From a virus, in IMG/VR virus record IMGVR_UViG_3300035701_000034, positions 1-60,540 of that record: DNA of 60,540 nt; one strand, given 5' to 3'. The notes beneath the pieces were generated by a model. It did not search any database, was not told where the DNA came from, and was given only the letters and a program-made list of their open reading frames with translations. The position numbers and the translations under genes were made by a program. Within the stretch, counting starts at the first letter, position 1. Every line of letters begins with the position of its first letter. This document shows, piece after piece, positions 1-60,540 of this stretch.

Positions 1-38
1 ATAGGCAGAATAAGAAAGAACACAAAAAAAAAGAATAA
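1..38 (+). CDS. 3' end of an upstream gene (partial)
   Basis: Frame 3 is open from the window edge to a TAA at 36-38, encoding a Lys/Glu-rich tail (RQNKKEHKKKE). The stop overlaps the next ATG in the taATG arrangement used repeatedly elsewhere in this genome (635, 4313, 5692). The fragment is too short to identify, and frame 1 is also open to a TAG at 43-45, so the frame choice rests mainly on the junction style. Confidence 0.3.
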   Translation, partial: RQNKKEHKKKE

Positions 39-240
39 TGAATAGATTGAAATCTTTGAGTTTCAAAAAACAATACTATGCAACTCAAAATATGAAAGTC
101 CCAAAAAGTGTTGGAGAAACATTGGTTTTTTCATTAGAGAAACGATAAAAAAATTCAAAAAATTATTCAGAAAGAAAAGTCATGATATTAGTGAGTTTGA
201 CAGAGAAATTTTAGAATTAAAACAAGTTAAAATAGTATAA
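38..240 (+). pseudogene. small basic protein gene, apparently frameshifted
   Basis: An ATG at 38 opens a 36-residue reading frame that stops at 146-148. The -1 frame is open from 46 to a TAA at 238-240 and encodes a Lys-rich C-terminus (ending ELKQVKIV) with no start codon of its own. Joining the two near the T6 run at 126-131 gives a protein of about 67 residues that fills the space up to the next gene at 243, as expected from the tight packing here. It is a missing base, a real mutation or a -1 frameshift. No function is recognised. Confidence 0.4.
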
Positions 241-242
241 CT

Positions 243-635
243 ATGGCAGATTTTTTAAAGAATTTAAAAGAATCCTTAGAGAAAGGAGCACCAAATGAAG
301 AAATCATTAATATTCATTATGAAATTTTAAAAACTGCTGATGTACTTGATAAAGTAAAGAAGAGTGAAAAAATTGATGACACATTATATCTTAATGCTAT
401 CAAAGATTTTGTTCAACCAATTACTGGTGTTACTAAAGAGAATATTATTTTTTCATCAGAAAAAGCAGAAGAGACTATGAAGATTTTTGGTGAGGATTTG
501 AAAAAAAGGGAAGTTATTGAAATGAATACTTTGCAAATAAAACTTTTGATGGAGGATAGTGCAAAATTACAACAACAAATAACAAAAAATAGTGAACTAA
601 TAGAATATTTAAATTTTGAAATGAATAAAGTGTAA
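243..635 (+). CDS. hypothetical protein, helical
   Basis: This 130-residue protein is predominantly helical and charged, with a probable coiled coil in the last third (KLQQQITKNSELIEYL). Residues about 12-38 (EKGAPNEEIINIHYEILKTA) resemble a stretch of the next gene product (EQGQADEKYVQQYYEILKKA), so the two share a small helical module. The stop overlaps the next ATG by one base. It lies just upstream of baseplate genes, so a structural or assembly role is possible but is inferred only from position. Confidence 0.75.
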   Translation: MADFLKNLKESLEKGAPNEEIINIHYEILKTADVLDKVKKSEKIDDTLYLNAIKDFVQPITGVTKENIIFSSEKAEETMKIFGEDLKKREVIEMNTLQIKLLMEDSAKLQQQITKNSELIEYLNFEMNKV

Positions 636-1546
636 TGAAGAAGATATACAAATATATAAAGGGGTTTTATTTATCTATAATGATTCGAATCGCTATTGCG
701 ATGAAGGGTGTTGAAGAAGAATTTAAAACACGTGTTGGTGATTTATTTACTGGAGGCAAAGAATATAAAAAACGTAATAACAATCCACTTCTAAAGAAAA
801 TGGAGCAAGGACAGGCTGATGAAAAGTATGTCCAACAGTATTATGAGATTCTAAAGAAAGCTGATGAAGTTGTAAGATCAACAAATCCTGATAAAGCAGC
901 AAAAATGGCTGATAAGTATGGTGTAAATATTGGTGCTAAGGATAAATGGGGTGTTAGATGGGATCATCATGGATTTCTTGATCCAAAACATAAACATTAT
1001 GGGAAAACGCTAAAGGAAATACGTGATCTCGAAATACAGGAAAGAAAACATGATGAGGATAATTATCCCATTGCAACGATGTTCAGCAATAAAGCAGAAC
1101 TATCATTTGTTCAAGCAACTAAAATGTTAAAGGATGAGAATGAAGAATTTTTTATACCTGAATTACACGAGATGGCTAAAATGAAAAAATTTCCATTAAT
1201 GATTGTTCGAAAAGTTGATGCTCTTAATAAAATTGAACAACTGGTCGAATTCGTACACATAAAATCAGTAACGTCTAAACATTATATTATAGAAATGTTT
1301 ATTTCAACAAAATTTGGACTTGATAAACATGATAACGGATCAGATGTTTTCAAAGAATTAATTAATATCGAGCAAATTTGGTTTGATGATGATTACGGTG
1401 ATAAACATGCTTATCGTGTAACATCTTTTTATAAGAGAGGAAAACATAATGAATATATCGATGAAAAGAAAGAAAAAAATTTCAAATATGATGTTTTGAA
1501 ATTTAAAGGAGAAATAATTGAAGAATATAAAGTAGGAGGAAAATAA
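635..1546 (+). CDS. hypothetical protein
   Basis: The protein has 303 residues. The N-terminus is basic and weakly hydrophobic. Residues about 55-85 carry the YYEILKKAD motif shared with the upstream gene. A His-rich segment follows (WDHHGFLDPKHKHYGKT), then a mixed alpha/beta C-terminal half rich in aromatic residues. No known family is recognised. It is translationally coupled to its neighbours (one-base overlap upstream, one base of spacing downstream) and ends the transcription unit shared with the following gene. Confidence 0.8.
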   Translation: MKKIYKYIKGFYLSIMIRIAIAMKGVEEEFKTRVGDLFTGGKEYKKRNNNPLLKKMEQGQADEKYVQQYYEILKKADEVVRSTNPDKAAKMADKYGVNIGAKDKWGVRWDHHGFLDPKHKHYGKTLKEIRDLEIQERKHDEDNYPIATMFSNKAELSFVQATKMLKDENEEFFIPELHEMAKMKKFPLMIVRKVDALNKIEQLVEFVHIKSVTSKHYIIEMFISTKFGLDKHDNGSDVFKELINIEQIWFDDDYGDKHAYRVTSFYKRGKHNEYIDEKKEKNFKYDVLKFKGEIIEEYKVGGK

Positions 1547-1547
1547 T

Positions 1548-1949
1548 ATGGAAAATAATAATGGAACGAATGCAACAACGAATGCATCACCAAACTATCA
1601 CGATGGGATGTTTAGTGTTAACGCAAGTAATGGATTAACGTTTATGACAGGAACCTCATCATCCTCATCCTCATCAATATCGTCTATGTGGCAATATAAT
1701 GAGAAGGAAATAATTGGATTTAAAGTGTGTGAAACAACTGTTGCTGTGTCATATCGACAAAGATCGAATAGTACATACACTGTAGCAATTTATCGTACTG
1801 ATGGTAATTACTCTGTTCCTGATAGAATATGGAAAGAAATATATGGTCTCAAAGATGGTAGAATGACATTACTGGAAGTGATACAAGGAAGACATGTGGC
1901 ATCGTATCAAGTACCAGAATCATTCGAATTTGATGATGAAGAAGGATAA
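1548..1949 (+). CDS. hypothetical protein with poly-Ser stretch
   Basis: A 133-residue protein with a Asn/Thr-rich N-terminus, a run of Ser (about residues 37-46), a compact beta-rich core (WQYNEKEIIGFKVCETT onward) and an acidic tail (FDDEEG). No family is recognised. It is the last gene before a strong hairpin terminator at 1985-2013, so it closes the unit that begins before the window. Confidence 0.75.
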   Translation: MENNNGTNATTNASPNYHDGMFSVNASNGLTFMTGTSSSSSSSISSMWQYNEKEIIGFKVCETTVAVSYRQRSNSTYTVAIYRTDGNYSVPDRIWKEIYGLKDGRMTLLEVIQGRHVASYQVPESFEFDDEEG

Positions 1950-1984
1950 TAGTTTATAGTTTCTTGTTTTTTTTGTTTAATCCG

Positions 1985-2013
1985 AAAAATCCATCAGTAA
2001 TGGTGGATTTTTT
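1985..2013 (+). terminator. intrinsic terminator
   Basis: AAAAATCCA pairs with TGGATTTTT around a ten-base loop, and the 3' arm runs into a T tract. It lies 35 bp after the stop at 1949 and directly before a late-type promoter element, so it separates two transcription units. Confidence 0.8.
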
Positions 2014-2022
2014 ATTTGAATT

Positions 2023-2031
2023 GTATTTATT
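2023..2031 (+). promoter_or_regulatory. putative late promoter element
   Basis: GTATTTATT, 19 bp (counted from its second base) before the ATG of the gp25-like gene and immediately after a terminator. It is one of twelve copies of GTATTTAT in this window placed just before genes. The T4 late element is TATAAATA; this motif is its reverse complement in core, so kinship is uncertain. Confidence 0.6.
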
Positions 2032-2042
2032 GAAAAGTTCCA

Positions 2043-2441
2043 ATGAAGTCAATAAACATTAGATTTCCCTTAGAGGATGACGTAGAAAAGAATAGTCTTT
2101 TTATGCTTAACTATGTAACAAAAAATGCATTAGTTTCAGATTTAAAGTTATTGTTGTTGACTAAAAAGGGTCAAAGATATTATATGCCTGATTATGGAAC
2201 TAATTTAGAAAAGTTTATTTTTCAGCCAGAAGATGAAATTACGGAAGATGAAATTATAACTGATTTAAGAGATTCTGTAAGAGAATATATGCCAGAAATT
2301 GCAATAACGAGTGTTAATTTCTACACAAAACAAGATGCTGGTTACGAAGATATGGAGGATAATGAGATTAGGGTTTCAATAAAATTCACATATTCTGATG
2401 ATGTGTTCTCTGATAATGGAACGGTAGATATTACATTTTAA
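2043..2441 (+). CDS. baseplate wedge protein, gp25/gpW family
   Basis: This 132-residue protein matches the pattern of the T4 gp25 / P2 gpW family, which forms part of the baseplate wedge next to the sheath initiation site. Visible family traits are an N-terminal region leading to LLLLTKKGQRYYMPDYGTNL, a conserved Gly-Thr-x-Leu turn, and a helical segment (TDLRDSVREYMPEIAI) followed by a beta-rich C-terminus. Family members are typically 110-140 residues, so it is full length. It is first in the baseplate operon and is followed 12 bp later by a gp6/J-like gene, the usual order. Confidence 0.85.
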   Translation: MKSINIRFPLEDDVEKNSLFMLNYVTKNALVSDLKLLLLTKKGQRYYMPDYGTNLEKFIFQPEDEITEDEIITDLRDSVREYMPEIAITSVNFYTKQDAGYEDMEDNEIRVSIKFTYSDDVFSDNGTVDITF

Positions 2442-2453
2442 ACTTTAAACAAT

Positions 2454-4313
2454 ATGGCAACAGACAATCCAATATCATATAACAAGAGAACATTTAGCGA
2501 ACTTAGAGATGAGTTAATAACGTTAATAAAAAGTACATATCCTGATACATTTCAAGACTTTACGGATTCAAGTGTTGGGTCATTACTCTTAGATTTGAAT
2601 GCTGGTATAGGTAATAACCTTTCAATTAATACAGATAGAGCCTTTCAAGAAACACAATTAGAGTTTGCACAACAAAATGATTCAATATTAAATATTGCTA
2701 AAAATTTAGGATTTAATATCCCGGGAAAACGTTCATCTGTTACTGTTGTTGATTTTACAGTACAAGTACCAGCAAATGGGGATAGACCTAACGAACAATA
2801 TCTCCCAATATTATCATCTGGTGCTCAAGTCGTTGGTGGTGGGAAAGTATTTGAAACATCAAGTGTAATAGATTGGAATAACAATTTTAGTAATCTTGGT
2901 GATCCAAATAAAACAGAACTTCCTTTATATGATAGTAATGGAGTTATTCAAGGGTATACAATAACTAAAAGAGAGGTTGTAATAAATGGGGCAACAAGTA
3001 TTTTTAAAAAAATTATTAAGGATACTGAAAGTCAGCCTTTTTATCAATTAACACTTCCAGATAATAATGTTATTGAAATTGTTAGTGTCATTGCTTTGGC
3101 AGGAACTAATTTTTCTGGTAATCCACCAGAAAGTGAATTTTTGAATTCTGATAACATATATTATGAAGTGGATTATCTATCACAGCAAAGAGTATTTGTT
3201 GATGATCCTAATTCAGGATCAAACACATCTACTACAGGTAATACATCTATGAAAGCTGGTAAGTGGATTAGTGTAAAAAAGAAATTTATAAAAGAATTTA
3301 CAAGTAAAGGGTTGTGTGTACTCACCTTTGGTGGTGGTAATGGTGATCTAGATTTTTTTCTAGACGGTTTTGCTAAAGCAGGTGTTACTAATCAGATGTT
3401 TCTTAATAATTATTTACTCAACACATCGTTGGGTGAACAATTAAAAAAGGACTTTACGTTATTTGTGAAATATAGAACTGGTGGTGGAACGAGTTCAAAT
3501 ATAGGTGCAAATGTATTAACAGCATTAGGTAATGTGGATATGAAAGTTAATGGCCCACGTGCTGATTTTAATAATGTTGTGTCAAGAAGCTTAAAAGTAA
3601 ATAATCCAATAGCTGCAATTGGTGGAAATGATGGATTATCGATTAACCAAATACGTAATTTAATAAAATATAACTTTAGCTCTCAAGAAAGAGATGTGAC
3701 TATAAATGATTATTTATTTCAAGTTTTTAAAATGCCGGGTAAATATGGTTCTCCATTTAGAGCGAATGCATTCAAAGAAAATAATAAGATCGTAATATCA
3801 ATTGTTGGGTTGGGTAGTGATGGTAAATTAAATAATACTAGTAATAGTTTATTAAAGGAAAATATTGGAGAGTATGTTAGTAACTATCGAATGGTTAACG
3901 ATTATGTTGAAATAAGAGATGGGAAGATATTTAATCTAGCGTTTGATTTAGATTTATTCGTGAGTGAATCAGTTAATCAAGGAGAATTAGCAAATAATGT
4001 TATTAACACAGTTGCTACTTATTTTGATGTAAATAGTGAACAAATGAATGAAGATATATTTCTAGGTGATCTTCAAAATAGTATTAATAACATTAATGGT
4101 GTTATAAATATTTTAGGACTTAAAGCATATAACAAAGTTGGAAACGGATATTCATTGAATCAAATAGAGCAGCCATACGTTAATGAAACGACAAGAGAGA
4201 TTCAATTGATAAATAACACAGTATATAGTACAGAGGATTCGTTATTTGAAATAAAATTTCCTGATCGTGATATTAAATTATTACTTAGAAAAAAAACTGA
4301 TCTGTTTGTGTAA
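2454..4313 (+). CDS. baseplate wedge protein, gp6/baseplate J-like
   Basis: A 619-residue protein placed directly after the gp25-like gene, as baseplate J (P2) and gp6 (T4) usually are. The N-terminus (residues about 10-95: TFSELRDELITLIKSTYPD, then FTDSSVGSLLLDLNAGIG) has the family pattern in which a helical start leads to a DxSxGSxLLD-type motif. The middle is beta-rich and contains a Gly-rich loop (FGGGNGDLDFFLDG). The C-terminal part holds another helical segment that typically dimerises in the wedge. The stop overlaps the next ATG by one base. Confidence 0.8.
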   Translation: MATDNPISYNKRTFSELRDELITLIKSTYPDTFQDFTDSSVGSLLLDLNAGIGNNLSINTDRAFQETQLEFAQQNDSILNIAKNLGFNIPGKRSSVTVVDFTVQVPANGDRPNEQYLPILSSGAQVVGGGKVFETSSVIDWNNNFSNLGDPNKTELPLYDSNGVIQGYTITKREVVINGATSIFKKIIKDTESQPFYQLTLPDNNVIEIVSVIALAGTNFSGNPPESEFLNSDNIYYEVDYLSQQRVFVDDPNSGSNTSTTGNTSMKAGKWISVKKKFIKEFTSKGLCVLTFGGGNGDLDFFLDGFAKAGVTNQMFLNNYLLNTSLGEQLKKDFTLFVKYRTGGGTSSNIGANVLTALGNVDMKVNGPRADFNNVVSRSLKVNNPIAAIGGNDGLSINQIRNLIKYNFSSQERDVTINDYLFQVFKMPGKYGSPFRANAFKENNKIVISIVGLGSDGKLNNTSNSLLKENIGEYVSNYRMVNDYVEIRDGKIFNLAFDLDLFVSESVNQGELANNVINTVATYFDVNSEQMNEDIFLGDLQNSINNINGVINILGLKAYNKVGNGYSLNQIEQPYVNETTREIQLINNTVYSTEDSLFEIKFPDRDIKLLLRKKTDLFV

Positions 4314-5692
4314 TGATAAAAAGATCAATTCCATATGTAAGTGGTGATACAAGCAATTTAACTATTTTGCTTAATGCACAATCTAAAGATTTGGGTTTTT
4401 ATGATACAGACACCACAAGTAGTGTTGAATATATATCTACAACATCATTAAGAAATGCGTCCATAGATAATTATAGTGGAAATGCTCGATTTCTTTGTAA
4501 TGGTCACGGATTAAACGTAAATGATTTAATATATATTAATTCAAATGCAACTGTACAACAAAAAAACGCATCGATAGATAATTATAATGGAAATGCTCGT
4601 TTTAATTATACGACACATGGATTGATTGTGAATGATTTAATAAATATTGTTTCTAATACTCCACAGTATAATGGTGAGTTTTATGTAAATTTTGGAAATG
4701 TAGATCAACTTTTAATACGAAGAACACCAACAGGTGCATATACCCAGTATATCGGTGATGCATCTATCACATGGAATAAGGTTTATTCTACCTATTATCC
4801 TTATGATGGTTTATTTTATGTAAATTTTGGGAATGCAGATCAACTTTTAATTAGAAGAACATCAACAGGAGCATATACCCAGTATATCGGTGATGCATCA
4901 ATTACTTGGAGTAAAGTGGTATTGAGTAATGGTACGAATAGCGGATCATTAGCAGGATATACATTTAATTATGCTGTAACAGGAATTTCATCAAATAGAC
5001 TTGAAGAATTGCGTAAATATAGTACAAGTTCTATATATTCTGATAAATATTTTATAGGTGGATCACCAACTGTAGATGGTTTAGACTTGACGTATAGTGG
5101 AACACAAACTAATAGTGGTTCTACAATTGTTCTACAATATTACATTGGTGGAATTAAATATTTAAATGTTACACCAGTAAATTATACAACTACTTTACCA
5201 TTAAAGGAAGCTTGGATAGATAATTATAATGGAAATGCTCGTTTTAATTATGCTGCACATGGATTAGCAGTAAATAATTTAATATACATTGTTTCTAGTC
5301 ATGTTGAATATAATGGTTTGTTTTACGTAAATTTTGGAAATGCGGATCAACTTTTAATACGAAGAACAGTGAGTGGTGCATATACACAATACGTAGGTAA
5401 TTCGACAATTAATTGGAGTAATGTTATATTGAAAACGGCAACGGCAACAACTACAACATTTTCATTTAACAGTGTTGGTTTATCATCCCTCAATTTCGAT
5501 AATTTACCAATTCTTAAATTAGAAGAAAAGCAAAATATGTGTGAAAATCCATTTATTAAGTCTGATGTATTTATACTGAGACAAGAAATACCAGTATTTG
5601 AAAAGTCCATAAGATTAAGAGGGGTGGGTAATTTAAGCGAAGTGGTCAATTATGCTGGTGGTAATTATTTTAAGATATTTAACAATACATAA
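4313..5692 (+). CDS. tail/baseplate protein with internal repeats
   Basis: This 459-residue beta-rich protein carries imperfect internal repeats. One module (DNYNGNARFNY...HGL.VNDLI) occurs at about residues 48, 86 and 300; a second (FYVNFGN.DQLLIRRT..GAYTQY) occurs at about 122, 167 and 337. DNA copies are also very similar, indicating recent duplication. The C-terminus (SIRLRGVGNL...) is different and probably folds separately. The position after gp6-like suggests a baseplate or tail-tip protein, but no family is recognised. It overlaps both neighbours by one base. Confidence 0.7.
   Translation: MIKRSIPYVSGDTSNLTILLNAQSKDLGFYDTDTTSSVEYISTTSLRNASIDNYSGNARFLCNGHGLNVNDLIYINSNATVQQKNASIDNYNGNARFNYTTHGLIVNDLINIVSNTPQYNGEFYVNFGNVDQLLIRRTPTGAYTQYIGDASITWNKVYSTYYPYDGLFYVNFGNADQLLIRRTSTGAYTQYIGDASITWSKVVLSNGTNSGSLAGYTFNYAVTGISSNRLEELRKYSTSSIYSDKYFIGGSPTVDGLDLTYSGTQTNSGSTIVLQYYIGGIKYLNVTPVNYTTTLPLKEAWIDNYNGNARFNYAAHGLAVNNLIYIVSSHVEYNGLFYVNFGNADQLLIRRTVSGAYTQYVGNSTINWSNVILKTATATTTTFSFNSVGLSSLNFDNLPILKLEEKQNMCENPFIKSDVFILRQEIPVFEKSIRLRGVGNLSEVVNYAGGNYFKIFNNT
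4453..5415 (+). repeat. dispersed internal repeats within a tail gene
   Basis: Near-identical DNA segments recur within the gene. The unit containing gataattataatggaaatg begins near 4453, 4565 and 5209. The unit containing gtaaattttggaaatg begins near 4679, 4813 and 5320. High base-level similarity as well as protein similarity points to duplication or recombination. Confidence 0.8.
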
Positions 5693-5796
5693 TGTCAAAT
5701 CGAATAACATTTGATAATAATAAAATTATAAGAGATTATAATTTAGGATATAGTTGCAGAAAAATTGCAAAAATGAACAAATGTTCAAAAAATTAG
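5692..5796 (+). CDS. 34-residue helix-turn-helix fragment
   Basis: The ATG at 5692 overlaps the preceding stop (taATG), giving a 34-residue product whose C-terminal half (IIRDYNLGYSCRKIAKM) reads like a helix-turn-helix of the sort found in homing endonucleases and resolvases (I..YN.G.S.RKIAK). It stops where a longer protein would continue the recognition helix. It is either a genuine tiny protein or the remnant of a mobile endonuclease gene. The region otherwise has no reading frame before 5818. Confidence 0.4.
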   Translation: MSNRITFDNNKIIRDYNLGYSCRKIAKMNKCSKN

Positions 5797-5817
5797 ATTA
5801 TCATAAACAATATAATT

Positions 5818-6756
5818 GTGGCTATTGGAGTATATGGAAATATTAGACCTGCAGATGTAAATATCACAGATTTGGATGTGTACTATACATTTACACCTAG
5901 TAGAAGTGTTGTGTCAAACGCATTTTTTAGACTTACTTCTACTGATGTATTAACAGAAATTAAGATACCTCAAGCGGAGCAAAATAGTGGAGAAGAAAAT
6001 CTTCTTGAAGGAATTTACAATTTGAAATTACCTGCAACAGTATTTAATCAAGTTGGAATATACACCATATTTATTCGTTCAAAAGTTATTAGAGTGAAAT
6101 TAGATGGAACATCTCCACTCACTATTACAGATTGTGGAGTATTATCATCACTTCCATCAATAAAAGGAATTGTTTTGAATTCAAACGATCTTCCCGTTAA
6201 TTTAAGATCGAATAATGCCTTGCAGGGTTATAAGATTGAATATGTTAATACAGATGGAACTAAATTAAGAAATGTTGTTAGATATGTTACAACATCAAAT
6301 AAGGCTATTCCTGTTACTGAAAATATTGGTAATACTAGTCAAACTGCAATAAGATATAGATTTGACGATAGTGGTAATTTATTATTTCTACAGGTTACAC
6401 CTAGTAGTGCTTCAAATGTAAAACCAAATGTAAATCCTTTTATAGGAAAACCGGGACAACATATTTTACTTTCAAACACGAACATTAAACCAGAAGTAAT
6501 AGAAATAGAAATGGTGGAAAATACTATAGATACTGTCGTCAACTTAGTTGGTGGTGAACAGATTAAAGATGTTGATAACGGTATTTTGACTAATTATGAT
6601 AAAAACAGAAATATCATAAAACAATTTGATTTATTTGAATTAAAAGACGATTTCACAAATACTTCCTTATTTGAAGTTAAACAAAAGAGAACTACTATTG
6701 ATAATAGTCAGACTTTTGATAATGTCCTTAAAGATGTAGCAGGAAATAACGCATAA
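5818..6756 (+). CDS. virion protein, probable baseplate/tail component
   Basis: A 312-residue protein starting at GTG (5818); no in-frame ATG lies near. The first 100 residues look like an immunoglobulin-like beta sandwich (ITDLDVYYTFTPSRS, GIYTIFIRSKVIRVKL). The middle is beta-rich and the last 60 residues are helical and charged. It sits between the repeat-containing tail gene and a giant baseplate/tail gene, and is followed by a hairpin. No specific family is recognised. Confidence 0.75.
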   Translation: MAIGVYGNIRPADVNITDLDVYYTFTPSRSVVSNAFFRLTSTDVLTEIKIPQAEQNSGEENLLEGIYNLKLPATVFNQVGIYTIFIRSKVIRVKLDGTSPLTITDCGVLSSLPSIKGIVLNSNDLPVNLRSNNALQGYKIEYVNTDGTKLRNVVRYVTTSNKAIPVTENIGNTSQTAIRYRFDDSGNLLFLQVTPSSASNVKPNVNPFIGKPGQHILLSNTNIKPEVIEIEMVENTIDTVVNLVGGEQIKDVDNGILTNYDKNRNIIKQFDLFELKDDFTNTSLFEVKQKRTTIDNSQTFDNVLKDVAGNNA

Positions 6757-6774
6757 AACAACCCTCTTGTTTTA
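6754..6774 (+). terminator. hairpin, probable terminator
   Basis: TAAAACAA and TTGTTTTA form a perfect eight-base stem around CCCTC, starting inside the stop codon of the preceding gene. The stem is AT-rich and the following tract (aattt) is short, so termination may be partial. A late-type promoter element follows 10 bp later. Confidence 0.55.
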
Positions 6775-6783
6775 ATTTAATGC

Positions 6784-6792
6784 GTATTTATA
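6784..6792 (+). promoter_or_regulatory. putative late promoter element
   Basis: GTATTTATA, with its second base 24 bp before the TTG start of the 1262-residue tail gene and just after a hairpin. Matches the consensus seen before other virion genes. Confidence 0.6.
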
Positions 6793-6808
6793 ATTAAATT
6801 CTACTACA

Positions 6809-9800
6809 TTGGCTAAAGTTAAAACAATAAATAGACGACAAGGTTCTGATCTTATAGGTGCAAATTTTAGAAATGCTGCTTCTGAGACCATATTTACATT
6901 CGGAAGATTTACAGTAGATACAAATTTCAGTTCAAGAAAAGTTCGTAATTATTCAAATGAATTAAGTTCATTTGTAACCCCCATTACTCTTCAAACACTT
7001 AACATAAGTAAAGAAGATTCTGATCAAATTTTTAATTTCAATCAAAATGTTGTACTTAATATAAACAAATCAGATTTAACGTCTTATGCTAGATTTGGTT
7101 CGATGAGCGAAATTCTGCGTGTATCAATTGAGAATATTATAATACAATTCCCTTCGAGTATATATGTAACATATCAAATTTCATCATTTTCAAATTTGAT
7201 GAGTGTTACAAATTATTTTTATGATATAACTAAAGATAGTTCCGTATTAACAATACCATATCCTGCATTAGTTAATAAATTTGGTATTGTGTTAAATCAA
7301 TTCAATAATCAATTACCTCAAAATGATCCTTTAAGAAATTTAAATATTGCATTTCCAGAGTACGTTCTTTGGAGAGAGGAAAATTCAACTGGTCATACAT
7401 TTGAAATTCTTGGATATACAGGATATACTGCAACGTACCAATATATAAACCTATCAATAAAAGGTAATCCATTCCCTGAATTATCAGGATCAACACAAGG
7501 AAAATTTAATTATCATATTAAACCAAAACCTATTCATTACAATAGATTTAAAAAGAATTTATCAACTTTGGAGTCTTATATAATTAATGATAAAATAGCT
7601 AAAGGGTATAAGACAGAATTTCAAACACCAACAGAACTTGAAGATGGTAGTGTTTCATATAATAATCAAATAATTATTTGGCCGTCTGCTGATGGATATA
7701 ATATAGATATTAGTGGCTACGATTATGATGTATTCCTAAATCTACTTGGTGGCATAGGGCAATTATATGATCAGTTCAAATCTGATCTAATCGCAAGATT
7801 ATTGGTTCCAGAATCTCTTCTAAAAAATGATTTAACGGAAGATTCTAAACTTCAAAAATTATTAAGATTGTATGGAACTACCTTTGATAATATAAAAGTT
7901 TTCATTGATGCGTTAGTTACCATTAATAAACTTTCTTATAATAAAAATAAAAACATACCAGATATATTAGTAAAAAATTTAGCAAAGACCTTGGGTTGGG
8001 AAGGGGTAACATTAGTTCAAGAAGATGATTTGTTAGAAAGTTTTTTTTCTACAGAAGATAAAAAATCGACTGACCTTCTACCACCAGAAGTTGATGTTGA
8101 ATTGTGGAGAAGAATATTGATTAATACCAATCATCTTTTTAAATCGAAGGGTACTAGAGAAGCAATGAAAAGTATACTATTGATGGTTGGTATACCAGAA
8201 CCTTTTATTGATATAACAGAATATGTTTATACTGTTAAAGGTAAAATTGATCCTAATACGGTAACTATAAGCCTTGCTGATTTACCTTGTGCTTCTTTAC
8301 CATATAATTCTTCTGGATACCCAATAGCCCCTAAAGAAAATAAATTCTATTATTTTCAAGTTAGTGGAAATACTGATTCAGGGCAAGCATATCTTGACGT
8401 ATTCAGAACTGTGGGATTTAATTTAAATCGTGTTATAGATAATAAGAAATCTTGGGTATATGGTGGTTCGGTAGCAAGAATAGATGCAACTACACCAACT
8501 TATTTACAGGAAGATAGTGCATTAATTATAAACACCAAAGAAGTTGATGTATCGTTAGATATTGCAAGAGGAATTGAATATGATATGTATTCATATAATG
8601 TTAAACATAACTTCCCATTATCTAGTACTGGGGTTACGAAACCATTTTTGTATATCAACATTCCATTTACATATGGATCGTCTGCCTCTATATTTACAGT
8701 GCCAGAAGTACCACAAGGTGATATTCAAGTTAGTTTTAATGGAGTCACATTAGTTAAAGGTTTTACCTCTGGTGATGTTAATGCTGACTATCATATCAAT
8801 ACATTAAACACAAAAGAAGTGATACTCAACAGTAGTACAGCACAAAGCTATACTAATGGATTTAAAGACATTATAACACTTACGTATGCGAAGGATCAAC
8901 AAAGTGGTGGAACATATAGTCAAATACAATATATAGTTACGAAAGTAACAACAAATCCTGATGGAATTGTAATACCAATAATTGATACGACATTGGGTGA
9001 AATTCAATTGGTTGTAAATGGAGTTACAATGACAAAAAGTAATTCATTATTTACGGGTGATTATATTATTAATCCAGCAAATCCACATGAAATACTGGTT
9101 GTAAACAATGATTTAAAAAATTACTTAATTGCGCATCCTGTAGTTGTAATTAGTTATATAAAATCAAACGTTTTTGAACCTGTTTTAAAAAAATCAGAAG
9201 TCCATAGAATTGATAGTTTTTCGGGAACTAAATTTTTCTATAATTCAGGTATTGGAAAATATGTATATGTATTGGACTATGAACCACCAAGTGTGGTGGC
9301 TGTTAAAATTATAGTGAATGGTATTACACTACAAAATGGAAGTGATTTTATTCTTAATTCATCTAATAAAAGACAAGTATTATTTAATACGACAGCTTTA
9401 AATTTAGGATATATCATCAATGCTTTTTATGTAACTGATGATGGGTCAATATCTAATCCCATTAATTTTGGAAATTTTATTCTTCCGAACATATCTCAAA
9501 TTAGTTTTTTACAATACCTAGATATTATTAACAATAGATTGATTAATGTGAAGAACAGAAAAACATTGTCTGATCATAATGGGGGTCTTTACCCTACAGT
9601 TGAGAGATTATATGATGAATACTTAAAAAGAGGATATGCTGTTAATCCTTTATTAGTGAGCAATGCATATACTTTTGGAAATGTATATCCATTCATGAAA
9701 AAATTCAATTCTTTTTTTCATAAATTCATTGAAGAATTATTGGGTAGTACAATAATATTAAAAAAGGGTGGCATCTTAATTAGAAATACTGCTTTTACTA

Positions 9801-10597
9801 AACAAAAATTTACATATAGAAGAGGTGTCAATTTCGATCCATCATTAAAATATTATGGTAATGATGGTTCTGAATTTAAAAAAAGAGTTCCAACTGCAAC
9901 AATAGATTTTTTGTGGAGTGGTTTAACTTGTGTCGTTGTTGGGACACCATCTACAACTACTGCACCCGCAACTACTGCACCTGCAACTACTGCACCTGCA
10001 ACTACTGCACCTGCAACTACTGCACCTGTAACTACTGCACCACCACCACGAATTACATATTACGGATATTTCTTAAATGGGTTACCTAATACATGGAGTT
10101 TTGATTTTAATGATGGTGGTGGATCACATATTACACAAAGTTTAACACTTGCACCTGATTCATTTACAGGTAATGCAATACTTCATGGTAGTAGTTTTAC
10201 AGGAACTATCACAAAATTGACTAATGGTGGGTTGGTTGAATATGGACTTACTACTACATTTTATAAAAACGGTATTTTCTTTCATCAGACCAATAGAAGT
10301 GCAGGTGCTTCGGCTACTGATACTGCTACTTTTACTACTTTAGTTAATGGTGATGTTATTAGTATTGAAGTTTATGAAAATTTACCACCACCACCAGCAC
10401 CAAATTGTTTAACATATCATGCAGTTAATAATAGTGATATTATTGCTTTTGTATTTGAATATCAAGATTGCTTAGGATTTACTCAAACTAGCAATATTCC
10501 TGCTGGAGGTAATAGTGTTTTTTGTGCTTATGAAGGTTCATTTGTTGCTGGAACTGGAACTGGATCAATAAATGTAATACCCAATGTTTTTTGTTAA
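6809..10597 (+). CDS. giant baseplate/tail protein with adhesin-like C-terminus
   Basis: A 1262-residue protein starting at TTG (6809). Residues about 310-480 contain a helical segment resembling P2 gpI-type tail proteins (ELWRRILINTNHLFKSKGTREAMKSILLMVGI). Residues 500-1020 are beta-rich modules, repeating an IxVNGxxL pattern. Residues 1049-1077 are five to six copies of a TTAPA repeat. After that comes a roughly 120-residue beta module ending YENLPPPP, and a terminal module with paired Cys (NNSDI...EYQDC) that recurs in the gene at 14660. The front part probably anchors in the baseplate and the tail end probably contacts the host or is displayed. Confidence 0.8.
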   Translation: MAKVKTINRRQGSDLIGANFRNAASETIFTFGRFTVDTNFSSRKVRNYSNELSSFVTPITLQTLNISKEDSDQIFNFNQNVVLNINKSDLTSYARFGSMSEILRVSIENIIIQFPSSIYVTYQISSFSNLMSVTNYFYDITKDSSVLTIPYPALVNKFGIVLNQFNNQLPQNDPLRNLNIAFPEYVLWREENSTGHTFEILGYTGYTATYQYINLSIKGNPFPELSGSTQGKFNYHIKPKPIHYNRFKKNLSTLESYIINDKIAKGYKTEFQTPTELEDGSVSYNNQIIIWPSADGYNIDISGYDYDVFLNLLGGIGQLYDQFKSDLIARLLVPESLLKNDLTEDSKLQKLLRLYGTTFDNIKVFIDALVTINKLSYNKNKNIPDILVKNLAKTLGWEGVTLVQEDDLLESFFSTEDKKSTDLLPPEVDVELWRRILINTNHLFKSKGTREAMKSILLMVGIPEPFIDITEYVYTVKGKIDPNTVTISLADLPCASLPYNSSGYPIAPKENKFYYFQVSGNTDSGQAYLDVFRTVGFNLNRVIDNKKSWVYGGSVARIDATTPTYLQEDSALIINTKEVDVSLDIARGIEYDMYSYNVKHNFPLSSTGVTKPFLYINIPFTYGSSASIFTVPEVPQGDIQVSFNGVTLVKGFTSGDVNADYHINTLNTKEVILNSSTAQSYTNGFKDIITLTYAKDQQSGGTYSQIQYIVTKVTTNPDGIVIPIIDTTLGEIQLVVNGVTMTKSNSLFTGDYIINPANPHEILVVNNDLKNYLIAHPVVVISYIKSNVFEPVLKKSEVHRIDSFSGTKFFYNSGIGKYVYVLDYEPPSVVAVKIIVNGITLQNGSDFILNSSNKRQVLFNTTALNLGYIINAFYVTDDGSISNPINFGNFILPNISQISFLQYLDIINNRLINVKNRKTLSDHNGGLYPTVERLYDEYLKRGYAVNPLLVSNAYTFGNVYPFMKKFNSFFHKFIEELLGSTIILKKGGILIRNTAFTKQKFTYRRGVNFDPSLKYYGNDGSEFKKRVPTATIDFLWSGLTCVVVGTPSTTTAPATTAPATTAPATTAPATTAPVTTAPPPRITYYGYFLNGLPNTWSFDFNDGGGSHITQSLTLAPDSFTGNAILHGSSFTGTITKLTNGGLVEYGLTTTFYKNGIFFHQTNRSAGASATDTATFTTLVNGDVISIEVYENLPPPPAPNCLTYHAVNNSDIIAFVFEYQDCLGFTQTSNIPAGGNSVFCAYEGSFVAGTGTGSINVIPNVFC
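9956..10040 (+). repeat. 15-bp tandem repeat encoding TTAPA linker
   Basis: Five full copies of a 15-bp unit (actactgcacctgca, minor variants) and one partial copy. Each encodes Thr-Thr-Ala-Pro-Ala, giving a mucin-like linker between the structural body and the C-terminal adhesin modules. Copy number is likely to vary by replication slippage. Confidence 0.9.
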
Positions 10598-10624
10598 TTA
10601 TATTATATGAATTATTAAAATAAA

Positions 10625-12046
10625 ATGGCAGTATCTGGAGAATATAGAAAACAAACAATAAAAAAGACATTAACAATTAATGGCGTTAATTTCTATGGAA
10701 ATTCATATGTGAATAAAACTATAACACTTAAAGATATTAGAAATTCTTTTAGTGGGATTACAACTACAGGAAATATTCATGTTTCATATCCATCGATTAC
10801 GAATAGCGTGTTTGCGACATTATCTTCTGTAGAATACGTAACAAGAAGAGATGCTTTGCTTAGTATTGAACCAGATATGACATCATCACAATTATCAGTA
10901 ATGAAATCTAGTTCTACTGGAGTCGATCTTGTGGCATGTCCTATTATTGCAGTATCAACAACTCAACCCATAACAACAGCAGCAGTAACAACAGCAGCAG
11001 TAACAACTGCAACACCAACAACCGCAGTACCAATAACATTTTGGGCTTTCGGTTTAGGTGGGAAAGTTTTTAAAACAATAAATGGAGGTGTTACATGGGT
11101 GGATAAATCAATATCTTCTGGTGTTGACCCAAATATTAATAGTCTTGTTGTTGTATATAACGGATGTTTCTGTGGCAATGTGGGGTACTTATTAGCTATA
11201 ACTAATTCTCCTACTGTTTTAGTTAAATTATATAAAACTATTGATGGTGGTGATAGTTGGGTTAGTCTTACTGTACCTAGTCAAAATGTTGTTTCTTTAA
11301 TAACTATTGATGCTAATAATGTTATTTTAGGTACGTATTTTACTGAAACCGTAGTATATAAATCAAGTAATGGAGGTAATTTATTTACATCAACATTTAA
11401 GGGTGGTATCAGCTTTACTAATTATAGAATGGATTTTGCAACATCATCAACGGGATATTCAACTGATGTATTTCCAAATAATAGTATACGTGTTGCAAAA
11501 ACAACAAATGGTGGTTCTTTTATAGATGTTACACCACCGCTATTAACTTCATTTGTTATGGATGTATCATTTGTTGGTGATGTTGGATATATAGCTAATG
11601 AAAATAACGTATGGAAAACAAGTAATGGTGGATCATCTTGGAATAAATTAGGATATATTTTACCGGGAAATAATCCAGCTACTCCAGATAATATTAATAG
11701 TATATACGTTTATTTCATAAAACAATTAAATAATGGTGTTGTTATTGCTGCGGGAATAAATAATAGTGCAACAGCAATTAAAATAGCAAGATCAGTTGAT
11801 GGTGGATTAAATTGGGTAACATCATCATTTGGCATAGCTGATGGATACTCATCCACAAATTATTATGCTACTCAATTAGATTTTTATGATAATAATAACG
11901 GTATATTAGTATTATCTAATGCTGGTACTAGTAGTTCTGGTGGTGTATTAAGAACTAGTGACGGTGGATTGAATTGGAGTTTATCACAGACTGGTTCTGC
12001 AACACCTTTGAAAGCAATATCACGTTCAAGAGCACCAATACTTTAA
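10625..12046 (+). CDS. tail fibre protein with Asp-box beta-propeller
   Basis: A 473-residue protein in three parts. Residues 1-113 form a short virion-attachment-like domain. Residues 116-136 are a TTAAV-type linker. The rest is a beta-propeller with about seven Asp-box/BNR-like motifs of the form S.DGG..W: TINGGVTW, TIDGGDSW, SSNGGNLF, TTNGGSFI, TSNGGSSW, SVDGGLNW and TSDGGLNW. Such propellers occur in sialidases and in YCF48-like proteins; no catalytic residues can be assigned, so carbohydrate binding is a reasonable guess. It follows the giant tail gene by 27 bp and is followed by glycosyltransferases after 1 bp. Confidence 0.8.
   Translation: MAVSGEYRKQTIKKTLTINGVNFYGNSYVNKTITLKDIRNSFSGITTTGNIHVSYPSITNSVFATLSSVEYVTRRDALLSIEPDMTSSQLSVMKSSSTGVDLVACPIIAVSTTQPITTAAVTTAAVTTATPTTAVPITFWAFGLGGKVFKTINGGVTWVDKSISSGVDPNINSLVVVYNGCFCGNVGYLLAITNSPTVLVKLYKTIDGGDSWVSLTVPSQNVVSLITIDANNVILGTYFTETVVYKSSNGGNLFTSTFKGGISFTNYRMDFATSSTGYSTDVFPNNSIRVAKTTNGGSFIDVTPPLLTSFVMDVSFVGDVGYIANENNVWKTSNGGSSWNKLGYILPGNNPATPDNINSIYVYFIKQLNNGVVIAAGINNSATAIKIARSVDGGLNWVTSSFGIADGYSSTNYYATQLDFYDNNNGILVLSNAGTSSSGGVLRTSDGGLNWSLSQTGSATPLKAISRSRAPIL
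10972..11031 (+). repeat. degenerate 15-bp repeat encoding T/A/V linker
   Basis: Two exact 15-bp units (aacaacagcagcagt) and two diverged ones encode a Thr/Ala/Val/Pro linker between the N-terminal domain and the propeller. It is the same kind of linker as at 9956 and 16256 but with different codons. Confidence 0.8.
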
Positions 12047-12047
12047 T

Positions 12048-12944
12048 ATGAAATTTTTATCCGCACAATCTGATAATGATTACCATATATGGCAGTTACA
12101 AGTACAGATGTTCAATTTTAGAAAATTTGGAATTGAAGATAAGGCAATTATATTACTTGGATATAATGTAAAAATAGGTGTTAGTGTTAAAGCACTTGAA
12201 TTTAAAGATAATACAAGTGCTATGGTTATTTTCTTACCTGATGAAAGAGACTTGTCTGATAGATTGTATACACAAAGTATTAGACCTCATTTAATTAAAC
12301 AATTATATTTACACCATCCCCATTTATTGGAAAACAGGACTATATTAATACATGATTGTCAAATTCTTTTTACCAAATTACCGAGTGTAAAGAAGTTAAT
12401 TACAAAAAGAAAAATTTATGTTAGTCAATTTCATGTTGACCCGATTGATCAAAGATTATTAAAAGAGATGTATAAAATGGTGGGAATATCATCATCGAGA
12501 GTGGATAAAAATAAGAACTTAATTGGTGGTATTCAATATTTATTCAATTCTTCTCTCAATTTTTCATATGATTTTTGGAATAAAATAGAAAATGATTCAA
12601 ACAGTTTATATAAATTGATGCTTGTAAATAGCGAACGAGTTAATCCTTCTTGGTCTGCGGAAATATGGGCTATGTTATGGAATATTTGGTTGGTTGGTAT
12701 TGATACTGAGATAAATAGTGAATTATCTTTTACGACCGGAAATACTCCAATCGAAGAATTAGAAAATAAGAACATATATTATAATGATGATCCGTTAGAA
12801 GATCAAACAAAAAAAATATTTAAAAGAAAAGATTATATTAAAGAAACACCCTTTTCGAGTGATTTATCATATGTTGATCCTTTATTTTGTTCTTCATTTT
12901 ATGCAAAAGAAATAATTGAAACTGGTAATTATTTAAATTTATGA
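12048..12944 (+). CDS. glycosyltransferase-like protein, probably inactive paralogue
   Basis: This 298-residue protein aligns along its length with the N-terminal domain of the next gene product: MKFLSAQSDNDYHIWQLQVQ versus MKFISAQPDSMYFIWQLELQ, then FL/IPD.RD, IRPH, and SWSAEIWAMLW versus SWTADMWALLW. The position of the metal-binding D-x-D in the partner (DSD) is D-C-Q here (residues 103-105), so catalysis may be lost. The (Y/F)xWQ start and (A/S)E(M/I)W region remind me of plant peptidyl Ser/Hyp O-glycosyltransferases. It lies 1 bp after a fibre gene and overlaps the next gene by 4 bp. Confidence 0.65.
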   Translation: MKFLSAQSDNDYHIWQLQVQMFNFRKFGIEDKAIILLGYNVKIGVSVKALEFKDNTSAMVIFLPDERDLSDRLYTQSIRPHLIKQLYLHHPHLLENRTILIHDCQILFTKLPSVKKLITKRKIYVSQFHVDPIDQRLLKEMYKMVGISSSRVDKNKNLIGGIQYLFNSSLNFSYDFWNKIENDSNSLYKLMLVNSERVNPSWSAEIWAMLWNIWLVGIDTEINSELSFTTGNTPIEELENKNIYYNDDPLEDQTKKIFKRKDYIKETPFSSDLSYVDPLFCSSFYAKEIIETGNYLNL

Positions 12945-14653
12945 AATTTATATCTGCACAACCAGATTCTATGTATTTCATTTGGCAATTAGAACTGCAG
13001 ATGTATAATTTTAGAAATTTGGGTATTGAAAAAGATGCTATAATATTATTCTCTTTTAATGAAGAAGAGGGAATTAACCCCAATGCACTGAAATTTAGTT
13101 ATGAAACAGATGCTGTTGTTATTTTTATTCCTGATAAAAGAGATAGTTCTTTAAAAAATTACATATCGACAATTAGACCACATATTTTAAAATCATTTTT
13201 TGAATTATATGCCTCTCAAATAAGTCATGGGCATGATATTTTTTATCATGACTCGGATATATTATTTCGTTTATTACCTGATTTTAAGGTTCTTTCAAAT
13301 GAAGGAAAAATAGCATTAAGTGATACAATATCATACATAGGCTCTGCATATATAAAAAGTAAGGGAGAGGGATTGCTAGAAGAAATGTGTGCATCAATTA
13401 ATATTGATCCAATTTTAGTTGAAAAAAATAACGATAATTCTGGTGGTGCTCAATATTTCATACCTAAAAATATTCCATTGACATATTCCTTTTGGGATAA
13501 AGTAGAAAAGGATTCTCAAACATTATATACATTGATGAATGATACATCTTCTAAATATAATCCTTCCCATCCCATTCAATCATGGACTGCGGATATGTGG
13601 GCATTATTATGGAGTTTTTGGAATTTAGGTTATGAAACAGCTATAAGTAAAGAGTTGAGTTTTTCGTGGCCAACATATGATATTGGTGAATGGGAGAAAC
13701 ATAACATATATCACAATGCTGGTGTTACTCCAGATAGAAAGGATTTATTTTATAAAGGTGCGTATACGACAACTTCACCAATTAATTTATTACATAAAAA
13801 CGTAAATGATAAATTTTGTTCATTCAAGTATGTTGAAGTTATGAAGAATTTTTCAAAGGAAAAGTTTAAAACAGAAAAAATCTCATGTATCATGTGTACA
13901 TACGGTAGATTTAATATGGTTGAAAGAAGTTTATCTTTTTTCATGAATCAAGATTTTTTAAATAAAGAATTGATCATATTTAATACTGCAGAAAAACATC
14001 TTGAATTAGATAAATCTTTAATGAATGAAAATATCATTATAGTTAATAATAGCATCTCATATATTACTGGGTTACCATATACTAATGTTGGGGATGTTAG
14101 AAGAGATGCATTAACACATGCAAATGGAGCAATATATTCTTGTTGGGATGATGATGATTTTTTTATGCCATATCATTTATCTCAATCATATGCTAACCTT
14201 ATTGGTTCGAATAAAAAAGCATGGAAACCAAAATATTCACTATGGAGTCAGGATGGTGGACGAACATTTAAAAGAGACCGTAACAATTTTGAGGCAAGTA
14301 TTTTAGTTTATATTGATTATTTGTTTTTCGAAGAAAAAACTGGTGATGAACATATTGGGTGGTTATACAAATTACAAGATGAAGGTCAATTAGATGAGAG
14401 TGTTGATGTTCAACCCTTGGAATCATATTGTTATGTTTGGGGTGATATACTAGCACCACACAAACAGTCTGCTCAAATTACTGACCCTAATAATTTTAAT
14501 AATCATAAAATACATTCAATTGATTTTGGTGAAAGGGCATTAACACATATTGATGTGTCTAACTATTATTACAATGTTTGGTCATTTGAAAAGAAAGACC
14601 TTGTATACGAGAAACTCAAAATATATATTTCAAAGTATTTATCATTAAATTGA
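12941..14653 (+). CDS. two-domain glycosyltransferase
   Basis: A 570-residue fusion. Residues 1-290 resemble peptidyl O-glycosyltransferase-type domains (YFIWQ near the start, HDSDILF with D-x-D at about 104-106, GGAQYF, then SWTADMWALLWSF). Residues about 310-570 form a GT-A/GT2-like domain (ISCIMCTYGRFNMVERSL, then DVRRDALTHANGAIYSCWDDDD, acidic motif at about 403-406, and a later His). The first domain is paralogous to the upstream gene. Its place inside the fibre operon, next to Thr-rich linkers, suggests it glycosylates virion proteins; sugar and acceptor are unknown. Confidence 0.75.
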   Translation: MKFISAQPDSMYFIWQLELQMYNFRNLGIEKDAIILFSFNEEEGINPNALKFSYETDAVVIFIPDKRDSSLKNYISTIRPHILKSFFELYASQISHGHDIFYHDSDILFRLLPDFKVLSNEGKIALSDTISYIGSAYIKSKGEGLLEEMCASINIDPILVEKNNDNSGGAQYFIPKNIPLTYSFWDKVEKDSQTLYTLMNDTSSKYNPSHPIQSWTADMWALLWSFWNLGYETAISKELSFSWPTYDIGEWEKHNIYHNAGVTPDRKDLFYKGAYTTTSPINLLHKNVNDKFCSFKYVEVMKNFSKEKFKTEKISCIMCTYGRFNMVERSLSFFMNQDFLNKELIIFNTAEKHLELDKSLMNENIIIVNNSISYITGLPYTNVGDVRRDALTHANGAIYSCWDDDDFFMPYHLSQSYANLIGSNKKAWKPKYSLWSQDGGRTFKRDRNNFEASILVYIDYLFFEEKTGDEHIGWLYKLQDEGQLDESVDVQPLESYCYVWGDILAPHKQSAQITDPNNFNNHKIHSIDFGERALTHIDVSNYYYNVWSFEKKDLVYEKLKIYISKYLSLN

Positions 14654-14659
14654 TCTTAA

Positions 14660-17158
14660 ATGTCATTTATTCTTAAAAATAATCCAACAATTATCAATAT
14701 AAAGCTGACTAGTGTCGGAAGACAATTGCTTTCCAAAGGTAAATTGAATATGACTAAATGGGCTATTGGTGATAGTGAAATTGATTATTCTTTTAGTAAG
14801 AAAATATCTTTTGATCCATTTATGGAGAATATTTTAAGACCTAAAGATCAAAATCCAAAATTTTCATCATTTATTCTACAAAACGGTACTGATTTAAATA
14901 GTAAATATACTTCTCTTCCAACGGTTGTATCTAACACTAATGTGGTTGCTAATACAGCAACTCTTAGAGGATTTTTCACTAAAGATACTACTAAATTATT
15001 GGTCGATGCATTAAGAATGAAGCAAGCTGATATGCAAGTCTTTATATCAACACTTACAGGTGGTACTATCTTAAAAATAAGAAAATCACCAACATATCTT
15101 TCAAATCCAACAGAACCAATTGTTGGAGATTATATATTAGTCAGATGGGCAAACCCATTAATTCTTGGTGGTACTGTAACTCCAAGTCTTGTTTTAGCAA
15201 CACCACATATTTGGTATAAAATTGAATCTATACGATCTGGAAAATTAAGTACAGATAATTTGATCATTGGTGTAGATAAACAACTACCTAATTTCGGTGC
15301 ACTTGGCGGTACTATCGCTTCTGGTGTATTTTTATATCCAAATAGTAATAATAGATCGGTAAGTGGTGATTCGATTCAATCGTATTATAGCACACCATAT
15401 GTTTCTGATTTTATTAGTGATAGTGTTATTTCGTTTTTTGAAAATTGTATATGTCCAGTAAGAGATGTACCAGTTTGGAATATGTCAATAGTATTCACAG
15501 AAGAAATTGCGGGTGTTAAATCAACAGATAGAAATATTTCTCAATATTATACAAAGGGATATGGTGGTTTTGTACAATACATTGAAAGAATTTCACCGAA
15601 AGTGAAAAATGTTGGTATTATTCATTTCACTAATAGTTCACCATCTAATCATTATGGTGAGGGGTTTTTATTGAAAACACCAATACTTGACTTACCTACA
15701 ATTATGTGGCATCATGAAACTGGTGGTACAATGGGGTTAAGATTAACTTCTTACGGTTCTGAAAAAATTTTAGATACTTTAAATATTGTTTATTATGATT
15801 TAGCCGATAAATACGGAAATATTGTTGGTAAGATTTTTAACGATTTAAAAATTTTCTTGATTGAAGATCAAGAATTGTTGTTTGCAATGTCATATAAAAG
15901 CAATAGAAGCTGGACTTTACCAAGACCAAGTGCTGGATTTAATCTTCAATTGAACAACTGTAGTGGTGTTTGTTTATTAAAACCACCAACAATTATAAAA
16001 ACACAAGAAACATCTTTTGGTGCAAAAAATGCAACAATAACCATTACTCCGAATGGTGGTCAGGGAGATATTTTCTATTCTATTGACGGTGGATTGACAT
16101 ATAAAACCACACCAACATTTACTGGATTAGGTTCTGGTACTTATAATGTTGTTGTATTAGACACCGTTATTCAAAATTGTAGTATATCAACTGTAGTAAC
16201 GATTGCAGCAGTAACAACAACTCAACCACCAATTACAACAATAGCAGGAACAACTGCAGTAGCGACAACTGCAGCAGTAACAACTGCAGCAGTAACAACT
16301 GCAGCAGTAACAACTGCAGCAGTAACAACTCTAGCAGTGACAACACCAGCACCAACATTTTTAGTTGCTGGAAAATTCTTAAATGGATTACCTAATTCAT
16401 GGAAATTTAATTTCAATGATTTCGGAGGATCAGTACAAACAAATATTTTAACTACGGCTCCTAGTCAATTTGGTAATATCACAAAAACTCTACATGGAAA
16501 TACTGTTAATGGTACTGTAACCAAATTGACTAATGGTGGATTGGTTGAAAACGGTCTTACAGTCACATTCTATAAAAACGGTATTTTTGTGGGTCAATCA
16601 TCAGGTCTTGTTGATGGTAGTGCTGGAATTGCTGCATTTAATTTTACAGCATTTAATGGTGATGTACTTTCTATGGAAGTTTATGAAAACTTACCACCAC
16701 CACCACCACCACCTTGTATAGCATATGACTTTGTAAATAACAGCGACATTTCTACTATGACTGTACAGTATCAAGATTGTGCTGGATTTACAACTACTCT
16801 CGTCATATTAGCAGGTGGTTTAGCATCAGGTATTTGTTGTTTAGTAGGTTCAATATCGATTGTTGATGGTGCAGGAACTATAACTGAAAACCCAACTCTT
16901 CAATTCTTATGTAATGGTACAACAACAACTGCAGCACCAGTAACAACCTTACCACCACCACCAGCCTTGGGTTGTGATCAGTATCGTATTGTGGAAAATA
17001 GCGATTCTAATCCTTTATTAATACAATATTTGGATTGCTTTGGTGGTACACAAAATTTCACAATTAATCCGGGTGGAACAATTACATTATGTGCACAGAC
17101 TGATACTATAATATTTATTTCTGGAACAGGTGGAATAACTCTTTTAGCAGCATGTTAA
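14660..17158 (+). CDS. tail fibre/adhesin with SprB-like and Thr-rich regions
   Basis: An 832-residue protein. The N-terminal part (LTSVGRQLLSKGKLNMTKWAIGDSE) has the character of a fibre-attachment domain, and residues to about 440 are beta-rich. Residues about 450-515 (ITPNGGQGDIFYSIDGG, then GSGTYNVVVLDT) resemble SprB repeats of Bacteroidota gliding adhesins. Residues 521-561 are a TTAAV linker. Residues 568-685 are homologous to the C-terminal module of the gene at 6809, followed by two copies of a Cys-containing NSD...YxDC module separated by another T/A/P linker. A receptor-binding role is likely. Confidence 0.75.
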   Translation: MSFILKNNPTIINIKLTSVGRQLLSKGKLNMTKWAIGDSEIDYSFSKKISFDPFMENILRPKDQNPKFSSFILQNGTDLNSKYTSLPTVVSNTNVVANTATLRGFFTKDTTKLLVDALRMKQADMQVFISTLTGGTILKIRKSPTYLSNPTEPIVGDYILVRWANPLILGGTVTPSLVLATPHIWYKIESIRSGKLSTDNLIIGVDKQLPNFGALGGTIASGVFLYPNSNNRSVSGDSIQSYYSTPYVSDFISDSVISFFENCICPVRDVPVWNMSIVFTEEIAGVKSTDRNISQYYTKGYGGFVQYIERISPKVKNVGIIHFTNSSPSNHYGEGFLLKTPILDLPTIMWHHETGGTMGLRLTSYGSEKILDTLNIVYYDLADKYGNIVGKIFNDLKIFLIEDQELLFAMSYKSNRSWTLPRPSAGFNLQLNNCSGVCLLKPPTIIKTQETSFGAKNATITITPNGGQGDIFYSIDGGLTYKTTPTFTGLGSGTYNVVVLDTVIQNCSISTVVTIAAVTTTQPPITTIAGTTAVATTAAVTTAAVTTAAVTTAAVTTLAVTTPAPTFLVAGKFLNGLPNSWKFNFNDFGGSVQTNILTTAPSQFGNITKTLHGNTVNGTVTKLTNGGLVENGLTVTFYKNGIFVGQSSGLVDGSAGIAAFNFTAFNGDVLSMEVYENLPPPPPPPCIAYDFVNNSDISTMTVQYQDCAGFTTTLVILAGGLASGICCLVGSISIVDGAGTITENPTLQFLCNGTTTTAAPVTTLPPPPALGCDQYRIVENSDSNPLLIQYLDCFGGTQNFTINPGGTITLCAQTDTIIFISGTGGITLLAAC
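16256..16344 (+). repeat. 15-bp tandem repeat encoding TTAAV linker
   Basis: Four exact copies of gcagcagtaacaact at 16271-16330 flanked by diverged copies. They encode a Thr-Thr-Ala-Ala-Val linker. Exact identity of four copies indicates recent expansion or homogenisation. Confidence 0.9.
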
Positions 17159-17173
17159 TAAAAAAATAGAAAT

Positions 17174-17953
17174 ATGGCAGGAGTAACGACATTTGTAACA
17201 TATTTATTTCAATCTACACCGATAACAGGTAGTAGCACACAACCATTTCAATACGGAAAATCATTGGGATATTCTACAGCTATTCACTGTAATTATATTC
17301 AAAAATTAGAATCTACTAATTTAGCTAATAAGAGTGTTTCAGTAATAATGCCAAATAGTACGGCATTTCCGTTCTTAAGAACCTCAAGCCAAATTAATAC
17401 AAGTCAAATAGGTATTGGTTGGAGTGCAAGGAGATTATATGTTCTTGTTCAATTTGTTACTGAAACTGGAGATACTGTAAGTCCTGTTGGTTCTAAATGG
17501 AAGATAGTTGATGTCACTAATCAGTTAAATGGATATAATATTTTTTCTGGTACAACAATACCACCACAAGCTTTTGATGTTGATACAATTATTAATATCC
17601 CTGTTAATGTGATCAATGTAGCACAAAATTACAATTTGGACTATTTAAAATATCCATCATCATTATCAGTTGATGATAATAGATTAGCATTTGGGGAAGA
17701 ATCATTCTTTTTTGGTAATATTCAAACTGACATTAAGGCTGTTGCATATACTACTGATATTTCAATATTATTACCGTTGAATCAATATAATTCTACTACA
17801 AATCCTACGTGGGATGCTTTAACACCAATTCAAATTTCTGAGGTTGGATTATTTGATGACAATAATAATCAAATTGCTGTAGGTAAACTGAATTACCCAA
17901 TATCTAAAGATTCAACAATTTTTAGAACAGTTGAATTTAGTATTGATTTTTAA
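17174..17953 (+). CDS. virion structural protein, fibre- or baseplate-associated
   Basis: A 259-residue beta-rich protein without signal peptide or membrane segment. It has patches reminiscent of T4-type fibre-associated proteins (a Gly/Trp-rich IGIGWSARRLYVLVQF strand pair, EVGLFDDNNNQIAVGKL near the C-terminus, a pattern also seen in phage tail-collar domains). It is the last gene of the fibre operon, 15 bp after the adhesin, and is followed by a weak hairpin. Function is inferred from location and composition. Confidence 0.7.
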   Translation: MAGVTTFVTYLFQSTPITGSSTQPFQYGKSLGYSTAIHCNYIQKLESTNLANKSVSVIMPNSTAFPFLRTSSQINTSQIGIGWSARRLYVLVQFVTETGDTVSPVGSKWKIVDVTNQLNGYNIFSGTTIPPQAFDVDTIINIPVNVINVAQNYNLDYLKYPSSLSVDDNRLAFGEESFFFGNIQTDIKAVAYTTDISILLPLNQYNSTTNPTWDALTPIQISEVGLFDDNNNQIAVGKLNYPISKDSTIFRTVEFSIDF

Positions 17954-17980
17954 CCCAAATTTCACTCAAAAATATAATGG

Positions 17981-18005
17981 TTGATTAGTAGAAATAATCG
18001 ATTTT
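17981..18005 (+). terminator. weak hairpin, possible terminator
   Basis: TTGATTA pairs with TAATCGA (one G-T pair) around a seven-base loop, followed by TTTTC. It lies 28 bp after the end of the fibre operon. The stem is short, so termination is uncertain. Confidence 0.4.
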
Positions 18006-18039
18006 CTTATAAAATTTTACTCTTTTTTAGAATTTTTTA

Positions 18040-18055
18040 GTATTTATTATAAATA
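18040..18055 (+). promoter_or_regulatory. putative late promoter element, palindromic
   Basis: GTATTTATTATAAATA contains the GTATTTAT element and, on the same strand, TATAAATA, which equals the T4 late consensus. The element begins about 25 bp before the ATG at 18066. Confidence 0.55.
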
Positions 18056-18065
18056 TACTAAAAAA

Positions 18066-18266
18066 ATGGAAATTCTAAAGATAGAGACCAAACAAAAATC
18101 TGATTCAAAATCAGTGATAATTGACGGTAAATTACATGCAAGCATGAAAAAATACTGTATGGGTACAAAGCGTAAAATAGGTGGGGTTATTGAAAATCTC
18201 ATTAGATTATACTTAGCAAATCCCAAAGAAATTGAGAATTTAATTGAAAATATTAAAGATAAATAA
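18066..18266 (+). CDS. ribbon-helix-helix DNA-binding protein
   Basis: The 66-residue product reads like a ribbon-helix-helix regulator: a strand (SKSVIIDGKLHASMKKYC) followed by a helix, a turn (GTKRKIGG) and a second helix (VIENLIRLYLANP). Such proteins bind DNA as dimers and repress transcription. It overlaps the next gene (RuvC-like) by one base, so the two are co-translated. Several inverted repeats overlapping promoters in this window could be its operators, but nothing links them directly. Confidence 0.65.
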   Translation: MEILKIETKQKSDSKSVIIDGKLHASMKKYCMGTKRKIGGVIENLIRLYLANPKEIENLIENIKDK

Positions 18267-18883
18267 TGGGTGATTTATCGAAAAAATATTCATGGTCATT
18301 AGATATTAGCACTACTAATATTGGAATGACTTTGTGGAATACTGAGGGTAAATTGGTTGAAATAAGACACCTTAAATTGGATACTGATAAGTCAGTTCCA
18401 GAAGAAGTCCGATATTTGGATAAAGCACATACTTTTAGGGAATATTTAGTCAAATTTAAGGATGAGGTCGAGAATCAATACAGTTGCGTTATAGAGAACA
18501 TATTTGTGGAGGCTCCACTGATGAACACTCCAGTTAATATTGAAACTACGGCCAAATTACTGGCCTTTAATGGCATTTCTTGCTATATCCTACATCAAGT
18601 CTTTGGTGTTCCACCATACTTGATCTCCATATATCAATCTCGTAAGTTATTTTGTCCAGAACTGGTCAATACCAAGAAGGTCAAGGGTAAATTGAAGGAG
18701 ACTTTAAGCTTCCCTAAAGATGTGGATAAAAAGGTTTATATTTGGAATAAAGTAGCAAAGCAATACCCAAACATTATTTGGCATTATAAGAAGGATGGAT
18801 CAATAAGAGAAACTAGCTATGACATGAGCGATAGTGTTGCTGTGGGCTATGCTGGCTTAAAAGTACTTGGAATTATCAAATAG
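18266..18883 (+). CDS. RuvC-like Holliday junction resolvase
   Basis: The 205-residue protein has the RNase H-fold RuvC pattern: a first strand with catalytic Asp (WSLDISTTNIGMTLW, D13), a second acidic strand end (IFVEAPL, E82) and a late acidic motif (YDMSDSVAVGYA, about 184-193). It would cut four-way DNA junctions during phage recombination and packaging. Length fits phage RuvC proteins (about 150-210). It is in a short operon after the RHH regulator; a host-type promoter for the next gene lies within its last codons. Confidence 0.8.
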   Translation: MGDLSKKYSWSLDISTTNIGMTLWNTEGKLVEIRHLKLDTDKSVPEEVRYLDKAHTFREYLVKFKDEVENQYSCVIENIFVEAPLMNTPVNIETTAKLLAFNGISCYILHQVFGVPPYLISIYQSRKLFCPELVNTKKVKGKLKETLSFPKDVDKKVYIWNKVAKQYPNIIWHYKKDGSIRETSYDMSDSVAVGYAGLKVLGIIK

Positions 18884-18896
18884 TTTTATATATTTG
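18867..18896 (+). promoter_or_regulatory. host-type (Bacteroidota -33/-7) promoter
   Basis: TTG at 18867-18869, a 19-bp spacer and TATATTTG at 18889-18896, an exact match to TTG-N19-TAnnTTTG. It starts inside the 3' end of ruvC and serves the gene at 18914. AGGGACA follows four bases after the -7 element, resembling AGGACA in the same position at 19261. Confidence 0.75.
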
Positions 18897-18913
18897 CAAT
18901 AGGGACAACATAT

Positions 18914-19219
18914 TTGAAATCGGTTTATCTATTACAATCTGACAGTGGTCTATATAAAATAGGGGTGAGTAAAAATCCATCTAAAAGAGTTCGACAACTT
19001 CAAACGGGAAATGGCGAAAAAATTAGATTGATTTATTCATTTGAAACCGACATTCCATTTCTAGTTGAGCAGAGTTTACAGAATCATTTCATGATGTATA
19101 ATGTGAATGGTGAGTGGTTCAATCTTTCATTAGAAGACGAGTTAGAATTTTTAAATCTTTGTCGAAAATCTAATGAGAATATTAAACAACTACTTGAGTC
19201 TGGAAATCTTTTTTTGTAG
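18914..19219 (+). CDS. GIY-YIG-like (T5orf172/MUG113) protein
   Basis: A 101-residue protein starting at TTG (18914), 17 bp after a -7 element. The opening (VYLLQSDSGLYKIGVSKNPS followed by KRVRQLQTGN) fits the short GIY-YIG-related T5orf172/MUG113 family: VYLL for GIY, YKIG for YIG, and an Arg on the following helix. A later Glu (LVEQSLQNHF) and GEWFN are also typical. Such proteins are nuclease-like, and many phages carry them, but a free-standing function is not established. Confidence 0.7.
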   Translation: MKSVYLLQSDSGLYKIGVSKNPSKRVRQLQTGNGEKIRLIYSFETDIPFLVEQSLQNHFMMYNVNGEWFNLSLEDELEFLNLCRKSNENIKQLLESGNLFL

Positions 19220-19225
19220 AATTTG

Positions 19226-19255
19226 TTGTTTATATCGATTCTTTTTATATATTTA
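19226..19255 (+). promoter_or_regulatory. host-type promoter
   Basis: TTG at 19226-19228, 19-bp spacer, TATATTTA at 19248-19255, then AGGACA at 19261-19266. It drives the phosphoesterase gene at 19291 with a leader of roughly 30 bases. Confidence 0.7.
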
Positions 19256-19290
19256 CGAATAGGACATAAGTTAAACAAAAACAAAAACAA

Positions 19291-20736
19291 ATGACAATAC
19301 AGACTCTTGAACAGAAACTTAATATTGGAATTGACATTCTAAAATTTTGTATTAATGAAAATAAGAATCTAACGATAGGATGCTTAAAATTTGGAAAGCA
19401 AGATAAATATCTTCGATATTTAAAAAAGGATTCTCGCCCAAGGAATGAATCAGAGAAAAAACTCATGCAAGAGTTTTTAACGTATTACAATCAATATTTG
19501 ACTAAAAGAGTAAAAATTACAACAGAGGAAACATTAATTCTTAATTCGGAAGTACTTGATGGAATGGAAGAAATGACTAAAGCATTTCTGTCACCAGACA
19601 CGATCATTGAAACTGAAAGTTCAAAAATTACTGATACTTCCAATAATACTAAAGAACTTGATTTTAGAGGTAATGAAGTAATTAAAACCACCGAGCAACT
19701 AATAGAAGCAGCTAAAATCGATTTGAATATTTGGAAAGTCGATAAAAAAATAGCTAACGTATGGGATGTTACAATGAGAGGTTCTGATGGTGAACCACTC
19801 ACAGCGCAAAACTTTCAAGTAAAGTTATGGCTATCCAAAATCAGAAGTGATGATGAACAAAAAGCATGGGATAATTTCTTAAATTCAATTGCAGATTCAG
19901 CACCGGATTTATCCTATCTTCAAAAACCCGCATCAAAACAGGGTAAAAAATATATGCTTGAAATATCAATTCCTGATCTTCATATAGGAAAGTTAGCACA
20001 CGAAGACGAAGTTGGTGAAAACTATGACACTAAAATAGCTATTGATAGATATAAAGTAGCTGTCGATAAATTACTTAATCATGTTAGTCATTATAAAGAT
20101 CAAATTGAAGAAATCTTATTCCCAATAGGAAATGATTTACTTCAAATTGATAAGATGGAAGGAACCACGACTGCTGGTACAAAAGTTGACACGGATTCAA
20201 GATGGCAACAAATGTTCTTAAAAGCTAAAGAATTGTGTATTGGTACGATTAATAAATTAGCAGCTATAGCACCAGTAAGAGTTGTGATGGTAAGTGGAAA
20301 TCATGATAATCAAACGATTTTTTATTTGGGAGAGGTTTTAGTGGCATACTACAGAAATAACACTGAAACGGTGATTTTAGATAATTCACCGTTTCAAAGA
20401 AAATATCATAGATATGGAATAAATCTTATTGGATTTACTCACGGTAATGAAGAGAAACATCAGGATTTAGGATTACTCATGGCAACAGAACAGCCAGATA
20501 TGTGGGCAGCAACTCGATTTAGACAATTTCACTTAGGACATTTTCATTCACGTAAGACAACGAAATATGTAGACGTTAATGAATTTCAAGGATTTCAAAT
20601 AAGAATATTACCTAGTTTATCTTCATCAGATAAATGGCATAATACGAAGGGCTATATTTCTATTAAGTCTGCAGTTGCATTCTTATACGATAAAGAGAAT
20701 GGAATGATTAGTGAATTTTCACATAATGTATTTTAA
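19291..20736 (+). CDS. calcineurin-like metallophosphoesterase
   Basis: The 481-residue protein has an N-terminal 210-residue region of unknown fold followed by a metallophosphoesterase domain. The metal-binding motifs are in order: IPDLHIGK (about 228), GNDLL (about 279), SGNHDN (about 335), THGNEE (about 385) and GHFHS (about 413). These enzymes hydrolyse phosphodiesters of DNA, RNA or nucleotides. Being next to primase and RuvC suggests a DNA-processing role. Its own promoter lies at 19226-19255. Confidence 0.8.
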   Translation: MTIQTLEQKLNIGIDILKFCINENKNLTIGCLKFGKQDKYLRYLKKDSRPRNESEKKLMQEFLTYYNQYLTKRVKITTEETLILNSEVLDGMEEMTKAFLSPDTIIETESSKITDTSNNTKELDFRGNEVIKTTEQLIEAAKIDLNIWKVDKKIANVWDVTMRGSDGEPLTAQNFQVKLWLSKIRSDDEQKAWDNFLNSIADSAPDLSYLQKPASKQGKKYMLEISIPDLHIGKLAHEDEVGENYDTKIAIDRYKVAVDKLLNHVSHYKDQIEEILFPIGNDLLQIDKMEGTTTAGTKVDTDSRWQQMFLKAKELCIGTINKLAAIAPVRVVMVSGNHDNQTIFYLGEVLVAYYRNNTETVILDNSPFQRKYHRYGINLIGFTHGNEEKHQDLGLLMATEQPDMWAATRFRQFHLGHFHSRKTTKYVDVNEFQGFQIRILPSLSSSDKWHNTKGYISIKSAVAFLYDKENGMISEFSHNVF

Positions 20737-20746
20737 ATTAATTGAT

Positions 20747-21241
20747 ATGGAAGAAAAACAAGAAAAAAAATCAACAAAGAAAAAAACACCTATAGTTGAT
20801 GAAGAAAAAGTAAGAGAAGCAAAAAAGAAAGTAAATGATTTGCTTCAAGGTACGGGTCTTGAAGACCCTACAGATGTATTTGTACCACCAGTAATGGATG
20901 ATGAATCACAAGGAACTAATCTTAATAATGACAATGCAACTTCATGGTTAAATGAACAAGTTGCAGGTCTAACTCAGCAAGTTGATGAATTAGAAAAAAC
21001 TATTATGCATTTAAGAAATGATAATTCAAATTTATTGATTTCTCATAATAGCGGTGATGCAACTACATCAGAAAAGGCGAAAATAATAGAATTATACAAA
21101 CATTTTGAGGGGGTTTATAGAGCAGGATCATATGATCAGGTAAAATTTTCAAATCCACAATATGGAAATGGTGTACTTGATATGTTTTTAAGTACTTTTG
21201 TCTTTTTGAATGATTACAAATCATATAGACATAGAGGATAA
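20747..21241 (+). CDS. hypothetical protein, coiled coil
   Basis: A 164-residue protein starting at the ATG at 20747; an upstream in-frame start at 20711 overlaps the phosphoesterase and is less likely. The N-terminus is very Lys/Glu-rich and disordered (EEKQEKKSTKKK). Residues about 85-110 form a coiled coil (LTQQVDELEKTIMHLRNDN), and the last 50 residues look folded. No family is recognised. It may be a small scaffold or DNA-associated protein. Confidence 0.7.
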   Translation: MEEKQEKKSTKKKTPIVDEEKVREAKKKVNDLLQGTGLEDPTDVFVPPVMDDESQGTNLNNDNATSWLNEQVAGLTQQVDELEKTIMHLRNDNSNLLISHNSGDATTSEKAKIIELYKHFEGVYRAGSYDQVKFSNPQYGNGVLDMFLSTFVFLNDYKSYRHRG

Positions 21242-21274
21242 TTGTTAAGATTGCAAGGAGTGGTACAGAAGTCT

Positions 21275-21303
21275 AAATGCTTTGATTTAATGTCAAAGCA
21301 TTT
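21275..21303 (+). other. strong RNA stem-loop ahead of primase
   Basis: AAATGCTTTGA and TCAAAGCATTT form a perfect 11-bp stem with a seven-base loop (TTTAATG), in the 83-bp gap before the primase ATG at 21325. No T tract follows, so it is not an ordinary terminator. It could be a leader structure that controls primase translation, an RNA-stabilising element or a remnant of a small RNA. Confidence 0.6.
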
Positions 21304-21324
21304 GGCGTTTAAAAAAAGAATAAT

Positions 21325-22305
21325 ATGAAAGGTAATTGGGGTGAGTTAACATCGTTGGTTGGACGTATATTCACGGACATAAAAAATGAGGGTAATGAGC
21401 AGATTCAAGTAAACTGCCCAAGATGTCAGGAACGTGATGATCTACCTGAACCGGATGAAAAATATAATCTTGAAATTAATTTAAGATTGAAAAAATTTCG
21501 ATGCTGGAAATGTGATGAACCATTTTTTTCTGGTAATTTAAAGTATCTCATAAATTTGTATGGTAATAATGATGATATAAATGAATACAAAGAATATGAA
21601 TATAATAATTTAGACATTCTTGCTGATGAAGAAGAGAAAGTTGTAATACAGGATGTTGAATTACCACAAGAATTTATATCATTCACAAGTATCGATACTA
21701 CTAATTCGGCTCATATGGAAGCGTATAATTACCTGCTTTATGTGAGAAAAATAGATTATAAGACCATATTGAAATTTAGATTAGGGTTTTGTCTTGAAGG
21801 TAGGTATAAGAAAAGGATCATTATTCCTTCATTTGATGTCTATGGCAAGCTTAATTATTTCGTGGGTAGAACATACGATAAGTATTGTAAAAGACCCTAC
21901 GATAACCTTAAATCAAGTAAGGACGCTATTATATTCAATGAGGGATATATTGATTGGGATTCAACGGTTTATCTGGTAGAAGGGCCGTTTGATTTTTTGA
22001 GTTTTAACATTAATACTATACCTCTATTAGGTAAAATATTGGGTGAAAAATTATTTTTCAAAATAAAAGAGAAAAAACCGGATATTATTGTTATCTTAGA
22101 CCCTGATGCATGGAAGAATGCAATGAGTTTATATCAACAATTATTGACGATATATTATGATTGTGAAGAAAAGGTTAAAATAGTAGAAATGAAAGGTAAA
22201 AACGATTTAGATGAATTAAAGAGATTTGAAGGAATCTCATCTGTCATTGCTCAAATTAAAGAAGCAAGACAGTTACAAGATGACGATTATTTGCACGTCA
22301 AATAA
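21325..22305 (+). CDS. DnaG-type DNA primase
   Basis: A 326-residue primase. An N-terminal zinc-binding region has CPRC (31-34) and CWKC (60-63). A short linker leads to a TOPRIM-type core with the catalytic motif VEGPFDFLSF (about 217-226, Glu) and the later acidic pair in ILDPDAWKNA. It synthesises RNA primers for lagging-strand replication. It lacks the long helicase-binding tail of bacterial DnaG, as is common in phage primases. Confidence 0.85.
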   Translation: MKGNWGELTSLVGRIFTDIKNEGNEQIQVNCPRCQERDDLPEPDEKYNLEINLRLKKFRCWKCDEPFFSGNLKYLINLYGNNDDINEYKEYEYNNLDILADEEEKVVIQDVELPQEFISFTSIDTTNSAHMEAYNYLLYVRKIDYKTILKFRLGFCLEGRYKKRIIIPSFDVYGKLNYFVGRTYDKYCKRPYDNLKSSKDAIIFNEGYIDWDSTVYLVEGPFDFLSFNINTIPLLGKILGEKLFFKIKEKKPDIIVILDPDAWKNAMSLYQQLLTIYYDCEEKVKIVEMKGKNDLDELKRFEGISSVIAQIKEARQLQDDDYLHVK

Positions 22306-22320
22306 CTTAATGTATATGTG
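22291..22320 (+). promoter_or_regulatory. host-type promoter for the sigma factor gene
   Basis: TTG at 22291-22293 and TATATGTG at 22313-22320 with a 19-bp spacer. One mismatch from TAnnTTTG. Only 8 bp separate it from the ATG at 22329, so the transcript would have almost no leader. Confidence 0.5.
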
Positions 22321-22328
22321 TACTATAA

Positions 22329-22904
22329 ATGACCTCAAGACAAGATAAAGATTTAGAATTATTACAATTGATATTACAAACTAACGACTCTAAATCAAGC
22401 AACGAACTATATGGATTTTATACTGATGAGATAAAATGCCACATAAAAAAGAAATTTAAATTAACGGAAGAAGATGCCGAAGATTTAACTTCGGATACTG
22501 TAATAAAGATGTTATCAAATTTATTCTCATACGAGAAAAATAAATCTAATTTTAGAACTTGGGTAATAACTATAGCAGATAACACGGTTATTAATTTTAA
22601 GAAAAAATTATCTAATAATATAGAACACTTCGTATATACTAATATTGAAGATATTGATAAGCATCAATTCATTGAAGATATGCCAACACAAGATAGCTTT
22701 GAAGAGACCTTTTCAAATAACAATACTCTCAATTACATAACATCTGATCTTGATGAGGATTCTAATGATATGATTCACAAGAAATACGTGGAAGGAAAGA
22801 CCCATAAAGAAATAGGAGTACATTACTCAATGACTAGTACAACAATATCGAATAAGATTAGTTACATCAAAACTAAGATGAAGAAAAAAATGGAGAATGA
22901 ATAA
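22329..22904 (+). CDS. sigma-70 family RNA polymerase sigma factor (ECF-like)
   Basis: A 191-residue protein with the two-domain layout of extracytoplasmic-function sigma factors. Region 2 (residues about 25-95) has the typical helix pairs with TEEDAEDLTSDTVIKML and FRTWVITIADNTVINFKKK. Region 4 (about 150-190) has a helix-turn-helix (HKEIGVHYSMTSTTISNKI). It would redirect host RNA polymerase to phage promoters. The best candidate target is the GTATTTAT element found before many virion genes. It follows the primase and carries a host-type promoter. Confidence 0.85.
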   Translation: MTSRQDKDLELLQLILQTNDSKSSNELYGFYTDEIKCHIKKKFKLTEEDAEDLTSDTVIKMLSNLFSYEKNKSNFRTWVITIADNTVINFKKKLSNNIEHFVYTNIEDIDKHQFIEDMPTQDSFEETFSNNNTLNYITSDLDEDSNDMIHKKYVEGKTHKEIGVHYSMTSTTISNKISYIKTKMKKKMENE

Positions 22905-22965
22905 GAACACAATAACATTAATTAATTAATTAATAACAGGACAAGTTCCATCAAATACTTAATAT

Positions 22966-23364
22966 ATGAAAAATGATTACCCAACAAAAGAAGTTTTTAT
23001 TTGCGACTGCTTTTCCAATGAACATCAGCTAGTTCTATGCTATATGTTTGGTGATGATGAATTGGATTTCGATACGATGACTTTTCAATTTTATTTGAAT
23101 CCAACTTTTGGTTTTTGGAAGAGAATTGGTGTTGCAATTCGATATATCTTTGGATATAAATCAAAATACGGGGATTGGGATGATTATATGGTAAACCATA
23201 AAGATTGTGATAAATTAATCGATTATTTTCAAAAATTGAAAAACGATTATGTTAATGTTAATGCTAATATAACAAATAGCCTTAATAATGATTCCGTGCT
23301 GGATCATTTCAGATCGGATATTACAAATACCAAACCACAAAATACGACTACAAACAATCCTTAA
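22966..23364 (+). CDS. conserved phage hypothetical protein
   Basis: A 132-residue protein whose pattern (EVFICDCFSNEHQLVL, then YLNPTFGFWKRIGVAIRYIFGYKS) resembles a small protein found in many large phages: a Cys-x-Cys and His near the start and a Trp/Arg-rich helix in the middle. The function is unknown. The C-terminal 35 residues are Asn/Thr-rich and disordered. The gap before it holds an ATTA repeat and an AGGACA sequence like those downstream of other promoters. Confidence 0.75.
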   Translation: MKNDYPTKEVFICDCFSNEHQLVLCYMFGDDELDFDTMTFQFYLNPTFGFWKRIGVAIRYIFGYKSKYGDWDDYMVNHKDCDKLIDYFQKLKNDYVNVNANITNSLNNDSVLDHFRSDITNTKPQNTTTNNP

Positions 23365-23417
23365 TTCTAATAAAATCAATAAATTTAATTCTGACACAAA
23401 ATTTATGCTTCTTTTCT

Positions 23418-23426
23418 GTATTTATA
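23418..23426 (+). promoter_or_regulatory. putative late promoter element
   Basis: GTATTTATA, its second base 27 bp before the ATG of the 1310-residue fibre gene. It fits the spacing class of 23-27 bp. Confidence 0.6.
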
Positions 23427-23445
23427 CTGAAAGAAGCAAGAATTT

Positions 23446-26400
23446 ATGGCAGAAAAAAGTGCATTAAGACTCCTTCCGGGGAAAGATGCTTTATTAGAGT
23501 ATGTATCTGGAGTATATAAAGCTAAAACTTTCGTAGAACGTAATGGATTAATGTATAAAGCATTAGTCGATACTTCGTCTACATTTATAACATCGGAATG
23601 GGAAGTAGTTAATGGTGATTTACGTGATTTAAGAGTAAATTTCATCAGAGATCGTAATGCATTAACGGGAAATACTCCAACGACTGGTACAACTGGTTAT
23701 CACATACCTATTGTTGATAATACTAATGTTTTAGTACTAAATGCAACTGCAGACCCTTTAGTTGGATCAAATAAATTTGCTAGATACAATTACAATAAAA
23801 CAACGGCTAAATGGTTATTATTACAAGTCAGTACTGGTAGTACATCAAGTAATGTTAGTAATTATACTCTTTTAACAAACAGACCAAACATAATCAGTGG
23901 TATAACAGTTACAGCAGGTGCTGGATTAACTGGTGGTGGTAGTTTTAGCGGTACAGTTCCACCATCAACAGGTACAATTACCTTACAGCATTTAGATACA
24001 TCATCTCAAGATAGTTTAAATCCATCAGGATTTACGTATGTACAAAAATTAAAAGTAGATACATATGGTCATGTTACAGGTGCTACAACTTCATTATGGA
24101 TACATCCAGATACTTCTAGTCAAGCTAATATAACTAATACGGGTCTTACTTACATTCAAAGTATTCAAGTGGATAGTGTTGGACATTTAATTGGAATGAG
24201 TAGTGGAACATGGATACATCCTGATAACTCAACTCAAGGTTCTGTAATCAATACAGGAACAACATTTATACAAAGTATACAATTAGATTCGGTAGGTCAT
24301 ATAACAGGAATAAACAGTGCTGTTGCACCAGCTAGTATCAGTGGTGTAAATTTTAATGTTGCTGGTAATAGCGGTGGTTCTATTGCAATGCCTAATGGAG
24401 GAACATTGCAAATAACTGGAGGAACAAATATAAATACAGTAAGTACTGTACATGGTTTAAATGTTGGATTAAGAATTAATATGACACCTGCAGGTTCTAA
24501 TGGCCAAGTACAGGTTAATAATAGTGGAGTATTAGGTGCTGGTTCTGGATTGTTATATGGATCAAATATATTAACAACACCTAGTTTAATAATTTCGACA
24601 ACATCTGCATCAGGTAATTCAAGTAATTCAATTTTAGTAAGAGATACAGCAACAGGTGTTGTTAATGAAATTTCACAATCATTTATTAGAACTGCAATAG
24701 CAGGATCAAATACACAATTACAATATAATAGCAACGGTATTCTCGGTGCATCATCAAATTTAACATTTACAGGTAATACAACATTAGTAAGTGGTGCTGT
24801 TGCAATAACGACAACACCTAGTGTTGGTAGTAGTGATGATGTATTAACATGGAATTCAACAAGTAAGAAAATTACTAAGATAACTCAAACTTCTATTGTT
24901 ACGGGAAAATTAGACACTTCCACATTCAATACATATTCTGGAAATACTTCTGCTATAATTAGTTCGTTGTCTTCAACGAAGTTGAATATATCATCATTTA
25001 ATGCATATTCAGGAGTAACAGCAACAAATATTGCAAATAGATTGTTAACTACTTCATTTAATTTCTATTCTGGTCTTACTGCTGCATTCATTAATACTAA
25101 ATTAGCAATATCATCATTTAATATTTACTCTGGTAATACTGTTAATTCAATCAATAGTAAATTAGCAACATCGTCATTTAATTTTTATACTGGTACTACA
25201 GAACCATCGATTTATTTAGGTAAGATACCTTTCAATAATTATTCTGCTACTACTATAAGTAACATTAATAATAAGTTATCTACGAGTGCGTTTAATTTTT
25301 ATTCTGGAATCACAGCAACTAGATTAAGTAGTTTAGAATCTAATGACGTTACAGGTGCAACTTCATTAGGAAATCACACTATATTAGGAACCAAATTAGG
25401 AAAAAATTTACGATTCAAAGGATTGGCTGCTGGTACAAATATTGTATTAACACCAACATCAACAGGAATAACAATTAATGCTCCAACGATATTTATAACA
25501 CCATATGCGATAGCAAATAGTGTTCAATTTAATGGTAGTGGTATATTTAGTGGATCGACTGGTCTTACATTAACATTAGGATTGTTAAATGCACCAAACT
25601 CAATTCAACTTTCAAGAAATACAATTGGTGGTGATAGAACTATAGCTGCAGAAAGTAGTACAATTAATAATACGTTTAGAATTTTTAATAGAGTTGGTAA
25701 AATATCTATAAGTGGTGGTACTAGTTCCACAGCAACTGCTGCATCTGATGTAACTATTCAAGCAGGTTTAAATTCATCTACAGGCCCATCAGGTAATTTA
25801 ATTCTTCTTGGTGGCGGTGCATCTTTTGGTTCTGGTACGGGTACTGGAGGTAATGTAAGTATCATAGGTGGAACTAACAATAGTGCATCTGCAGCAGCAG
25901 GTAGTGTAACTATTCAAGGTGGTGGTAATTCTTCAACTGGTCAACAAGGAACTGTAACTATTCAAGCAACAACTGGTATTGGGTCAGGTGGTGGTATAAA
26001 TATTATTGCAGGTGGATCATCAACTGGCCCTAGTGGTAATATAGTAATTAATGGTGGGCTTTCACAAAATGCTCTTCCGGGTAGTAATATTAACATACTA
26101 GCTGGTCAGAACAATTCAACTGGTATTGGTGGTTCTATTTCTTTGCAAGGTGGTAGTAATGGTAGCACTAATGCTGCTGGTAATATAAATATTTTTGGTG
26201 GACAAACTAATGGTGCTGGTCTTGGAGGTAATGTATATATCAGAGGGGGTATAAATGGTAGTTCACTAATTAGAGGACAAGTTATTATTGTTGGTAGTTC
26301 TAGCACATCAATTTCTAATGGTGTGATAATTAGTGGAGATAGTGCAACAGGTTCTGGTGGTAATGTCCTTATTCAAGGAGGTATTAATAATACTGCTTCT

Positions 26401-27378
26401 GGTTCAATTCCATCATCAATTAAACTTTATGGTGTAACTAATAGTGGTGGAAATGGTGATATTATTATAAGAGCATCGTTAAATACTTTAGGTGGTAATC
26501 CGGGTGGTAATATTAATATGAGTGGTGGTACTGGTGCAGCTAATGGTGGTAGGGTAATAATTGCAGGTGGTGTAGGAACAACAAATGGTGGCCATTTATA
26601 TCTTACTGGTGGTACTGGACTTGCAAATCAAGGTGGTAATGTAAATATCATTGGAGGTACTTCTGGAAATGTTACTGGAATTCAAGCTGGTGATGTAAAT
26701 ATTACAGGTGGTTTACAAGTTGGTGGTGGTACTGGCCCGGGTGGTAATGTGAATATTACTGGTGGACTTGGTGCTGGTAATGGTGGTGGATCAGTAATTA
26801 TAAAAGGTGCTATTTCAACGGCAACAATACAAGGTGGTGTTGTTGATATAAGAGGTGGGTCTTCGAATACATCTACAACATCTGGTGCAGTTACAATACG
26901 TGGTGGGGATGCAACATCATCTGGTTTCCCCGCAACATTATATTTAATTGGTGGAAATTCAAGTAATACAAATGCAGGTTTAATACAAATAACGGGTGGT
27001 CAAACAAGTTCAACTACTGGACTTGGTGGTGGTGTAACAATACGTGGTGGTGATGGTACTGCGACTGGTTCTAAAGGGGGTACATTAACAATTGCTGGTG
27101 GTTCTAGACAAGTTACCAGTGCTGGTGCAAATGGTGATGTTTTAATAAATGGTGGAGGTCAAAGTGGATTTGGAGAAACCACAGGATTTGGTAATGTATA
27201 CTTACATAATCAAGTTGAATTAGTATTATCTGCGACTAATGGTAATAAAGTAACCCACATTGGTCAAGCATCAGCGAATCCAACTACAGCACCTTCTAGT
27301 GGTGTTATATTGTATTATGATGGTACTAATTTTAGAGCTTGGAGATCAGGTCAAGGAGCTTCACAAATAATTGCATAA
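23446..27378 (+). CDS. giant tail fibre protein, glycine-rich
   Basis: A 1310-residue protein. Residues 1-130 form an N-terminal attachment-like domain. Residues 150-480 hold repeated motifs such as LTNTGLTYIQSIQVDSVGH and HPDTSSQ that are typical of long-fibre shafts. Residues about 490-640 are repeated Ser/Phe/Tyr units (SSFNFYSGNT-like) that probably form a coiled or trimeric shaft. Residues about 748-1240 are dozens of Gly-Gly-x repeats (GGxxG) forming a beta-helix or collagen-like stalk. The C-terminal ~60 residues (WRSGQGASQIIA) look like a tip or chaperone-type end. It is likely trimeric. Confidence 0.8.
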   Translation: MAEKSALRLLPGKDALLEYVSGVYKAKTFVERNGLMYKALVDTSSTFITSEWEVVNGDLRDLRVNFIRDRNALTGNTPTTGTTGYHIPIVDNTNVLVLNATADPLVGSNKFARYNYNKTTAKWLLLQVSTGSTSSNVSNYTLLTNRPNIISGITVTAGAGLTGGGSFSGTVPPSTGTITLQHLDTSSQDSLNPSGFTYVQKLKVDTYGHVTGATTSLWIHPDTSSQANITNTGLTYIQSIQVDSVGHLIGMSSGTWIHPDNSTQGSVINTGTTFIQSIQLDSVGHITGINSAVAPASISGVNFNVAGNSGGSIAMPNGGTLQITGGTNINTVSTVHGLNVGLRINMTPAGSNGQVQVNNSGVLGAGSGLLYGSNILTTPSLIISTTSASGNSSNSILVRDTATGVVNEISQSFIRTAIAGSNTQLQYNSNGILGASSNLTFTGNTTLVSGAVAITTTPSVGSSDDVLTWNSTSKKITKITQTSIVTGKLDTSTFNTYSGNTSAIISSLSSTKLNISSFNAYSGVTATNIANRLLTTSFNFYSGLTAAFINTKLAISSFNIYSGNTVNSINSKLATSSFNFYTGTTEPSIYLGKIPFNNYSATTISNINNKLSTSAFNFYSGITATRLSSLESNDVTGATSLGNHTILGTKLGKNLRFKGLAAGTNIVLTPTSTGITINAPTIFITPYAIANSVQFNGSGIFSGSTGLTLTLGLLNAPNSIQLSRNTIGGDRTIAAESSTINNTFRIFNRVGKISISGGTSSTATAASDVTIQAGLNSSTGPSGNLILLGGGASFGSGTGTGGNVSIIGGTNNSASAAAGSVTIQGGGNSSTGQQGTVTIQATTGIGSGGGINIIAGGSSTGPSGNIVINGGLSQNALPGSNINILAGQNNSTGIGGSISLQGGSNGSTNAAGNINIFGGQTNGAGLGGNVYIRGGINGSSLIRGQVIIVGSSSTSISNGVIISGDSATGSGGNVLIQGGINNTASGSIPSSIKLYGVTNSGGNGDIIIRASLNTLGGNPGGNINMSGGTGAANGGRVIIAGGVGTTNGGHLYLTGGTGLANQGGNVNIIGGTSGNVTGIQAGDVNITGGLQVGGGTGPGGNVNITGGLGAGNGGGSVIIKGAISTATIQGGVVDIRGGSSNTSTTSGAVTIRGGDATSSGFPATLYLIGGNSSNTNAGLIQITGGQTSSTTGLGGGVTIRGGDGTATGSKGGTLTIAGGSRQVTSAGANGDVLINGGGQSGFGETTGFGNVYLHNQVELVLSATNGNKVTHIGQASANPTTAPSSGVILYYDGTNFRAWRSGQGASQIIA

Positions 27379-27420
27379 TAACAAAATTTTGTGTAATATT
27401 GTATATTAATTGAATAACAT

Positions 27421-27654
27421 ATGCTACTTAATTTAACAGAAAAACAGTTCATGATTTTATCAAATCTAATTGATAAAAAAAATCAATTAGATCAAGAAAT
27501 TGTAATGATTAATCTTAGACAAAAAGAAATTGCCGAATTAATTTTAGACTTTAATAACATAAATATTTCTGATGTTGCAGAGATGAATTTCATCGATAAG
27601 AAATTAAATGTTGTATTAATTACAAAAGAAATTACCACACCTATTTTAGAATAA
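27421..27654 (+). CDS. small hypothetical protein, coiled coil
   Basis: A 77-residue protein with a heptad-like N-terminal half (LTEKQFMILSNLIDKKNQLD) and no membrane segment. It lies 43 bp after the large fibre gene and before a hairpin terminator, so it is the last gene of that unit. A fibre-assembly or chaperone role is possible by position only. Confidence 0.7.
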   Translation: MLLNLTEKQFMILSNLIDKKNQLDQEIVMINLRQKEIAELILDFNNINISDVAEMNFIDKKLNVVLITKEITTPILE

Positions 27655-27662
27655 AAGCATTA

Positions 27663-27688
27663 AAAATAATCCCATGTAAGATTATTTT
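27663..27688 (+). terminator. intrinsic terminator
   Basis: AAAATAATC and GATTATTTT form a perfect nine-base stem with an eight-base loop; the 3' arm ends in TTTT. It follows the fibre-operon stop by 9 bp. Confidence 0.7.
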
Positions 27689-27751
27689 CGCCCAAATCTC
27701 TGTCAAAATAAACACTTTGTAGAATATAATGTCATTTTAACTTTTTTTTTC

Positions 27752-27759
27752 TATTTATA
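27752..27759 (+). promoter_or_regulatory. putative late promoter element
   Basis: TATTTATA preceded by C instead of G, 25 bp before the endolysin ATG. The spacing matches the other copies, and it follows the terminator at 27663. TATTTTTA at 27765-27772 is a weaker host-type alternative. Confidence 0.5.
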
Positions 27760-27776
27760 TTTACTATTTTTACGGT

Positions 27777-28502
27777 ATGATGAATAATCTTACAAAAGTA
27801 ATAACTATGAGAAAATTAAAATATGTATTACCTCTAACATTTCTTCTTCTTTTGATTCCATATATTCAGGGATATGATGAATCAAATAATGAGTTTGACT
27901 CCCTACTAAAAAATGATGTAGAATCTATATCTAAATTTCAAAATCGGGCTAAATTTATGCCAGCATTTGAAAGAGTAAAAAAATATGAAGGATATTACGT
28001 GAATCATCCACACGATCATGGTAAAGAAACATATCAGGGAATTACACGTAGATTTAATCCAGACTGGAAGGGATGGACACATATTGATATACATAAAAAT
28101 AAATTTGGTAGACCAAAAACAAATGAAAAACTAAATGAGGTTATAAATCATTATGTTTTGGATTATTATTTGACATTATGGTTAGATGAGGGATTTGATA
28201 ATATAAAATCTCAACCTGTAGCAAATTATTTTTTTGATTTTAGAATAAATGGTGGTATTTCTGTTATCATAACACGTAGAATGCTTAATCGTATGGATTG
28301 TAAAATCGATGGTAATACTTCTGTTGTTAATGAGGAATTAATTGATGCTATCAATAGTATCGACCCTAAAATCTTCATTATCGCATTGAAAAATGAACGT
28401 ATGCGTTTTTATAATGGAATTGTAAAAAGGGACGCTAGTCAAAAAATTTTCTACAGAGCATGGAAAATTAGAACTTTTGATATAGAAAACATTAATACCT
28501 AA
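27777..28502 (+). CDS. endolysin, GH108-type muramidase with N-terminal signal
   Basis: A 241-residue protein. Residues 11-33 form a hydrophobic segment (LPLTFLLLLIPYIQG) that looks like a signal peptide or signal-anchor; the second ATG (27807) would start it more simply. The catalytic region has the family sequence KYEGYYVNHPHDHGKETYQG (Glu71 of the longer form), typical of glycoside hydrolase 108 N-acetylmuramidases that cut the glycan of peptidoglycan. A membrane protein gene, the probable holin, follows. Export would let the enzyme reach the wall, with the membrane protein controlling timing. Confidence 0.85.
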   Translation: MMNNLTKVITMRKLKYVLPLTFLLLLIPYIQGYDESNNEFDSLLKNDVESISKFQNRAKFMPAFERVKKYEGYYVNHPHDHGKETYQGITRRFNPDWKGWTHIDIHKNKFGRPKTNEKLNEVINHYVLDYYLTLWLDEGFDNIKSQPVANYFFDFRINGGISVIITRRMLNRMDCKIDGNTSVVNEELIDAINSIDPKIFIIALKNERMRFYNGIVKRDASQKIFYRAWKIRTFDIENINT

Positions 28503-28507
28503 AATAG

Positions 28508-28538
28508 TTGTAAATCATCTAATTTAGTGTTATATTTA
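28508..28538 (+). promoter_or_regulatory. host-type promoter
   Basis: TTG at 28508-28510, 20-bp spacer, TATATTTA at 28531-28538. The ATG at 28545 is six bases downstream, so the transcript would be leaderless or nearly so. Confidence 0.55.
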
Positions 28539-28544
28539 CAATTG

Positions 28545-28799
28545 ATGAATAATAACTTAAAAGAATATCAAAATACGGCAGAAAAAGTAATGTTACTTGT
28601 TTTTACACAAGTCTTTATTTTATCGTTGATCGGATGGGTATTTCCATTTAAAGTAATCGCTGCGATTTTAGGATTTTTAATTATTGCATTATTGATAGTA
28701 ACAATCATTAACACTATTTTAAGTTTAATTATCATACTAAAATATGTAAATGAGATGATAGATAAGCTTTTTAAGCAATATGAAAAAAATATATCTTAA
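28545..28799 (+). CDS. small membrane protein, candidate holin
   Basis: An 84-residue protein (start at the ATG at 28545; an upstream in-frame TTG at 28527 overlaps the promoter). It contains two or three hydrophobic segments (VMLLVFTQVFILSLIGWVF, VIAAILGFLIIALLIV, ILSLIIILKYV) with a charged C-terminus, the usual holin design. It is directly downstream of the endolysin, which supports a lysis role. No named holin family is recognised. Confidence 0.6.
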   Translation: MNNNLKEYQNTAEKVMLLVFTQVFILSLIGWVFPFKVIAAILGFLIIALLIVTIINTILSLIIILKYVNEMIDKLFKQYEKNIS

Positions 28800-29103
28800 T
28801 TTTCTTAAGAAGATATTTGACTTCTTCAAAAAGAAGCCACAACCACAACCAAGATCACCTCAAGAAATTGAGAATGATAAATTTCGCCATAAATACAAAT
28901 TAGAGTTTTTATTGGGAGTGTATTTTGTTTTGTATCATTTTAATGAGCAGTGGTGGTATCTTAGAAAATGGGATGAAGATTATGTGTTTGAAGAAACATC
29001 TGGAGATTCATTAAGAATCCAATATCCTGAATATCTCGAAAATATTATTACTTTACATCAAGAATGGCTAAAAAGTGGTAAGTTTTTTTTACCTTTTAGA
29101 TAA
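28780..29103 (+). CDS. hypothetical protein
   Basis: A 107-residue protein overlapping the upstream gene by 20 bp. It begins with a basic amphipathic helix (KKIYLNFLKKIFDFFKKKP), a Pro/Gln-rich stretch (QPQPRSP), and then a Trp/Tyr-rich folded region (FNEQWWYLRKWDEDYVF). No signal peptide or membrane segment is clear. Function is unknown. Confidence 0.7.
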   Translation: MKKIYLNFLKKIFDFFKKKPQPQPRSPQEIENDKFRHKYKLEFLLGVYFVLYHFNEQWWYLRKWDEDYVFEETSGDSLRIQYPEYLENIITLHQEWLKSGKFFLPFR

Positions 29104-29105
29104 AT

Positions 29106-29627
29106 ATGAGTTATATTGTAGTAGACATTGAGGCTGATGGCCCAATACCCCACCCTTATTCAATGGTATGCTTTGGAGCAGTCATAGTAGAACCAAGCCT
29201 CCAAAAGACATTCTATGGTCAAACCAAGCCTATTTCAGGTAAATGGATACCAGAGGCACTAGCGATTTCAGGATTCAACAGAGAGCAGCATATGACGTTT
29301 GACGACCCTATGGAGATAATGAGAAAATTTGACCTTTGGATTAAAGAAAATTCAAAGGGCCACCCCATTTTTATTTCTGATAATTTAGCATTTGATTGGC
29401 AATGGATAAATTATTATTTCCACACCTATCTATTAAAAAATCCTTTTGGATATTCTGGTAGACGAATTGGAGATATGTATGCAGGATTAGTTAAAGATAC
29501 ATATGCAAAATGGAAGCATTTACGCAAAACTGTACATACACATCATCCTGTGGATGATGCAAAGGGAAATGCCGAAGTTTTACTTATGATGAAAAGAGAA
29601 ATGGGATTAAACATTAAATTATTATGA
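29106..29627 (+). CDS. DEDD-type 3'-5' exonuclease
   Basis: A 173-residue protein of the DnaQ/RNase T fold. The DxE motif is YIVVDIEADGP (D7, E9), the second Asp is in SDNLAFDWQW, and the last is HHPVDDAKGN (about 147-156). It would remove nucleotides from 3' ends of DNA or RNA. It is a single-domain protein of normal length for the family and overlaps the next gene by 4 bp. Confidence 0.85.
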   Translation: MSYIVVDIEADGPIPHPYSMVCFGAVIVEPSLQKTFYGQTKPISGKWIPEALAISGFNREQHMTFDDPMEIMRKFDLWIKENSKGHPIFISDNLAFDWQWINYYFHTYLLKNPFGYSGRRIGDMYAGLVKDTYAKWKHLRKTVHTHHPVDDAKGNAEVLLMMKREMGLNIKLL

Positions 29628-30355
29628 TAACAATATATAAAAATAGAATCATTTATACTTCACATCGAAATAAAAAAATTAAAGTACCTGCAGATGTATT
29701 GTTTAATTATTTAGGTGATACTGTTGTGTTGGATAAAAGTGTAACTTTTGAAACTATAATGGAAATACTTCACGTAAATGATGCTCTAACTAATATTGTT
29801 TTTGGTTCAACGTTAGGTAATTATGATTTTGACGTATTTTATAAGGATTATTTGAAACTTATGCCAGAATCAGGAAAGAATGATTATAAATCTGAATTTC
29901 TTGAAATTTATTATTATCCCGATTTATTCAAATATGAAAAAAATCAAAGGTTTGAATTAAACCATACGTGGGACTTACATCTCATAAAAACAAAGGAAGA
30001 TATTTCATATTCCATATCATTGGTTAGTTTATGCGAATTAAAAAAACATCCTATTAAAATTAAATATGATGTTGATATTATACCACACGACTCAACAAAA
30101 AAAATAACAACAAAATTATTAACAACACCTTTGTTAAAAACAACTTTGGGTGCAGTAAAATTATTTGATGTTTTATGGTCTATACTTTATGAAATCAGTT
30201 GGCACGGAGCACCTGATAGTAGAGATGCTTTTCGGAAAGACCTTACTGATAGAGTTTATGATATTAAAAATGATGTTAAAACTGGAGATAATAGTGATAT
30301 GATGACTTTGGAGCAATTTACTAAGTCATTGAAAAAGAAGAAAAAGAAAAAATAA
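29624..30355 (+). CDS. hypothetical protein
   Basis: A 243-residue protein with no recognised family. The N-terminal part is beta-rich, the middle has several Tyr/Phe clusters (SEFLEIYYYPDLFKYEK) and the C-terminus is a Lys-rich tail (KKKKKK). The frame is coupled to the exonuclease through ATGA. It ends at the terminator that separates rightward genes from the leftward block. Confidence 0.7.
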   Translation: MITIYKNRIIYTSHRNKKIKVPADVLFNYLGDTVVLDKSVTFETIMEILHVNDALTNIVFGSTLGNYDFDVFYKDYLKLMPESGKNDYKSEFLEIYYYPDLFKYEKNQRFELNHTWDLHLIKTKEDISYSISLVSLCELKKHPIKIKYDVDIIPHDSTKKITTKLLTTPLLKTTLGAVKLFDVLWSILYEISWHGAPDSRDAFRKDLTDRVYDIKNDVKTGDNSDMMTLEQFTKSLKKKKKKK

Positions 30356-30360
30356 AAAAA

Positions 30361-30378
30361 CCAACCTTACGGGGTTGG
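30361..30378. terminator. bidirectional terminator between convergent genes
   Basis: CCAACC and GGTTGG form a six-base GC-containing stem around a six-base loop. An A tract precedes it (a T tract on the minus strand) and CTATTATTT follows. It sits between the ends of a rightward and a leftward operon. Confidence 0.7.
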
Positions 30379-30425
30379 CTATTATTTGAGAAATAATATT
30401 AAGATACTGATAAATACTGTCAGTT

Positions 30426-30449
30426 GATGTAAAAATCAAATTTTACATC
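30426..30449 (-). terminator. hairpin at the end of the leftward block
   Basis: GATGTAAAA and TTTTACATC form a perfect nine-base stem with a six-base loop, spanning the stop codon of the leftward HNH gene. It probably terminates or stabilises that transcript. Confidence 0.5.
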
Positions 30450-31275
30450 TAAAATCTACTGACCATCCAATTGGCATGAACTGGGGCTTCATTGTATCAA
30501 TGAAGTGTTGTCTCCACCCTTGAATGAATTCTTCGAATGCAGCATGATTATTGAATTGTTTGATAACCATCTTTCCATGAAAGAATTCGTCAATATTAAT
30601 TACTTCATTTTTCTCTCTAGCAATTGATTTGTTCAACTTTCTTCTAATCTTATCAAGTTCTTCAAAATCTAACTTCATAATATCGAATTTCAACATGGTG
30701 CTCACTTCTTTACCTATGATTTCAATTTTAGTGATTGGTATATCATTGAATTGATCTAGAATAGTGTTAAGTAATTTACTGATCTTAAATTTAGCTCTGA
30801 GTCTTTCGACTACAGTTGAGATATAGACATTATTTAATTCTTCAATTGTACCAACGTTATATTTTCTTGCAATATAAGTTTTATAGCTCTTAGCAATCAT
30901 TTCATATTCTTCATGATGCATTCTACAAATCAATACAACATCATGGTGATTTCTCGATTTGTATTTTATTGGCATGAATTTTCTATAGTGGTATGGAACC
31001 ACATGATGTCTTTGAAGATTATCTGGAGAACTACAAACAACACATTGATTTACTCGTGGAAGTAATCCAAAAATCTCATTTTCAGAAAAACCATCCCCTT
31101 TCGGTACTTTTGTTAATTGAATTGAATTCTCGTCAATAACAATAGCACCTGCTTTACGCAAATACCAATCGGCCTTTCTTTTACTCGTAGTAAACATGTG
31201 TTTACCGTTCGGGTGAAATACTTTCCAATTGTCATTTGTATCAAATTTTCTACTTCCACTTTTTAATACTTGCAT
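30436..31275 (-). CDS. HNH endonuclease-like protein
   Basis: A 279-residue protein. An HNH region spans residues about 75-120: CVVC (77-80), LQRHHVVPYHYRKF (88-101), NHHDVVLICRMHHEEYE. The two Cys of CVVC likely bind zinc together with a later Cys/His pair. The N-terminus has a Lys-rich strand motif and the C-terminal half is helical. HNH proteins cut DNA; this one could be a homing endonuclease or a packaging or replication nuclease. It is the last gene of the leftward block. Confidence 0.75.
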   Translation of the reverse strand: MQVLKSGSRKFDTNDNWKVFHPNGKHMFTTSKRKADWYLRKAGAIVIDENSIQLTKVPKGDGFSENEIFGLLPRVNQCVVCSSPDNLQRHHVVPYHYRKFMPIKYKSRNHHDVVLICRMHHEEYEMIAKSYKTYIARKYNVGTIEELNNVYISTVVERLRAKFKISKLLNTILDQFNDIPITKIEIIGKEVSTMLKFDIMKLDFEELDKIRRKLNKSIAREKNEVINIDEFFHGKMVIKQFNNHAAFEEFIQGWRQHFIDTMKPQFMPIGWSVDFRCKI

Positions 31276-31775
31276 TAGTTCAAATTTTCTCTTATGATTC
31301 TATGGTACTCTATAACTTTATGAGGTGATGTTATCTTATCAATCCCAAATTTATCAATTATTTCTTGTTTCCAAAACAATTTCAATCCAATTCTTTTACA
31401 ATCATTGATAAAATCATCGATTGTATCTGGAAGAATTGGGAATTTATATTCTTTATCGTATAGCCTTATTTTATATGTATTAAATTCCACATCAATGGAT
31501 GCATTGCTTTGAGGATTCTCCAAAGTTTGCCAATGAATCAAATCCTTAACTATCCATCCATCAAATAGAATTTCTCGATCTTTTAATTTCCATTTTTTTA
31601 GACGATTGATATATCCTTCATTTGTCTCATGGTAGTCTTGCCCATTGACAGGCATTGATGATCCGTCCGAATTTCCTATATGCTTTACATCAAAAAATCT
31701 ATTATACAACTCAGTTTTAATTTTTTGATCGCAGATTGTAAAGATGTATGGTGATACTTCAACATTATTTTTCAT
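31275..31775 (-). CDS. hypothetical protein
   Basis: A 166-residue protein with no recognised family. It has a Trp-containing middle (NRLKKWKLKDREILFDGWIV) and a basic helical C-terminus. Its start overlaps or abuts the gene at 31778-33190 (two bases of spacing) and its stop abuts the HNH gene, so all three are one operon. Confidence 0.7.
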   Translation of the reverse strand: MKNNVEVSPYIFTICDQKIKTELYNRFFDVKHIGNSDGSSMPVNGQDYHETNEGYINRLKKWKLKDREILFDGWIVKDLIHWQTLENPQSNASIDVEFNTYKIRLYDKEYKFPILPDTIDDFINDCKRIGLKLFWKQEIIDKFGIDKITSPHKVIEYHRIIRENLN

Positions 31776-31777
31776 GA

Positions 31778-33190
31778 TTATTTTATTGAAATTAATTTAT
31801 TATTATCTCCTATGGTTAAGTAATAGATAGTTTTTGTGGTGTTGTTTATTAGAGTTTGGTTATCGTATGCTATTTGAGTTATTTTTACTGATTTTACGAT
31901 ATGCCCAGTTTTTGGATTTTTAAAAATGAATTCATTAGGATTGTATTTTACCACCAACACCATATCGTCATCAATTTTAGTTAATCCATATATTTTCTCT
32001 GATGCATTGATAATGTTTCCTTGCAAGGTCACTTTCTTTTCACCCGTAAATATGTTGACCGTATAATAATTACCCTTACCATCATAAGATATGACATTAG
32101 AGCCATTATCTGTGATGTATGAATATAATTCAAACGATTTATCGATGTTTAATACATTCGATAGTGTAGTTCTTTTAGATAAACTAGCAGCATCTTCCAA
32201 GAATAATTCAACAATTTTTCTATCGAATTTTAGTGATTCGTTCCAATGTCCTAATAATACCTGATTGGTGGAATAACTATAATCAAGAATAGAATAAGAA
32301 TGAATTAACTCAACAACACTATTGTTGGATTTGTACTCATAAATGTTTTTAAAACTTGATATTAATATCCTCGTTCTAGTAAACCACACTTTAAAAGCTC
32401 CTTCATCATCTTTCGTTGTAACTCTTATAGTGTCAATCATTTTTAGTGTTTTTTGATTAAAGAAATAAATAACACTTCTATTATCTATAAAAGCACCCAC
32501 ATCACCAACATAATCTAGAGATACATGTCCTAAGTTCGAAAACCTAAATGTTTTGAGAACGGAGTCATTCTGATCGAGAACAATCATTCTACCATTAGTT
32601 GTTGATAGGAATAATAGGTTATTTTCTTTAGATAATTTCAAATCATTAAATTGATCATTAGTTCCTGCAGTGATAGATTGTTTATTTAAAGATTTGACAT
32701 ATAGTGATTTCTCGTTTATGTTCTTACTTGATTTAACGACATCCAATTCATCACTAATACGATTTATTTGTTTTTTTAAATCATCTAATTCATTAGTTTT
32801 TTTTTCATTGACGATTAATGCTCCGAGTGCTGTGGTATCTATAGTGATTTTAGCTTTCATCCAGTAAGTAGTGCCATTCCATGACTGATCGATCACTTCA
32901 AATTTGGTAATTCCAGCACTGACACTAGAAATATTTTCTACAAAATTTTGATTGTATTTGCCGTTGTTTTCAAAAGTTTTAAAAAGAGTCTCTGTTTTGA
33001 TATAGACTCCAATTTTATCTAGGAGTGTAGCACGTAATCTTGTTTTGGCTATATCATAGCAAATATCTTTACTATCACGATCACCTGCGGTATAGGTATA
33101 TTCTTCAATAAAATGCTTTTCTTGTCCTAAAACTGCAGAAATAGCATAAAATTGAAGAAATAGAGTTAAAAGGATGTTTAAAATTTTCAT
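31778..33190 (-). CDS. exported protein with host-like N-terminal domain and beta-propeller
   Basis: A 470-residue protein. The start is placed at the ATG at 33190 because the upstream TTG would add residues in front of a clean signal peptide (MKILNILLTLFLQF then AISAVLG). The following 120 residues (EEYTYTAGDRDSKDIC, then a region ending WNGTTYWMKAKITID) resemble a domain common in Bacteroidota secreted proteins. The rest is a repeating beta pattern (LFLSTTNGRMIVLDQND, IYEYKSNN), probably a WD-like propeller. It has no obvious phage role and looks like an acquired host gene. Confidence 0.7.
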   Translation of the reverse strand: MKILNILLTLFLQFYAISAVLGQEKHFIEEYTYTAGDRDSKDICYDIAKTRLRATLLDKIGVYIKTETLFKTFENNGKYNQNFVENISSVSAGITKFEVIDQSWNGTTYWMKAKITIDTTALGALIVNEKKTNELDDLKKQINRISDELDVVKSSKNINEKSLYVKSLNKQSITAGTNDQFNDLKLSKENNLLFLSTTNGRMIVLDQNDSVLKTFRFSNLGHVSLDYVGDVGAFIDNRSVIYFFNQKTLKMIDTIRVTTKDDEGAFKVWFTRTRILISSFKNIYEYKSNNSVVELIHSYSILDYSYSTNQVLLGHWNESLKFDRKIVELFLEDAASLSKRTTLSNVLNIDKSFELYSYITDNGSNVISYDGKGNYYTVNIFTGEKKVTLQGNIINASEKIYGLTKIDDDMVLVVKYNPNEFIFKNPKTGHIVKSVKITQIAYDNQTLINNTTKTIYYLTIGDNNKLISIK

Positions 33191-33247
33191 ATATTTGTTC
33201 TCATATATCATTATACGCAAAAACCTCTAAATTGTTTGAAATATAAG

Positions 33248-33256
33248 GTATTTATT
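33248..33256 (+). promoter_or_regulatory. putative late promoter element, very close to the ATG
   Basis: GTATTTATT with its second base only 12 bp before the ATG at 33261, so a transcript starting at normal spacing would be leaderless or would begin inside the gene. It is the closest of the copies found. Confidence 0.45.
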
Positions 33257-33260
33257 AAAT

Positions 33261-33917
33261 ATGGATTTATCAATACCTTTTGGAATAGAAGAATACACAG
33301 CATCTTTCGAAATTGACCGTAAAACGTTCAAGATCGACTCCAAAAACTATTATAGTATTAAGACTAAGAAGACACAGATAATCCTTGGAGGGAGCCTTAG
33401 AAAGGCCAGTAACCATATACTACGTCTAAGGAGAAAAGATTTCGGATTAGCTAAAAATTGGCCTACGTTTAGTATTCGTAGAGATGGTCGTATTTTTCAA
33501 CACTTTGACCCTAATTATCATAGTGATTATATGGGTAATAAGGATATTGATAAAAAATCTATTTCCATCGTTTTAGAGAATATGGGTATGCTTTCATTTG
33601 ATTATGAGAAAAATAAGTATCTTAATTGGATAAATGAGGAATGTATTGAAAGTGATGTACACGAAAAATTGTGGAAAAACAACAGATATTGGGAATCTTA
33701 TACTGCTGAACAATTAACAGCATGTGTAAATTTATGTGTATACCTCTGCAGAAATTATGGCATTAAACAGGATTGTTTGGGGTATTATGTATATCATGAA
33801 GGAGCATTACTTTATGATGGAATATTGACTCGAAGTAATTATGATTCTGAATATTGTGATCTTAATCCATCTTTCAATTTCAAGAAATTTCTCAAAGAAC
33901 TAAATGTTTTTGTATAA
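33261..33917 (+). CDS. Amidase_2-like protein with altered zinc ligands
   Basis: A 218-residue protein that reads like an N-acetylmuramoyl-L-alanine amidase (Amidase_2/PGRP fold): WPTFSIRRDGRIFQHF, then YHSDYMGNKD and KKSISIVLENMG, and a C-terminal CDLNPSFNF. However, the first ligand position usually in (I/V)xxHHxx is QIILGGS here, and the last DPG-type motif is NPS. The middle His is retained. It may have lost hydrolysis and act as a peptidoglycan-binding virion protein, or my alignment of the first motif may be wrong. Confidence 0.6.
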   Translation: MDLSIPFGIEEYTASFEIDRKTFKIDSKNYYSIKTKKTQIILGGSLRKASNHILRLRRKDFGLAKNWPTFSIRRDGRIFQHFDPNYHSDYMGNKDIDKKSISIVLENMGMLSFDYEKNKYLNWINEECIESDVHEKLWKNNRYWESYTAEQLTACVNLCVYLCRNYGIKQDCLGYYVYHEGALLYDGILTRSNYDSEYCDLNPSFNFKKFLKELNVFV

Positions 33918-33922
33918 CAAAT

Positions 33923-33931
33923 GTATTTATA
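33923..33931 (+). promoter_or_regulatory. putative late promoter element
   Basis: GTATTTATA whose second base is 24 bp before the ATG at 33948. Confidence 0.6.
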
Positions 33932-33947
33932 TCATACTATCTAACAC

Positions 33948-34418
33948 ATGAAAGGCGAAATTTTACAACAAATTACAGAAAGAACAAAAAATTTTGAAAA
34001 AAGATATGGTTTTGAACCCAAGAAACCAACTAAAGAAATGTCAATGAGAGACATGTTAGGAGTTATGAGAAAGAAGGTTAATGAAAACCTTGATCAAGCA
34101 AGAAATCTTACACAATCCGAAATTGATCGTGAACAAGAGAAAATGTTAAATTATTTTCAAGATGATAATGTGGACATTCAATTTGAACCACTTAATGTAT
34201 ATAGTGATGGTATTTTTTTCGGTGGTAGTATCGATGGTCAATTATTGTTTGCATATAAAGTCACTCCAGAAGAAAAGACTAGTGGTGTAGAAGTAAAATA
34301 TCTTGATGGTTTCGATCCTGCTGATCCAGATAATGACAAGATCATTAAGAAAGTGCAGTCATACTACAATGATTTTTATAAGTATTGGAGAGATAATGAA
34401 CTACAAATATCTAAATAA
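33948..34418 (+). CDS. hypothetical protein, possibly virion-associated
   Basis: A 156-residue protein. The N-terminal half is helical and charged (TERTKNFEKRYGFEPKKPTK, LDQARNLTQSEIDREQEKM) and the C-terminal half contains a small beta sheet (YSDGIFFGGSIDGQLLFAYKV). No family is recognised. The late-type promoter in front implies late expression, consistent with a virion or assembly protein. Confidence 0.7.
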   Translation: MKGEILQQITERTKNFEKRYGFEPKKPTKEMSMRDMLGVMRKKVNENLDQARNLTQSEIDREQEKMLNYFQDDNVDIQFEPLNVYSDGIFFGGSIDGQLLFAYKVTPEEKTSGVEVKYLDGFDPADPDNDKIIKKVQSYYNDFYKYWRDNELQISK

Positions 34419-34637
34419 ATGATTATGCAATCATCAGCATCATACCTTAAGTCATTTTTAGAAAAAGGAAAAATTGTCGTTAGTGATAGATATGTAAATT
34501 TTGAAGAGAAAAGAAAAATATTTCATTCAGTATTAATGCAATTGCACCTAGAGCATCCTAGACTCGTTGAAGAATGTACTATAGAGAAAACACTTAAAAT
34601 AGATCACAAAAATCTAATAATAGAAATAACATATTAA
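34419..34637 (+). CDS. small hypothetical protein
   Basis: A 72-residue protein that starts immediately after the upstream stop (taaATG). It is mostly helical with basic and acidic patches (NFEEKRKIFHSVLMQLHLEH) and ends in a strand (KNLIIEITY). No family recognised. Confidence 0.65.
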   Translation: MIMQSSASYLKSFLEKGKIVVSDRYVNFEEKRKIFHSVLMQLHLEHPRLVEECTIEKTLKIDHKNLIIEITY

Positions 34638-34642
34638 ACATT

Positions 34643-34678
34643 TTGAAATGTCCAATTAATGTGCTATCTTAGGACATT
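34643..34678 (+). promoter_or_regulatory. host-type promoter with inverted repeat
   Basis: TTG at 34643-34645, 19-bp spacer, TATCTTAG at 34665-34672. AATGTCC (34647-34653) and GGACATT (34672-34678) are inverted copies, placing one arm in the spacer and one over the likely start site; a regulator could bind here. AGGACA also occurs here as at 19261. Confidence 0.55.
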
Positions 34679-34690
34679 AATTTAATTAAT

Positions 34691-34966
34691 ATGAAACACA
34701 AATATACTCTTATCACAGATAAGACGGAAAAAGTTGGTGATTTAGTAATCAAACCCTTTAATGAAGGAAAGATCGGTGATCTTATCAGTACTGGTAGTTT
34801 TGATAAAACAACCAATCTAGAAATTTTCTTCGAAATAGATAGTTTACATAAATTCGGTGGACAAGATATTGTTGCTCATGATTTGAATGAAAGTTGGCAT
34901 GTTGCACCAGCATTCTCTACCCAAGAATGTAGATTCATTGAAATGAAAAAAAGAAAAAAACTATAA
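34691..34966 (+). CDS. small hypothetical protein
   Basis: A 91-residue protein with no signal or membrane segment. Its sequence (LNESWHVAPAFSTQECRFIEMKKRKKL at the C-terminus, split here by motif) ends with a basic tail. No family recognised. It is expressed from a host-type promoter and precedes a late-type promoter, so it may be an early protein embedded among late genes. Confidence 0.65.
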   Translation: MKHKYTLITDKTEKVGDLVIKPFNEGKIGDLISTGSFDKTTNLEIFFEIDSLHKFGGQDIVAHDLNESWHVAPAFSTQECRFIEMKKRKKL

Positions 34967-34973
34967 ATTCAAA

Positions 34974-34982
34974 GTATTTATC
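34974..34982 (+). promoter_or_regulatory. putative late promoter element
   Basis: GTATTTATC, second base 23 bp before the ATG at 34998. The last base differs from the A/T consensus. Confidence 0.55.
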
Positions 34983-34997
34983 TGAAATAACAATCAG

Positions 34998-35744
34998 ATG
35001 GATATAACATTGAATTTCGACAAAAGAAACCTCGCTATTGTGGTTCTTATATTATTATTAGGGTTTGGTATATCATACCACTTCTATATAGTAAGTAAAA
35101 ATAAAGATCAAATCAAACAAGAAAAAAATCTTCAACATGCTCTTACAGATACTGTAAGAACGTATCGTAATAAAGAAAATCAGTGGGTGAGTGAAAAACT
35201 CACATTACAAGCTGATACAAAAGATTTGAAAGATAAGAATCTTACTTTGACTAATAATCAAATCGACCTTATGGGCAAAGTTGATCAAATCAATAAACAT
35301 AATCAGGTTATTAGCGCAGCCCTAATTCAGATGGGTGTTAAAATAGATGGATTAGCTAATGCTGATCCTATAGTTCAAACAGATTCAACAGTTGAATTCG
35401 CTGCACATAGTGATAGTTTATCTTATGATATATTAATTAGTAGAGTAAAGCCTATAGGAAGACCAGTACTAGAATTTAAAAAATTTACACTTCCTAACAC
35501 TCAATTAGTGGAGTTTCATTGGAGAGATGATCGTAAAGAAGGGTATCCTATTTCTTTTACAGTAACTAATAGTAATCCATACTATAAAGTATACAATCTT
35601 GATAGTTATGCTATTCCAGAACTGGATAAGACTAAAATAAAACCAACTTTTTGGAATAAATTAGGTACATTTTCAAAATCAACAGGAGGGAAGATAATGT
35701 TTCTTGGAATTGGATTTGTGGCTGGTGCTGCATTAATGAAGTAA
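34998..35744 (+). CDS. membrane-anchored coiled-coil protein, spanin-like
   Basis: A 248-residue protein with an N-terminal membrane segment (LAIVVLILLLGFGISYHFYIV), a long coiled coil (residues about 35-110, DTKDLKDKNLTLTNNQIDLM), a beta-rich middle and a hydrophobic C-terminus (IMFLGIGFVAGAALM). This layout suits a spanin that bridges the inner membrane and the outer layers, or a Bacteroidota phage family of similar shape that I recall as DUF6549-like. A lysis role is inferred from the shape only. Confidence 0.55.
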   Translation: MDITLNFDKRNLAIVVLILLLGFGISYHFYIVSKNKDQIKQEKNLQHALTDTVRTYRNKENQWVSEKLTLQADTKDLKDKNLTLTNNQIDLMGKVDQINKHNQVISAALIQMGVKIDGLANADPIVQTDSTVEFAAHSDSLSYDILISRVKPIGRPVLEFKKFTLPNTQLVEFHWRDDRKEGYPISFTVTNSNPYYKVYNLDSYAIPELDKTKIKPTFWNKLGTFSKSTGGKIMFLGIGFVAGAALMK

Positions 35745-35745
35745 T

Positions 35746-36330
35746 ATGATAGAGCAAATCTTTGCTAGTAAGCCAAATTCAATTCATGATGTTATTCCCT
35801 CTCAATTTTTTACAAAATATGATGTATCAGATTATGTATGGTGTGGGAATTGTTTTGAATGGTATTGGGCAATAGCACAAACCATTCAGCCTAAAACATT
35901 TATGGAAATAGGTGTAAGACTCGGTTTTAGTTTCTTACCAACAATGCTTGCTAGTAAATCATTAGAATATGCTCTAGGTTGGGATTTAGAGACTTATGGA
36001 AATAATACAATAGCAAGAGAAAATATTGGTTCTTATTACGGTGGAACGTGTAAATGGGAGATATTACACGTAGATTCACAAGAACAGACCACACTTCCAA
36101 GATTTTTCGATCTTGTATCTATTGACGGTTGTCACGATTACAACTGTAAAATACACGATTTAGAATTGGCTATGGAAAATAGTAAATATGTCATATTGGA
36201 TGATTATGATTATTTACCAGATGTTAGAAAGGGTGTTGACCAATTTATGAAGAATAATTCAAAAAGAATAGAATGGTCTCTTTATATACCCACTTTTAGG
36301 GGTAGTCAACTCATTAAATTTAAACTATAA
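35746..36330 (+). CDS. class I SAM-dependent methyltransferase
   Basis: A 194-residue protein with a methyltransferase core. FMEIGVRLGFSF is the glycine-rich SAM-binding loop, DLVSIDGCHDYNCKIHDL matches the Methyltransf_24 type motif (SIDG.H.Y), and VILDDYDYLPDVRKGV is typical of its fourth strand. The substrate is unknown; sugars and polysaccharides are common targets of this type. It is 1 bp from the spanin-like gene, and a strong terminator follows. Confidence 0.8.
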   Translation: MIEQIFASKPNSIHDVIPSQFFTKYDVSDYVWCGNCFEWYWAIAQTIQPKTFMEIGVRLGFSFLPTMLASKSLEYALGWDLETYGNNTIARENIGSYYGGTCKWEILHVDSQEQTTLPRFFDLVSIDGCHDYNCKIHDLELAMENSKYVILDDYDYLPDVRKGVDQFMKNNSKRIEWSLYIPTFRGSQLIKFKL

Positions 36331-36348
36331 AAAGAATTATATAATAAT

Positions 36349-36377
36349 AAAGCACGTTCGAAAGACGTGCTTTTTTT
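36349..36377 (+). terminator. intrinsic terminator
   Basis: AAAGCACGT and ACGTGCTTT form a nine-base stem around TCGAAAG with a run of seven T. It is one of the best terminators in the window and is followed directly by a late-type promoter. Confidence 0.9.
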
Positions 36378-36389
36378 CGTTATTGACAA

Positions 36390-36398
36390 GTATTTATA
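36390..36398 (+). promoter_or_regulatory. putative late promoter element
   Basis: GTATTTATA whose second base is 31 bp before the ATG at 36422, slightly longer spacing than most copies. It directly follows a terminator. Confidence 0.6.
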
Positions 36399-36421
36399 AG
36401 GTATAAAGAGAGATAATCACT

Positions 36422-36625
36422 ATGAGCGCAAGCGAAGTTAAGGATATTGTTAGAGGCGAGGTCAAGAATGTTATTCGTGATGAAGTACTAAAACAGGTTA
36501 AAGCTTCAATGAAAAATGGTGATATGAAGAAGGATGTAAATAAATTAATAAAAGACGCTTTAACTGAATTGTATAAATTCATGTGGATTAGAAAGAGTGT
36601 TTGGCAAGGTGAAATTGGAAGATAA
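36422..36625 (+). CDS. small charged helical protein
   Basis: A 67-residue protein with alternating Lys/Glu/Asp helices (SEVKDIVRGEVKNVIRDEVL, KKDVNKLIKDALTELYKFMW). Its stop overlaps the next ATG by one base, so it is translationally coupled to the 1418-residue protein. It could be a small scaffold or partner of it; no family recognised. Confidence 0.75.
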   Translation: MSASEVKDIVRGEVKNVIRDEVLKQVKASMKNGDMKKDVNKLIKDALTELYKFMWIRKSVWQGEIGR

Positions 36626-39600
36626 TGAGTGATCAAAATTTTAATTTTAAGTCATTTAAACCGACAATGAAACCGCCCTCAGAAATGGGGAAAAAGATTG
36701 ATAGTGGATTTAAAAGTAAAATGCGTAATGTAGGTGTAAATATGAATAGCATAAAAGAAAACAACATTCCTCTGAATGAAAAAGAAGAATCATTAAAGAA
36801 GAAGATTTTTAGTCTTCCTAAGATGGAAACTCTTGTAATGACTGATGAATATTTGTCTAATATTTACAATAAATTAAAGCAAGATGCCCAAGAGACTTAC
36901 GGGTATCATTGGAACGAAACTATTATGAACATATTGTTTAATGAATACGTTCTTGATGATGTTGGTTATCTTCAAAAGTACAAAAATACAAAGACTTACA
37001 ATAAAAAAAGAAGAGGACAAGAAGGTGTTGAGGAATTAGAAAAAGAACTTCAAAATAAGGTGGCTAAGGCTAAGGCTAATAAGGGCGATGAACCAATTTT
37101 GAAGAGAGATAAGAAAGTTTCTGATGTTGATAGCAATAAGGATAACTTAGATAAATTCAAAAGAGGCGTAAAACAAGATAAGGAGAATAACGCTATGGCT
37201 AATGAATCACAAAACGAAGTTGCTGAAAAAATGAAAATACTAACAGAAGGTTTAGATAAAGAGATGAATGAACTTTTTGGTTTTGGTGCTCCTGCTCCAA
37301 TGACATCACATAAAGCAAGTAAGAATGATACATATTTCGTTGATAAAGGTAATAATACTGCAGTTGGTGTTATTTCAACAAATTTAACTCCAGAACAAAA
37401 TCAGGAAACTGCAAATAAATTTGCTGGTAATACATTAAAGTATAGCAGAATGCCTTGGTTTGTAGCAGTACAAAATAAAATAAAAGGAGTTCCACAGCAA
37501 GTGACAGATGGTAGTATTGCAGATTTTCAACAGGATGCTGTAAAGTATGCTGGTGTACCTGCATTAGGTGAAACTACTGGTGCTGCAAGTAGCGGTGCTT
37601 ATGCCCCTGCATTAGATAACCAAGATAATACCTATCAGAATGAAACAACTACTTCTGCAAGTAGTGGAGCATTTTCTGGCCCATTCCCTGCTCAAAGAAA
37701 ATCAGTTCTTGATAAACCATTATGGGTTGGTGGTACTATATTAAAAGAAAGTAAAGATTATTTAGGTAATCCAGAAGCATTTAAGAAATATATAGAACAT
37801 GTAGAGAGTGTTGATAAGCTCGAAGAGATGTTAAATGAATCGGTGGATGAAGGAAGTCTTTCAATGAAACAACACGCACAAAATGTTTTAAATAATTTGA
37901 ATCAAATGACAATTCAAAATCCAGAAGTTGCCAAACTTCCTGAATTTCAAGAAACATTAGCTCACTGGAAAGAATTGGCATTAACTGGACAAGCTCCAAA
38001 TCCACAAGAACATCCACAACAAGTATCAGAGGATCATCTTTCAACTAAAGAAGAGAAAATTGATTTCATTGTGAAAAATAGTCAGGGTAAATGGAACTCA
38101 TTTCCAATGGCATATACTCCAGAACAATTACTTGCAATGACTGATGAACAGGTGGATCAAATTTATCATACTATTGAACATGAAGCTGGTGTGAATGAAA
38201 ATGAAGTAGATGAGATGTTTGGTTTTGGTGGCGGTGGTATGGGTTCTAGACTTAATGTTGGAAGTTCTCCATCATCATTGAAGGGTGCAGGTTCTCCTCA
38301 ATTAACAAAATTGAGAGGTGATATGAGAGATAAGATGTTTGCTACGAATCTTAGCGGATATAAAAATCACGTGATTAATGCATTAAGACATATGCCTTCT
38401 GGTGATAAAGTTATTGGAGCATTGGATAAAATTTATGATCAGTTTGTGGAGACTAATATGAAAAATAGTGTATCTCCAGAAGAAACAGCACGACAAGTGA
38501 GTAATCATTGGTCAGGCGTTGCAGAAAGTAAAGCATCAAATAGAATTAGCAATAGAAAAATTCATATTAATGAAGAACCTAGTTTTAAAGATGCAATGGT
38601 TAAAGACATTAGTTATAGTCGAGGCAAAGCAAGTGATAGTGATTCTGTTGGTGAACTTGAATCTAAAGATGGATTATTCAAAGGTAAGTGGAATAATAAC
38701 GAAAATATAAACGAAAAATCGGTATCAAAAGCACAGCAAAAGTTCATGGGTATGGTTCATGCAGATCAAAAGGGAGAATTAGAAAATCCTAGTCCTGCAG
38801 TGAAAAAAGCTGCGAGTTCAATGACAGATAAAGCTGCTACAGACTATGCATCAACAAAACAAGCGGGATTACCTAATTATGTAGATGAAAAGGATAATAA
38901 TTATTTAATGGGATGGCCAAATAAAGGTAAGATGATAACACCAAAAGAAAATCCTTTTGATAAGGTTCAATTTGCAGATAATTCAAAACATACTGCATCT
39001 GATGAAAATATATTCACAAAAATTGCTAAATTAGTGTTTCCTGATCCTAATCCTAACCAAACTCCAGAATCATTAAATGCAATGGGGGAAAAATTTGTGC
39101 ATGATTTTTTTGGTACGATGCCACCAGAAAGAGTATACGATTTATTATATAAAAAATATCAAAAGATGAACTTAGCAGAAAACAAAACAATCAATCACGC
39201 AGATTACAAGGAATTCTTCAAGAATAAATTGAAAGCTAGTGGCAAATCATTAGGATCAATGTCTCCAGAGGAAAAGGAATCTTTCTTTGCAATGGTTGAT
39301 ACCGAATATCAATCAAAAGGTGAAGCAGGTGTTCAGGAATCAATGGTTGATGACCAACCAGATTCAATGGCACGTACTATGGATTCGCCAGAATTAAACG
39401 TATCTGGCGCACCTACGGGTGGTTCATCTGCACCAGTTGCAGAAGCAGCACCAGAAGTAGATGTTGAAGATAGAGAATCTGATCAAGGTGATAGACAAAG
39501 CAAAGAAGCTAATGCAGATGCAGCTAAATTTAGAGAATTTCTTAAATCTAACTATGGAGTTGAAAGTGTTGCTGAATTGTCTCCAAGACAAAAACAACAA

Positions 39601-40881
39601 GTTATGAAGGATATGGATGCAGCAAAAGCAGCTAATGCACCTGCCGAAGAAAAACCTTCATTAGATTTAAAAAATTTCGCAGCTACAGACGCTGATAAAG
39701 CATCATATCAGGCAAGAGATAATCAGCAATTAAGTTTCGTTGCACAAAACAATGAAAAAATTAATACGATTCAAGATTATTTAGCACTTGAAAAACAATA
39801 TACTCAAGAAAGGGGAGAGAAGATGTTTCATCCTATGGCAATACTTGCATCAATTCAAGCAATGCCACCACAAGAAAGAGCACAATTTAATAATGTCGAA
39901 AGAGTATTAACAACCCAAATGAAAGGTGGTAATGTTCAAGAATCAAAACAAAAATCAAAACAAAACAATATGAACGAAGAAAGAATGTCAAATTCGATGC
40001 TTAATTTGCAAAAAATTCAAAAAGAAACAGCATCAATTGCAACGAAACAAATGGCTGATGCAGATGCATTGAAGCAAGCAAAAGTATATCCAAATCCCGA
40101 TGAATTCTATATTGAACAAGATAAGGATAAAATACAAGAATTTAAAACTGGTGAAGAACTCGAAAAAGAAGCACTAGCCAAAATGGAAGAATTGAAGGCA
40201 TTGGAAAATGTTGGTGATTCAACAGGTGGTGATTCAACAAGTGGTAATAATGCAGCACCAAAAAGAAATCTTACTAAAGAAGAGAAATTGAGATTAGCAA
40301 TGGATAGAGGTGATGGTATGCATAACATTGTGTACGATAATAAACCTTCTGAAAAGTTTGAAAAAAGACTACAGAAAGATATGGGTGAGGATCAATATAA
40401 ATTAAGACAAGAAAAAATAAACTACAGAGAAGATATGCCAAGCTACAATAAAGATACACAACCTGTTATGACAGGTGAAGTCAAAGCACAAGATACTAAA
40501 TTCAAGAAGGGGTATAATGAAGCCTTTACCGGAAAATATACCAATGATTATGGTAAGTCCAAACTTGTTGAATTCCAATTGGAAGATACGGAAGAAGTGA
40601 CTTCAATTAATGAAGGGTCATTCTTGTTAACTCTCGAAGGATTGGGTAATAAGTACACACAAAAAATTAACGAAAGTAAAATTTTTGGTGATGTAGTAAA
40701 AGATTATGATTTTTATTTGAGTGAAAGTAAAGTGATTATGATTAAACGTGATCCTAATGGTGTGCCACCTGCACCTACTGAGCCAGAACTCATAAGCGAA
40801 ACTATCATGGATAAAATGAATCATTTGATTGGATATAGCACAAATGAATTTGTAAATACAAAAAAATCAGTTAGATTCTAA
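36625..40881 (+). CDS. 1418-residue protein, disordered, probable virion/head-associated
   Basis: Extremely hydrophilic: Lys/Glu/Gln/Asn-rich with many low-complexity segments. A short motif ELFGFGAPAP near residue 215 recurs as EMFGFGGGGM near 529; the central part holds several helical segments with LLAMTDEQVDQIYHTI and AEDHLSTKEEKIDF-like sequence, and the C-terminal ~150 residues are more structured (LVEFQLEDTEEVTS, GDVVKDYDFYLSESK). No enzyme motif was seen. Large, disordered internal or head-packaged proteins are typical of giant phages, and late-type expression supports that. The role is inferred. Confidence 0.65.
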   Translation: MSDQNFNFKSFKPTMKPPSEMGKKIDSGFKSKMRNVGVNMNSIKENNIPLNEKEESLKKKIFSLPKMETLVMTDEYLSNIYNKLKQDAQETYGYHWNETIMNILFNEYVLDDVGYLQKYKNTKTYNKKRRGQEGVEELEKELQNKVAKAKANKGDEPILKRDKKVSDVDSNKDNLDKFKRGVKQDKENNAMANESQNEVAEKMKILTEGLDKEMNELFGFGAPAPMTSHKASKNDTYFVDKGNNTAVGVISTNLTPEQNQETANKFAGNTLKYSRMPWFVAVQNKIKGVPQQVTDGSIADFQQDAVKYAGVPALGETTGAASSGAYAPALDNQDNTYQNETTTSASSGAFSGPFPAQRKSVLDKPLWVGGTILKESKDYLGNPEAFKKYIEHVESVDKLEEMLNESVDEGSLSMKQHAQNVLNNLNQMTIQNPEVAKLPEFQETLAHWKELALTGQAPNPQEHPQQVSEDHLSTKEEKIDFIVKNSQGKWNSFPMAYTPEQLLAMTDEQVDQIYHTIEHEAGVNENEVDEMFGFGGGGMGSRLNVGSSPSSLKGAGSPQLTKLRGDMRDKMFATNLSGYKNHVINALRHMPSGDKVIGALDKIYDQFVETNMKNSVSPEETARQVSNHWSGVAESKASNRISNRKIHINEEPSFKDAMVKDISYSRGKASDSDSVGELESKDGLFKGKWNNNENINEKSVSKAQQKFMGMVHADQKGELENPSPAVKKAASSMTDKAATDYASTKQAGLPNYVDEKDNNYLMGWPNKGKMITPKENPFDKVQFADNSKHTASDENIFTKIAKLVFPDPNPNQTPESLNAMGEKFVHDFFGTMPPERVYDLLYKKYQKMNLAENKTINHADYKEFFKNKLKASGKSLGSMSPEEKESFFAMVDTEYQSKGEAGVQESMVDDQPDSMARTMDSPELNVSGAPTGGSSAPVAEAAPEVDVEDRESDQGDRQSKEANADAAKFREFLKSNYGVESVAELSPRQKQQVMKDMDAAKAANAPAEEKPSLDLKNFAATDADKASYQARDNQQLSFVAQNNEKINTIQDYLALEKQYTQERGEKMFHPMAILASIQAMPPQERAQFNNVERVLTTQMKGGNVQESKQKSKQNNMNEERMSNSMLNLQKIQKETASIATKQMADADALKQAKVYPNPDEFYIEQDKDKIQEFKTGEELEKEALAKMEELKALENVGDSTGGDSTSGNNAAPKRNLTKEEKLRLAMDRGDGMHNIVYDNKPSEKFEKRLQKDMGEDQYKLRQEKINYREDMPSYNKDTQPVMTGEVKAQDTKFKKGYNEAFTGKYTNDYGKSKLVEFQLEDTEEVTSINEGSFLLTLEGLGNKYTQKINESKIFGDVVKDYDFYLSESKVIMIKRDPNGVPPAPTEPELISETIMDKMNHLIGYSTNEFVNTKKSVRF

Positions 40882-40882
40882 C

Positions 40883-41209
40883 ATGAGTAAGGTTTTGGAT
40901 TATAACGACATTGAATTACAATCATTATTAATTAATAGTGATAAACCTGTGTTTATAGATTTTTGGGCAGAATGGTGTGGGCCATGTAGAATGGTAGAAC
41001 CAGTAGTCTCCGAATTATCAGAGACTTATGAATCGAAAATTATTTTTGTAAAAGTTAATGTTGATGAGAACCCTCAATCAACTGCAATGTATGGTATTAG
41101 ATCAATTCCAACTTTCATTGTAATTAAAAGTAATGAATTAATTATGCGTCATTCAGGTGCTGTACCAAAATCTAGTCTTGTGGAAAAATTAAACAAACTG
41201 TTGACTTAA
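40883..41209 (+). CDS. thioredoxin
   Basis: A 108-residue thioredoxin. The active site WCGPC lies at residues 31-35 (FIDFWAEWCGPCRMVEPVV) with the conserved Asp before it, and the cis-Pro loop is RSIPTFIV. It would reduce disulfides, for instance for a phage ribonucleotide reductase outside this window, or act as a polymerase processivity factor as T7's host thioredoxin does. It begins 1 bp after the 1418-residue gene and is followed by a terminator. Confidence 0.95.
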   Translation: MSKVLDYNDIELQSLLINSDKPVFIDFWAEWCGPCRMVEPVVSELSETYESKIIFVKVNVDENPQSTAMYGIRSIPTFIVIKSNELIMRHSGAVPKSSLVEKLNKLLT

Positions 41210-41232
41210 AATAAAATAAAAATAAATTTTTT

Positions 41233-41259
41233 AAAAAGGTGTTTTCAACACCTTTTTTT
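41233..41259 (+). terminator. intrinsic terminator
   Basis: AAAAAGGTGTT and AACACCTTTTT form an 11-base stem around TTC, followed by more T. It is a strong rho-independent terminator after thioredoxin. Confidence 0.9.
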
Positions 41260-41279
41260 GTTTATATTGAGGTTTAAAA

Positions 41280-41288
41280 GTATTTATA
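41280..41288 (+). promoter_or_regulatory. putative late promoter element, palindromic
   Basis: GTATTTATA, part of the palindrome TATTTATAAATA (41281-41292). It directly follows the terminator. The next ATG used is at 41327, 46 bp from its second base, a longer leader than usual. Confidence 0.55.
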
Positions 41289-41326
41289 AATATAATGGAA
41301 ATAAATTTTTTATAAAATTTAATAAC

Positions 41327-41821
41327 ATGAAAAACAATAGCAACAATAATAAAGTACGTATAGAGAAAGTATTTAAAGATGAAGGATATAATGAGTTTGA
41401 AATTATGAAAGAATTAAAATCAAATGGTGTTATGAAAGAACGTATTGAATTGTATCGTGACTTCGTTATAAATCTAATTTGTTATGCGCACACAACGTAT
41501 TTTGGTCGTGATTTTTTGAAAAAAGACGATGATCTAAAGGGTCATTTCAATTGGGCTTTTAATAAAGTGGTTGCAGAATTTGGCCAAGAAGGAATAATGT
41601 TTATCAATACAGTTGAATTACGTGAATATTTTTTTGAGTATTTTACACAACAATTCTATAATTACGATACCTTACCAACAGTAAAGCAGTATATTTCTTT
41701 TTGGGATGATATATTCTCAATTACCCCTAAAAAGCATAAAAATATGATGAAAATACTACTTGATCTTTATCAGGTATTTGATAATGCTTTAGATCATAAG
41801 AAATCTTTAATGGAAGTATAG
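41327..41821 (+). CDS. hypothetical protein
   Basis: A 164-residue protein. The ATG at 41327 was chosen because a TTG at 41258 lies inside the terminator. The N-terminus is Asn/Lys-rich and the rest helical with many aromatic residues (FYNYDTLPTVKQYISFWDDI). No family recognised. It is likely expressed from a late-type promoter at 41280. Confidence 0.7.
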   Translation: MKNNSNNNKVRIEKVFKDEGYNEFEIMKELKSNGVMKERIELYRDFVINLICYAHTTYFGRDFLKKDDDLKGHFNWAFNKVVAEFGQEGIMFINTVELREYFFEYFTQQFYNYDTLPTVKQYISFWDDIFSITPKKHKNMMKILLDLYQVFDNALDHKKSLMEV

Positions 41822-41828
41822 ATTTTGT

Positions 41829-41858
41829 TTGGATTATTCAATTATTTCGTTATCTTTA
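41829..41858 (+). promoter_or_regulatory. host-type promoter
   Basis: TTG at 41829-41831, 19-bp spacer, TATCTTTA at 41851-41858, 34 bp before the ATG at 41893. A near-consensus -33/-7 pair. Confidence 0.65.
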
Positions 41859-41892
41859 CAACAAAATAATTTTATAAGAAAAATCAAAAAAA

Positions 41893-42144
41893 ATGGATTT
41901 AACTGTTATTAAAAATGACGTAGTAAATGAACTACGTAGCAAGAGGTACTTCAATGAACAAGAAGTTGCACGTCTAGTACAAACTGATCTTATCCCACAT
42001 AAGGAAAGAGTAGAAAAAATTGCATCATTGGTTCGACAAAATGTCAATCTTATTGAAGCAGACAAATTGGTGGAATTATATTTTCCACAAAAACAAGCTG
42101 TTCAAGAACCACAAATGGAAATCACTCCAACAGAACCTGCATAA
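41893..42144 (+). CDS. small hypothetical protein
   Basis: An 83-residue protein, helical and charged (LRSKRYFNEQEVARLVQTDL, KERVEKIASLVRQNVNL) with a Pro/Thr-rich tail. No family is recognised. It leads a run of small genes (to 43540) served by the host-type promoter at 41829. Confidence 0.7.
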   Translation: MDLTVIKNDVVNELRSKRYFNEQEVARLVQTDLIPHKERVEKIASLVRQNVNLIEADKLVELYFPQKQAVQEPQMEITPTEPA

Positions 42145-42147
42145 TCT

Positions 42148-42339
42148 ATGGACTTTTCAGAACTTTACCAATTCCTGTTCATAGGTAGTATCTTATATAT
42201 GATGAGTCATATATTTATGTTTACTTACAGATTTGTAAGACGTGTTCGATATAAAATTGAAACGGCCTATGATGTTGGGTTATATGGTAAAGTTCTTATT
42301 TGGCTATCAATAACTATTTTTTTAACATATCTCATATAA
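42148..42339 (+). CDS. small membrane protein
   Basis: A 63-residue protein with two hydrophobic segments (FLFIGSILYMMSHIFMFTY and YGKVLIWLSITIFLTYLI) joined by a basic loop (RFVRRVRYK). Probably an inner-membrane protein of unknown function, spaced 3 bp from the upstream gene. Confidence 0.65.
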   Translation: MDFSELYQFLFIGSILYMMSHIFMFTYRFVRRVRYKIETAYDVGLYGKVLIWLSITIFLTYLI

Positions 42340-42346
42340 CATCAAA

Positions 42347-42904
42347 ATGATTGATTTAAAAAAATTGTCCGAAGAGGATGTACTACAGTTGACATCATAT
42401 TTTCTTGAAAATAGAATTATTAAATTTAGAGATATTCTTCAACCTATTGAAGAGTATTTTTGGAAATTTGATTTTAATGCCATTACTCAAAGTTATGAAT
42501 TATATTTAGGTGTACCTAAAGACTGGGTACACGATATGTCATTATCGGGTTATACAATCTCATTAGTAAATGAGAATGATAATGGAAAAATAATTAAACT
42601 TCATAGTATATCAGAAGAAAATATAGCTGATTTAGATGAATTAATTTTATTTGCAATTGACATCACTCAACGCAACACTGCCATTCTCGCAAAAATCCGA
42701 GAAAAGGAATCTGAACTTCAACAAATGAAGAAGATGATGGTAGATAAACAATTAGAATTAGATAGAGAGATTGAGATATTAAAAACCGTAAAAGTTGAAC
42801 TAGTAGTTGAACCAATTGTCGAACCAATTGTTGAGAAGACAATAGTATCTAAAGAAGACACCGAAAAATTTGTAGAGTTAATAACTAATGGGAAAAAAAG
42901 ATAA
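42347..42904 (+). CDS. hypothetical protein with coiled coil
   Basis: A 185-residue protein. The first 110 residues look folded (ILQPIEEYFWKFDFNAI...), followed by a coiled coil (KIREKESELQQMKKMMVDKQ) and a short repeated segment (VVEPIVEPIVEKT). It overlaps the next gene by 17 bp. No family recognised. Confidence 0.7.
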   Translation: MIDLKKLSEEDVLQLTSYFLENRIIKFRDILQPIEEYFWKFDFNAITQSYELYLGVPKDWVHDMSLSGYTISLVNENDNGKIIKLHSISEENIADLDELILFAIDITQRNTAILAKIREKESELQQMKKMMVDKQLELDREIEILKTVKVELVVEPIVEPIVEKTIVSKEDTEKFVELITNGKKR

Positions 42905-43124
42905 TAGTGAGAGTAAGAAATTTGAACTGCTCAAACTTGAATTAGATGAGGCAGAATATAAAGAAGTCGAGAAAGAGAAACTTCTTATATTGGATGAACT
43001 TGATCAAACAAAAAAGTATTTAATTAAAGAAGTGGTTGAAGATGGGGAAACTTTTCTCAAAGAAATTGAAAAAAAAGAAAAAAGAACTTTCTTAGATAAG
43101 ATTATGGATTTTATTTTTAAATGA
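42888..43124 (+). CDS. small acidic/basic coiled-coil protein
   Basis: A 78-residue, almost entirely charged helix (FELLKLELDEAEYKEVEKEK) with a short hydrophobic C-terminus (LDKIMDFIFK). It overlaps both neighbours (17 bp upstream, 4 bp downstream, ATGA). Function unknown. Confidence 0.7.
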   Translation: MGKKDNSESKKFELLKLELDEAEYKEVEKEKLLILDELDQTKKYLIKEVVEDGETFLKEIEKKEKRTFLDKIMDFIFK

Positions 43125-43540
43125 AAGAGACTTTTAATATAGATGAAGAAATTAGTAGAGTTGAAACTGGAAACACTGTTTTAATATCAGGTTTATATGG
43201 AAAAAATTTTAAATTCATCAATAATAAGTGTGGGATAATAAAAAACATCTATCTTCGTAACGAAAGGAATGAATTACTTCATCTTGCAGATGTTAAATTA
43301 GATGAGGACGGTACAATACATGCAGTAAATTTAGATTTCATATTTAAGTTGAATTCAAATAAATGCGTAGATAATATAGTACAACATCTCGTTAGTGTAG
43401 ATAATCCCGTATTATATTATGTTCGAAAAAAATCGATTAAGAGTATTATGAATTTCTACGATGAAGTAGGCCAATATATGTCATTGTGTGTTGATAATAA
43501 AGGTAAATCACATGTTTTATTATTTTCTGGTATTAATTAA
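43121..43540 (+). CDS. hypothetical protein
   Basis: A 139-residue protein with a beta-rich core (TVLISGLYGKNFKFI, LLHLADVKLDEDGTIHAVNL) and no membrane segment. It couples to the upstream gene through ATGA. No family recognised. It closes the small-gene run before a promoter and operator-like site. Confidence 0.7.
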   Translation: MKETFNIDEEISRVETGNTVLISGLYGKNFKFINNKCGIIKNIYLRNERNELLHLADVKLDEDGTIHAVNLDFIFKLNSNKCVDNIVQHLVSVDNPVLYYVRKKSIKSIMNFYDEVGQYMSLCVDNKGKSHVLLFSGIN

Positions 43541-43546
43541 ATTTTG

Positions 43547-43575
43547 TATATTTGTGTCAATTAACCAAATTGACA
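43547..43575 (+). promoter_or_regulatory. -7 element followed by inverted repeat at the start site
   Basis: TATATTTG at 43547-43554 matches TAnnTTTG exactly, though the -33 is weak. TGTCAATT (43555-43562) and AATTGACA (43568-43575) form a perfect eight-base inverted repeat with a five-base spacer, directly between the -7 element and the ATG at 43577. It could be an operator or an RNA hairpin covering the start. Confidence 0.5.
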
Positions 43576-43576
43576 A

Positions 43577-44344
43577 ATGAATAGTTACAATTTAAGCTCA
43601 ATTTCAAATATGCTGTTTCTCGATATTGAAGCTGTTCGAGAATATAAAACATTTGAAGAATTCATAGCTGCTAGAAGTTTAGATAATTGGAAAAAAGTAT
43701 CTGCTAAACACTATAGTGATGTTTTAAAATCTGACCAGAAACCTTCTGACGCAGAAATTTATCTTGATAAAGCTGGTTTATATGCTGAGTATGCTAAAGT
43801 TGTGTGTGTTAGCATTGGAATGGTTGACATAGTTCATGATGGTGGTAAATATAATGTCACAAAAAAACTATATGACATCACTTCACATGAGGAATTTCCA
43901 ATACTCCAAAAATTTGCAAATCAATTAGATAAGGCAATTGATAAAAATCCAAATACGATATTGTGTGGTCATAACATATTAGAATACGACATTCCTTTTT
44001 TAGTTAAACGAATGATCAAATATAAAATTAAGATTCCTCAACTTTTGAAAAATTCCATTTATGGAAAGCCTTGGGAAATCAAGGTTATAGATACCATGAG
44101 AGATTGGAGAATGAATACAAGTAAATATATGTCAATGGATACTATATGTGAATTTATAGGTATTCCATCCTCTAAACATGGTGAGGTTAATGGTAGTAAT
44201 TTGAGTGCTTATTATTGGGACAATACTCATCAACATAATGAAACTGATAGGATCAATGACCCAATTTTACAAAATATTGCAACATATTGCAAATTAGACG
44301 TATCTAACGTAATAGATATTTGTGTCTATCTTTCGGAAGTATAG
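43577..44344 (+). CDS. PolB-type 3'-5' exonuclease
   Basis: A 255-residue protein resembling the predicted exonuclease family related to the proofreading domain of family B polymerases. It has MLFLDIEAVREY near the N-terminus (DxE), ILCGHNILEYDIPFLVKRM in the middle (the second Asp), and IATYCKLDVSNVI at the end (the last Asp with a Tyr). It would degrade DNA from 3' ends. It is a stand-alone exonuclease near, but not fused to, a polymerase. Its expression is probably controlled by the inverted repeat before it. Confidence 0.85.
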   Translation: MNSYNLSSISNMLFLDIEAVREYKTFEEFIAARSLDNWKKVSAKHYSDVLKSDQKPSDAEIYLDKAGLYAEYAKVVCVSIGMVDIVHDGGKYNVTKKLYDITSHEEFPILQKFANQLDKAIDKNPNTILCGHNILEYDIPFLVKRMIKYKIKIPQLLKNSIYGKPWEIKVIDTMRDWRMNTSKYMSMDTICEFIGIPSSKHGEVNGSNLSAYYWDNTHQHNETDRINDPILQNIATYCKLDVSNVIDICVYLSEV

Positions 44345-44371
44345 CCCTATTAGAGGTTTTTTATGCTTCAA

Positions 44372-44380
44372 GTATTTATA
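44372..44380 (+). promoter_or_regulatory. putative late promoter element
   Basis: GTATTTATA with its second base 23 bp before the ATG at 44396. Confidence 0.6.
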
Positions 44381-44395
44381 ATAAATAAATACATT

Positions 44396-44617
44396 ATGAA
44401 AGAAGTAATAAAAAACAACATTAAGGAATTATCGATAATGGCATTAGCCTTTGGTATTTTTGTGGCTGTAGCACTATATGTACCAGATGATTCAATTTTT
44501 AAACAAATATTTGCAGGGTTTATAGTTTTAGTGCTAATTGCTAGTGCTGTACTATTAACTCCCCTTGGCAATCCTTTGAAAAGAATTTATAGAAAGTGGA
44601 AAGGACTTGATAAATAA
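44396..44617 (+). CDS. small membrane protein
   Basis: A 73-residue protein starting at 44396; the in-frame TTG at 44363 would overlap the promoter element. It has two hydrophobic segments (ELSIMALAFGIFVAVALYV and IFAGFIVLVLIASAVLL) and a basic C-terminus. Likely an inner-membrane protein with late expression. Confidence 0.65.
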   Translation: MKEVIKNNIKELSIMALAFGIFVAVALYVPDDSIFKQIFAGFIVLVLIASAVLLTPLGNPLKRIYRKWKGLDK

Positions 44618-44619
44618 TC

Positions 44620-45210
44620 ATGACTTTTTTGTATGCATTTCTACAACGTGTAATGTCTGGAATAGTTAGCTATTTTGGATATTCACACAGAGTATTAGGA
44701 TTGGTATTAATGTCAATTCTAATGATTGGTTTTCCGTTATTAACAATGAATTGGAATTTATTTTTTATCATATTCTTCGTTGTTAATGCAATCACTATTA
44801 TAATGAAGATGGTTAGTTTCGATGTCGATCTTGGATTGTCTAATCTTAAATATAAAGATATTCATCTTTGGGAAAGCTTAGTAACTGGTGGTTATGTAAT
44901 GTATCTTATGCTTATAGGACATAATATATTGTTACTTATGTGTTCAGTATATCCTGCACTAATTCTACATAAAGGATTTATTAATCTAGGATGTAAACTT
45001 ACCTTCTTTGCGGAAGCTACTGACGATCCTACAGGAAAGACATATGGAATTCCATTACTTGGAATAAAGGTTAAAAGATCAAGTACTAAATTTAGGCTAA
45101 TTGCTGCAGGTGTATCACTACTTATAGCATTAATAGTACTGGTGTTACATTTTGATATTAGCGTGGGATGGTTTGCAGAGAATCCATATATCTTTCATAT
45201 AGGAAGATAA
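44620..45210 (+). CDS. multi-pass membrane protein
   Basis: A 196-residue protein with about five hydrophobic segments (VLGLVLMSILMIGFPLL, LFFIIFFVVNAITIIM, GGYVMYLMLIGHNILLLMC, IAAGVSLLIALIVLVLHF). No transporter motif was seen. It starts 2 bp after the preceding membrane gene, so the two may act together, perhaps on the host membrane. It ends just before a convergent leftward operon. Confidence 0.65.
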   Translation: MTFLYAFLQRVMSGIVSYFGYSHRVLGLVLMSILMIGFPLLTMNWNLFFIIFFVVNAITIIMKMVSFDVDLGLSNLKYKDIHLWESLVTGGYVMYLMLIGHNILLLMCSVYPALILHKGFINLGCKLTFFAEATDDPTGKTYGIPLLGIKVKRSSTKFRLIAAGVSLLIALIVLVLHFDISVGWFAENPYIFHIGR

Positions 45211-45219
45211 TTTATACCA

Positions 45220-45435
45220 TCATTTTAGTTTGAAATCCTGATCCACCACTATCATAATATCTCCGATTGATTCGATATTTTTGAATGTGTTCCTCATTAT
45301 TTGATTTATAAAATCAGTAGAAAAGTATTGGTATACTTCCATACTGTCTGTAGGTAGGGTAAGTATAACGCTATTATTCGATTTCTTTACAAACTTAACC
45401 GTTAATCTTGCTGTTGTTTTTTGGTAATTTTTCAT
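45220..45435 (-). CDS. small hypothetical protein
   Basis: A 71-residue beta-rich protein (ARLTVKFVKKSNNSVILTL) overlapping by 4 bp the end of the SbcD-SbcC-like gene; it is the last gene of that leftward operon. No family recognised. Confidence 0.65.
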   Translation of the reverse strand: MKNYQKTTARLTVKFVKKSNNSVILTLPTDSMEVYQYFSTDFINQIMRNTFKNIESIGDIMIVVDQDFKLK

Positions 45436-48400
45436 TCTTCTAATTTTATGGTTGATATTTTATTATTATCAATAATAGCTGAGATAACATAATCAGGTTG
45501 AATATCATGATTTTGTTCAATGATAATGAGTTTCTTTACACGTTCTTTAATTACTTTGATAAAATCGAGGAATTCATCAATGCTCTCATCCTTCAATTTA
45601 CCCATAACCTCATCTAACATAAATAGACTGGGTTTGGATTTGATGTTAATTTCATTCAATGCAACCTTTAAAGATATACTAGAAAAGGTACGTTCCTTAC
45701 CAGACCCACCAAGACACTCTATAACTGCATTAGGATGCATTGCATAAGACATCTTTAACTTGAGGTCAGATTCATCTAACCATACGTTGAAGTCAACAGG
45801 CTGCAATAGATTGGATAGGGTGGTATTAATCTTTGGTAGTAGATTATTACGAAGAATTTGGGTTGGAACCCCATCACGATGAATACAATTCATATAAATG
45901 TCCATTACGACATCATTTTTTTGCTGTTCTTTAAATCTTTTAATTAGTTCGTGCTTACTAGTAATTTGTTTTAGATTATATGCAATGTCATTATCCATAC
46001 GGTTAATATCACGCATGAGATTATCCTTGTCGGTTTTTAATTGAGTTAGATCACGTAGAACTAAATCCAATTCCTTTTGGATATTGATATTATCTTGAAT
46101 TTTTGAAAGTAGTTCATCGTGCTTTTTGATTTTATCTTGTTCTGCACGTATCTTAAGTTGGAAATTTTCATACTTGATAGGAATTGATTTCAGATCGTCT
46201 AATAATCGTTCCCTTTTCTCTACTTCAAGTTTATCGTTATTTAGGGTTCCAATCTCAACAGTAATCAATTCGAAACCAATAGATTTTTCACCAATAATTG
46301 CTTCAATATCTAAAATAGATTTCTTAAGTTGGACGATTTTTAAATCAAAGTTCTTATCTGCTGATTTGATCTTTACCTGATCAGCAATATTAAACATCTG
46401 ACTTTCCAGTGCTTTAATTTTTTCTTGAATAGGTATTATCGTCTCAACTGTTTTTTCCCTACCACAAGTTAAGCATGTCTTACTATTATTTAGATTGGCA
46501 ATTTCGTCTTTCTTAGCCTTTCCTTCTCTTTTCAATAATTCAATTTCTCCATTGAGTTTATTGGAGAGTGATATTGTTTGTTCAATTGAAAGACGATGTT
46601 TATTGATCTCTGTTCTTAATTGGAATTCTTCATTTTTATGATTCTCTTTTTTTAGAATAAGAGAAGCAAGCTTTTCAGCATCATAAGAACTTTTCAATTT
46701 AGTTATGTTACTATTTAATAAACTAAGGGTCAATTCTAATTCATCAATTTCTTTCAGATAGTTATGTATTATCTTTTGAATTTCTGTAACATTAAGTTTT
46801 GCAATTTCAGGGTCTATTTGGTGAAATAGTCTGGTAATTCTATCACGATTTAGTTCAGCACTATTAATTTTTTCATCTAATTTTTCAATCTTTTCATATA
46901 ACAGGCCAATAAACATTTCATTTTCCATAATTTGTTTATCTAACATTGCAATTGCAGTAGTTTCAACATCAAGATTACAGCTAACACGATTTGAGGTAAT
47001 TAGCTCCTTCTTATAGTTCTTAAATTCTTTCAATCGAATATCAAATATATCTAAACCAGAATCAACTAATATTGAATCTAAAAATATAGAATTATCAGTA
47101 CTTAGAATATTGTTTAGGGTATCTGCGGTGGTTAATGTGATGCGAATGAAATTCTCATATGTACCTATAATTTCGTCAATACGTTTCTGTGTCTTTAAAC
47201 GATCTTCATCATTTAAAGCATTAAGATCATTTTCATTACTGAAATCATCGTCCGGTGATGTTAGTTTATGATAGTTGACAACAGTACTGGCTTTGATTAT
47301 TTCATCTTCTTTATTCTTGTTAATGGTAGTAACTCTTTTAATACCATAGTATTCCCCATTACAGTCGATAACTAACCCACCCTCACAGCTATTGATGTCA
47401 GTTCTATTGTTAACAAATCTAGCATCCCCAAATTTCTTTCTGGAGTCGGTTTCTAATGATTTCCCATGCTGAATATACGAAAGCAATTGAATTATTGAAG
47501 ACTTACCAGCCGTGTTCTTTCCTGTGATTTGATAGAGGCCATTTTTATCCCTCCAATCGATGTCAATAGATTTGATGTTACGGAAATTTTTTCCCCAAAA
47601 TCTAACAATAGACCATTCGATATTTGTTAATTCTTCAACCACAATACGATTCTCAATAATCTCATCGAGCTTTAATACATCACTGACGATTTCATCATCG
47701 TGACCTATTTTCTTGAGATAATCTTCAAAGATTTTGTGAAGTACTTCTCGCTTGGTGATATTTTCAATAACATCAACATCCTGAGTATCGATTTTATTTT
47801 CTTCGATAAATTCGACTTTGTGTTTGAATGATACTGGTGCATATTTATTTGAAATATATGTCCAGAGTCTTTTTTCGTTTTCAGTGTTTTTTAGTGCAGG
47901 AAGCGTTTGCCATTTTATTCTGATTGATGGCTTAAGTGATATATCCTTTATATCTATATTAAGATTCTCAAAATCGGTGAATCTATTAACTATTACTGTG
48001 TGATAGTTATATTCGTTTTTTATGGGTACGTCTTTATGGGTTTTCTCTAAAACATCCCACATGATATAACCATGAAATTCATCATCACCCTCTGCATAGT
48101 TTTGGGCTATTAGTGAACCACAGTAGGCTTTAGTTTCATTGAGAAAATATTGGTGTTTGTGAATATCGCCAAAGAATGAAAAATCTCCTTTGAAATCGTT
48201 TATTGATCTATAGGTCTTACTTTCAAATTCATATCCTGCAGCATCAATACATCCATTAATAGGATCGTGGAATAAATCTATATAGACCTTCGTAGGGTCT
48301 TTAACGAAATCCTTTGGCCAAGGGTTATTTCTCTTTTCACCGTGTTTCCAAACGCACCATACAACGTTTTCATCCTCAACCATTCCAGTACTGTTGAGAT

Positions 48401-48728
48401 ATGTTATTTTAGGGTTAGCTATTGATTCTACGATAGCCTGTATTGAATCAATTCTATTAGTTGCTGCCTTTAGTACATCGTGATTACCACGAGTAATAAC
48501 AAGCGGTGCTACCTTAGTTAGAGCATTGAGAAATTTAGTAACAAGAACAAGAAGCTCACCTTCGAGTTTAATGTAATCATTGAACAAATCACCTACAATA
48601 ACAATTCTATCGGGTTTATCTGTTCGTAGCGATTTTATCAGTTCATTGAAAACCTGCTTATACTCATCGTGTCTTTTTATTGATTTATGCAAATGTATAT
48701 CCGCAAGGTGAGCTATTTTTTTAATCAT
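45432..48728 (-). CDS. fused SbcD-SbcC (Mre11-Rad50 type) recombination nuclease
   Basis: A 1098-residue protein combining two proteins usually encoded separately. Residues 1-340 are an SbcD/Mre11 phosphoesterase: HLADIHLHKS (7-16), VIVGDLFND, ITRGNHDV and FFGDIHKHQYF. Residues 380-1098 are an SbcC/Rad50-type ATPase: Walker A in ITGKNTAGKSSII (about 404), a long coiled coil, a Cys-x-x-Cys zinc hook (CLTCGR, about 753), signature CLGGSGKERTFS (about 1008) and SLFMLDEVMG Walker B. It would resect and process DNA ends; T4 gp46/gp47 are the separate counterparts. Confidence 0.85.
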   Translation of the reverse strand: MIKKIAHLADIHLHKSIKRHDEYKQVFNELIKSLRTDKPDRIVIVGDLFNDYIKLEGELLVLVTKFLNALTKVAPLVITRGNHDVLKAATNRIDSIQAIVESIANPKITYLNSTGMVEDENVVWCVWKHGEKRNNPWPKDFVKDPTKVYIDLFHDPINGCIDAAGYEFESKTYRSINDFKGDFSFFGDIHKHQYFLNETKAYCGSLIAQNYAEGDDEFHGYIMWDVLEKTHKDVPIKNEYNYHTVIVNRFTDFENLNIDIKDISLKPSIRIKWQTLPALKNTENEKRLWTYISNKYAPVSFKHKVEFIEENKIDTQDVDVIENITKREVLHKIFEDYLKKIGHDDEIVSDVLKLDEIIENRIVVEELTNIEWSIVRFWGKNFRNIKSIDIDWRDKNGLYQITGKNTAGKSSIIQLLSYIQHGKSLETDSRKKFGDARFVNNRTDINSCEGGLVIDCNGEYYGIKRVTTINKNKEDEIIKASTVVNYHKLTSPDDDFSNENDLNALNDEDRLKTQKRIDEIIGTYENFIRITLTTADTLNNILSTDNSIFLDSILVDSGLDIFDIRLKEFKNYKKELITSNRVSCNLDVETTAIAMLDKQIMENEMFIGLLYEKIEKLDEKINSAELNRDRITRLFHQIDPEIAKLNVTEIQKIIHNYLKEIDELELTLSLLNSNITKLKSSYDAEKLASLILKKENHKNEEFQLRTEINKHRLSIEQTISLSNKLNGEIELLKREGKAKKDEIANLNNSKTCLTCGREKTVETIIPIQEKIKALESQMFNIADQVKIKSADKNFDLKIVQLKKSILDIEAIIGEKSIGFELITVEIGTLNNDKLEVEKRERLLDDLKSIPIKYENFQLKIRAEQDKIKKHDELLSKIQDNINIQKELDLVLRDLTQLKTDKDNLMRDINRMDNDIAYNLKQITSKHELIKRFKEQQKNDVVMDIYMNCIHRDGVPTQILRNNLLPKINTTLSNLLQPVDFNVWLDESDLKLKMSYAMHPNAVIECLGGSGKERTFSSISLKVALNEINIKSKPSLFMLDEVMGKLKDESIDEFLDFIKVIKERVKKLIIIEQNHDIQPDYVISAIIDNNKISTIKLEE

Positions 48729-48731
48729 CTA

Positions 48732-49115
48732 TTAATATTTTTTACCATGAAGTTTATCTCTGGTGGAATTGTATCGCATTTTGTGCTTGATATGATATTC
48801 AAGATCAATATTCATTTGTCCTGCCAAATCGAAGATTCTAATAATGGTATCAGCTAATTCATCCTCAAATGAATCTTTGATGTTTTCTTTAAAATTCTCT
48901 ACGAATTGTTCGCTGGTATATTTACCGCTTTCTGCTAAAAATTTATCGAATGCATCGATAGCAGCATATTGATTTTTTCTGTCGGCCTCTAGAGCTTCCC
49001 CTAATTCGGAAGTTATCAGCATCAACTTCTCACCTAAATTCCAACCTGTATTATCCCAAAATCCCTTTTCCTTGGCAGTATTATGTGCCTTGGCAACTGT
49101 TTCATTAATTCCCAT
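48732..49115 (-). CDS. MazG-like nucleotide pyrophosphohydrolase
   Basis: A 127-residue protein with the helical pattern of the MazG/dUTPase-like superfamily: LGEKLMLITSELGEALEADRKN (ExxE) and FEDELADTIIRIFDLAG (ExxD). These enzymes hydrolyse NTPs to NMP and pyrophosphate; in phages they may counter stress nucleotides or adjust dNTP pools. It lies 3 bp upstream of the fused nuclease in the same leftward operon and has a promoter at 49167-49197. Confidence 0.8.
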   Translation of the reverse strand: MGINETVAKAHNTAKEKGFWDNTGWNLGEKLMLITSELGEALEADRKNQYAAIDAFDKFLAESGKYTSEQFVENFKENIKDSFEDELADTIIRIFDLAGQMNIDLEYHIKHKMRYNSTRDKLHGKKY

Positions 49116-49140
49116 CTATATCATAGTAATGATAAGATTA

Positions 49141-49197
49141 TTGCTATTTGGCCTACTGACCAATAGCAAACATAATTAAAATTTAGACAATAAACAA
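49141..49197 (-). promoter_or_regulatory. host-type promoter with overlapping inverted repeat (operator candidate)
   Basis: On the minus strand, TTG (plus 49195-49197), a 20-bp spacer and TATGTTTG (plus 49167-49174) match the -33/-7 consensus. TTGCTATT (49141-49148) and AATAGCAA (49162-49169) form an inverted repeat that overlaps the -7 element and the start site of the leftward MazG/nuclease operon. A repressor bound there would block transcription. Confidence 0.65.
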
Positions 49198-49198
49198 A

Positions 49199-49486
49199 TT
49201 ACAGAGTCACAGTCTTATTTCTTTCTAAAAATTCGTGTGATTTACGCAGAATGTAGTTCTGGTAAGATTCTTTTGAGTCGTATGGTATAAAAAACCACTT
49301 CTTTTTTTCGAGTTTAAGATCGAAAGGTATTCCAGAGGGAATGACATTCAAACATTGAAGCAAAGCTTCCATACCGCCCAACCATCTCATTCGTTCAATA
49401 TGATGCATTGTTTTTTTTGATTCTACCCCATTAATAAATAGATAATTTTTATGGAGGTTTCGTAAGGTTGATTCAGGATCGTACAT
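49199..49486 (-). CDS. small hypothetical protein
   Basis: A 95-residue protein with a Cys residue, Met-rich middle (RMRWLGGMEALLQCLNVI) and a basic C-terminal segment (ILRKSHEFLERNKTVTL). No family recognised. It follows the next gene by 2 bp within a leftward pair. Confidence 0.65.
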   Translation of the reverse strand: MYDPESTLRNLHKNYLFINGVESKKTMHHIERMRWLGGMEALLQCLNVIPSGIPFDLKLEKKKWFFIPYDSKESYQNYILRKSHEFLERNKTVTL

Positions 49487-49488
49487 GA

Positions 49489-49764
49489 TTATTTTTTTAA
49501 ACGTGATTCCGCTTCGGCATTAATTTCTTCCCTTAAAGAGGTGATTTTATTCATAATTATTACAACATCTTCAACACCCCTTAGTGGGAGTATAGTTTCA
49601 AGTATGGCAATTGTTTCTATTTCATCTTGTGGTGGGATTGCATCAATGCCATTATATTTTTCCCTTAATATCTGTGCAACCCTTATTTCAACCAATCTAT
49701 TCTTTTTTTGCTCTAGTGACATATTTACAATCTTCTTGAACATGCCCATTAATTCTCCAATCAT
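49489..49764 (-). CDS. small hypothetical protein
   Basis: A 91-residue helical protein, first of the leftward group (IRVAQILREKYNGIDAIPPQ then a coiled-coil-like C-terminus). No family recognised. It is divergent from the rightward membrane protein at 49854, so the 90-bp gap contains promoters in both directions, only one of which (49804) I can point to. Confidence 0.65.
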   Translation of the reverse strand: MIGELMGMFKKIVNMSLEQKKNRLVEIRVAQILREKYNGIDAIPPQDEIETIAILETILPLRGVEDVVIIMNKITSLREEINAEAESRLKK

Positions 49765-49803
49765 AACTATTCGTTTAAGGTATTATACGTGGAATATGGA
49801 AAT

Positions 49804-49834
49804 TTGTTTTATATTGATAAAATCCCTATTTTTG
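49804..49834 (+). promoter_or_regulatory. host-type promoter
   Basis: TTG at 49804-49806, 20-bp spacer, TATTTTTG at 49827-49834, an exact match to TAnnTTTG. It drives the rightward accessory run starting with the membrane gene at 49854. Confidence 0.7.
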
Positions 49835-49853
49835 CCTTGAAAACATATAATGT

Positions 49854-50198
49854 ATGGTAGGATTTATATTTCTGTTTCATTTTATAGCTGATTTTGTCTT
49901 TCAATCAAGACAAATGGGTGAGAATAAAAGCAAGAGCCTCAAATGGTTACTATTGCACGTATCTACATATGCTCTAGTAATGGGCATTCTAACATTTCCA
50001 TTATTTTCTAATTGGCTGGCATTTACGGTTTGGATCGTGATTAATTTCTATCTACATTTGGCAACTGATTTTATAACCAGTAAATTGAGTACACACTTCT
50101 ACATGAAGAAAAACATGTACCAGTTCTGGAATGTGATTGGAATAGATCAAACAATACACTTTATAACCTTATATTACACATTTATATGGCTGATGTAA
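49854..50198 (+). CDS. DUF3307-like membrane protein
   Basis: A 114-residue multi-pass protein. FIFLFHFIADFVFQSRQMGENK is the family's N-terminal signature (HxxxDFxxQ), LHLATDFITSK is the central HxxxD, and IDQTIHFITLYY is the terminal DQxxH. The family's function is unknown. It overlaps the next gene by 13 bp and heads the accessory operon. Confidence 0.75.
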   Translation: MVGFIFLFHFIADFVFQSRQMGENKSKSLKWLLLHVSTYALVMGILTFPLFSNWLAFTVWIVINFYLHLATDFITSKLSTHFYMKKNMYQFWNVIGIDQTIHFITLYYTFIWLM

Positions 50199-50395
50199 AA
50201 ATATATAAATCACTGACACAGGGTATGTCAAATGACAAATTCAAATCGGAGTATGGTAAAGGAGTTATCGGATATGTTTCTTGGGAGAGGCTGAGACCAT
50301 ATCTCGAACATTCAATAGCAAAAAAACTAGATGAAAAAATTGTCGGTATAAAAATAGATGATGAGGGAATTCATATAAACTTGAGAAAGATATGA
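50186..50395 (+). CDS. small hypothetical protein
   Basis: A 69-residue protein (TQGMSNDKFKSEYGKGVIGY, then IDDEGIHINLRKI) with alpha and beta segments. It overlaps the RNA ligase gene through ATGA, so it is translationally coupled to it. No family recognised. Confidence 0.65.
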   Translation: MADVKIYKSLTQGMSNDKFKSEYGKGVIGYVSWERLRPYLEHSIAKKLDEKIVGIKIDDEGIHINLRKI

Positions 50396-51387
50396 AAGAC
50401 GCAACTGTAGAAAAAATAGGATCAATTGTAGTTCATCCAAATGCAGATAGATTGGAATTGGCAACAATACTTGGATACCAATGTGTCGTACAAAAGGGAT
50501 TGTACAAAGGTGGAGAGACTATTGTCTATATCCGTCCTGATTCATTATTGCCCATAGAAAAATGGACAGAGGATTACCGTAAGTATTCCCCAAAGAGAAT
50601 CAAAGCAGTAAAACTCCGTGATCAATGGAGTGAGGGTATTATTGTGCCTTTCGTAATTCTTCCAGAAGTTGTACAGGCACAGCTTATGCAGTATGGTATA
50701 GGTGATGATGTTTCTGATCTTATCGGTGTAACTCATTACGAGCCACCAGCACCTAACGATATTCAAGCAAAGGGTGGACTTCCTCTTGGAATTCCAAAAA
50801 CTGATGAAGAACGTTGGGAAAATTATAGTGAATACGAACTCCCATACGGAGAATTGGTTGATATTACTCTTAAGACTGATGGACAGAGCGCAAGCTATGC
50901 CTACGACATAGAAAGCGATAGATTCATCGTTTTGGGTCGTTCACTGGAATTGTATGAAATATTTACAAACAATTATACTGCTCATATAGAGAAATATGAT
51001 TTGAAAAATAAATTGAAAACTTTCTGTGTAGATAATAGAGTATCATTATGTATACGTGGAGAAAGTTACGGTCAAGGAATTCAAAGTTTTGAACTTAATC
51101 CACATGCTAAACTTCCCAAAGGATGGGCTATGTTCTCTGTATTCTTAATTCAGGATCATGAATATGCACATAAAGGTCATCAATTCTACTTCATCAATAT
51201 TGGGGAGGCATTAGGACTACCTATGGTTAGTTTAATTGAAAAAGACGTTATATTGACTCCAAAACTGATTCAAAAATATTCCGTAGAAATAACTGAGCTA
51301 AATGGCAAACCTTTTGAAGGCGTTGTCGTACAACACTCAAAAGGTAGCTTTAAGATCATTAATAAGCATTACGATTCAAAGAAATAG
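50392..51387 (+). CDS. RNA ligase, DraRnl-like, with N-terminal OB domain
   Basis: A 331-residue protein. The first 110 residues resemble an OB/tRNA-binding fold (IGSIVVHPNADRLELATI, typical of EMAP-like domains). The ligase core has KxDG motif ITLKTDGQSA (Lys161, the AMP-linked residue), RGESYG (motif III-like), EGVVVQHSKG and SFKIINKHY (motifs IV and V). Such enzymes seal RNA nicks after anticodon-nuclease attack or other cleavage. Length is near that of Deinococcus RNA ligase. Confidence 0.85.
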   Translation: MKDATVEKIGSIVVHPNADRLELATILGYQCVVQKGLYKGGETIVYIRPDSLLPIEKWTEDYRKYSPKRIKAVKLRDQWSEGIIVPFVILPEVVQAQLMQYGIGDDVSDLIGVTHYEPPAPNDIQAKGGLPLGIPKTDEERWENYSEYELPYGELVDITLKTDGQSASYAYDIESDRFIVLGRSLELYEIFTNNYTAHIEKYDLKNKLKTFCVDNRVSLCIRGESYGQGIQSFELNPHAKLPKGWAMFSVFLIQDHEYAHKGHQFYFINIGEALGLPMVSLIEKDVILTPKLIQKYSVEITELNGKPFEGVVVQHSKGSFKIINKHYDSKK

Positions 51388-51397
51388 TGTGAGGGGG

Positions 51398-51715
51398 ATG
51401 ATAATTGTTTATGATTACAATAATGTTAGTAATATTACTAAACAGGATTATGATTATGCTTCATTTGTCTTTTGTGTTACAGAAAATAATTTCGTTGAAA
51501 TTCGGAAGACAAGATATGGCACAATGAGAACAAGAGTGCTTCTAAATATTTGTGTTGAAAAATACGCATATTTAAGAAATATGAACGATTTAGTATTTGG
51601 TTATCCAATCGGCATGACATTAAAGGTATTTTTATTAAAAGAATTTAATGAATTGAGTTTTGTTCTTGATTTTAGAAAATATGTTGAAACAGAAAGCCTT
51701 ATTCTTAGACATTGA
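51398..51715 (+). CDS. hypothetical protein
   Basis: A 105-residue protein starting at the ATG at 51398, which follows a rare strong Shine-Dalgarno-like GAGGGGG; the in-frame upstream start at 51302 lies inside the ligase gene. It is beta-rich (DYASFVFCVTENNFVEIRKT). No family recognised. Its 3' end overlaps the HAD gene by 35 bp. Confidence 0.65.
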   Translation: MIIVYDYNNVSNITKQDYDYASFVFCVTENNFVEIRKTRYGTMRTRVLLNICVEKYAYLRNMNDLVFGYPIGMTLKVFLLKEFNELSFVLDFRKYVETESLILRH

Positions 51716-52241
51716 TGGAGTTTTGAACTCTAACAGATATTACATCTCCCTTCCAAAGGAAGATCGTGAGAAATCCTATGATGAATATGGTGATAAATTT
51801 GATCCATTGAGTAAATCATTGTTAAATAAGCTCATTTTGAGAACTGGAGCCAAAGTAGTTATCTCTTCTGTGTGGAGAGGGGCTGGATTGGATGTGATGC
51901 AAAGAATGTGGATTGATCGTGAAATGGAAGGAGAGGTAATTGGTATTACTCCTAATTTCCGTAATTATCGTTCGGGAGAGTATAGTGTGACAATACCTAG
52001 AGGACTTGAAATTGAATGGTATTATGAAAATGTATTTAAATTTCGTCATTGGACATATGATAGTGAATATGTTAGAGATGAAAAAGAAAAATGCGTATTA
52101 GACACATATGTTATTTTAGATGATGATAGTGATATGCTATATAGTCAACGAAATAACTTTGTAAAATGCAACAATTTATTTGGGTTCACACAAAAAGAAT
52201 ACGAAAAGGCATATTTGATTTTAATGCATGGTGTTTTATGA
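51681..52241 (+). CDS. HAD-family phosphatase (RNA-repair type)
   Basis: A 186-residue HAD protein starting at the ATG at 51681. The first motif is ALFLDIDGVLNS (DxD), the second VVISSVWR, and the acidic motif near the end TYVILDDDSDML. It resembles HAD domains found in RNA-repair proteins of phages (Swiss Army Knife type), which remove 3' phosphates or similar. Its place between two RNA ligases supports this. Its stop overlaps the next gene (TATGA). Confidence 0.75.
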   Translation: MLKQKALFLDIDGVLNSNRYYISLPKEDREKSYDEYGDKFDPLSKSLLNKLILRTGAKVVISSVWRGAGLDVMQRMWIDREMEGEVIGITPNFRNYRSGEYSVTIPRGLEIEWYYENVFKFRHWTYDSEYVRDEKEKCVLDTYVILDDDSDMLYSQRNNFVKCNNLFGFTQKEYEKAYLILMHGVL

Positions 52242-52891
52242 AACAGTATGATACAATAGATTATTATGGTGACCATTGGGGTTTACCAGTACTGGCTTTT
52301 GATAAACTTGATGGGTCAAATATTCGTGTTGAATTTTCACATAAGAGGGGTTTTTACAAATTTGGAACTCGTAAGCAAATGATTGATCAGAATAGCGATC
52401 CTTTCGGTATTGCAGTCAATCTATTTATGGAAAAATATAATGAATCTCTTTCAGAAATTTTTCATAGGAGAGAATACCGAAATATTATGTCTTTCGTGTG
52501 TTATGCTGAATTCATTGGTACTAAGTCAGCATTTGGAATGCATGATTTTAAGAATGACATATTCGACATAATATTGTTTGATATTGATCAGTACAAGAAA
52601 GGGATGATGCCTCCAAGACAATTCTACGAAGATTTTCAACCAGTTGGTATTCCTAATGTGATTTACGAAGGTAATCTCAATAGAGAATTTGTTGAGCAAG
52701 TAAAAAATAATGAGTTCAACTTAACAGAAGGTGTGGTGGCGAAAGGCTTAATTAAGACAAAGAAGGGTGTACCACAAATATATGCCTGTAAGATAAAGAC
52801 AAACGACTGGTTTGAACGATTGAAAAATAAAAGTCCCGAAATGTTTGAAACTGAAATTAAACAAGCTAATTTAGCATTTCAATATGAATGA
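52238..52891 (+). CDS. second RNA ligase, Rnl2-like
   Basis: A 217-residue ligase starting at the ATG at 52238; a longer in-frame start at 52166 overlaps the HAD gene. KxDG motif: LAFDKLDGSNIRV (Lys23), then YAEFIGTKSAFGMHDF (motif III-like), LTEGVVAKGLI (motif IV) and ACKIKTNDWF (motif V). It seals nicked or bridged RNA. It is smaller than and only distantly similar to the ligase at 50392, so the phage carries two sealing enzymes. Confidence 0.8.
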   Translation: MKQYDTIDYYGDHWGLPVLAFDKLDGSNIRVEFSHKRGFYKFGTRKQMIDQNSDPFGIAVNLFMEKYNESLSEIFHRREYRNIMSFVCYAEFIGTKSAFGMHDFKNDIFDIILFDIDQYKKGMMPPRQFYEDFQPVGIPNVIYEGNLNREFVEQVKNNEFNLTEGVVAKGLIKTKKGVPQIYACKIKTNDWFERLKNKSPEMFETEIKQANLAFQYE

Positions 52892-53300
52892 AAGAATTTC
52901 CCCTGATCATATCCTAACATTAAATGATGGTGAGATATTTGTATTTGGATCAAACGAAGCTGGTATACATGGTGCTGGTGCAGCGAAATTCGCTTATAAT
53001 TTTTTTGGTGCGCAATGGGGAAAGGGTGTTGGTCTGTATGGTAGATCATATGCTATTCCAACTAAGGATAACCGAATTATAACACTTCCAACTATTTTCA
53101 TTCAAATATATGTTGACGGATTTATTGAATATGCAAATCTTCACAAAGATTTGAAATTCATGGTAACGGAAATTGGGTGTGGATTAGCACACTACAAGCC
53201 TTCGGACATTGCACCTTTATTTAACAAGGCTATTGATGTGGAAAATATCTATTTACCTAAAAGATTCATTATAACAATTACAAATGGAAAAGCACAATAA
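52884..53300 (+). CDS. macrodomain-like (A1S_2505-type) phage protein
   Basis: A 138-residue protein with a pattern found in many phages: IFVFGSNEAGIHGAGAAKFA near the start and VTEIGCGLAHYKPSDIAPLF toward the end. I recall this as the A1S_2505-like family, possibly related to macrodomains that bind ADP-ribose. Its neighbours are RNA ligases and a NADAR protein, which fits an ADP-ribose or NAD-linked function. It overlaps the upstream and downstream genes by 8 and 17 bp. Confidence 0.65.
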   Translation: MNERISPDHILTLNDGEIFVFGSNEAGIHGAGAAKFAYNFFGAQWGKGVGLYGRSYAIPTKDNRIITLPTIFIQIYVDGFIEYANLHKDLKFMVTEIGCGLAHYKPSDIAPLFNKAIDVENIYLPKRFIITITNGKAQ

Positions 53301-53607
53301 ACCGACATACAAATCTTATGATTTCGAATTACTATCAAAGGAATCGGTTATGAAATTTTTAACCATTCTTGGTTATAAATTTACTGAATATAATAATGAT
53401 CGATATGATGATAGATATAGGGAATGGGACACTGAGATTTCTTTGTGTGCAGTAAAACCAAAGGAAAAATCTGATCCATATAAAAACGAAATAGATGTTG
53501 TGTTTAGAAAAGAATTTGAAAAAACTTTATTATCTTTGCTTATGAACGCAAGAGAAATCGTATATCTTGCCAATGATAATAAAAGCGAGGATGATACTAC
53601 ACTTTAA
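53284..53607 (+). CDS. hypothetical protein
   Basis: A 107-residue protein, highly charged (YNNDRYDDRYREWDTEI), with no recognised family. It overlaps both neighbours by 17 bp, so it belongs to the same operon as the macrodomain-like and NADAR genes. A role with them is possible. Confidence 0.65.
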   Translation: MEKHNKPTYKSYDFELLSKESVMKFLTILGYKFTEYNNDRYDDRYREWDTEISLCAVKPKEKSDPYKNEIDVVFRKEFEKTLLSLLMNAREIVYLANDNKSEDDTTL

Positions 53608-54046
53608 ATCAGAAGAACACAAATTCTTATCTAACTTCTACTTATGTGAAGTGGAGTTTGTGGGTATTGTCTACCCTTCGGTAGAAAATGCTTATATGAG
53701 TGCAAAATCTAATGAGGATGTTGAAATTGATGGTGTAAAATACAATTGGAAGAAATTCTGTGCACTCTCAACTGTTTCACCGGGAAAAGTTAAAGCTGAA
53801 AGCAGATTTATTACATTAGTAGATAATTGGGACTATCTCAAGATGCACACAATGCATGTTTGTCTTCTCAATAAATTTTCTAAGCCAGAAATGAGGACAA
53901 GATTATTGTCTACTGGCAATCAAAATATTCAAGAAGGAAATTGGCATGGTGACAGATTTTGGGGAGTTGACTTAAGAGAGAACCCCAATGTGGGTGAGAA
54001 TCATTTAGGAAGATTATTAATGGAAATTAGAAATGGATTTGTTTAG
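53591..54046 (+). CDS. NADAR (YbiA-like) protein
   Basis: A 151-residue protein starting at the ATG at 53591, preceded by GCGAGG; a TTG at 53567 is the alternative. It matches the NADAR/YbiA family: FLSNFY, YPSVENAYMSAKS, FWGVDLRENPNVGENHLGRL and LLMEIR. Family members act on ADP-ribose-linked or riboflavin-pathway N-glycosides, and some remove ADP-ribose from DNA guanine. In a phage this suggests reversal of host ADP-ribosylation attack. Confidence 0.8.
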   Translation: MILHFKSEEHKFLSNFYLCEVEFVGIVYPSVENAYMSAKSNEDVEIDGVKYNWKKFCALSTVSPGKVKAESRFITLVDNWDYLKMHTMHVCLLNKFSKPEMRTRLLSTGNQNIQEGNWHGDRFWGVDLRENPNVGENHLGRLLMEIRNGFV

Positions 54047-54069
54047 TGTTCTTTATTTTTATATTTTTA
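54039..54069 (+). promoter_or_regulatory. host-type promoter
   Basis: TTG at 54039-54041, 20-bp spacer, TATTTTTA at 54062-54069. The ATG at 54074 lies four bases further, so the transcript is predicted to be leaderless. Confidence 0.55.
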
Positions 54070-54073
54070 CCAC

Positions 54074-54532
54074 ATGAAATTGATTTTCGTTGATATTGAT
54101 GGGCCATTGGCTACTGATGGTTGTTCTGACGTAAAAATCAAGACCAAGTGGCATAACTATTTGTATAAAATGAATCCTGTGTGTGTAAGAATATTAAACG
54201 AAATTTTAGAGGAAACTGGTGCTAATATGATTCTATCATCGGATTGGAAAAATCATTTTACTCTTGAAGAAATAGGTGAAATTTTTGAATGGAATGAAAT
54301 AATAAAAAAGCCAATAGCATTTACAGTCACTGAATCGGTTTCAATGTCAGACCTCGAAAAAAATAGAATACATCAAATTACTAAAACATTGAAAGAATAC
54401 GAACCAGAAAAGTGGGTTGCTTTCGATGATTTATTTATGCAAAAAGGATTAACTAACTTCGTTCTTGTTGACCCATTAGAGGGTTTAGCAGGTGATGGTG
54501 TTAAGAATAAAATATTGTCATTTTTAAACTAA
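54074..54532 (+). CDS. second HAD-family phosphatase
   Basis: A 152-residue HAD protein: LIFVDIDGPLATD (DxD), MILSSDWK (motif 2, same SS.W pattern as 51681-52241) and NFVLVDPLEGL near the end. It resembles the other HAD protein here in the DIDG and SS.W motifs, suggesting a paralogous pair. Substrate unknown; RNA 3' phosphate or nucleotide phosphates are plausible given the neighbours. Confidence 0.75.
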   Translation: MKLIFVDIDGPLATDGCSDVKIKTKWHNYLYKMNPVCVRILNEILEETGANMILSSDWKNHFTLEEIGEIFEWNEIIKKPIAFTVTESVSMSDLEKNRIHQITKTLKEYEPEKWVAFDDLFMQKGLTNFVLVDPLEGLAGDGVKNKILSFLN

Positions 54533-54537
54533 AATTT

Positions 54538-55602
54538 ATGAGAATAAAACAATTAAGTAATCAGGATATAAAAAAACAAAAAACACCAAGTATAGGTGCA
54601 GGAAAGGTAAAAACATTTAAAAATGATGATGCCATCCCGCCATCAGCATTTAATGAACCAGAAGGAGATGAAAATGGGCATGGAAAGATAGAAGATATAA
54701 TTGAGACTCCTAAATTTGTTCAGTGGATTACTCATGGTAGTGGCTTATATTACCCTGAGTTTCATGTTCAAATTTGTAATAACATTCCAACAGGATTTTA
54801 CGGAATAGGATATGACAATAATCTTGGGAAGTATTTTGTTAGAAAATCTGAATACATTACAGATAATATCTTAGAGCTACCAATGCCTGAGACCAAAAAA
54901 ATAATTAAAGACATCACAACATTCTGGAAAAAAGAACCAGATTTCAGACGTTATGGACTAACATACAAAAGAGGTATATTAATGTATGGCCCTCCGGGTT
55001 GTGGTAAATCTCATATTATTCAATTAATCATAAAATATTTACTCGAAGAACAAAAGGGCGTAGTGTTTAAAATAGAATCACCGGAAGATGTTGAAAGATA
55101 TAGTAATTTTATGCATTCAACATTTAAGATTATTGAAAACACGAGGCGAATAGTAACAATTATTGAAGATATTGATGGTTTGTTTCATGCTGGAAAGGGT
55201 ACGGAAACATTATTATTGAATATTCTTGATGGGATGAATCATATGGATAATATAGTTTATGTTGCTACAACAAATTATCCAGAAGAACTTGCAGAACGAA
55301 TTATTAATCGTCCATCACGTTTCGATAGAAGATACGAAATTGGATTACCTAATGAAGAGGTTAGAAAGTATTATTTCGAACATACTCTCAAGCCCGAAGA
55401 CCTCAAATCAATTGATATTGATCGTTGGGTTAAAGAAACTGTGGATTTGTCTGTTGCTCATTTGAGAGAATTAATAGTTTCTACTATCATTCAAGGAAAT
55501 ACGTTTGAAGATACTATGGAAATTTTGAAAGATTTTGCAGATAATAGACCTAATTCAAAAAGATTTGGGGGTTCTGGAAAAGTAGGTTTTGGAGCAAGAT
55601 AG
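54538..55602 (+). CDS. AAA+ ATPase, BCS1/AAA-type
   Basis: A 354-residue protein. An N-terminal region of about 130 residues precedes an AAA+ domain: Walker A MYGPPGCGKSH (about 151-158), Walker B IIEDIDGLF, sensor 1 VATTNYPEEL, and RPSRFDRRYEI as the arginine finger region. Such proteins form hexameric motors that unfold or remodel proteins. Its partner is unknown. It is the largest gene of the accessory stretch and is followed 3 bp later by an acidic small gene. Confidence 0.85.
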   Translation: MRIKQLSNQDIKKQKTPSIGAGKVKTFKNDDAIPPSAFNEPEGDENGHGKIEDIIETPKFVQWITHGSGLYYPEFHVQICNNIPTGFYGIGYDNNLGKYFVRKSEYITDNILELPMPETKKIIKDITTFWKKEPDFRRYGLTYKRGILMYGPPGCGKSHIIQLIIKYLLEEQKGVVFKIESPEDVERYSNFMHSTFKIIENTRRIVTIIEDIDGLFHAGKGTETLLLNILDGMNHMDNIVYVATTNYPEELAERIINRPSRFDRRYEIGLPNEEVRKYYFEHTLKPEDLKSIDIDRWVKETVDLSVAHLRELIVSTIIQGNTFEDTMEILKDFADNRPNSKRFGGSGKVGFGAR

Positions 55603-55605
55603 TAT

Positions 55606-55935
55606 ATGATAATATTCGATGAACGTGGGATTTGCTATAAGGTCAATGATCCAAAAAGGATGCTTGAGTCTTTAGATAATGATTCTTTAATTGGTATCCT
55701 TAAGACAACATATTTTTCAAAGATCGTTAATACGAGTATTCAATCATTAGTAGATAAAGAATTACTAACAAGTAATGATCCACCTATAGATTTTGTTGAA
55801 TTGGATGAAACAATTGCTTTCTTAAAGAATGCAGTTAGTGAAAGATTAACATCAGAGACTGCTGAAAATGCTTTAAATGAAGTACATGTACGTATAGATA
55901 ATCAAATAAAGCAAGACGAAGATGAAAAAAAATAG
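55606..55935 (+). CDS. hypothetical protein
   Basis: A 109-residue acidic helical protein (LDETIAFLKNAVSERLTSET, terminal DEDEKK). It lies 3 bp after the AAA+ gene and overlaps the next gene by 14 bp. It could be a partner of the AAA+ protein by position. No family recognised. Confidence 0.7.
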   Translation: MIIFDERGICYKVNDPKRMLESLDNDSLIGILKTTYFSKIVNTSIQSLVDKELLTSNDPPIDFVELDETIAFLKNAVSERLTSETAENALNEVHVRIDNQIKQDEDEKK

Positions 55936-56218
55936 AGTTATTTCTTTGATGTTTATAACATTATTAACACATTCCTTATGTTGCGTATTGCCTGTTATAT
56001 GTTTCTTTATTGGTTTTATTTCTGCGGGTCAATATTTCGATTCATTTCATAAATATGAAACCGTATTGGTGGTTATTAACATAGTGGCTATTGCTTATGG
56101 ATTTTACATGTATTATCTTCATGATCTTTCTGCTTGTGATCATAAACATTGCCACACAAATAAAACACCTTTTTGGATAGTAACAATTATATCACTTCTA
56201 ATGATTATATTAAAATGA
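55922..56218 (+). CDS. membrane protein resembling MerC/MerT-like metal proteins
   Basis: A 98-residue protein with about three hydrophobic segments. The first has a Cys-Cys pair (LTHSLCCVLPVICFFIGFI), and a His/Cys-rich loop follows (SACDHKHCHT). This combination of a CC pair in a membrane helix and metal-binding His/Cys resembles small mercury or heavy-metal transport proteins. The assignment is weak, based on motif style. Confidence 0.55.
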   Translation: MKKNRVISLMFITLLTHSLCCVLPVICFFIGFISAGQYFDSFHKYETVLVVINIVAIAYGFYMYYLHDLSACDHKHCHTNKTPFWIVTIISLLMIILK

Positions 56219-56224
56219 TAATTT

Positions 56225-56698
56225 ATGCAAAGAGAAATTGAACGTAAGTTTCTTGTAAAGAATGAAGATTTCCTTGGAGAGCCGGGGTTAGATAGAATAT
56301 TGGAAATAACTCAAGGATATTTATCTAAATCGGATGGAAGAATTGTTAGAGTTAGGAGAGTTCATGACATTAGTGATGATTTCAAGTATGGTCAGTTAAC
56401 AATAAAAATTAAAACCATTGATGATAAAAATGCTGGTGTTGATGAATTTGAATACGATATACCATACAATGAAGCAGCAAGACTATTGGAACACTGTTTA
56501 GATCAATCAGTTCGTAAAACAAGACATGTCATTTACTATAATTCAACTAAGTGGGAGGTAGATGTGTTTCACGATCAAAAGAATGGATTGATTCTTGCTG
56601 AGGTGGAATTACAAAACATTATTGATAAAATCGAAATACCGTCATGGGTTGGTGATGAAGTTACAGGATTGGCACAATATTTTAATGCAAAGATGTAA
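56225..56698 (+). CDS. CYTH-domain phosphatase/cyclase-like protein
   Basis: A 157-residue CYTH protein. REIERKFLVKNE (residues 2-13) is the signature EIERKF motif; RIVRVRRVHD, GQLTIKIK, VDEFEYDIP, KWEVDVFHD and LAEVELQ supply the tunnel Lys/Arg/Glu residues. The fold hydrolyses triphosphates (thiamine triphosphate, polyphosphate, RNA 5' triphosphate) or makes cyclic AMP. Here it may act on RNA ends or signalling nucleotides. Confidence 0.85.
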   Translation: MQREIERKFLVKNEDFLGEPGLDRILEITQGYLSKSDGRIVRVRRVHDISDDFKYGQLTIKIKTIDDKNAGVDEFEYDIPYNEAARLLEHCLDQSVRKTRHVIYYNSTKWEVDVFHDQKNGLILAEVELQNIIDKIEIPSWVGDEVTGLAQYFNAKM

Positions 56699-56940
56699 TG
56701 CGTCAACGTATAACTAAGGGGTTATTATTTTGGAAATATGAATGGTATTCTATATGTAGTGTTCATTATAATCACAACGAACATTGTAAAATGTGTACGT
56801 CTGGTGGTTGGGTACATTGCTGGTCACATATTGTGAGTTCTTTAATATACAAATTATTTCCTAAGTTATGGATATGGTATATGAATTTACCACATAGGAA
56901 AAGAAAATTCTTTAATGATTTAAATAAAGGAATGAAATGA
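56698..56940 (+). CDS. small Cys/His-rich protein
   Basis: An 80-residue protein with a Cys/His cluster (SICSVHYNHNEHCKMCTSGG) and Trp-rich helix (LFPKLWIWYMNLPHRKRK). The cluster could bind zinc. It overlaps both neighbours (taATG upstream, ATGA downstream). Unknown function. Confidence 0.65.
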   Translation: MRQRITKGLLFWKYEWYSICSVHYNHNEHCKMCTSGGWVHCWSHIVSSLIYKLFPKLWIWYMNLPHRKRKFFNDLNKGMK

Positions 56941-57161
56941 TTCTAGGATTTAGAGCAAATATTAATAATGACTCTCATCGAATATTCCTTATTCGATTGG
57001 TTAATTATGGTGTAAAATTTATTGGCATTCCAAGTCAAAAGGAAAGAGATCATTATAGTTTTGTTTTTGATACTGACACAGATTTTAGAATGGCACAAAC
57101 AGTAAGGAGAAGTATGGTTGCGTTGAATTACAATGACATCCCAATGCAAGGTACATTATGA
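56937..57161 (+). CDS. small hypothetical protein
   Basis: A 74-residue alpha/beta protein (RIFLIRLVNYGVKFIGIPSQ, then SFVFDTDTDFRMAQTVRRSM) coupled by ATGA to both neighbours. No family recognised. Confidence 0.65.
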   Translation: MILGFRANINNDSHRIFLIRLVNYGVKFIGIPSQKERDHYSFVFDTDTDFRMAQTVRRSMVALNYNDIPMQGTL

Positions 57162-58072
57162 GCACGAAAATTTATAATGGATATAAATTCAAGAAAGCAC
57201 CTGATTTAAATGGTGTTCATGAATTTTGTCTAAAATTAAGAGATAAGGTAAAACCAATTGCCAAGAAATTATATGTTCAAACATTATTAACCTTAATGGT
57301 TGGAACATATGATAGAAATCAATTCGGTTTCTATGATGAATCCATGTATTTTATTGGTAACGGAGATTTATATTGGGGTGTTGAACAATACCTATTTGCT
57401 AGAATGCAAGAGTTAAAATCTTCACTACGAAGAGACCCTGCAATTGATTTTCAGTTCGAGATATGTATTCTACCCAAAGAAAAAAATGAGGTGCTTATTT
57501 TATTATATACAGAACAGGTATTATTAAAAAAGGCATTTTTCTCTATGGACGAAATAGAGGATTATCATTTTCAAGATCAATCTGATAAACCAAAAAATAT
57601 CTCAAACGAAAAATGGAAAAAAAGAGGGGAAGATTGGTATTATGTGTTGGGTGGTGATGGATGGGGAGTTCCTTCTGAATATGGTTTTACATATAAACCA
57701 TTTGTGGAAGATAGATTTGAAGTGATTGGTATGGATAAGAAAGAAAGAAAACACATAATGAAATATGTGCCATCAACTTCTCTTCGTGCAAATGCGATAG
57801 CAAGACAACAAGAAATGAATCAATGGTATGCCGATCATCCTCCAATAGAAAATGAAAAGGGTACTGATAAGTATTGGGAATATATGGCATATACTAAAAC
57901 CGATGATCATAAAAAAAGTATGACAGAACGTATTGAAATCATAACACCTCAATTGAAAGAATTCAAAGAATTTTCAGATTTTAATGTCCAATTAATCTTC
58001 TCGGAAAAGACTTTAGAAATTATCAAATCAAAAGAAGGTGGAAAACCTTCTTGGTATACTGGAAAACGTTAA
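57158..58072 (+). CDS. conserved phage hypothetical protein
   Basis: A 304-residue protein with no recognised family. The first half is alpha/beta (FCLKLRDKVKPIAKKLYVQT), the middle has WYYVLGGDGWGVPSEYGFTY and the last third is helical. No catalytic motif stands out. A hairpin terminator follows 3 bp after the stop, so it ends the 54074-58072 transcription run. Confidence 0.7.
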   Translation: MSTKIYNGYKFKKAPDLNGVHEFCLKLRDKVKPIAKKLYVQTLLTLMVGTYDRNQFGFYDESMYFIGNGDLYWGVEQYLFARMQELKSSLRRDPAIDFQFEICILPKEKNEVLILLYTEQVLLKKAFFSMDEIEDYHFQDQSDKPKNISNEKWKKRGEDWYYVLGGDGWGVPSEYGFTYKPFVEDRFEVIGMDKKERKHIMKYVPSTSLRANAIARQQEMNQWYADHPPIENEKGTDKYWEYMAYTKTDDHKKSMTERIEIITPQLKEFKEFSDFNVQLIFSEKTLEIIKSKEGGKPSWYTGKR

Positions 58073-58075
58073 AAC

Positions 58076-58097
58076 AAAGCCCATACGTGGGTTTTTT
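58076..58097 (+). terminator. intrinsic terminator
   Basis: AAAGCCCA pairs with TGGGTTTT around TACG (one G-T pair), then TTCTTTT. A stable terminator at the end of the accessory operon. Confidence 0.8.
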
Positions 58098-58169
58098 CTT
58101 TTATAGAACAATATGGAAAAAAATACGTATATTTACAAGGAATAATAGTGTTCTAGGAAAGGAAGTTAG

Positions 58170-58178
58170 GTATTTATT
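58170..58178 (+). promoter_or_regulatory. putative late promoter element
   Basis: GTATTTATT, second base 45 bp before the ATG at 58216, after a terminator. The spacing is longer than most copies, as at 41280. Confidence 0.45.
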
Positions 58179-58215
58179 TAAAAGATATAACCTGAATTGC
58201 CTTAATGATTACACA

Positions 58216-58530
58216 ATGATTTTAACGAAAATAAAGGAGATTTTTGATAAAGGATTAGCTCAACTAAAGGAACACCAAAATAAAATAAATTTTCTAGTTA
58301 TGATGTTTGGGCTTCTCTTTATGGTAACAACCTTATTGAAGAAAGACAAAGAAGAATTGATCGATGAAAATCGTTATTTAAGAGAAATAATAATGAGAAA
58401 CGAAATAAAAATGTTAAGTACAGATGTTTTTATGTATCGTATTAAAATAAGAAGAGACAGTGCAAAAATGCAAGAGATGTATAATATAATATTACAACAA
58501 AAAGAAGCATTAGAAGCTTTGCCAAAATAA
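58216..58530 (+). CDS. small membrane-anchored coiled-coil protein
   Basis: A 104-residue protein starting at the ATG at 58216; the upstream open frame crosses the terminator and is unlikely. A hydrophobic segment (NFLVMMFGLLFMVTTLL, about 27-43) is followed by a charged coiled coil (LIDENRYLREIIMRNEIKM). This shape suits a small spanin-like or membrane-anchored protein. Function unknown. Confidence 0.65.
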   Translation: MILTKIKEIFDKGLAQLKEHQNKINFLVMMFGLLFMVTTLLKKDKEELIDENRYLREIIMRNEIKMLSTDVFMYRIKIRRDSAKMQEMYNIILQQKEALEALPK

Positions 58531-58531
58531 A

Positions 58532-58711
58532 ATGGACACAAGAGAAAGAGAAAAGATAAGTAAAAAAATAATTCATGACATCATAGAAGATTTGGCTGAT
58601 CGTAGCGGAATTGGAAATGAATGGGAAGTAATGGATGAAGAAACACAAGAAGAATTAGTAAAAAAATGGGAGAGTATTGTAAAGAGATACATACCAATTG
58701 AAAAAAAATAA
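58532..58711 (+). CDS. 59-residue small protein
   Basis: A short open frame with an ATG at 58532 and stop at 58709-58711, exactly filling the space between two genes, 1 bp from each. The product is helical and charged (EREKISKKIIHDIIEDLADR, then WEVMDEETQEELVKKW). Tight packing and codon use like its neighbours favour a real gene. Confidence 0.7.
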   Translation: MDTREREKISKKIIHDIIEDLADRSGIGNEWEVMDEETQEELVKKWESIVKRYIPIEKK

Positions 58712-58712
58712 T

Positions 58713-59252
58713 ATGGAAAATTTAGTTGAATTATTAAGGCCAGAAACCGAATTAGAAAAGAGAATTATAGAAGATTCTGATTTTATTGCTGGTGCATTTT
58801 GGGGGGAAAGTAGAAAAGGCCATCCCGAAGGGAAGGTAGCATATCACATTAAAGAGGTATTGGCCAATATTGGAAAATATTCGACACATCTCAATCGTGA
58901 GAAATTACGTTTGATTGCTTTTATTCATGACACATTCAAGCATAAAGTAGATGGTCTAAAGCCAAAGAGTGGTGATAATCACCATGCAATGATTGCTAGA
59001 AAATTTGCTGAACGATTCGATATTGAAAATGATGTACTTGATATTATCGAATTACACGATGAAGCTTACAATGCGTGGTCGATGGGTGATAGAAAAGGGG
59101 ATTGGAATGGTGCAAATAAGAGATTAGAAAAATTGCTTGATCGTCTGGATGATAATTATCAACTTTATAAAACTTTTTATCAGTGTGATAATGAAACAGG
59201 AAATAAAACACAGAGAAATTTTGAATGGTTTTGTGATTATATCGTTGCATAA
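58713..59252 (+). CDS. HD-domain phosphohydrolase
   Basis: A 179-residue protein starting at the ATG at 58713. The HD signature is LRLIAFIHDTFKHKVDG, preceded by a first His in HPEGKVAYHIKEVL and followed by NHHAMIARKFAERF and IIELHDEAYNAW. HD enzymes hydrolyse phosphate esters of nucleotides, including signalling nucleotides. In this accessory region an anti-defence role against nucleotide second messengers is plausible but unproven. Confidence 0.8.
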   Translation: MENLVELLRPETELEKRIIEDSDFIAGAFWGESRKGHPEGKVAYHIKEVLANIGKYSTHLNREKLRLIAFIHDTFKHKVDGLKPKSGDNHHAMIARKFAERFDIENDVLDIIELHDEAYNAWSMGDRKGDWNGANKRLEKLLDRLDDNYQLYKTFYQCDNETGNKTQRNFEWFCDYIVA

Positions 59253-59276
59253 TTTTATTGAGTACATGAATGATAA

Positions 59277-59627
59277 GTGAAGTTCTTAAGTAAATATCAA
59301 AAAGAACGTATTCAACAAAACAAATACTTATATGTTGAGATAGTTAATGCAGCAATTGATGAATGGAGAAAATTAGCTAAAAGATATTCCATTACCGAAG
59401 AAGATAAACCACTAATTACAAAATGTCAAAAAATTGCGAATGAAGCATTAGTGAATTGTCCAGAATTAGAAGAATATTATTTCATGGATTATTATGATGA
59501 GGCAATTTGTGAGTATGTTGGAAGAAAATATGTAATGAGAAGAGATAAACAAGCTCAAATTGATTGTGGATTTCCACCAGTAATTGTTGATAAGAAACCA
59601 CTATATCTTTTTCCTTGGAAAGAATGA
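59277..59627 (+). CDS. hypothetical protein
   Basis: A 116-residue protein starting at GTG (59277). Helical, with a Tyr/Asp-rich middle (EEYYFMDYYDEAICEYVGRK). It overlaps the next gene by 4 bp. No family recognised. Confidence 0.65.
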   Translation: MKFLSKYQKERIQQNKYLYVEIVNAAIDEWRKLAKRYSITEEDKPLITKCQKIANEALVNCPELEEYYFMDYYDEAICEYVGRKYVMRRDKQAQIDCGFPPVIVDKKPLYLFPWKE

Positions 59628-59956
59628 AACCTATAGAAATCATAATAGAAGGTGCTAGTCCAATGAATAAGTGGATTAATCTAATTCGCACATGGAATCG
59701 TTATGCACACGCTTATGAGGGTATGAGTGAGGGTTTAAGTACTGATGAGCTACATAAATTATCGATAGTTCGAGGTCTTGCTTCAATTTTAATGAGACAA
59801 TATCCTGATCTACGATATGAAATAAAATTAAAAGAGGAACTCGATTTTTTTCAATGCCAATCACTAGAGTACGGTGGTTATGTTTGGAAATATGAATTTT
59901 CCGAATCGAGGCCAAATCCTATGACAATAGGAGAATATACTTTATTAGACCCATAA
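59624..59956 (+). CDS. hypothetical protein
   Basis: A 110-residue protein (ATG at 59624, ATGA coupling). Mixed alpha/beta (LIRTWNRYAHAYEGMSEGLS, GGYVWKYEFSESRPNPMTIG). No family recognised. Confidence 0.65.
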   Translation: MKPIEIIIEGASPMNKWINLIRTWNRYAHAYEGMSEGLSTDELHKLSIVRGLASILMRQYPDLRYEIKLKEELDFFQCQSLEYGGYVWKYEFSESRPNPMTIGEYTLLDP

Positions 59957-59957
59957 T

Positions 59958-60161
59958 ATGTCATTTGATAAATCATATCCGAATAGAAAAGATCGAAGAA
60001 AGCCTTTTCGTGGTGCAAAAAGTGTTGATGCGTCCTGTAGATGTCATGGTGGATGTTCCTACTGTTTAGGTAATAGATTACATTCCACAAATAAAAGAAG
60101 AAAAAAAGCAGATCAAGAAATAAAACAAATAAAGAAAAATGGCTATAAAGAAGAAGATTAA
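59958..60161 (+). CDS. small zinc-ribbon-like protein
   Basis: A 67-residue basic protein with a Cys/His cluster (DASCRCHGGCSYCLGN), which could bind zinc, and a Lys/Arg-rich second half. Small proteins with this cluster are common in large phages. Function unknown. It overlaps the next gene by 23 bp. Confidence 0.65.
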   Translation: MSFDKSYPNRKDRRKPFRGAKSVDASCRCHGGCSYCLGNRLHSTNKRRKKADQEIKQIKKNGYKEED

Positions 60162-60456
60162 ACCAGTTGTCAAAATAGATGGTGGTTTTGAAACTAAAGA
60201 ACAGGCTGCAGCATTAGGATATATAGCAGCGACAATTGAAAGAGTGAAGGATCATCAATTATTGACTCTTAATTCAGATTTAGTTACATATTCATTTGCG
60301 TTTGGTACTTCACCAAATCTTGATGGACATTCTAACAACAAATACACTTATGAGCGTTTAATGGATGATCATAGATGTACTGGTCATTTTAGAGTTCTGG
60401 CGTGGGTAAAGGATTTTAATGCTGAAAAATTCATTAAAATCCTAAAAAAGAGTTAA
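60139..60456 (+). CDS. hypothetical protein
   Basis: A 105-residue protein, alpha/beta (KEQAAALGYIAATIERVKDH, FAFGTSPNLDGHSNNKYTYE) and basic at both ends. No family recognised. Confidence 0.65.
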   Translation: MAIKKKIKPVVKIDGGFETKEQAAALGYIAATIERVKDHQLLTLNSDLVTYSFAFGTSPNLDGHSNNKYTYERLMDDHRCTGHFRVLAWVKDFNAEKFIKILKKS

Positions 60457-60464
60457 TAACCCTA

Positions 60465-60494
60465 TTGCCAATCCCAAATATATTACTATCTTTG
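60465..60494 (+). promoter_or_regulatory. host-type promoter
   Basis: TTG at 60465-60467, 19-bp spacer, TATCTTTG at 60487-60494, an exact match to the Bacteroidota consensus. The ATG at 60503 is eight bases downstream, giving a near-leaderless transcript. Confidence 0.75.
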
Positions 60495-60502
60495 ATTTCA
60501 AT

Positions 60503-60540
60503 ATGAGCGTTAAAAAGGAGCACTTTTGTAGCACATATAG
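60503..60540 (+). CDS. 5' end of a gene running off the window (partial)
   Basis: An ATG at 60503 after a consensus promoter opens a frame (MSVKKEHFCSTY) that continues past the window edge. Too short to identify. Confidence 0.55.
   Translation, partial: MSVKKEHFCSTY

Follow-up and report, generated by a model that had tools for sequence, protein, structure and literature searches.

The window, a stretch of 60,540 nucleotides of viral DNA, carries two adjacent glycosyltransferase (GT) genes flanked by large genes with threonine-rich linkers (Table 1; ORFs are named by their first position). As the sequence-only reading had it, TTAPA or TTAAV linkers are present in three large ORFs, where 15-bp tandem repeats with units up to 97% identical occupy positions 9954-10041 (ORF 6809), 10971-11038 (ORF 10625) and 16243-16357 (ORF 14660). 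A check of the whole window found no comparable linker in further ORFs. By our own arithmetic, the chance that three linker genes among about 55 occupy the positions closest to the GT pair is near 1e-4. The Thr share of the linkers is only about 40%, compared with the poly-Thr tags found elsewhere.

Table 1 Features of the locus in the window
Feature	Position	Strand	Basis or content
Baseplate wedge subunit	2454..4313	+	phrog_219, E 1e-22
Large tail/baseplate-associated ('fibre') protein, 1262 aa	6809..10597	+	ORF; syntenic L011 ortholog
Linker 1, TTAPA repeats (proposed O-glycosylation acceptor)	9956..10045	+	encodes TTAPATTAPATTAPATTAPATTAPVTTAPP; 12 Thr/30 residues
C-terminal module after linker 1	10040..10594	+	homologous to module after linker 3
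473-aa protein, Asp-box-like repeats	10625..12046	+	ORF; repeats judged by eye
Linker 2	10958..11032	+	encodes TTQPITTAAVTTAAVTTATPTTAVP; 11 Thr/25 residues
phrog_4417 GT paralog (probably inactive)	12048..12944	+	E 2.4e-38, profile positions 1-290/293
Intact phrog_4417 GT-A domain, residues 1-309 (proposed peptide-Thr O-glycosyltransferase)	12941..13867	+	E 2.3e-64, profile positions 1-291/293
C-terminal GT2-like domain (proposed glycan-extending enzyme)	13877..14653	+	PF00535 E 1.1e-4
Large tail/fibre protein, 832 aa, linker 3 + C-terminal modules	14660..17158	+	ORF
Linker 3, TTAAV repeats	16235..16354	+	encodes TTIAGTTAVATTAAVTTAAVTTAAVTTAAVTTLAVTTPAP; 16 Thr/40 residues

Because the window encodes a baseplate wedge subunit, the linker genes are placed in a tail/baseplate module. 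ORF 6809, which matches no Pfam or PHROG family, has linker 1 near its C-terminus, and the module behind this linker is 54% identical over 184 residues to that behind linker 3 (16352-17155). Linker 2 connects the N-terminal domain of ORF 10625 with Asp-box-like repeats, by which the protein was judged by eye to be of an Asp-box (BNR-like) propeller type; a BNR match, weak and under the cut-off, was seen only in its ortholog in L011, a 371-kb jumbo-phage contig syntenic with the window. The sequence-only reading spoke of three fibre genes; all three do carry linkers, but the name is therefore loose for ORF 10625. ORF 14660 has a relative at 47% in a 340-kb contig (L105). Both GT genes lie between ORFs 10625 and 14660 as described earlier, but the spacing of 1-4 bp does not hold throughout: the junctions are a 1-bp gap (12046/12048), a 4-bp overlap (12941/12944) and a 6-bp gap (14653/14660).

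Both GT genes belong to phrog_4417, a PHROGs v4 family annotated as of unknown function. The AlphaFold model of the first domain of ORF 12941 shows a confident GT-A fold (pLDDT 94.9, pTM 0.92). At E <= 1e-3, Foldseek gives 98 matches in the PDB; those listed at the top are GT-A enzymes, with TMq of about 0.4-0.5. The catalytic domain of UGGT, Skp1 galactosyltransferase, glycogenin, LH3 and LgtC are among the matches, so that protein-modifying GTs stand among the best of them. A PDB sequence search with the family profile gave no match. Among distinct family members, D104 is present in 174/174, D106 in 172/174 and H258 in 172/173; these residues, presumably metal ligands by analogy to LgtC, form the DXD motif and the C-terminal His of ORF 12941 (nt 13250-13252, 13256-13258 and 13712-13714). 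The Trp residues of the YFIWQ- and ADMWALLW-type motifs are nearly invariant across the family. These motifs, given in the sequence-only reading for both phage proteins, occur as such in ORF 12941, but ORF 12048 has YHIWQ and AEIWAMLW instead.

That reading also counted two enzymes. ORF 12941 retains its metal-site residues and is predicted to be the active enzyme in the window, but ORF 12048 has Q at 106 and Y at 258, as the sole such member among 175 distinct ones, and has likewise lost the SDT and HNAG motifs. ORF 12048 is probably catalytically dead, lacking the predicted metal ligands, and would be a degenerate copy. It is conceivable, though rather doubtful, that it serves as a pseudoenzyme subunit, which as a heterodimer with ORF 12941 would aid acceptor binding; this would be compatible with the main explanation given below. 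ORF 12048 is in frame, overlaps ORF 12941 by 4 bp, scores 271 bits against the family profile and has lost the motif residues selectively, and L011 also carries tandem copies. However, both L011 copies are intact, nearly all loci other than these two have a single GT copy, and recent decay of ORF 12048 fits equally well.

ORF 12941 is a fusion, with residues 1-305 belonging to phrog_4417 and residues 313-425 to a GT2-like domain. The PF00535 score of its C-terminal half is 22.7 bits against a cut-off of 23.3, with E 0.003 for SpsA, and matches to the WcaA and PglI models (E about 1e-5) are well under the cut-offs of these models. Such a fusion to a phrog_4417 GT is seen in the window only, and the GT2-like domain would probably add a second sugar.

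A search of IMG/VR with the full-length window protein alone found nothing, and relatives were recovered with an alignment as query. In annotated siphophages the GT gene immediately follows genes for capsid or tail proteins, and in phages of Gram-positive hosts it lies within the head/tail gene module. A survey of phages of Gram-positive bacteria, with loci that have homologous capsid/tail proteins without a GT as controls, revealed a near-perfect co-occurrence of the GT with C-terminal poly-Thr tags such as TTTTTTKPTTTTTTTQA. Of the 43 distinct GT loci, 42 bear the tag on a protein of the major capsid, major tail or small head type, and the 43rd has internal Thr-rich linkers instead. The tagged loci include L132, L137 and L360, which end in TTTTTTGV or TTTTTTTGL, count as untagged under a stricter threshold and were counted as tagged. 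By contrast, only 2/54 control loci bear such a tag, namely L307, where a small head protein has a run of 10 Thr, and L355, whose tag is weaker. At the gene level, tags are present in 90/690 genes of GT loci against 2/856 of loci without a GT, and 38 of the 90 tagged genes lie directly upstream of the GT. No GT was found elsewhere in 36 control records by a test that recovered 9/9 positives.

The same pairing is seen within single protein families. The tag is present in 15/15 members of a tail-protein family with a GT and in 0/49 without; in a capsid family the counts are 13/13 and 0/18, and in the phiFL tail family 3/3 and 0/11, the capsid being tagged as well in those three phages. The tail-protein family tree requires at least seven GT changes and at least seven tag changes, which coincide throughout, without a single discordant row, and well-supported branches carry only 3/7 of these changes. 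One locus, L381, was considered as a joint decay of a frameshifted capsid tag and a broken GT and was rejected, as the tag is present; because L381 is near-identical to L113 and has frameshifts in many genes, the apparent decay is attributed to assembly error. Supply of the GT by the host was also rejected: in a Bacillota sample, 1/300 genomes matched, and this was the centre genome itself.

Some phages tag two or three virion proteins that are unrelated to one another, some of which are encoded six genes away from the GT, and the last three tag residues are shared by capsid and tail of one phage in 17 of 32 pairs, against 3.3 expected from shuffling. In Lactococcus phage bIL285 the GT is orf45 and the tail protein orf50 ends in TTTTTTTTTRHD, and in Lactobacillus phage LP65 a distant GT relative adjoins the Thr-rich-tailed genes gp050 and gp051, the annotation of the latter being that of a virion protein detected by 2-D gel/MS. 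The AlphaFold model of one tagged major tail protein is of moderate confidence (pLDDT 72), and the values below 50 at tag residues 212-227 are expected of a disordered tail and add little. No description of poly-threonine or Thr-rich tags paired with phage GTs was found in a search of open-licence PMC papers.

Thr-rich stretches may be mere flexible spacers or slippage-prone low-complexity sequence, with the GT linked by position only and directed at DNA, a capsule or a wall polymer of the host. Tail proteins often contain linkers of low complexity, the repeat units of the window, up to 97% identical, fit slippage, and both DNA and host surfaces are established targets of phage GTs (PMC12619734). 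However, such a reading is improbable in view of the near-perfectly matched presence and absence of GT and tag in three protein families, the concordant tree changes and the tags on unrelated proteins, some of them distant from the GT. Furthermore, tags within one phage are alike, and their Thr codons are mixed, which suggests that it is the protein sequence that is kept.

The large environmental relatives connect these tags with the linkers of the window. In L011, poly-Thr replaces TTAPA/TTAAV at linkers 1 and 2: gene 2037-5663, the ortholog of ORF 6809, has poly-Thr at the linker 1 position and the ortholog of ORF 10625 has a run of about 21 Thr at the linker 2 position, while the ortholog of ORF 14660 stops before linker 3. 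The environmental branch to which the window belongs fits less well: a strongly T/S-rich gene occurs in 31/48 distinct loci, and 8/48, some of them on short contigs, have no gene above 11/20.

It is very unlikely that the first sugar comes from a host enzyme, with the phage GT serving for extension alone. Bacteroidota do possess a general O-glycosylation system, and candidate extenders exist, as illustrated by the fused GT2 domain and by the GT6/GT2 genes behind the phrog_4417 GT in L012. However, virions assemble in the cytoplasm, phages from other host phyla show the GT-tag pairing as well, and in most loci no recurrent GT besides phrog_4417 was noticed. The Bacteroidota system, which like the proposed phage system places O-linked sugars on Ser/Thr, targets non-cytoplasmic proteins at an Asp-Ser/Thr sequon by lipid-linked block transfer (PMC12871550). 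The Asp-Ser/Thr-hydrophobic sequon is absent from the linkers, and all three window linkers contain zero Asp.

The occurrence of the GT with Thr tags on shell and tail proteins across many phages suggests that the virus covers its own particles with sugar at these tags. That the phrog_4417 GT of the phage O-glycosylates Thr-rich tags and linkers of the virion, close to what the sequence-only reading proposed for the window, is judged probable from the comparative co-occurrence evidence and the GT-A fold. The phrog_4417 domain would be a cytoplasmic, nucleotide-sugar-dependent GT-A glycosyltransferase encoded in the virion module, which would transfer sugar to threonine (and serine) of low-complexity Thr-rich peptides on the phage's own virion proteins. 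The co-occurrence is one of the GT with the tag as a whole, within which Thr is the putative acceptor. In phages of Gram-positive hosts the candidate acceptors are the C-terminal poly-Thr tags of major capsid, major tail and small head proteins, and in the window and related large phages they would be the internal Thr-rich linkers of tail/fibre proteins. The modification may benefit the phage through shielding, stability or adsorption. We further regard it as fairly likely that this represents a widespread, tag-directed phage system, in which one GT-A family acts on portable Thr-rich tags of unrelated virion proteins in siphophages, a myovirus and large environmental phages. Enzyme and tag would be gained and lost in a linked manner, and the enzymes would have no sequence relationship to known phage virion GTs.

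This would give a testable function to phrog_4417, which is present in the long-studied lactic phages bIL285, phiFL1A and LP65, and would explain the odd poly-Thr tails of lactic phage capsid and tail proteins. It also suggests that virion glycosylation, described so far in mycobacteriophages, is common among phages with Gram-positive hosts and probably among those infecting Bacteroidota. Should the tag prove portable, it would offer a simple bacterial system for Thr-specific O-glycosylation and for its effect on the virion.

Among known systems, plant HPAT (GT95, PF23452) and GT96 peptidyl-serine galactosyltransferases act on peptide acceptors rich in Hyp/Ser; GT95 is predicted to be GT-A-like and GT96 to have a novel fold (PMC8476585). 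PF23452 is the Pfam family matched by the most members, near full length in ORF 12048, but the matches (4/62 members at E <= 1, best E 0.0035) are all under the Pfam cut-off of 23.9 bits, with 13.4 bits for ORF 12048 and 16.4 bits for the L011 record. The link to the plant HPAT/SERGT enzymes that the sequence-only reading suggested, compared here by Pfam profile, was thus dropped as evidence and kept as a weak hint. Ser/Thr-rich-repeat adhesins resemble the phage case in the cytoplasmic, stepwise O-glycosylation of low-complexity Ser/Thr-rich stretches, but there host enzymes modify a secreted host adhesin, whereas here the proteins are those of the virion (PMC12871550).

Virion glycosylation itself is known from mycobacteriophages, where the enzymes are unrelated and the proteins untagged. 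In Che8, Corndog and Myrna, the major capsid and tail-tube proteins carry glycans at their C-termini, attached by phage-encoded GTs (Freeman et al. 2023, as summarised in PMC12619734 and PMC12363180). The phrog_4417 profile gives no match to Che8 gp108-gp110, and the capsid and tail C-termini of Che8 carry no Thr tag. The GT genes of Che8 are located at the right genome end, far from the structural module, whereas the phrog_4417 GT lies within it. Compared with other phrog_4417 loci, the window adds the GT2 fusion and a paralog without metal ligands. In both systems the GTs are phage-encoded, and the C-termini that are glycosylated in mycobacteriophages are those that bear Thr tags in the GT phages described here.

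A phage glycosyltransferase (GT) family, phrog_4417, whose function is annotated as unknown, is linked to Thr-rich tags carried by virion proteins. As judged from sequence comparison, these enzymes most likely O-glycosylate the tags. The sequence-only reading had proposed that two GTs modify the Thr-rich linkers of proteins encoded beside them. The association between GT and linker is real, and it extends further than was then stated, because the family is also tied to Thr tags on virion proteins.

The 60,540-base virus record is probably a fragment. Linkers of Thr, Ala, Pro and Val, about 40% Thr, occur in only three of the window ORFs, and both GTs encoded among them match phrog_4417. Because this module comes after a baseplate wedge gene matching phrog_219, the linker proteins are assigned to the tail or baseplate. 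Their earlier naming as fibres is an inference. The linker and a C-terminal module (~185 residues) are common to ORFs 6809 and 14660 with 54% identity, being duplicated in these two large tail proteins. The ortholog of ORF 14660 in the 371-kb IMG/VR contig L011 stops before the linker. A 60-bp repeat lies within a 1310-aa ORF of the window.

Coordinates of the features in the window and in compared loci
Feature	Record	Coordinates	Remark
Baseplate wedge gene	window	2454-4313	phrog_219 match; upstream of the linker/GT module
Linker ORF, first	window	6809-10597	
Linker ORF, second	window	10625-12046	
GT gene	window	12048-12944	between second and third linker ORFs
GT gene	window	12941-14653	between second and third linker ORFs
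Linker ORF, third	window	14660-17158	
Duplicated linker and C-terminal module	window	10040-10594 and 16352-17155	
60-bp repeat	window	25054-25199	within ORF 23446-27378
GT with C-terminal extension	L029	8001-9557	
Gene set behind GT	L012	8906-10890	
gp050 and gp051	L386 (LP65)	5225-6107	
Small head protein with ten-Thr tag	L307	5489-5806	

An AlphaFold2 model of residues 1-309 of ORF 12941, built from 62 sequences, reached a pLDDT of 94.9 and a pTM of 0.92, and Foldseek matched it to the GT-A enzymes UGGT (catalytic domain), glycogenin, Skp1 galactosyltransferase, LgtC and LH3 (E 1e-6 to 1e-4, TM about 0.4-0.5). ORF 12941 carries an extra GT2-like C-terminal half. D104, D106 and H258, which we presume by analogy to LgtC would be metal ligands, are nearly invariant among 175 distinct family members. 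Because ORF 12048 is the only one of the 175 in which D106 and H258 are replaced, by Q and Y, and because its L011 ortholog is intact, this copy has probably either lost activity recently or become a pseudoenzyme partner. Another family GT, in L029, is extended at its C-terminus by ~200 residues for which Pfam gives no match.

In GT-family loci, poly-Thr tags terminate the capsid, tail and small head proteins adjoining the GT; in locus L119, for example, the tagged proteins proved to be a true capsid protein (PF05065) and a tail-tube protein (PF04630). Against selection bias, homologs of tagged proteins were gathered by the protein body alone with the tag left out, and tag and GT were scored separately afterwards. 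In tail family A5, all 15 members with GT were tagged, as compared with 0 of 49 without. Tag and GT matched without exception in capsid family A4 (13 with GT, 18 without) and in the Enterococcus phiFL tail family (3 with, 11 without), and all three GT phages of the latter have a tagged capsid as well. The co-occurrence survey proposed earlier gave a clear answer: among de-duplicated loci longer than 9 kb, a C-terminal tag was present in 42 of 43 with GT versus 2 of 54 without (Fisher p 7e-24, a statistic that ignores relatedness). In Chryseobacterium phage MA9V-3, the one GT locus that lacks a C-terminal tag, long T/S linkers lie inside the gene immediately preceding the GT and inside another gene three places upstream. 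At least 7 GT changes are required on the A5 tree, 3 of them on strongly supported branches, and the tag switches alongside each time. No GT was found anywhere in 36 control records by a search that recovered it in 9 of 9 positives. One small head protein, in L307, bears a ten-Thr tag in a phage record without GT, reflecting either a relic or another enzyme.

In the branch of the window the link between GT and Thr is strong, yet less complete than in other loci. T/S-rich genes account for 31 of 178 genes within two genes of the GT and 3 of 215 at a distance of at least seven (p 6e-9), and 8 of 48 distinct loci are without one.

Several further features point to the tag being a substrate. Within one phage, the tags on capsid and tail are more alike than tags from different phages, and their last three residues are identical in 17 of 32 pairs (expected 3.3, maximum 9 in 10,000 shuffles). 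The Thr tracts mix all four Thr codons and therefore do not arise by DNA slippage alone. The L011 linkers orthologous to the TTAPA and TTAAV repeats of the window are poly-Thr; Thr is retained while other linker residues change. In phage LP65, a distant GT relative (20% identity, TM 0.75) adjoins gp050 and gp051. Thr-rich repeats form the C-termini of both proteins, of which gp051 carries the annotation of a structural protein detected by 2-D gel and MS. These two neighbours have the C-terminal repeat TTTETQTQTQ in common. Behind the GT of L012 come genes for a GT6 (ABO-type), a methyltransferase-like and a GT2-like protein, a set that fits a longer glycan and possibly forms a glycan-building cassette in a phage contig.

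The family is matched by 72 annotated phage records, mostly siphophages of Enterococcus, Lactobacillus, Lactococcus and Staphylococcus, with Chryseobacterium and Arcanobacterium phages also among them; the GT gene usually comes right after capsid or tail genes. In IMG/VR, over 400 stretches give a match, among them contigs L011 and L105 (340 kb), which are syntenic with the window. Most of 35 GT loci in bacterial genomes, nearly all named Gram-positive (Bacillota) isolates, are prophage-like as judged by their neighbours. Among 300 genomes of the same phylum, the one match was the centre genome itself, and the GT is therefore a phage gene.

The likeness to plant HPAT enzymes suggested earlier gained some support, PF23452 being matched by 4 of 62 family members (best E 0.0035), but the family cut-off was not reached, so this resemblance is unusable as evidence. 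No description of the tag-GT pairing was found in the literature searched, which consisted mainly of open-licence papers in PMC. Phage GTs are known to glycosylate virion proteins in mycobacteriophages (Freeman et al. 2023, as cited in PMC12619734 and PMC12363180). The GTs of mycobacteriophage Che8 give no match to the window's family, and Thr tags are absent from the Che8 capsid and tail proteins. General O-glycosylation in Bacteroidota differs from the proposed system in both sequon and compartment (PMC12871550).
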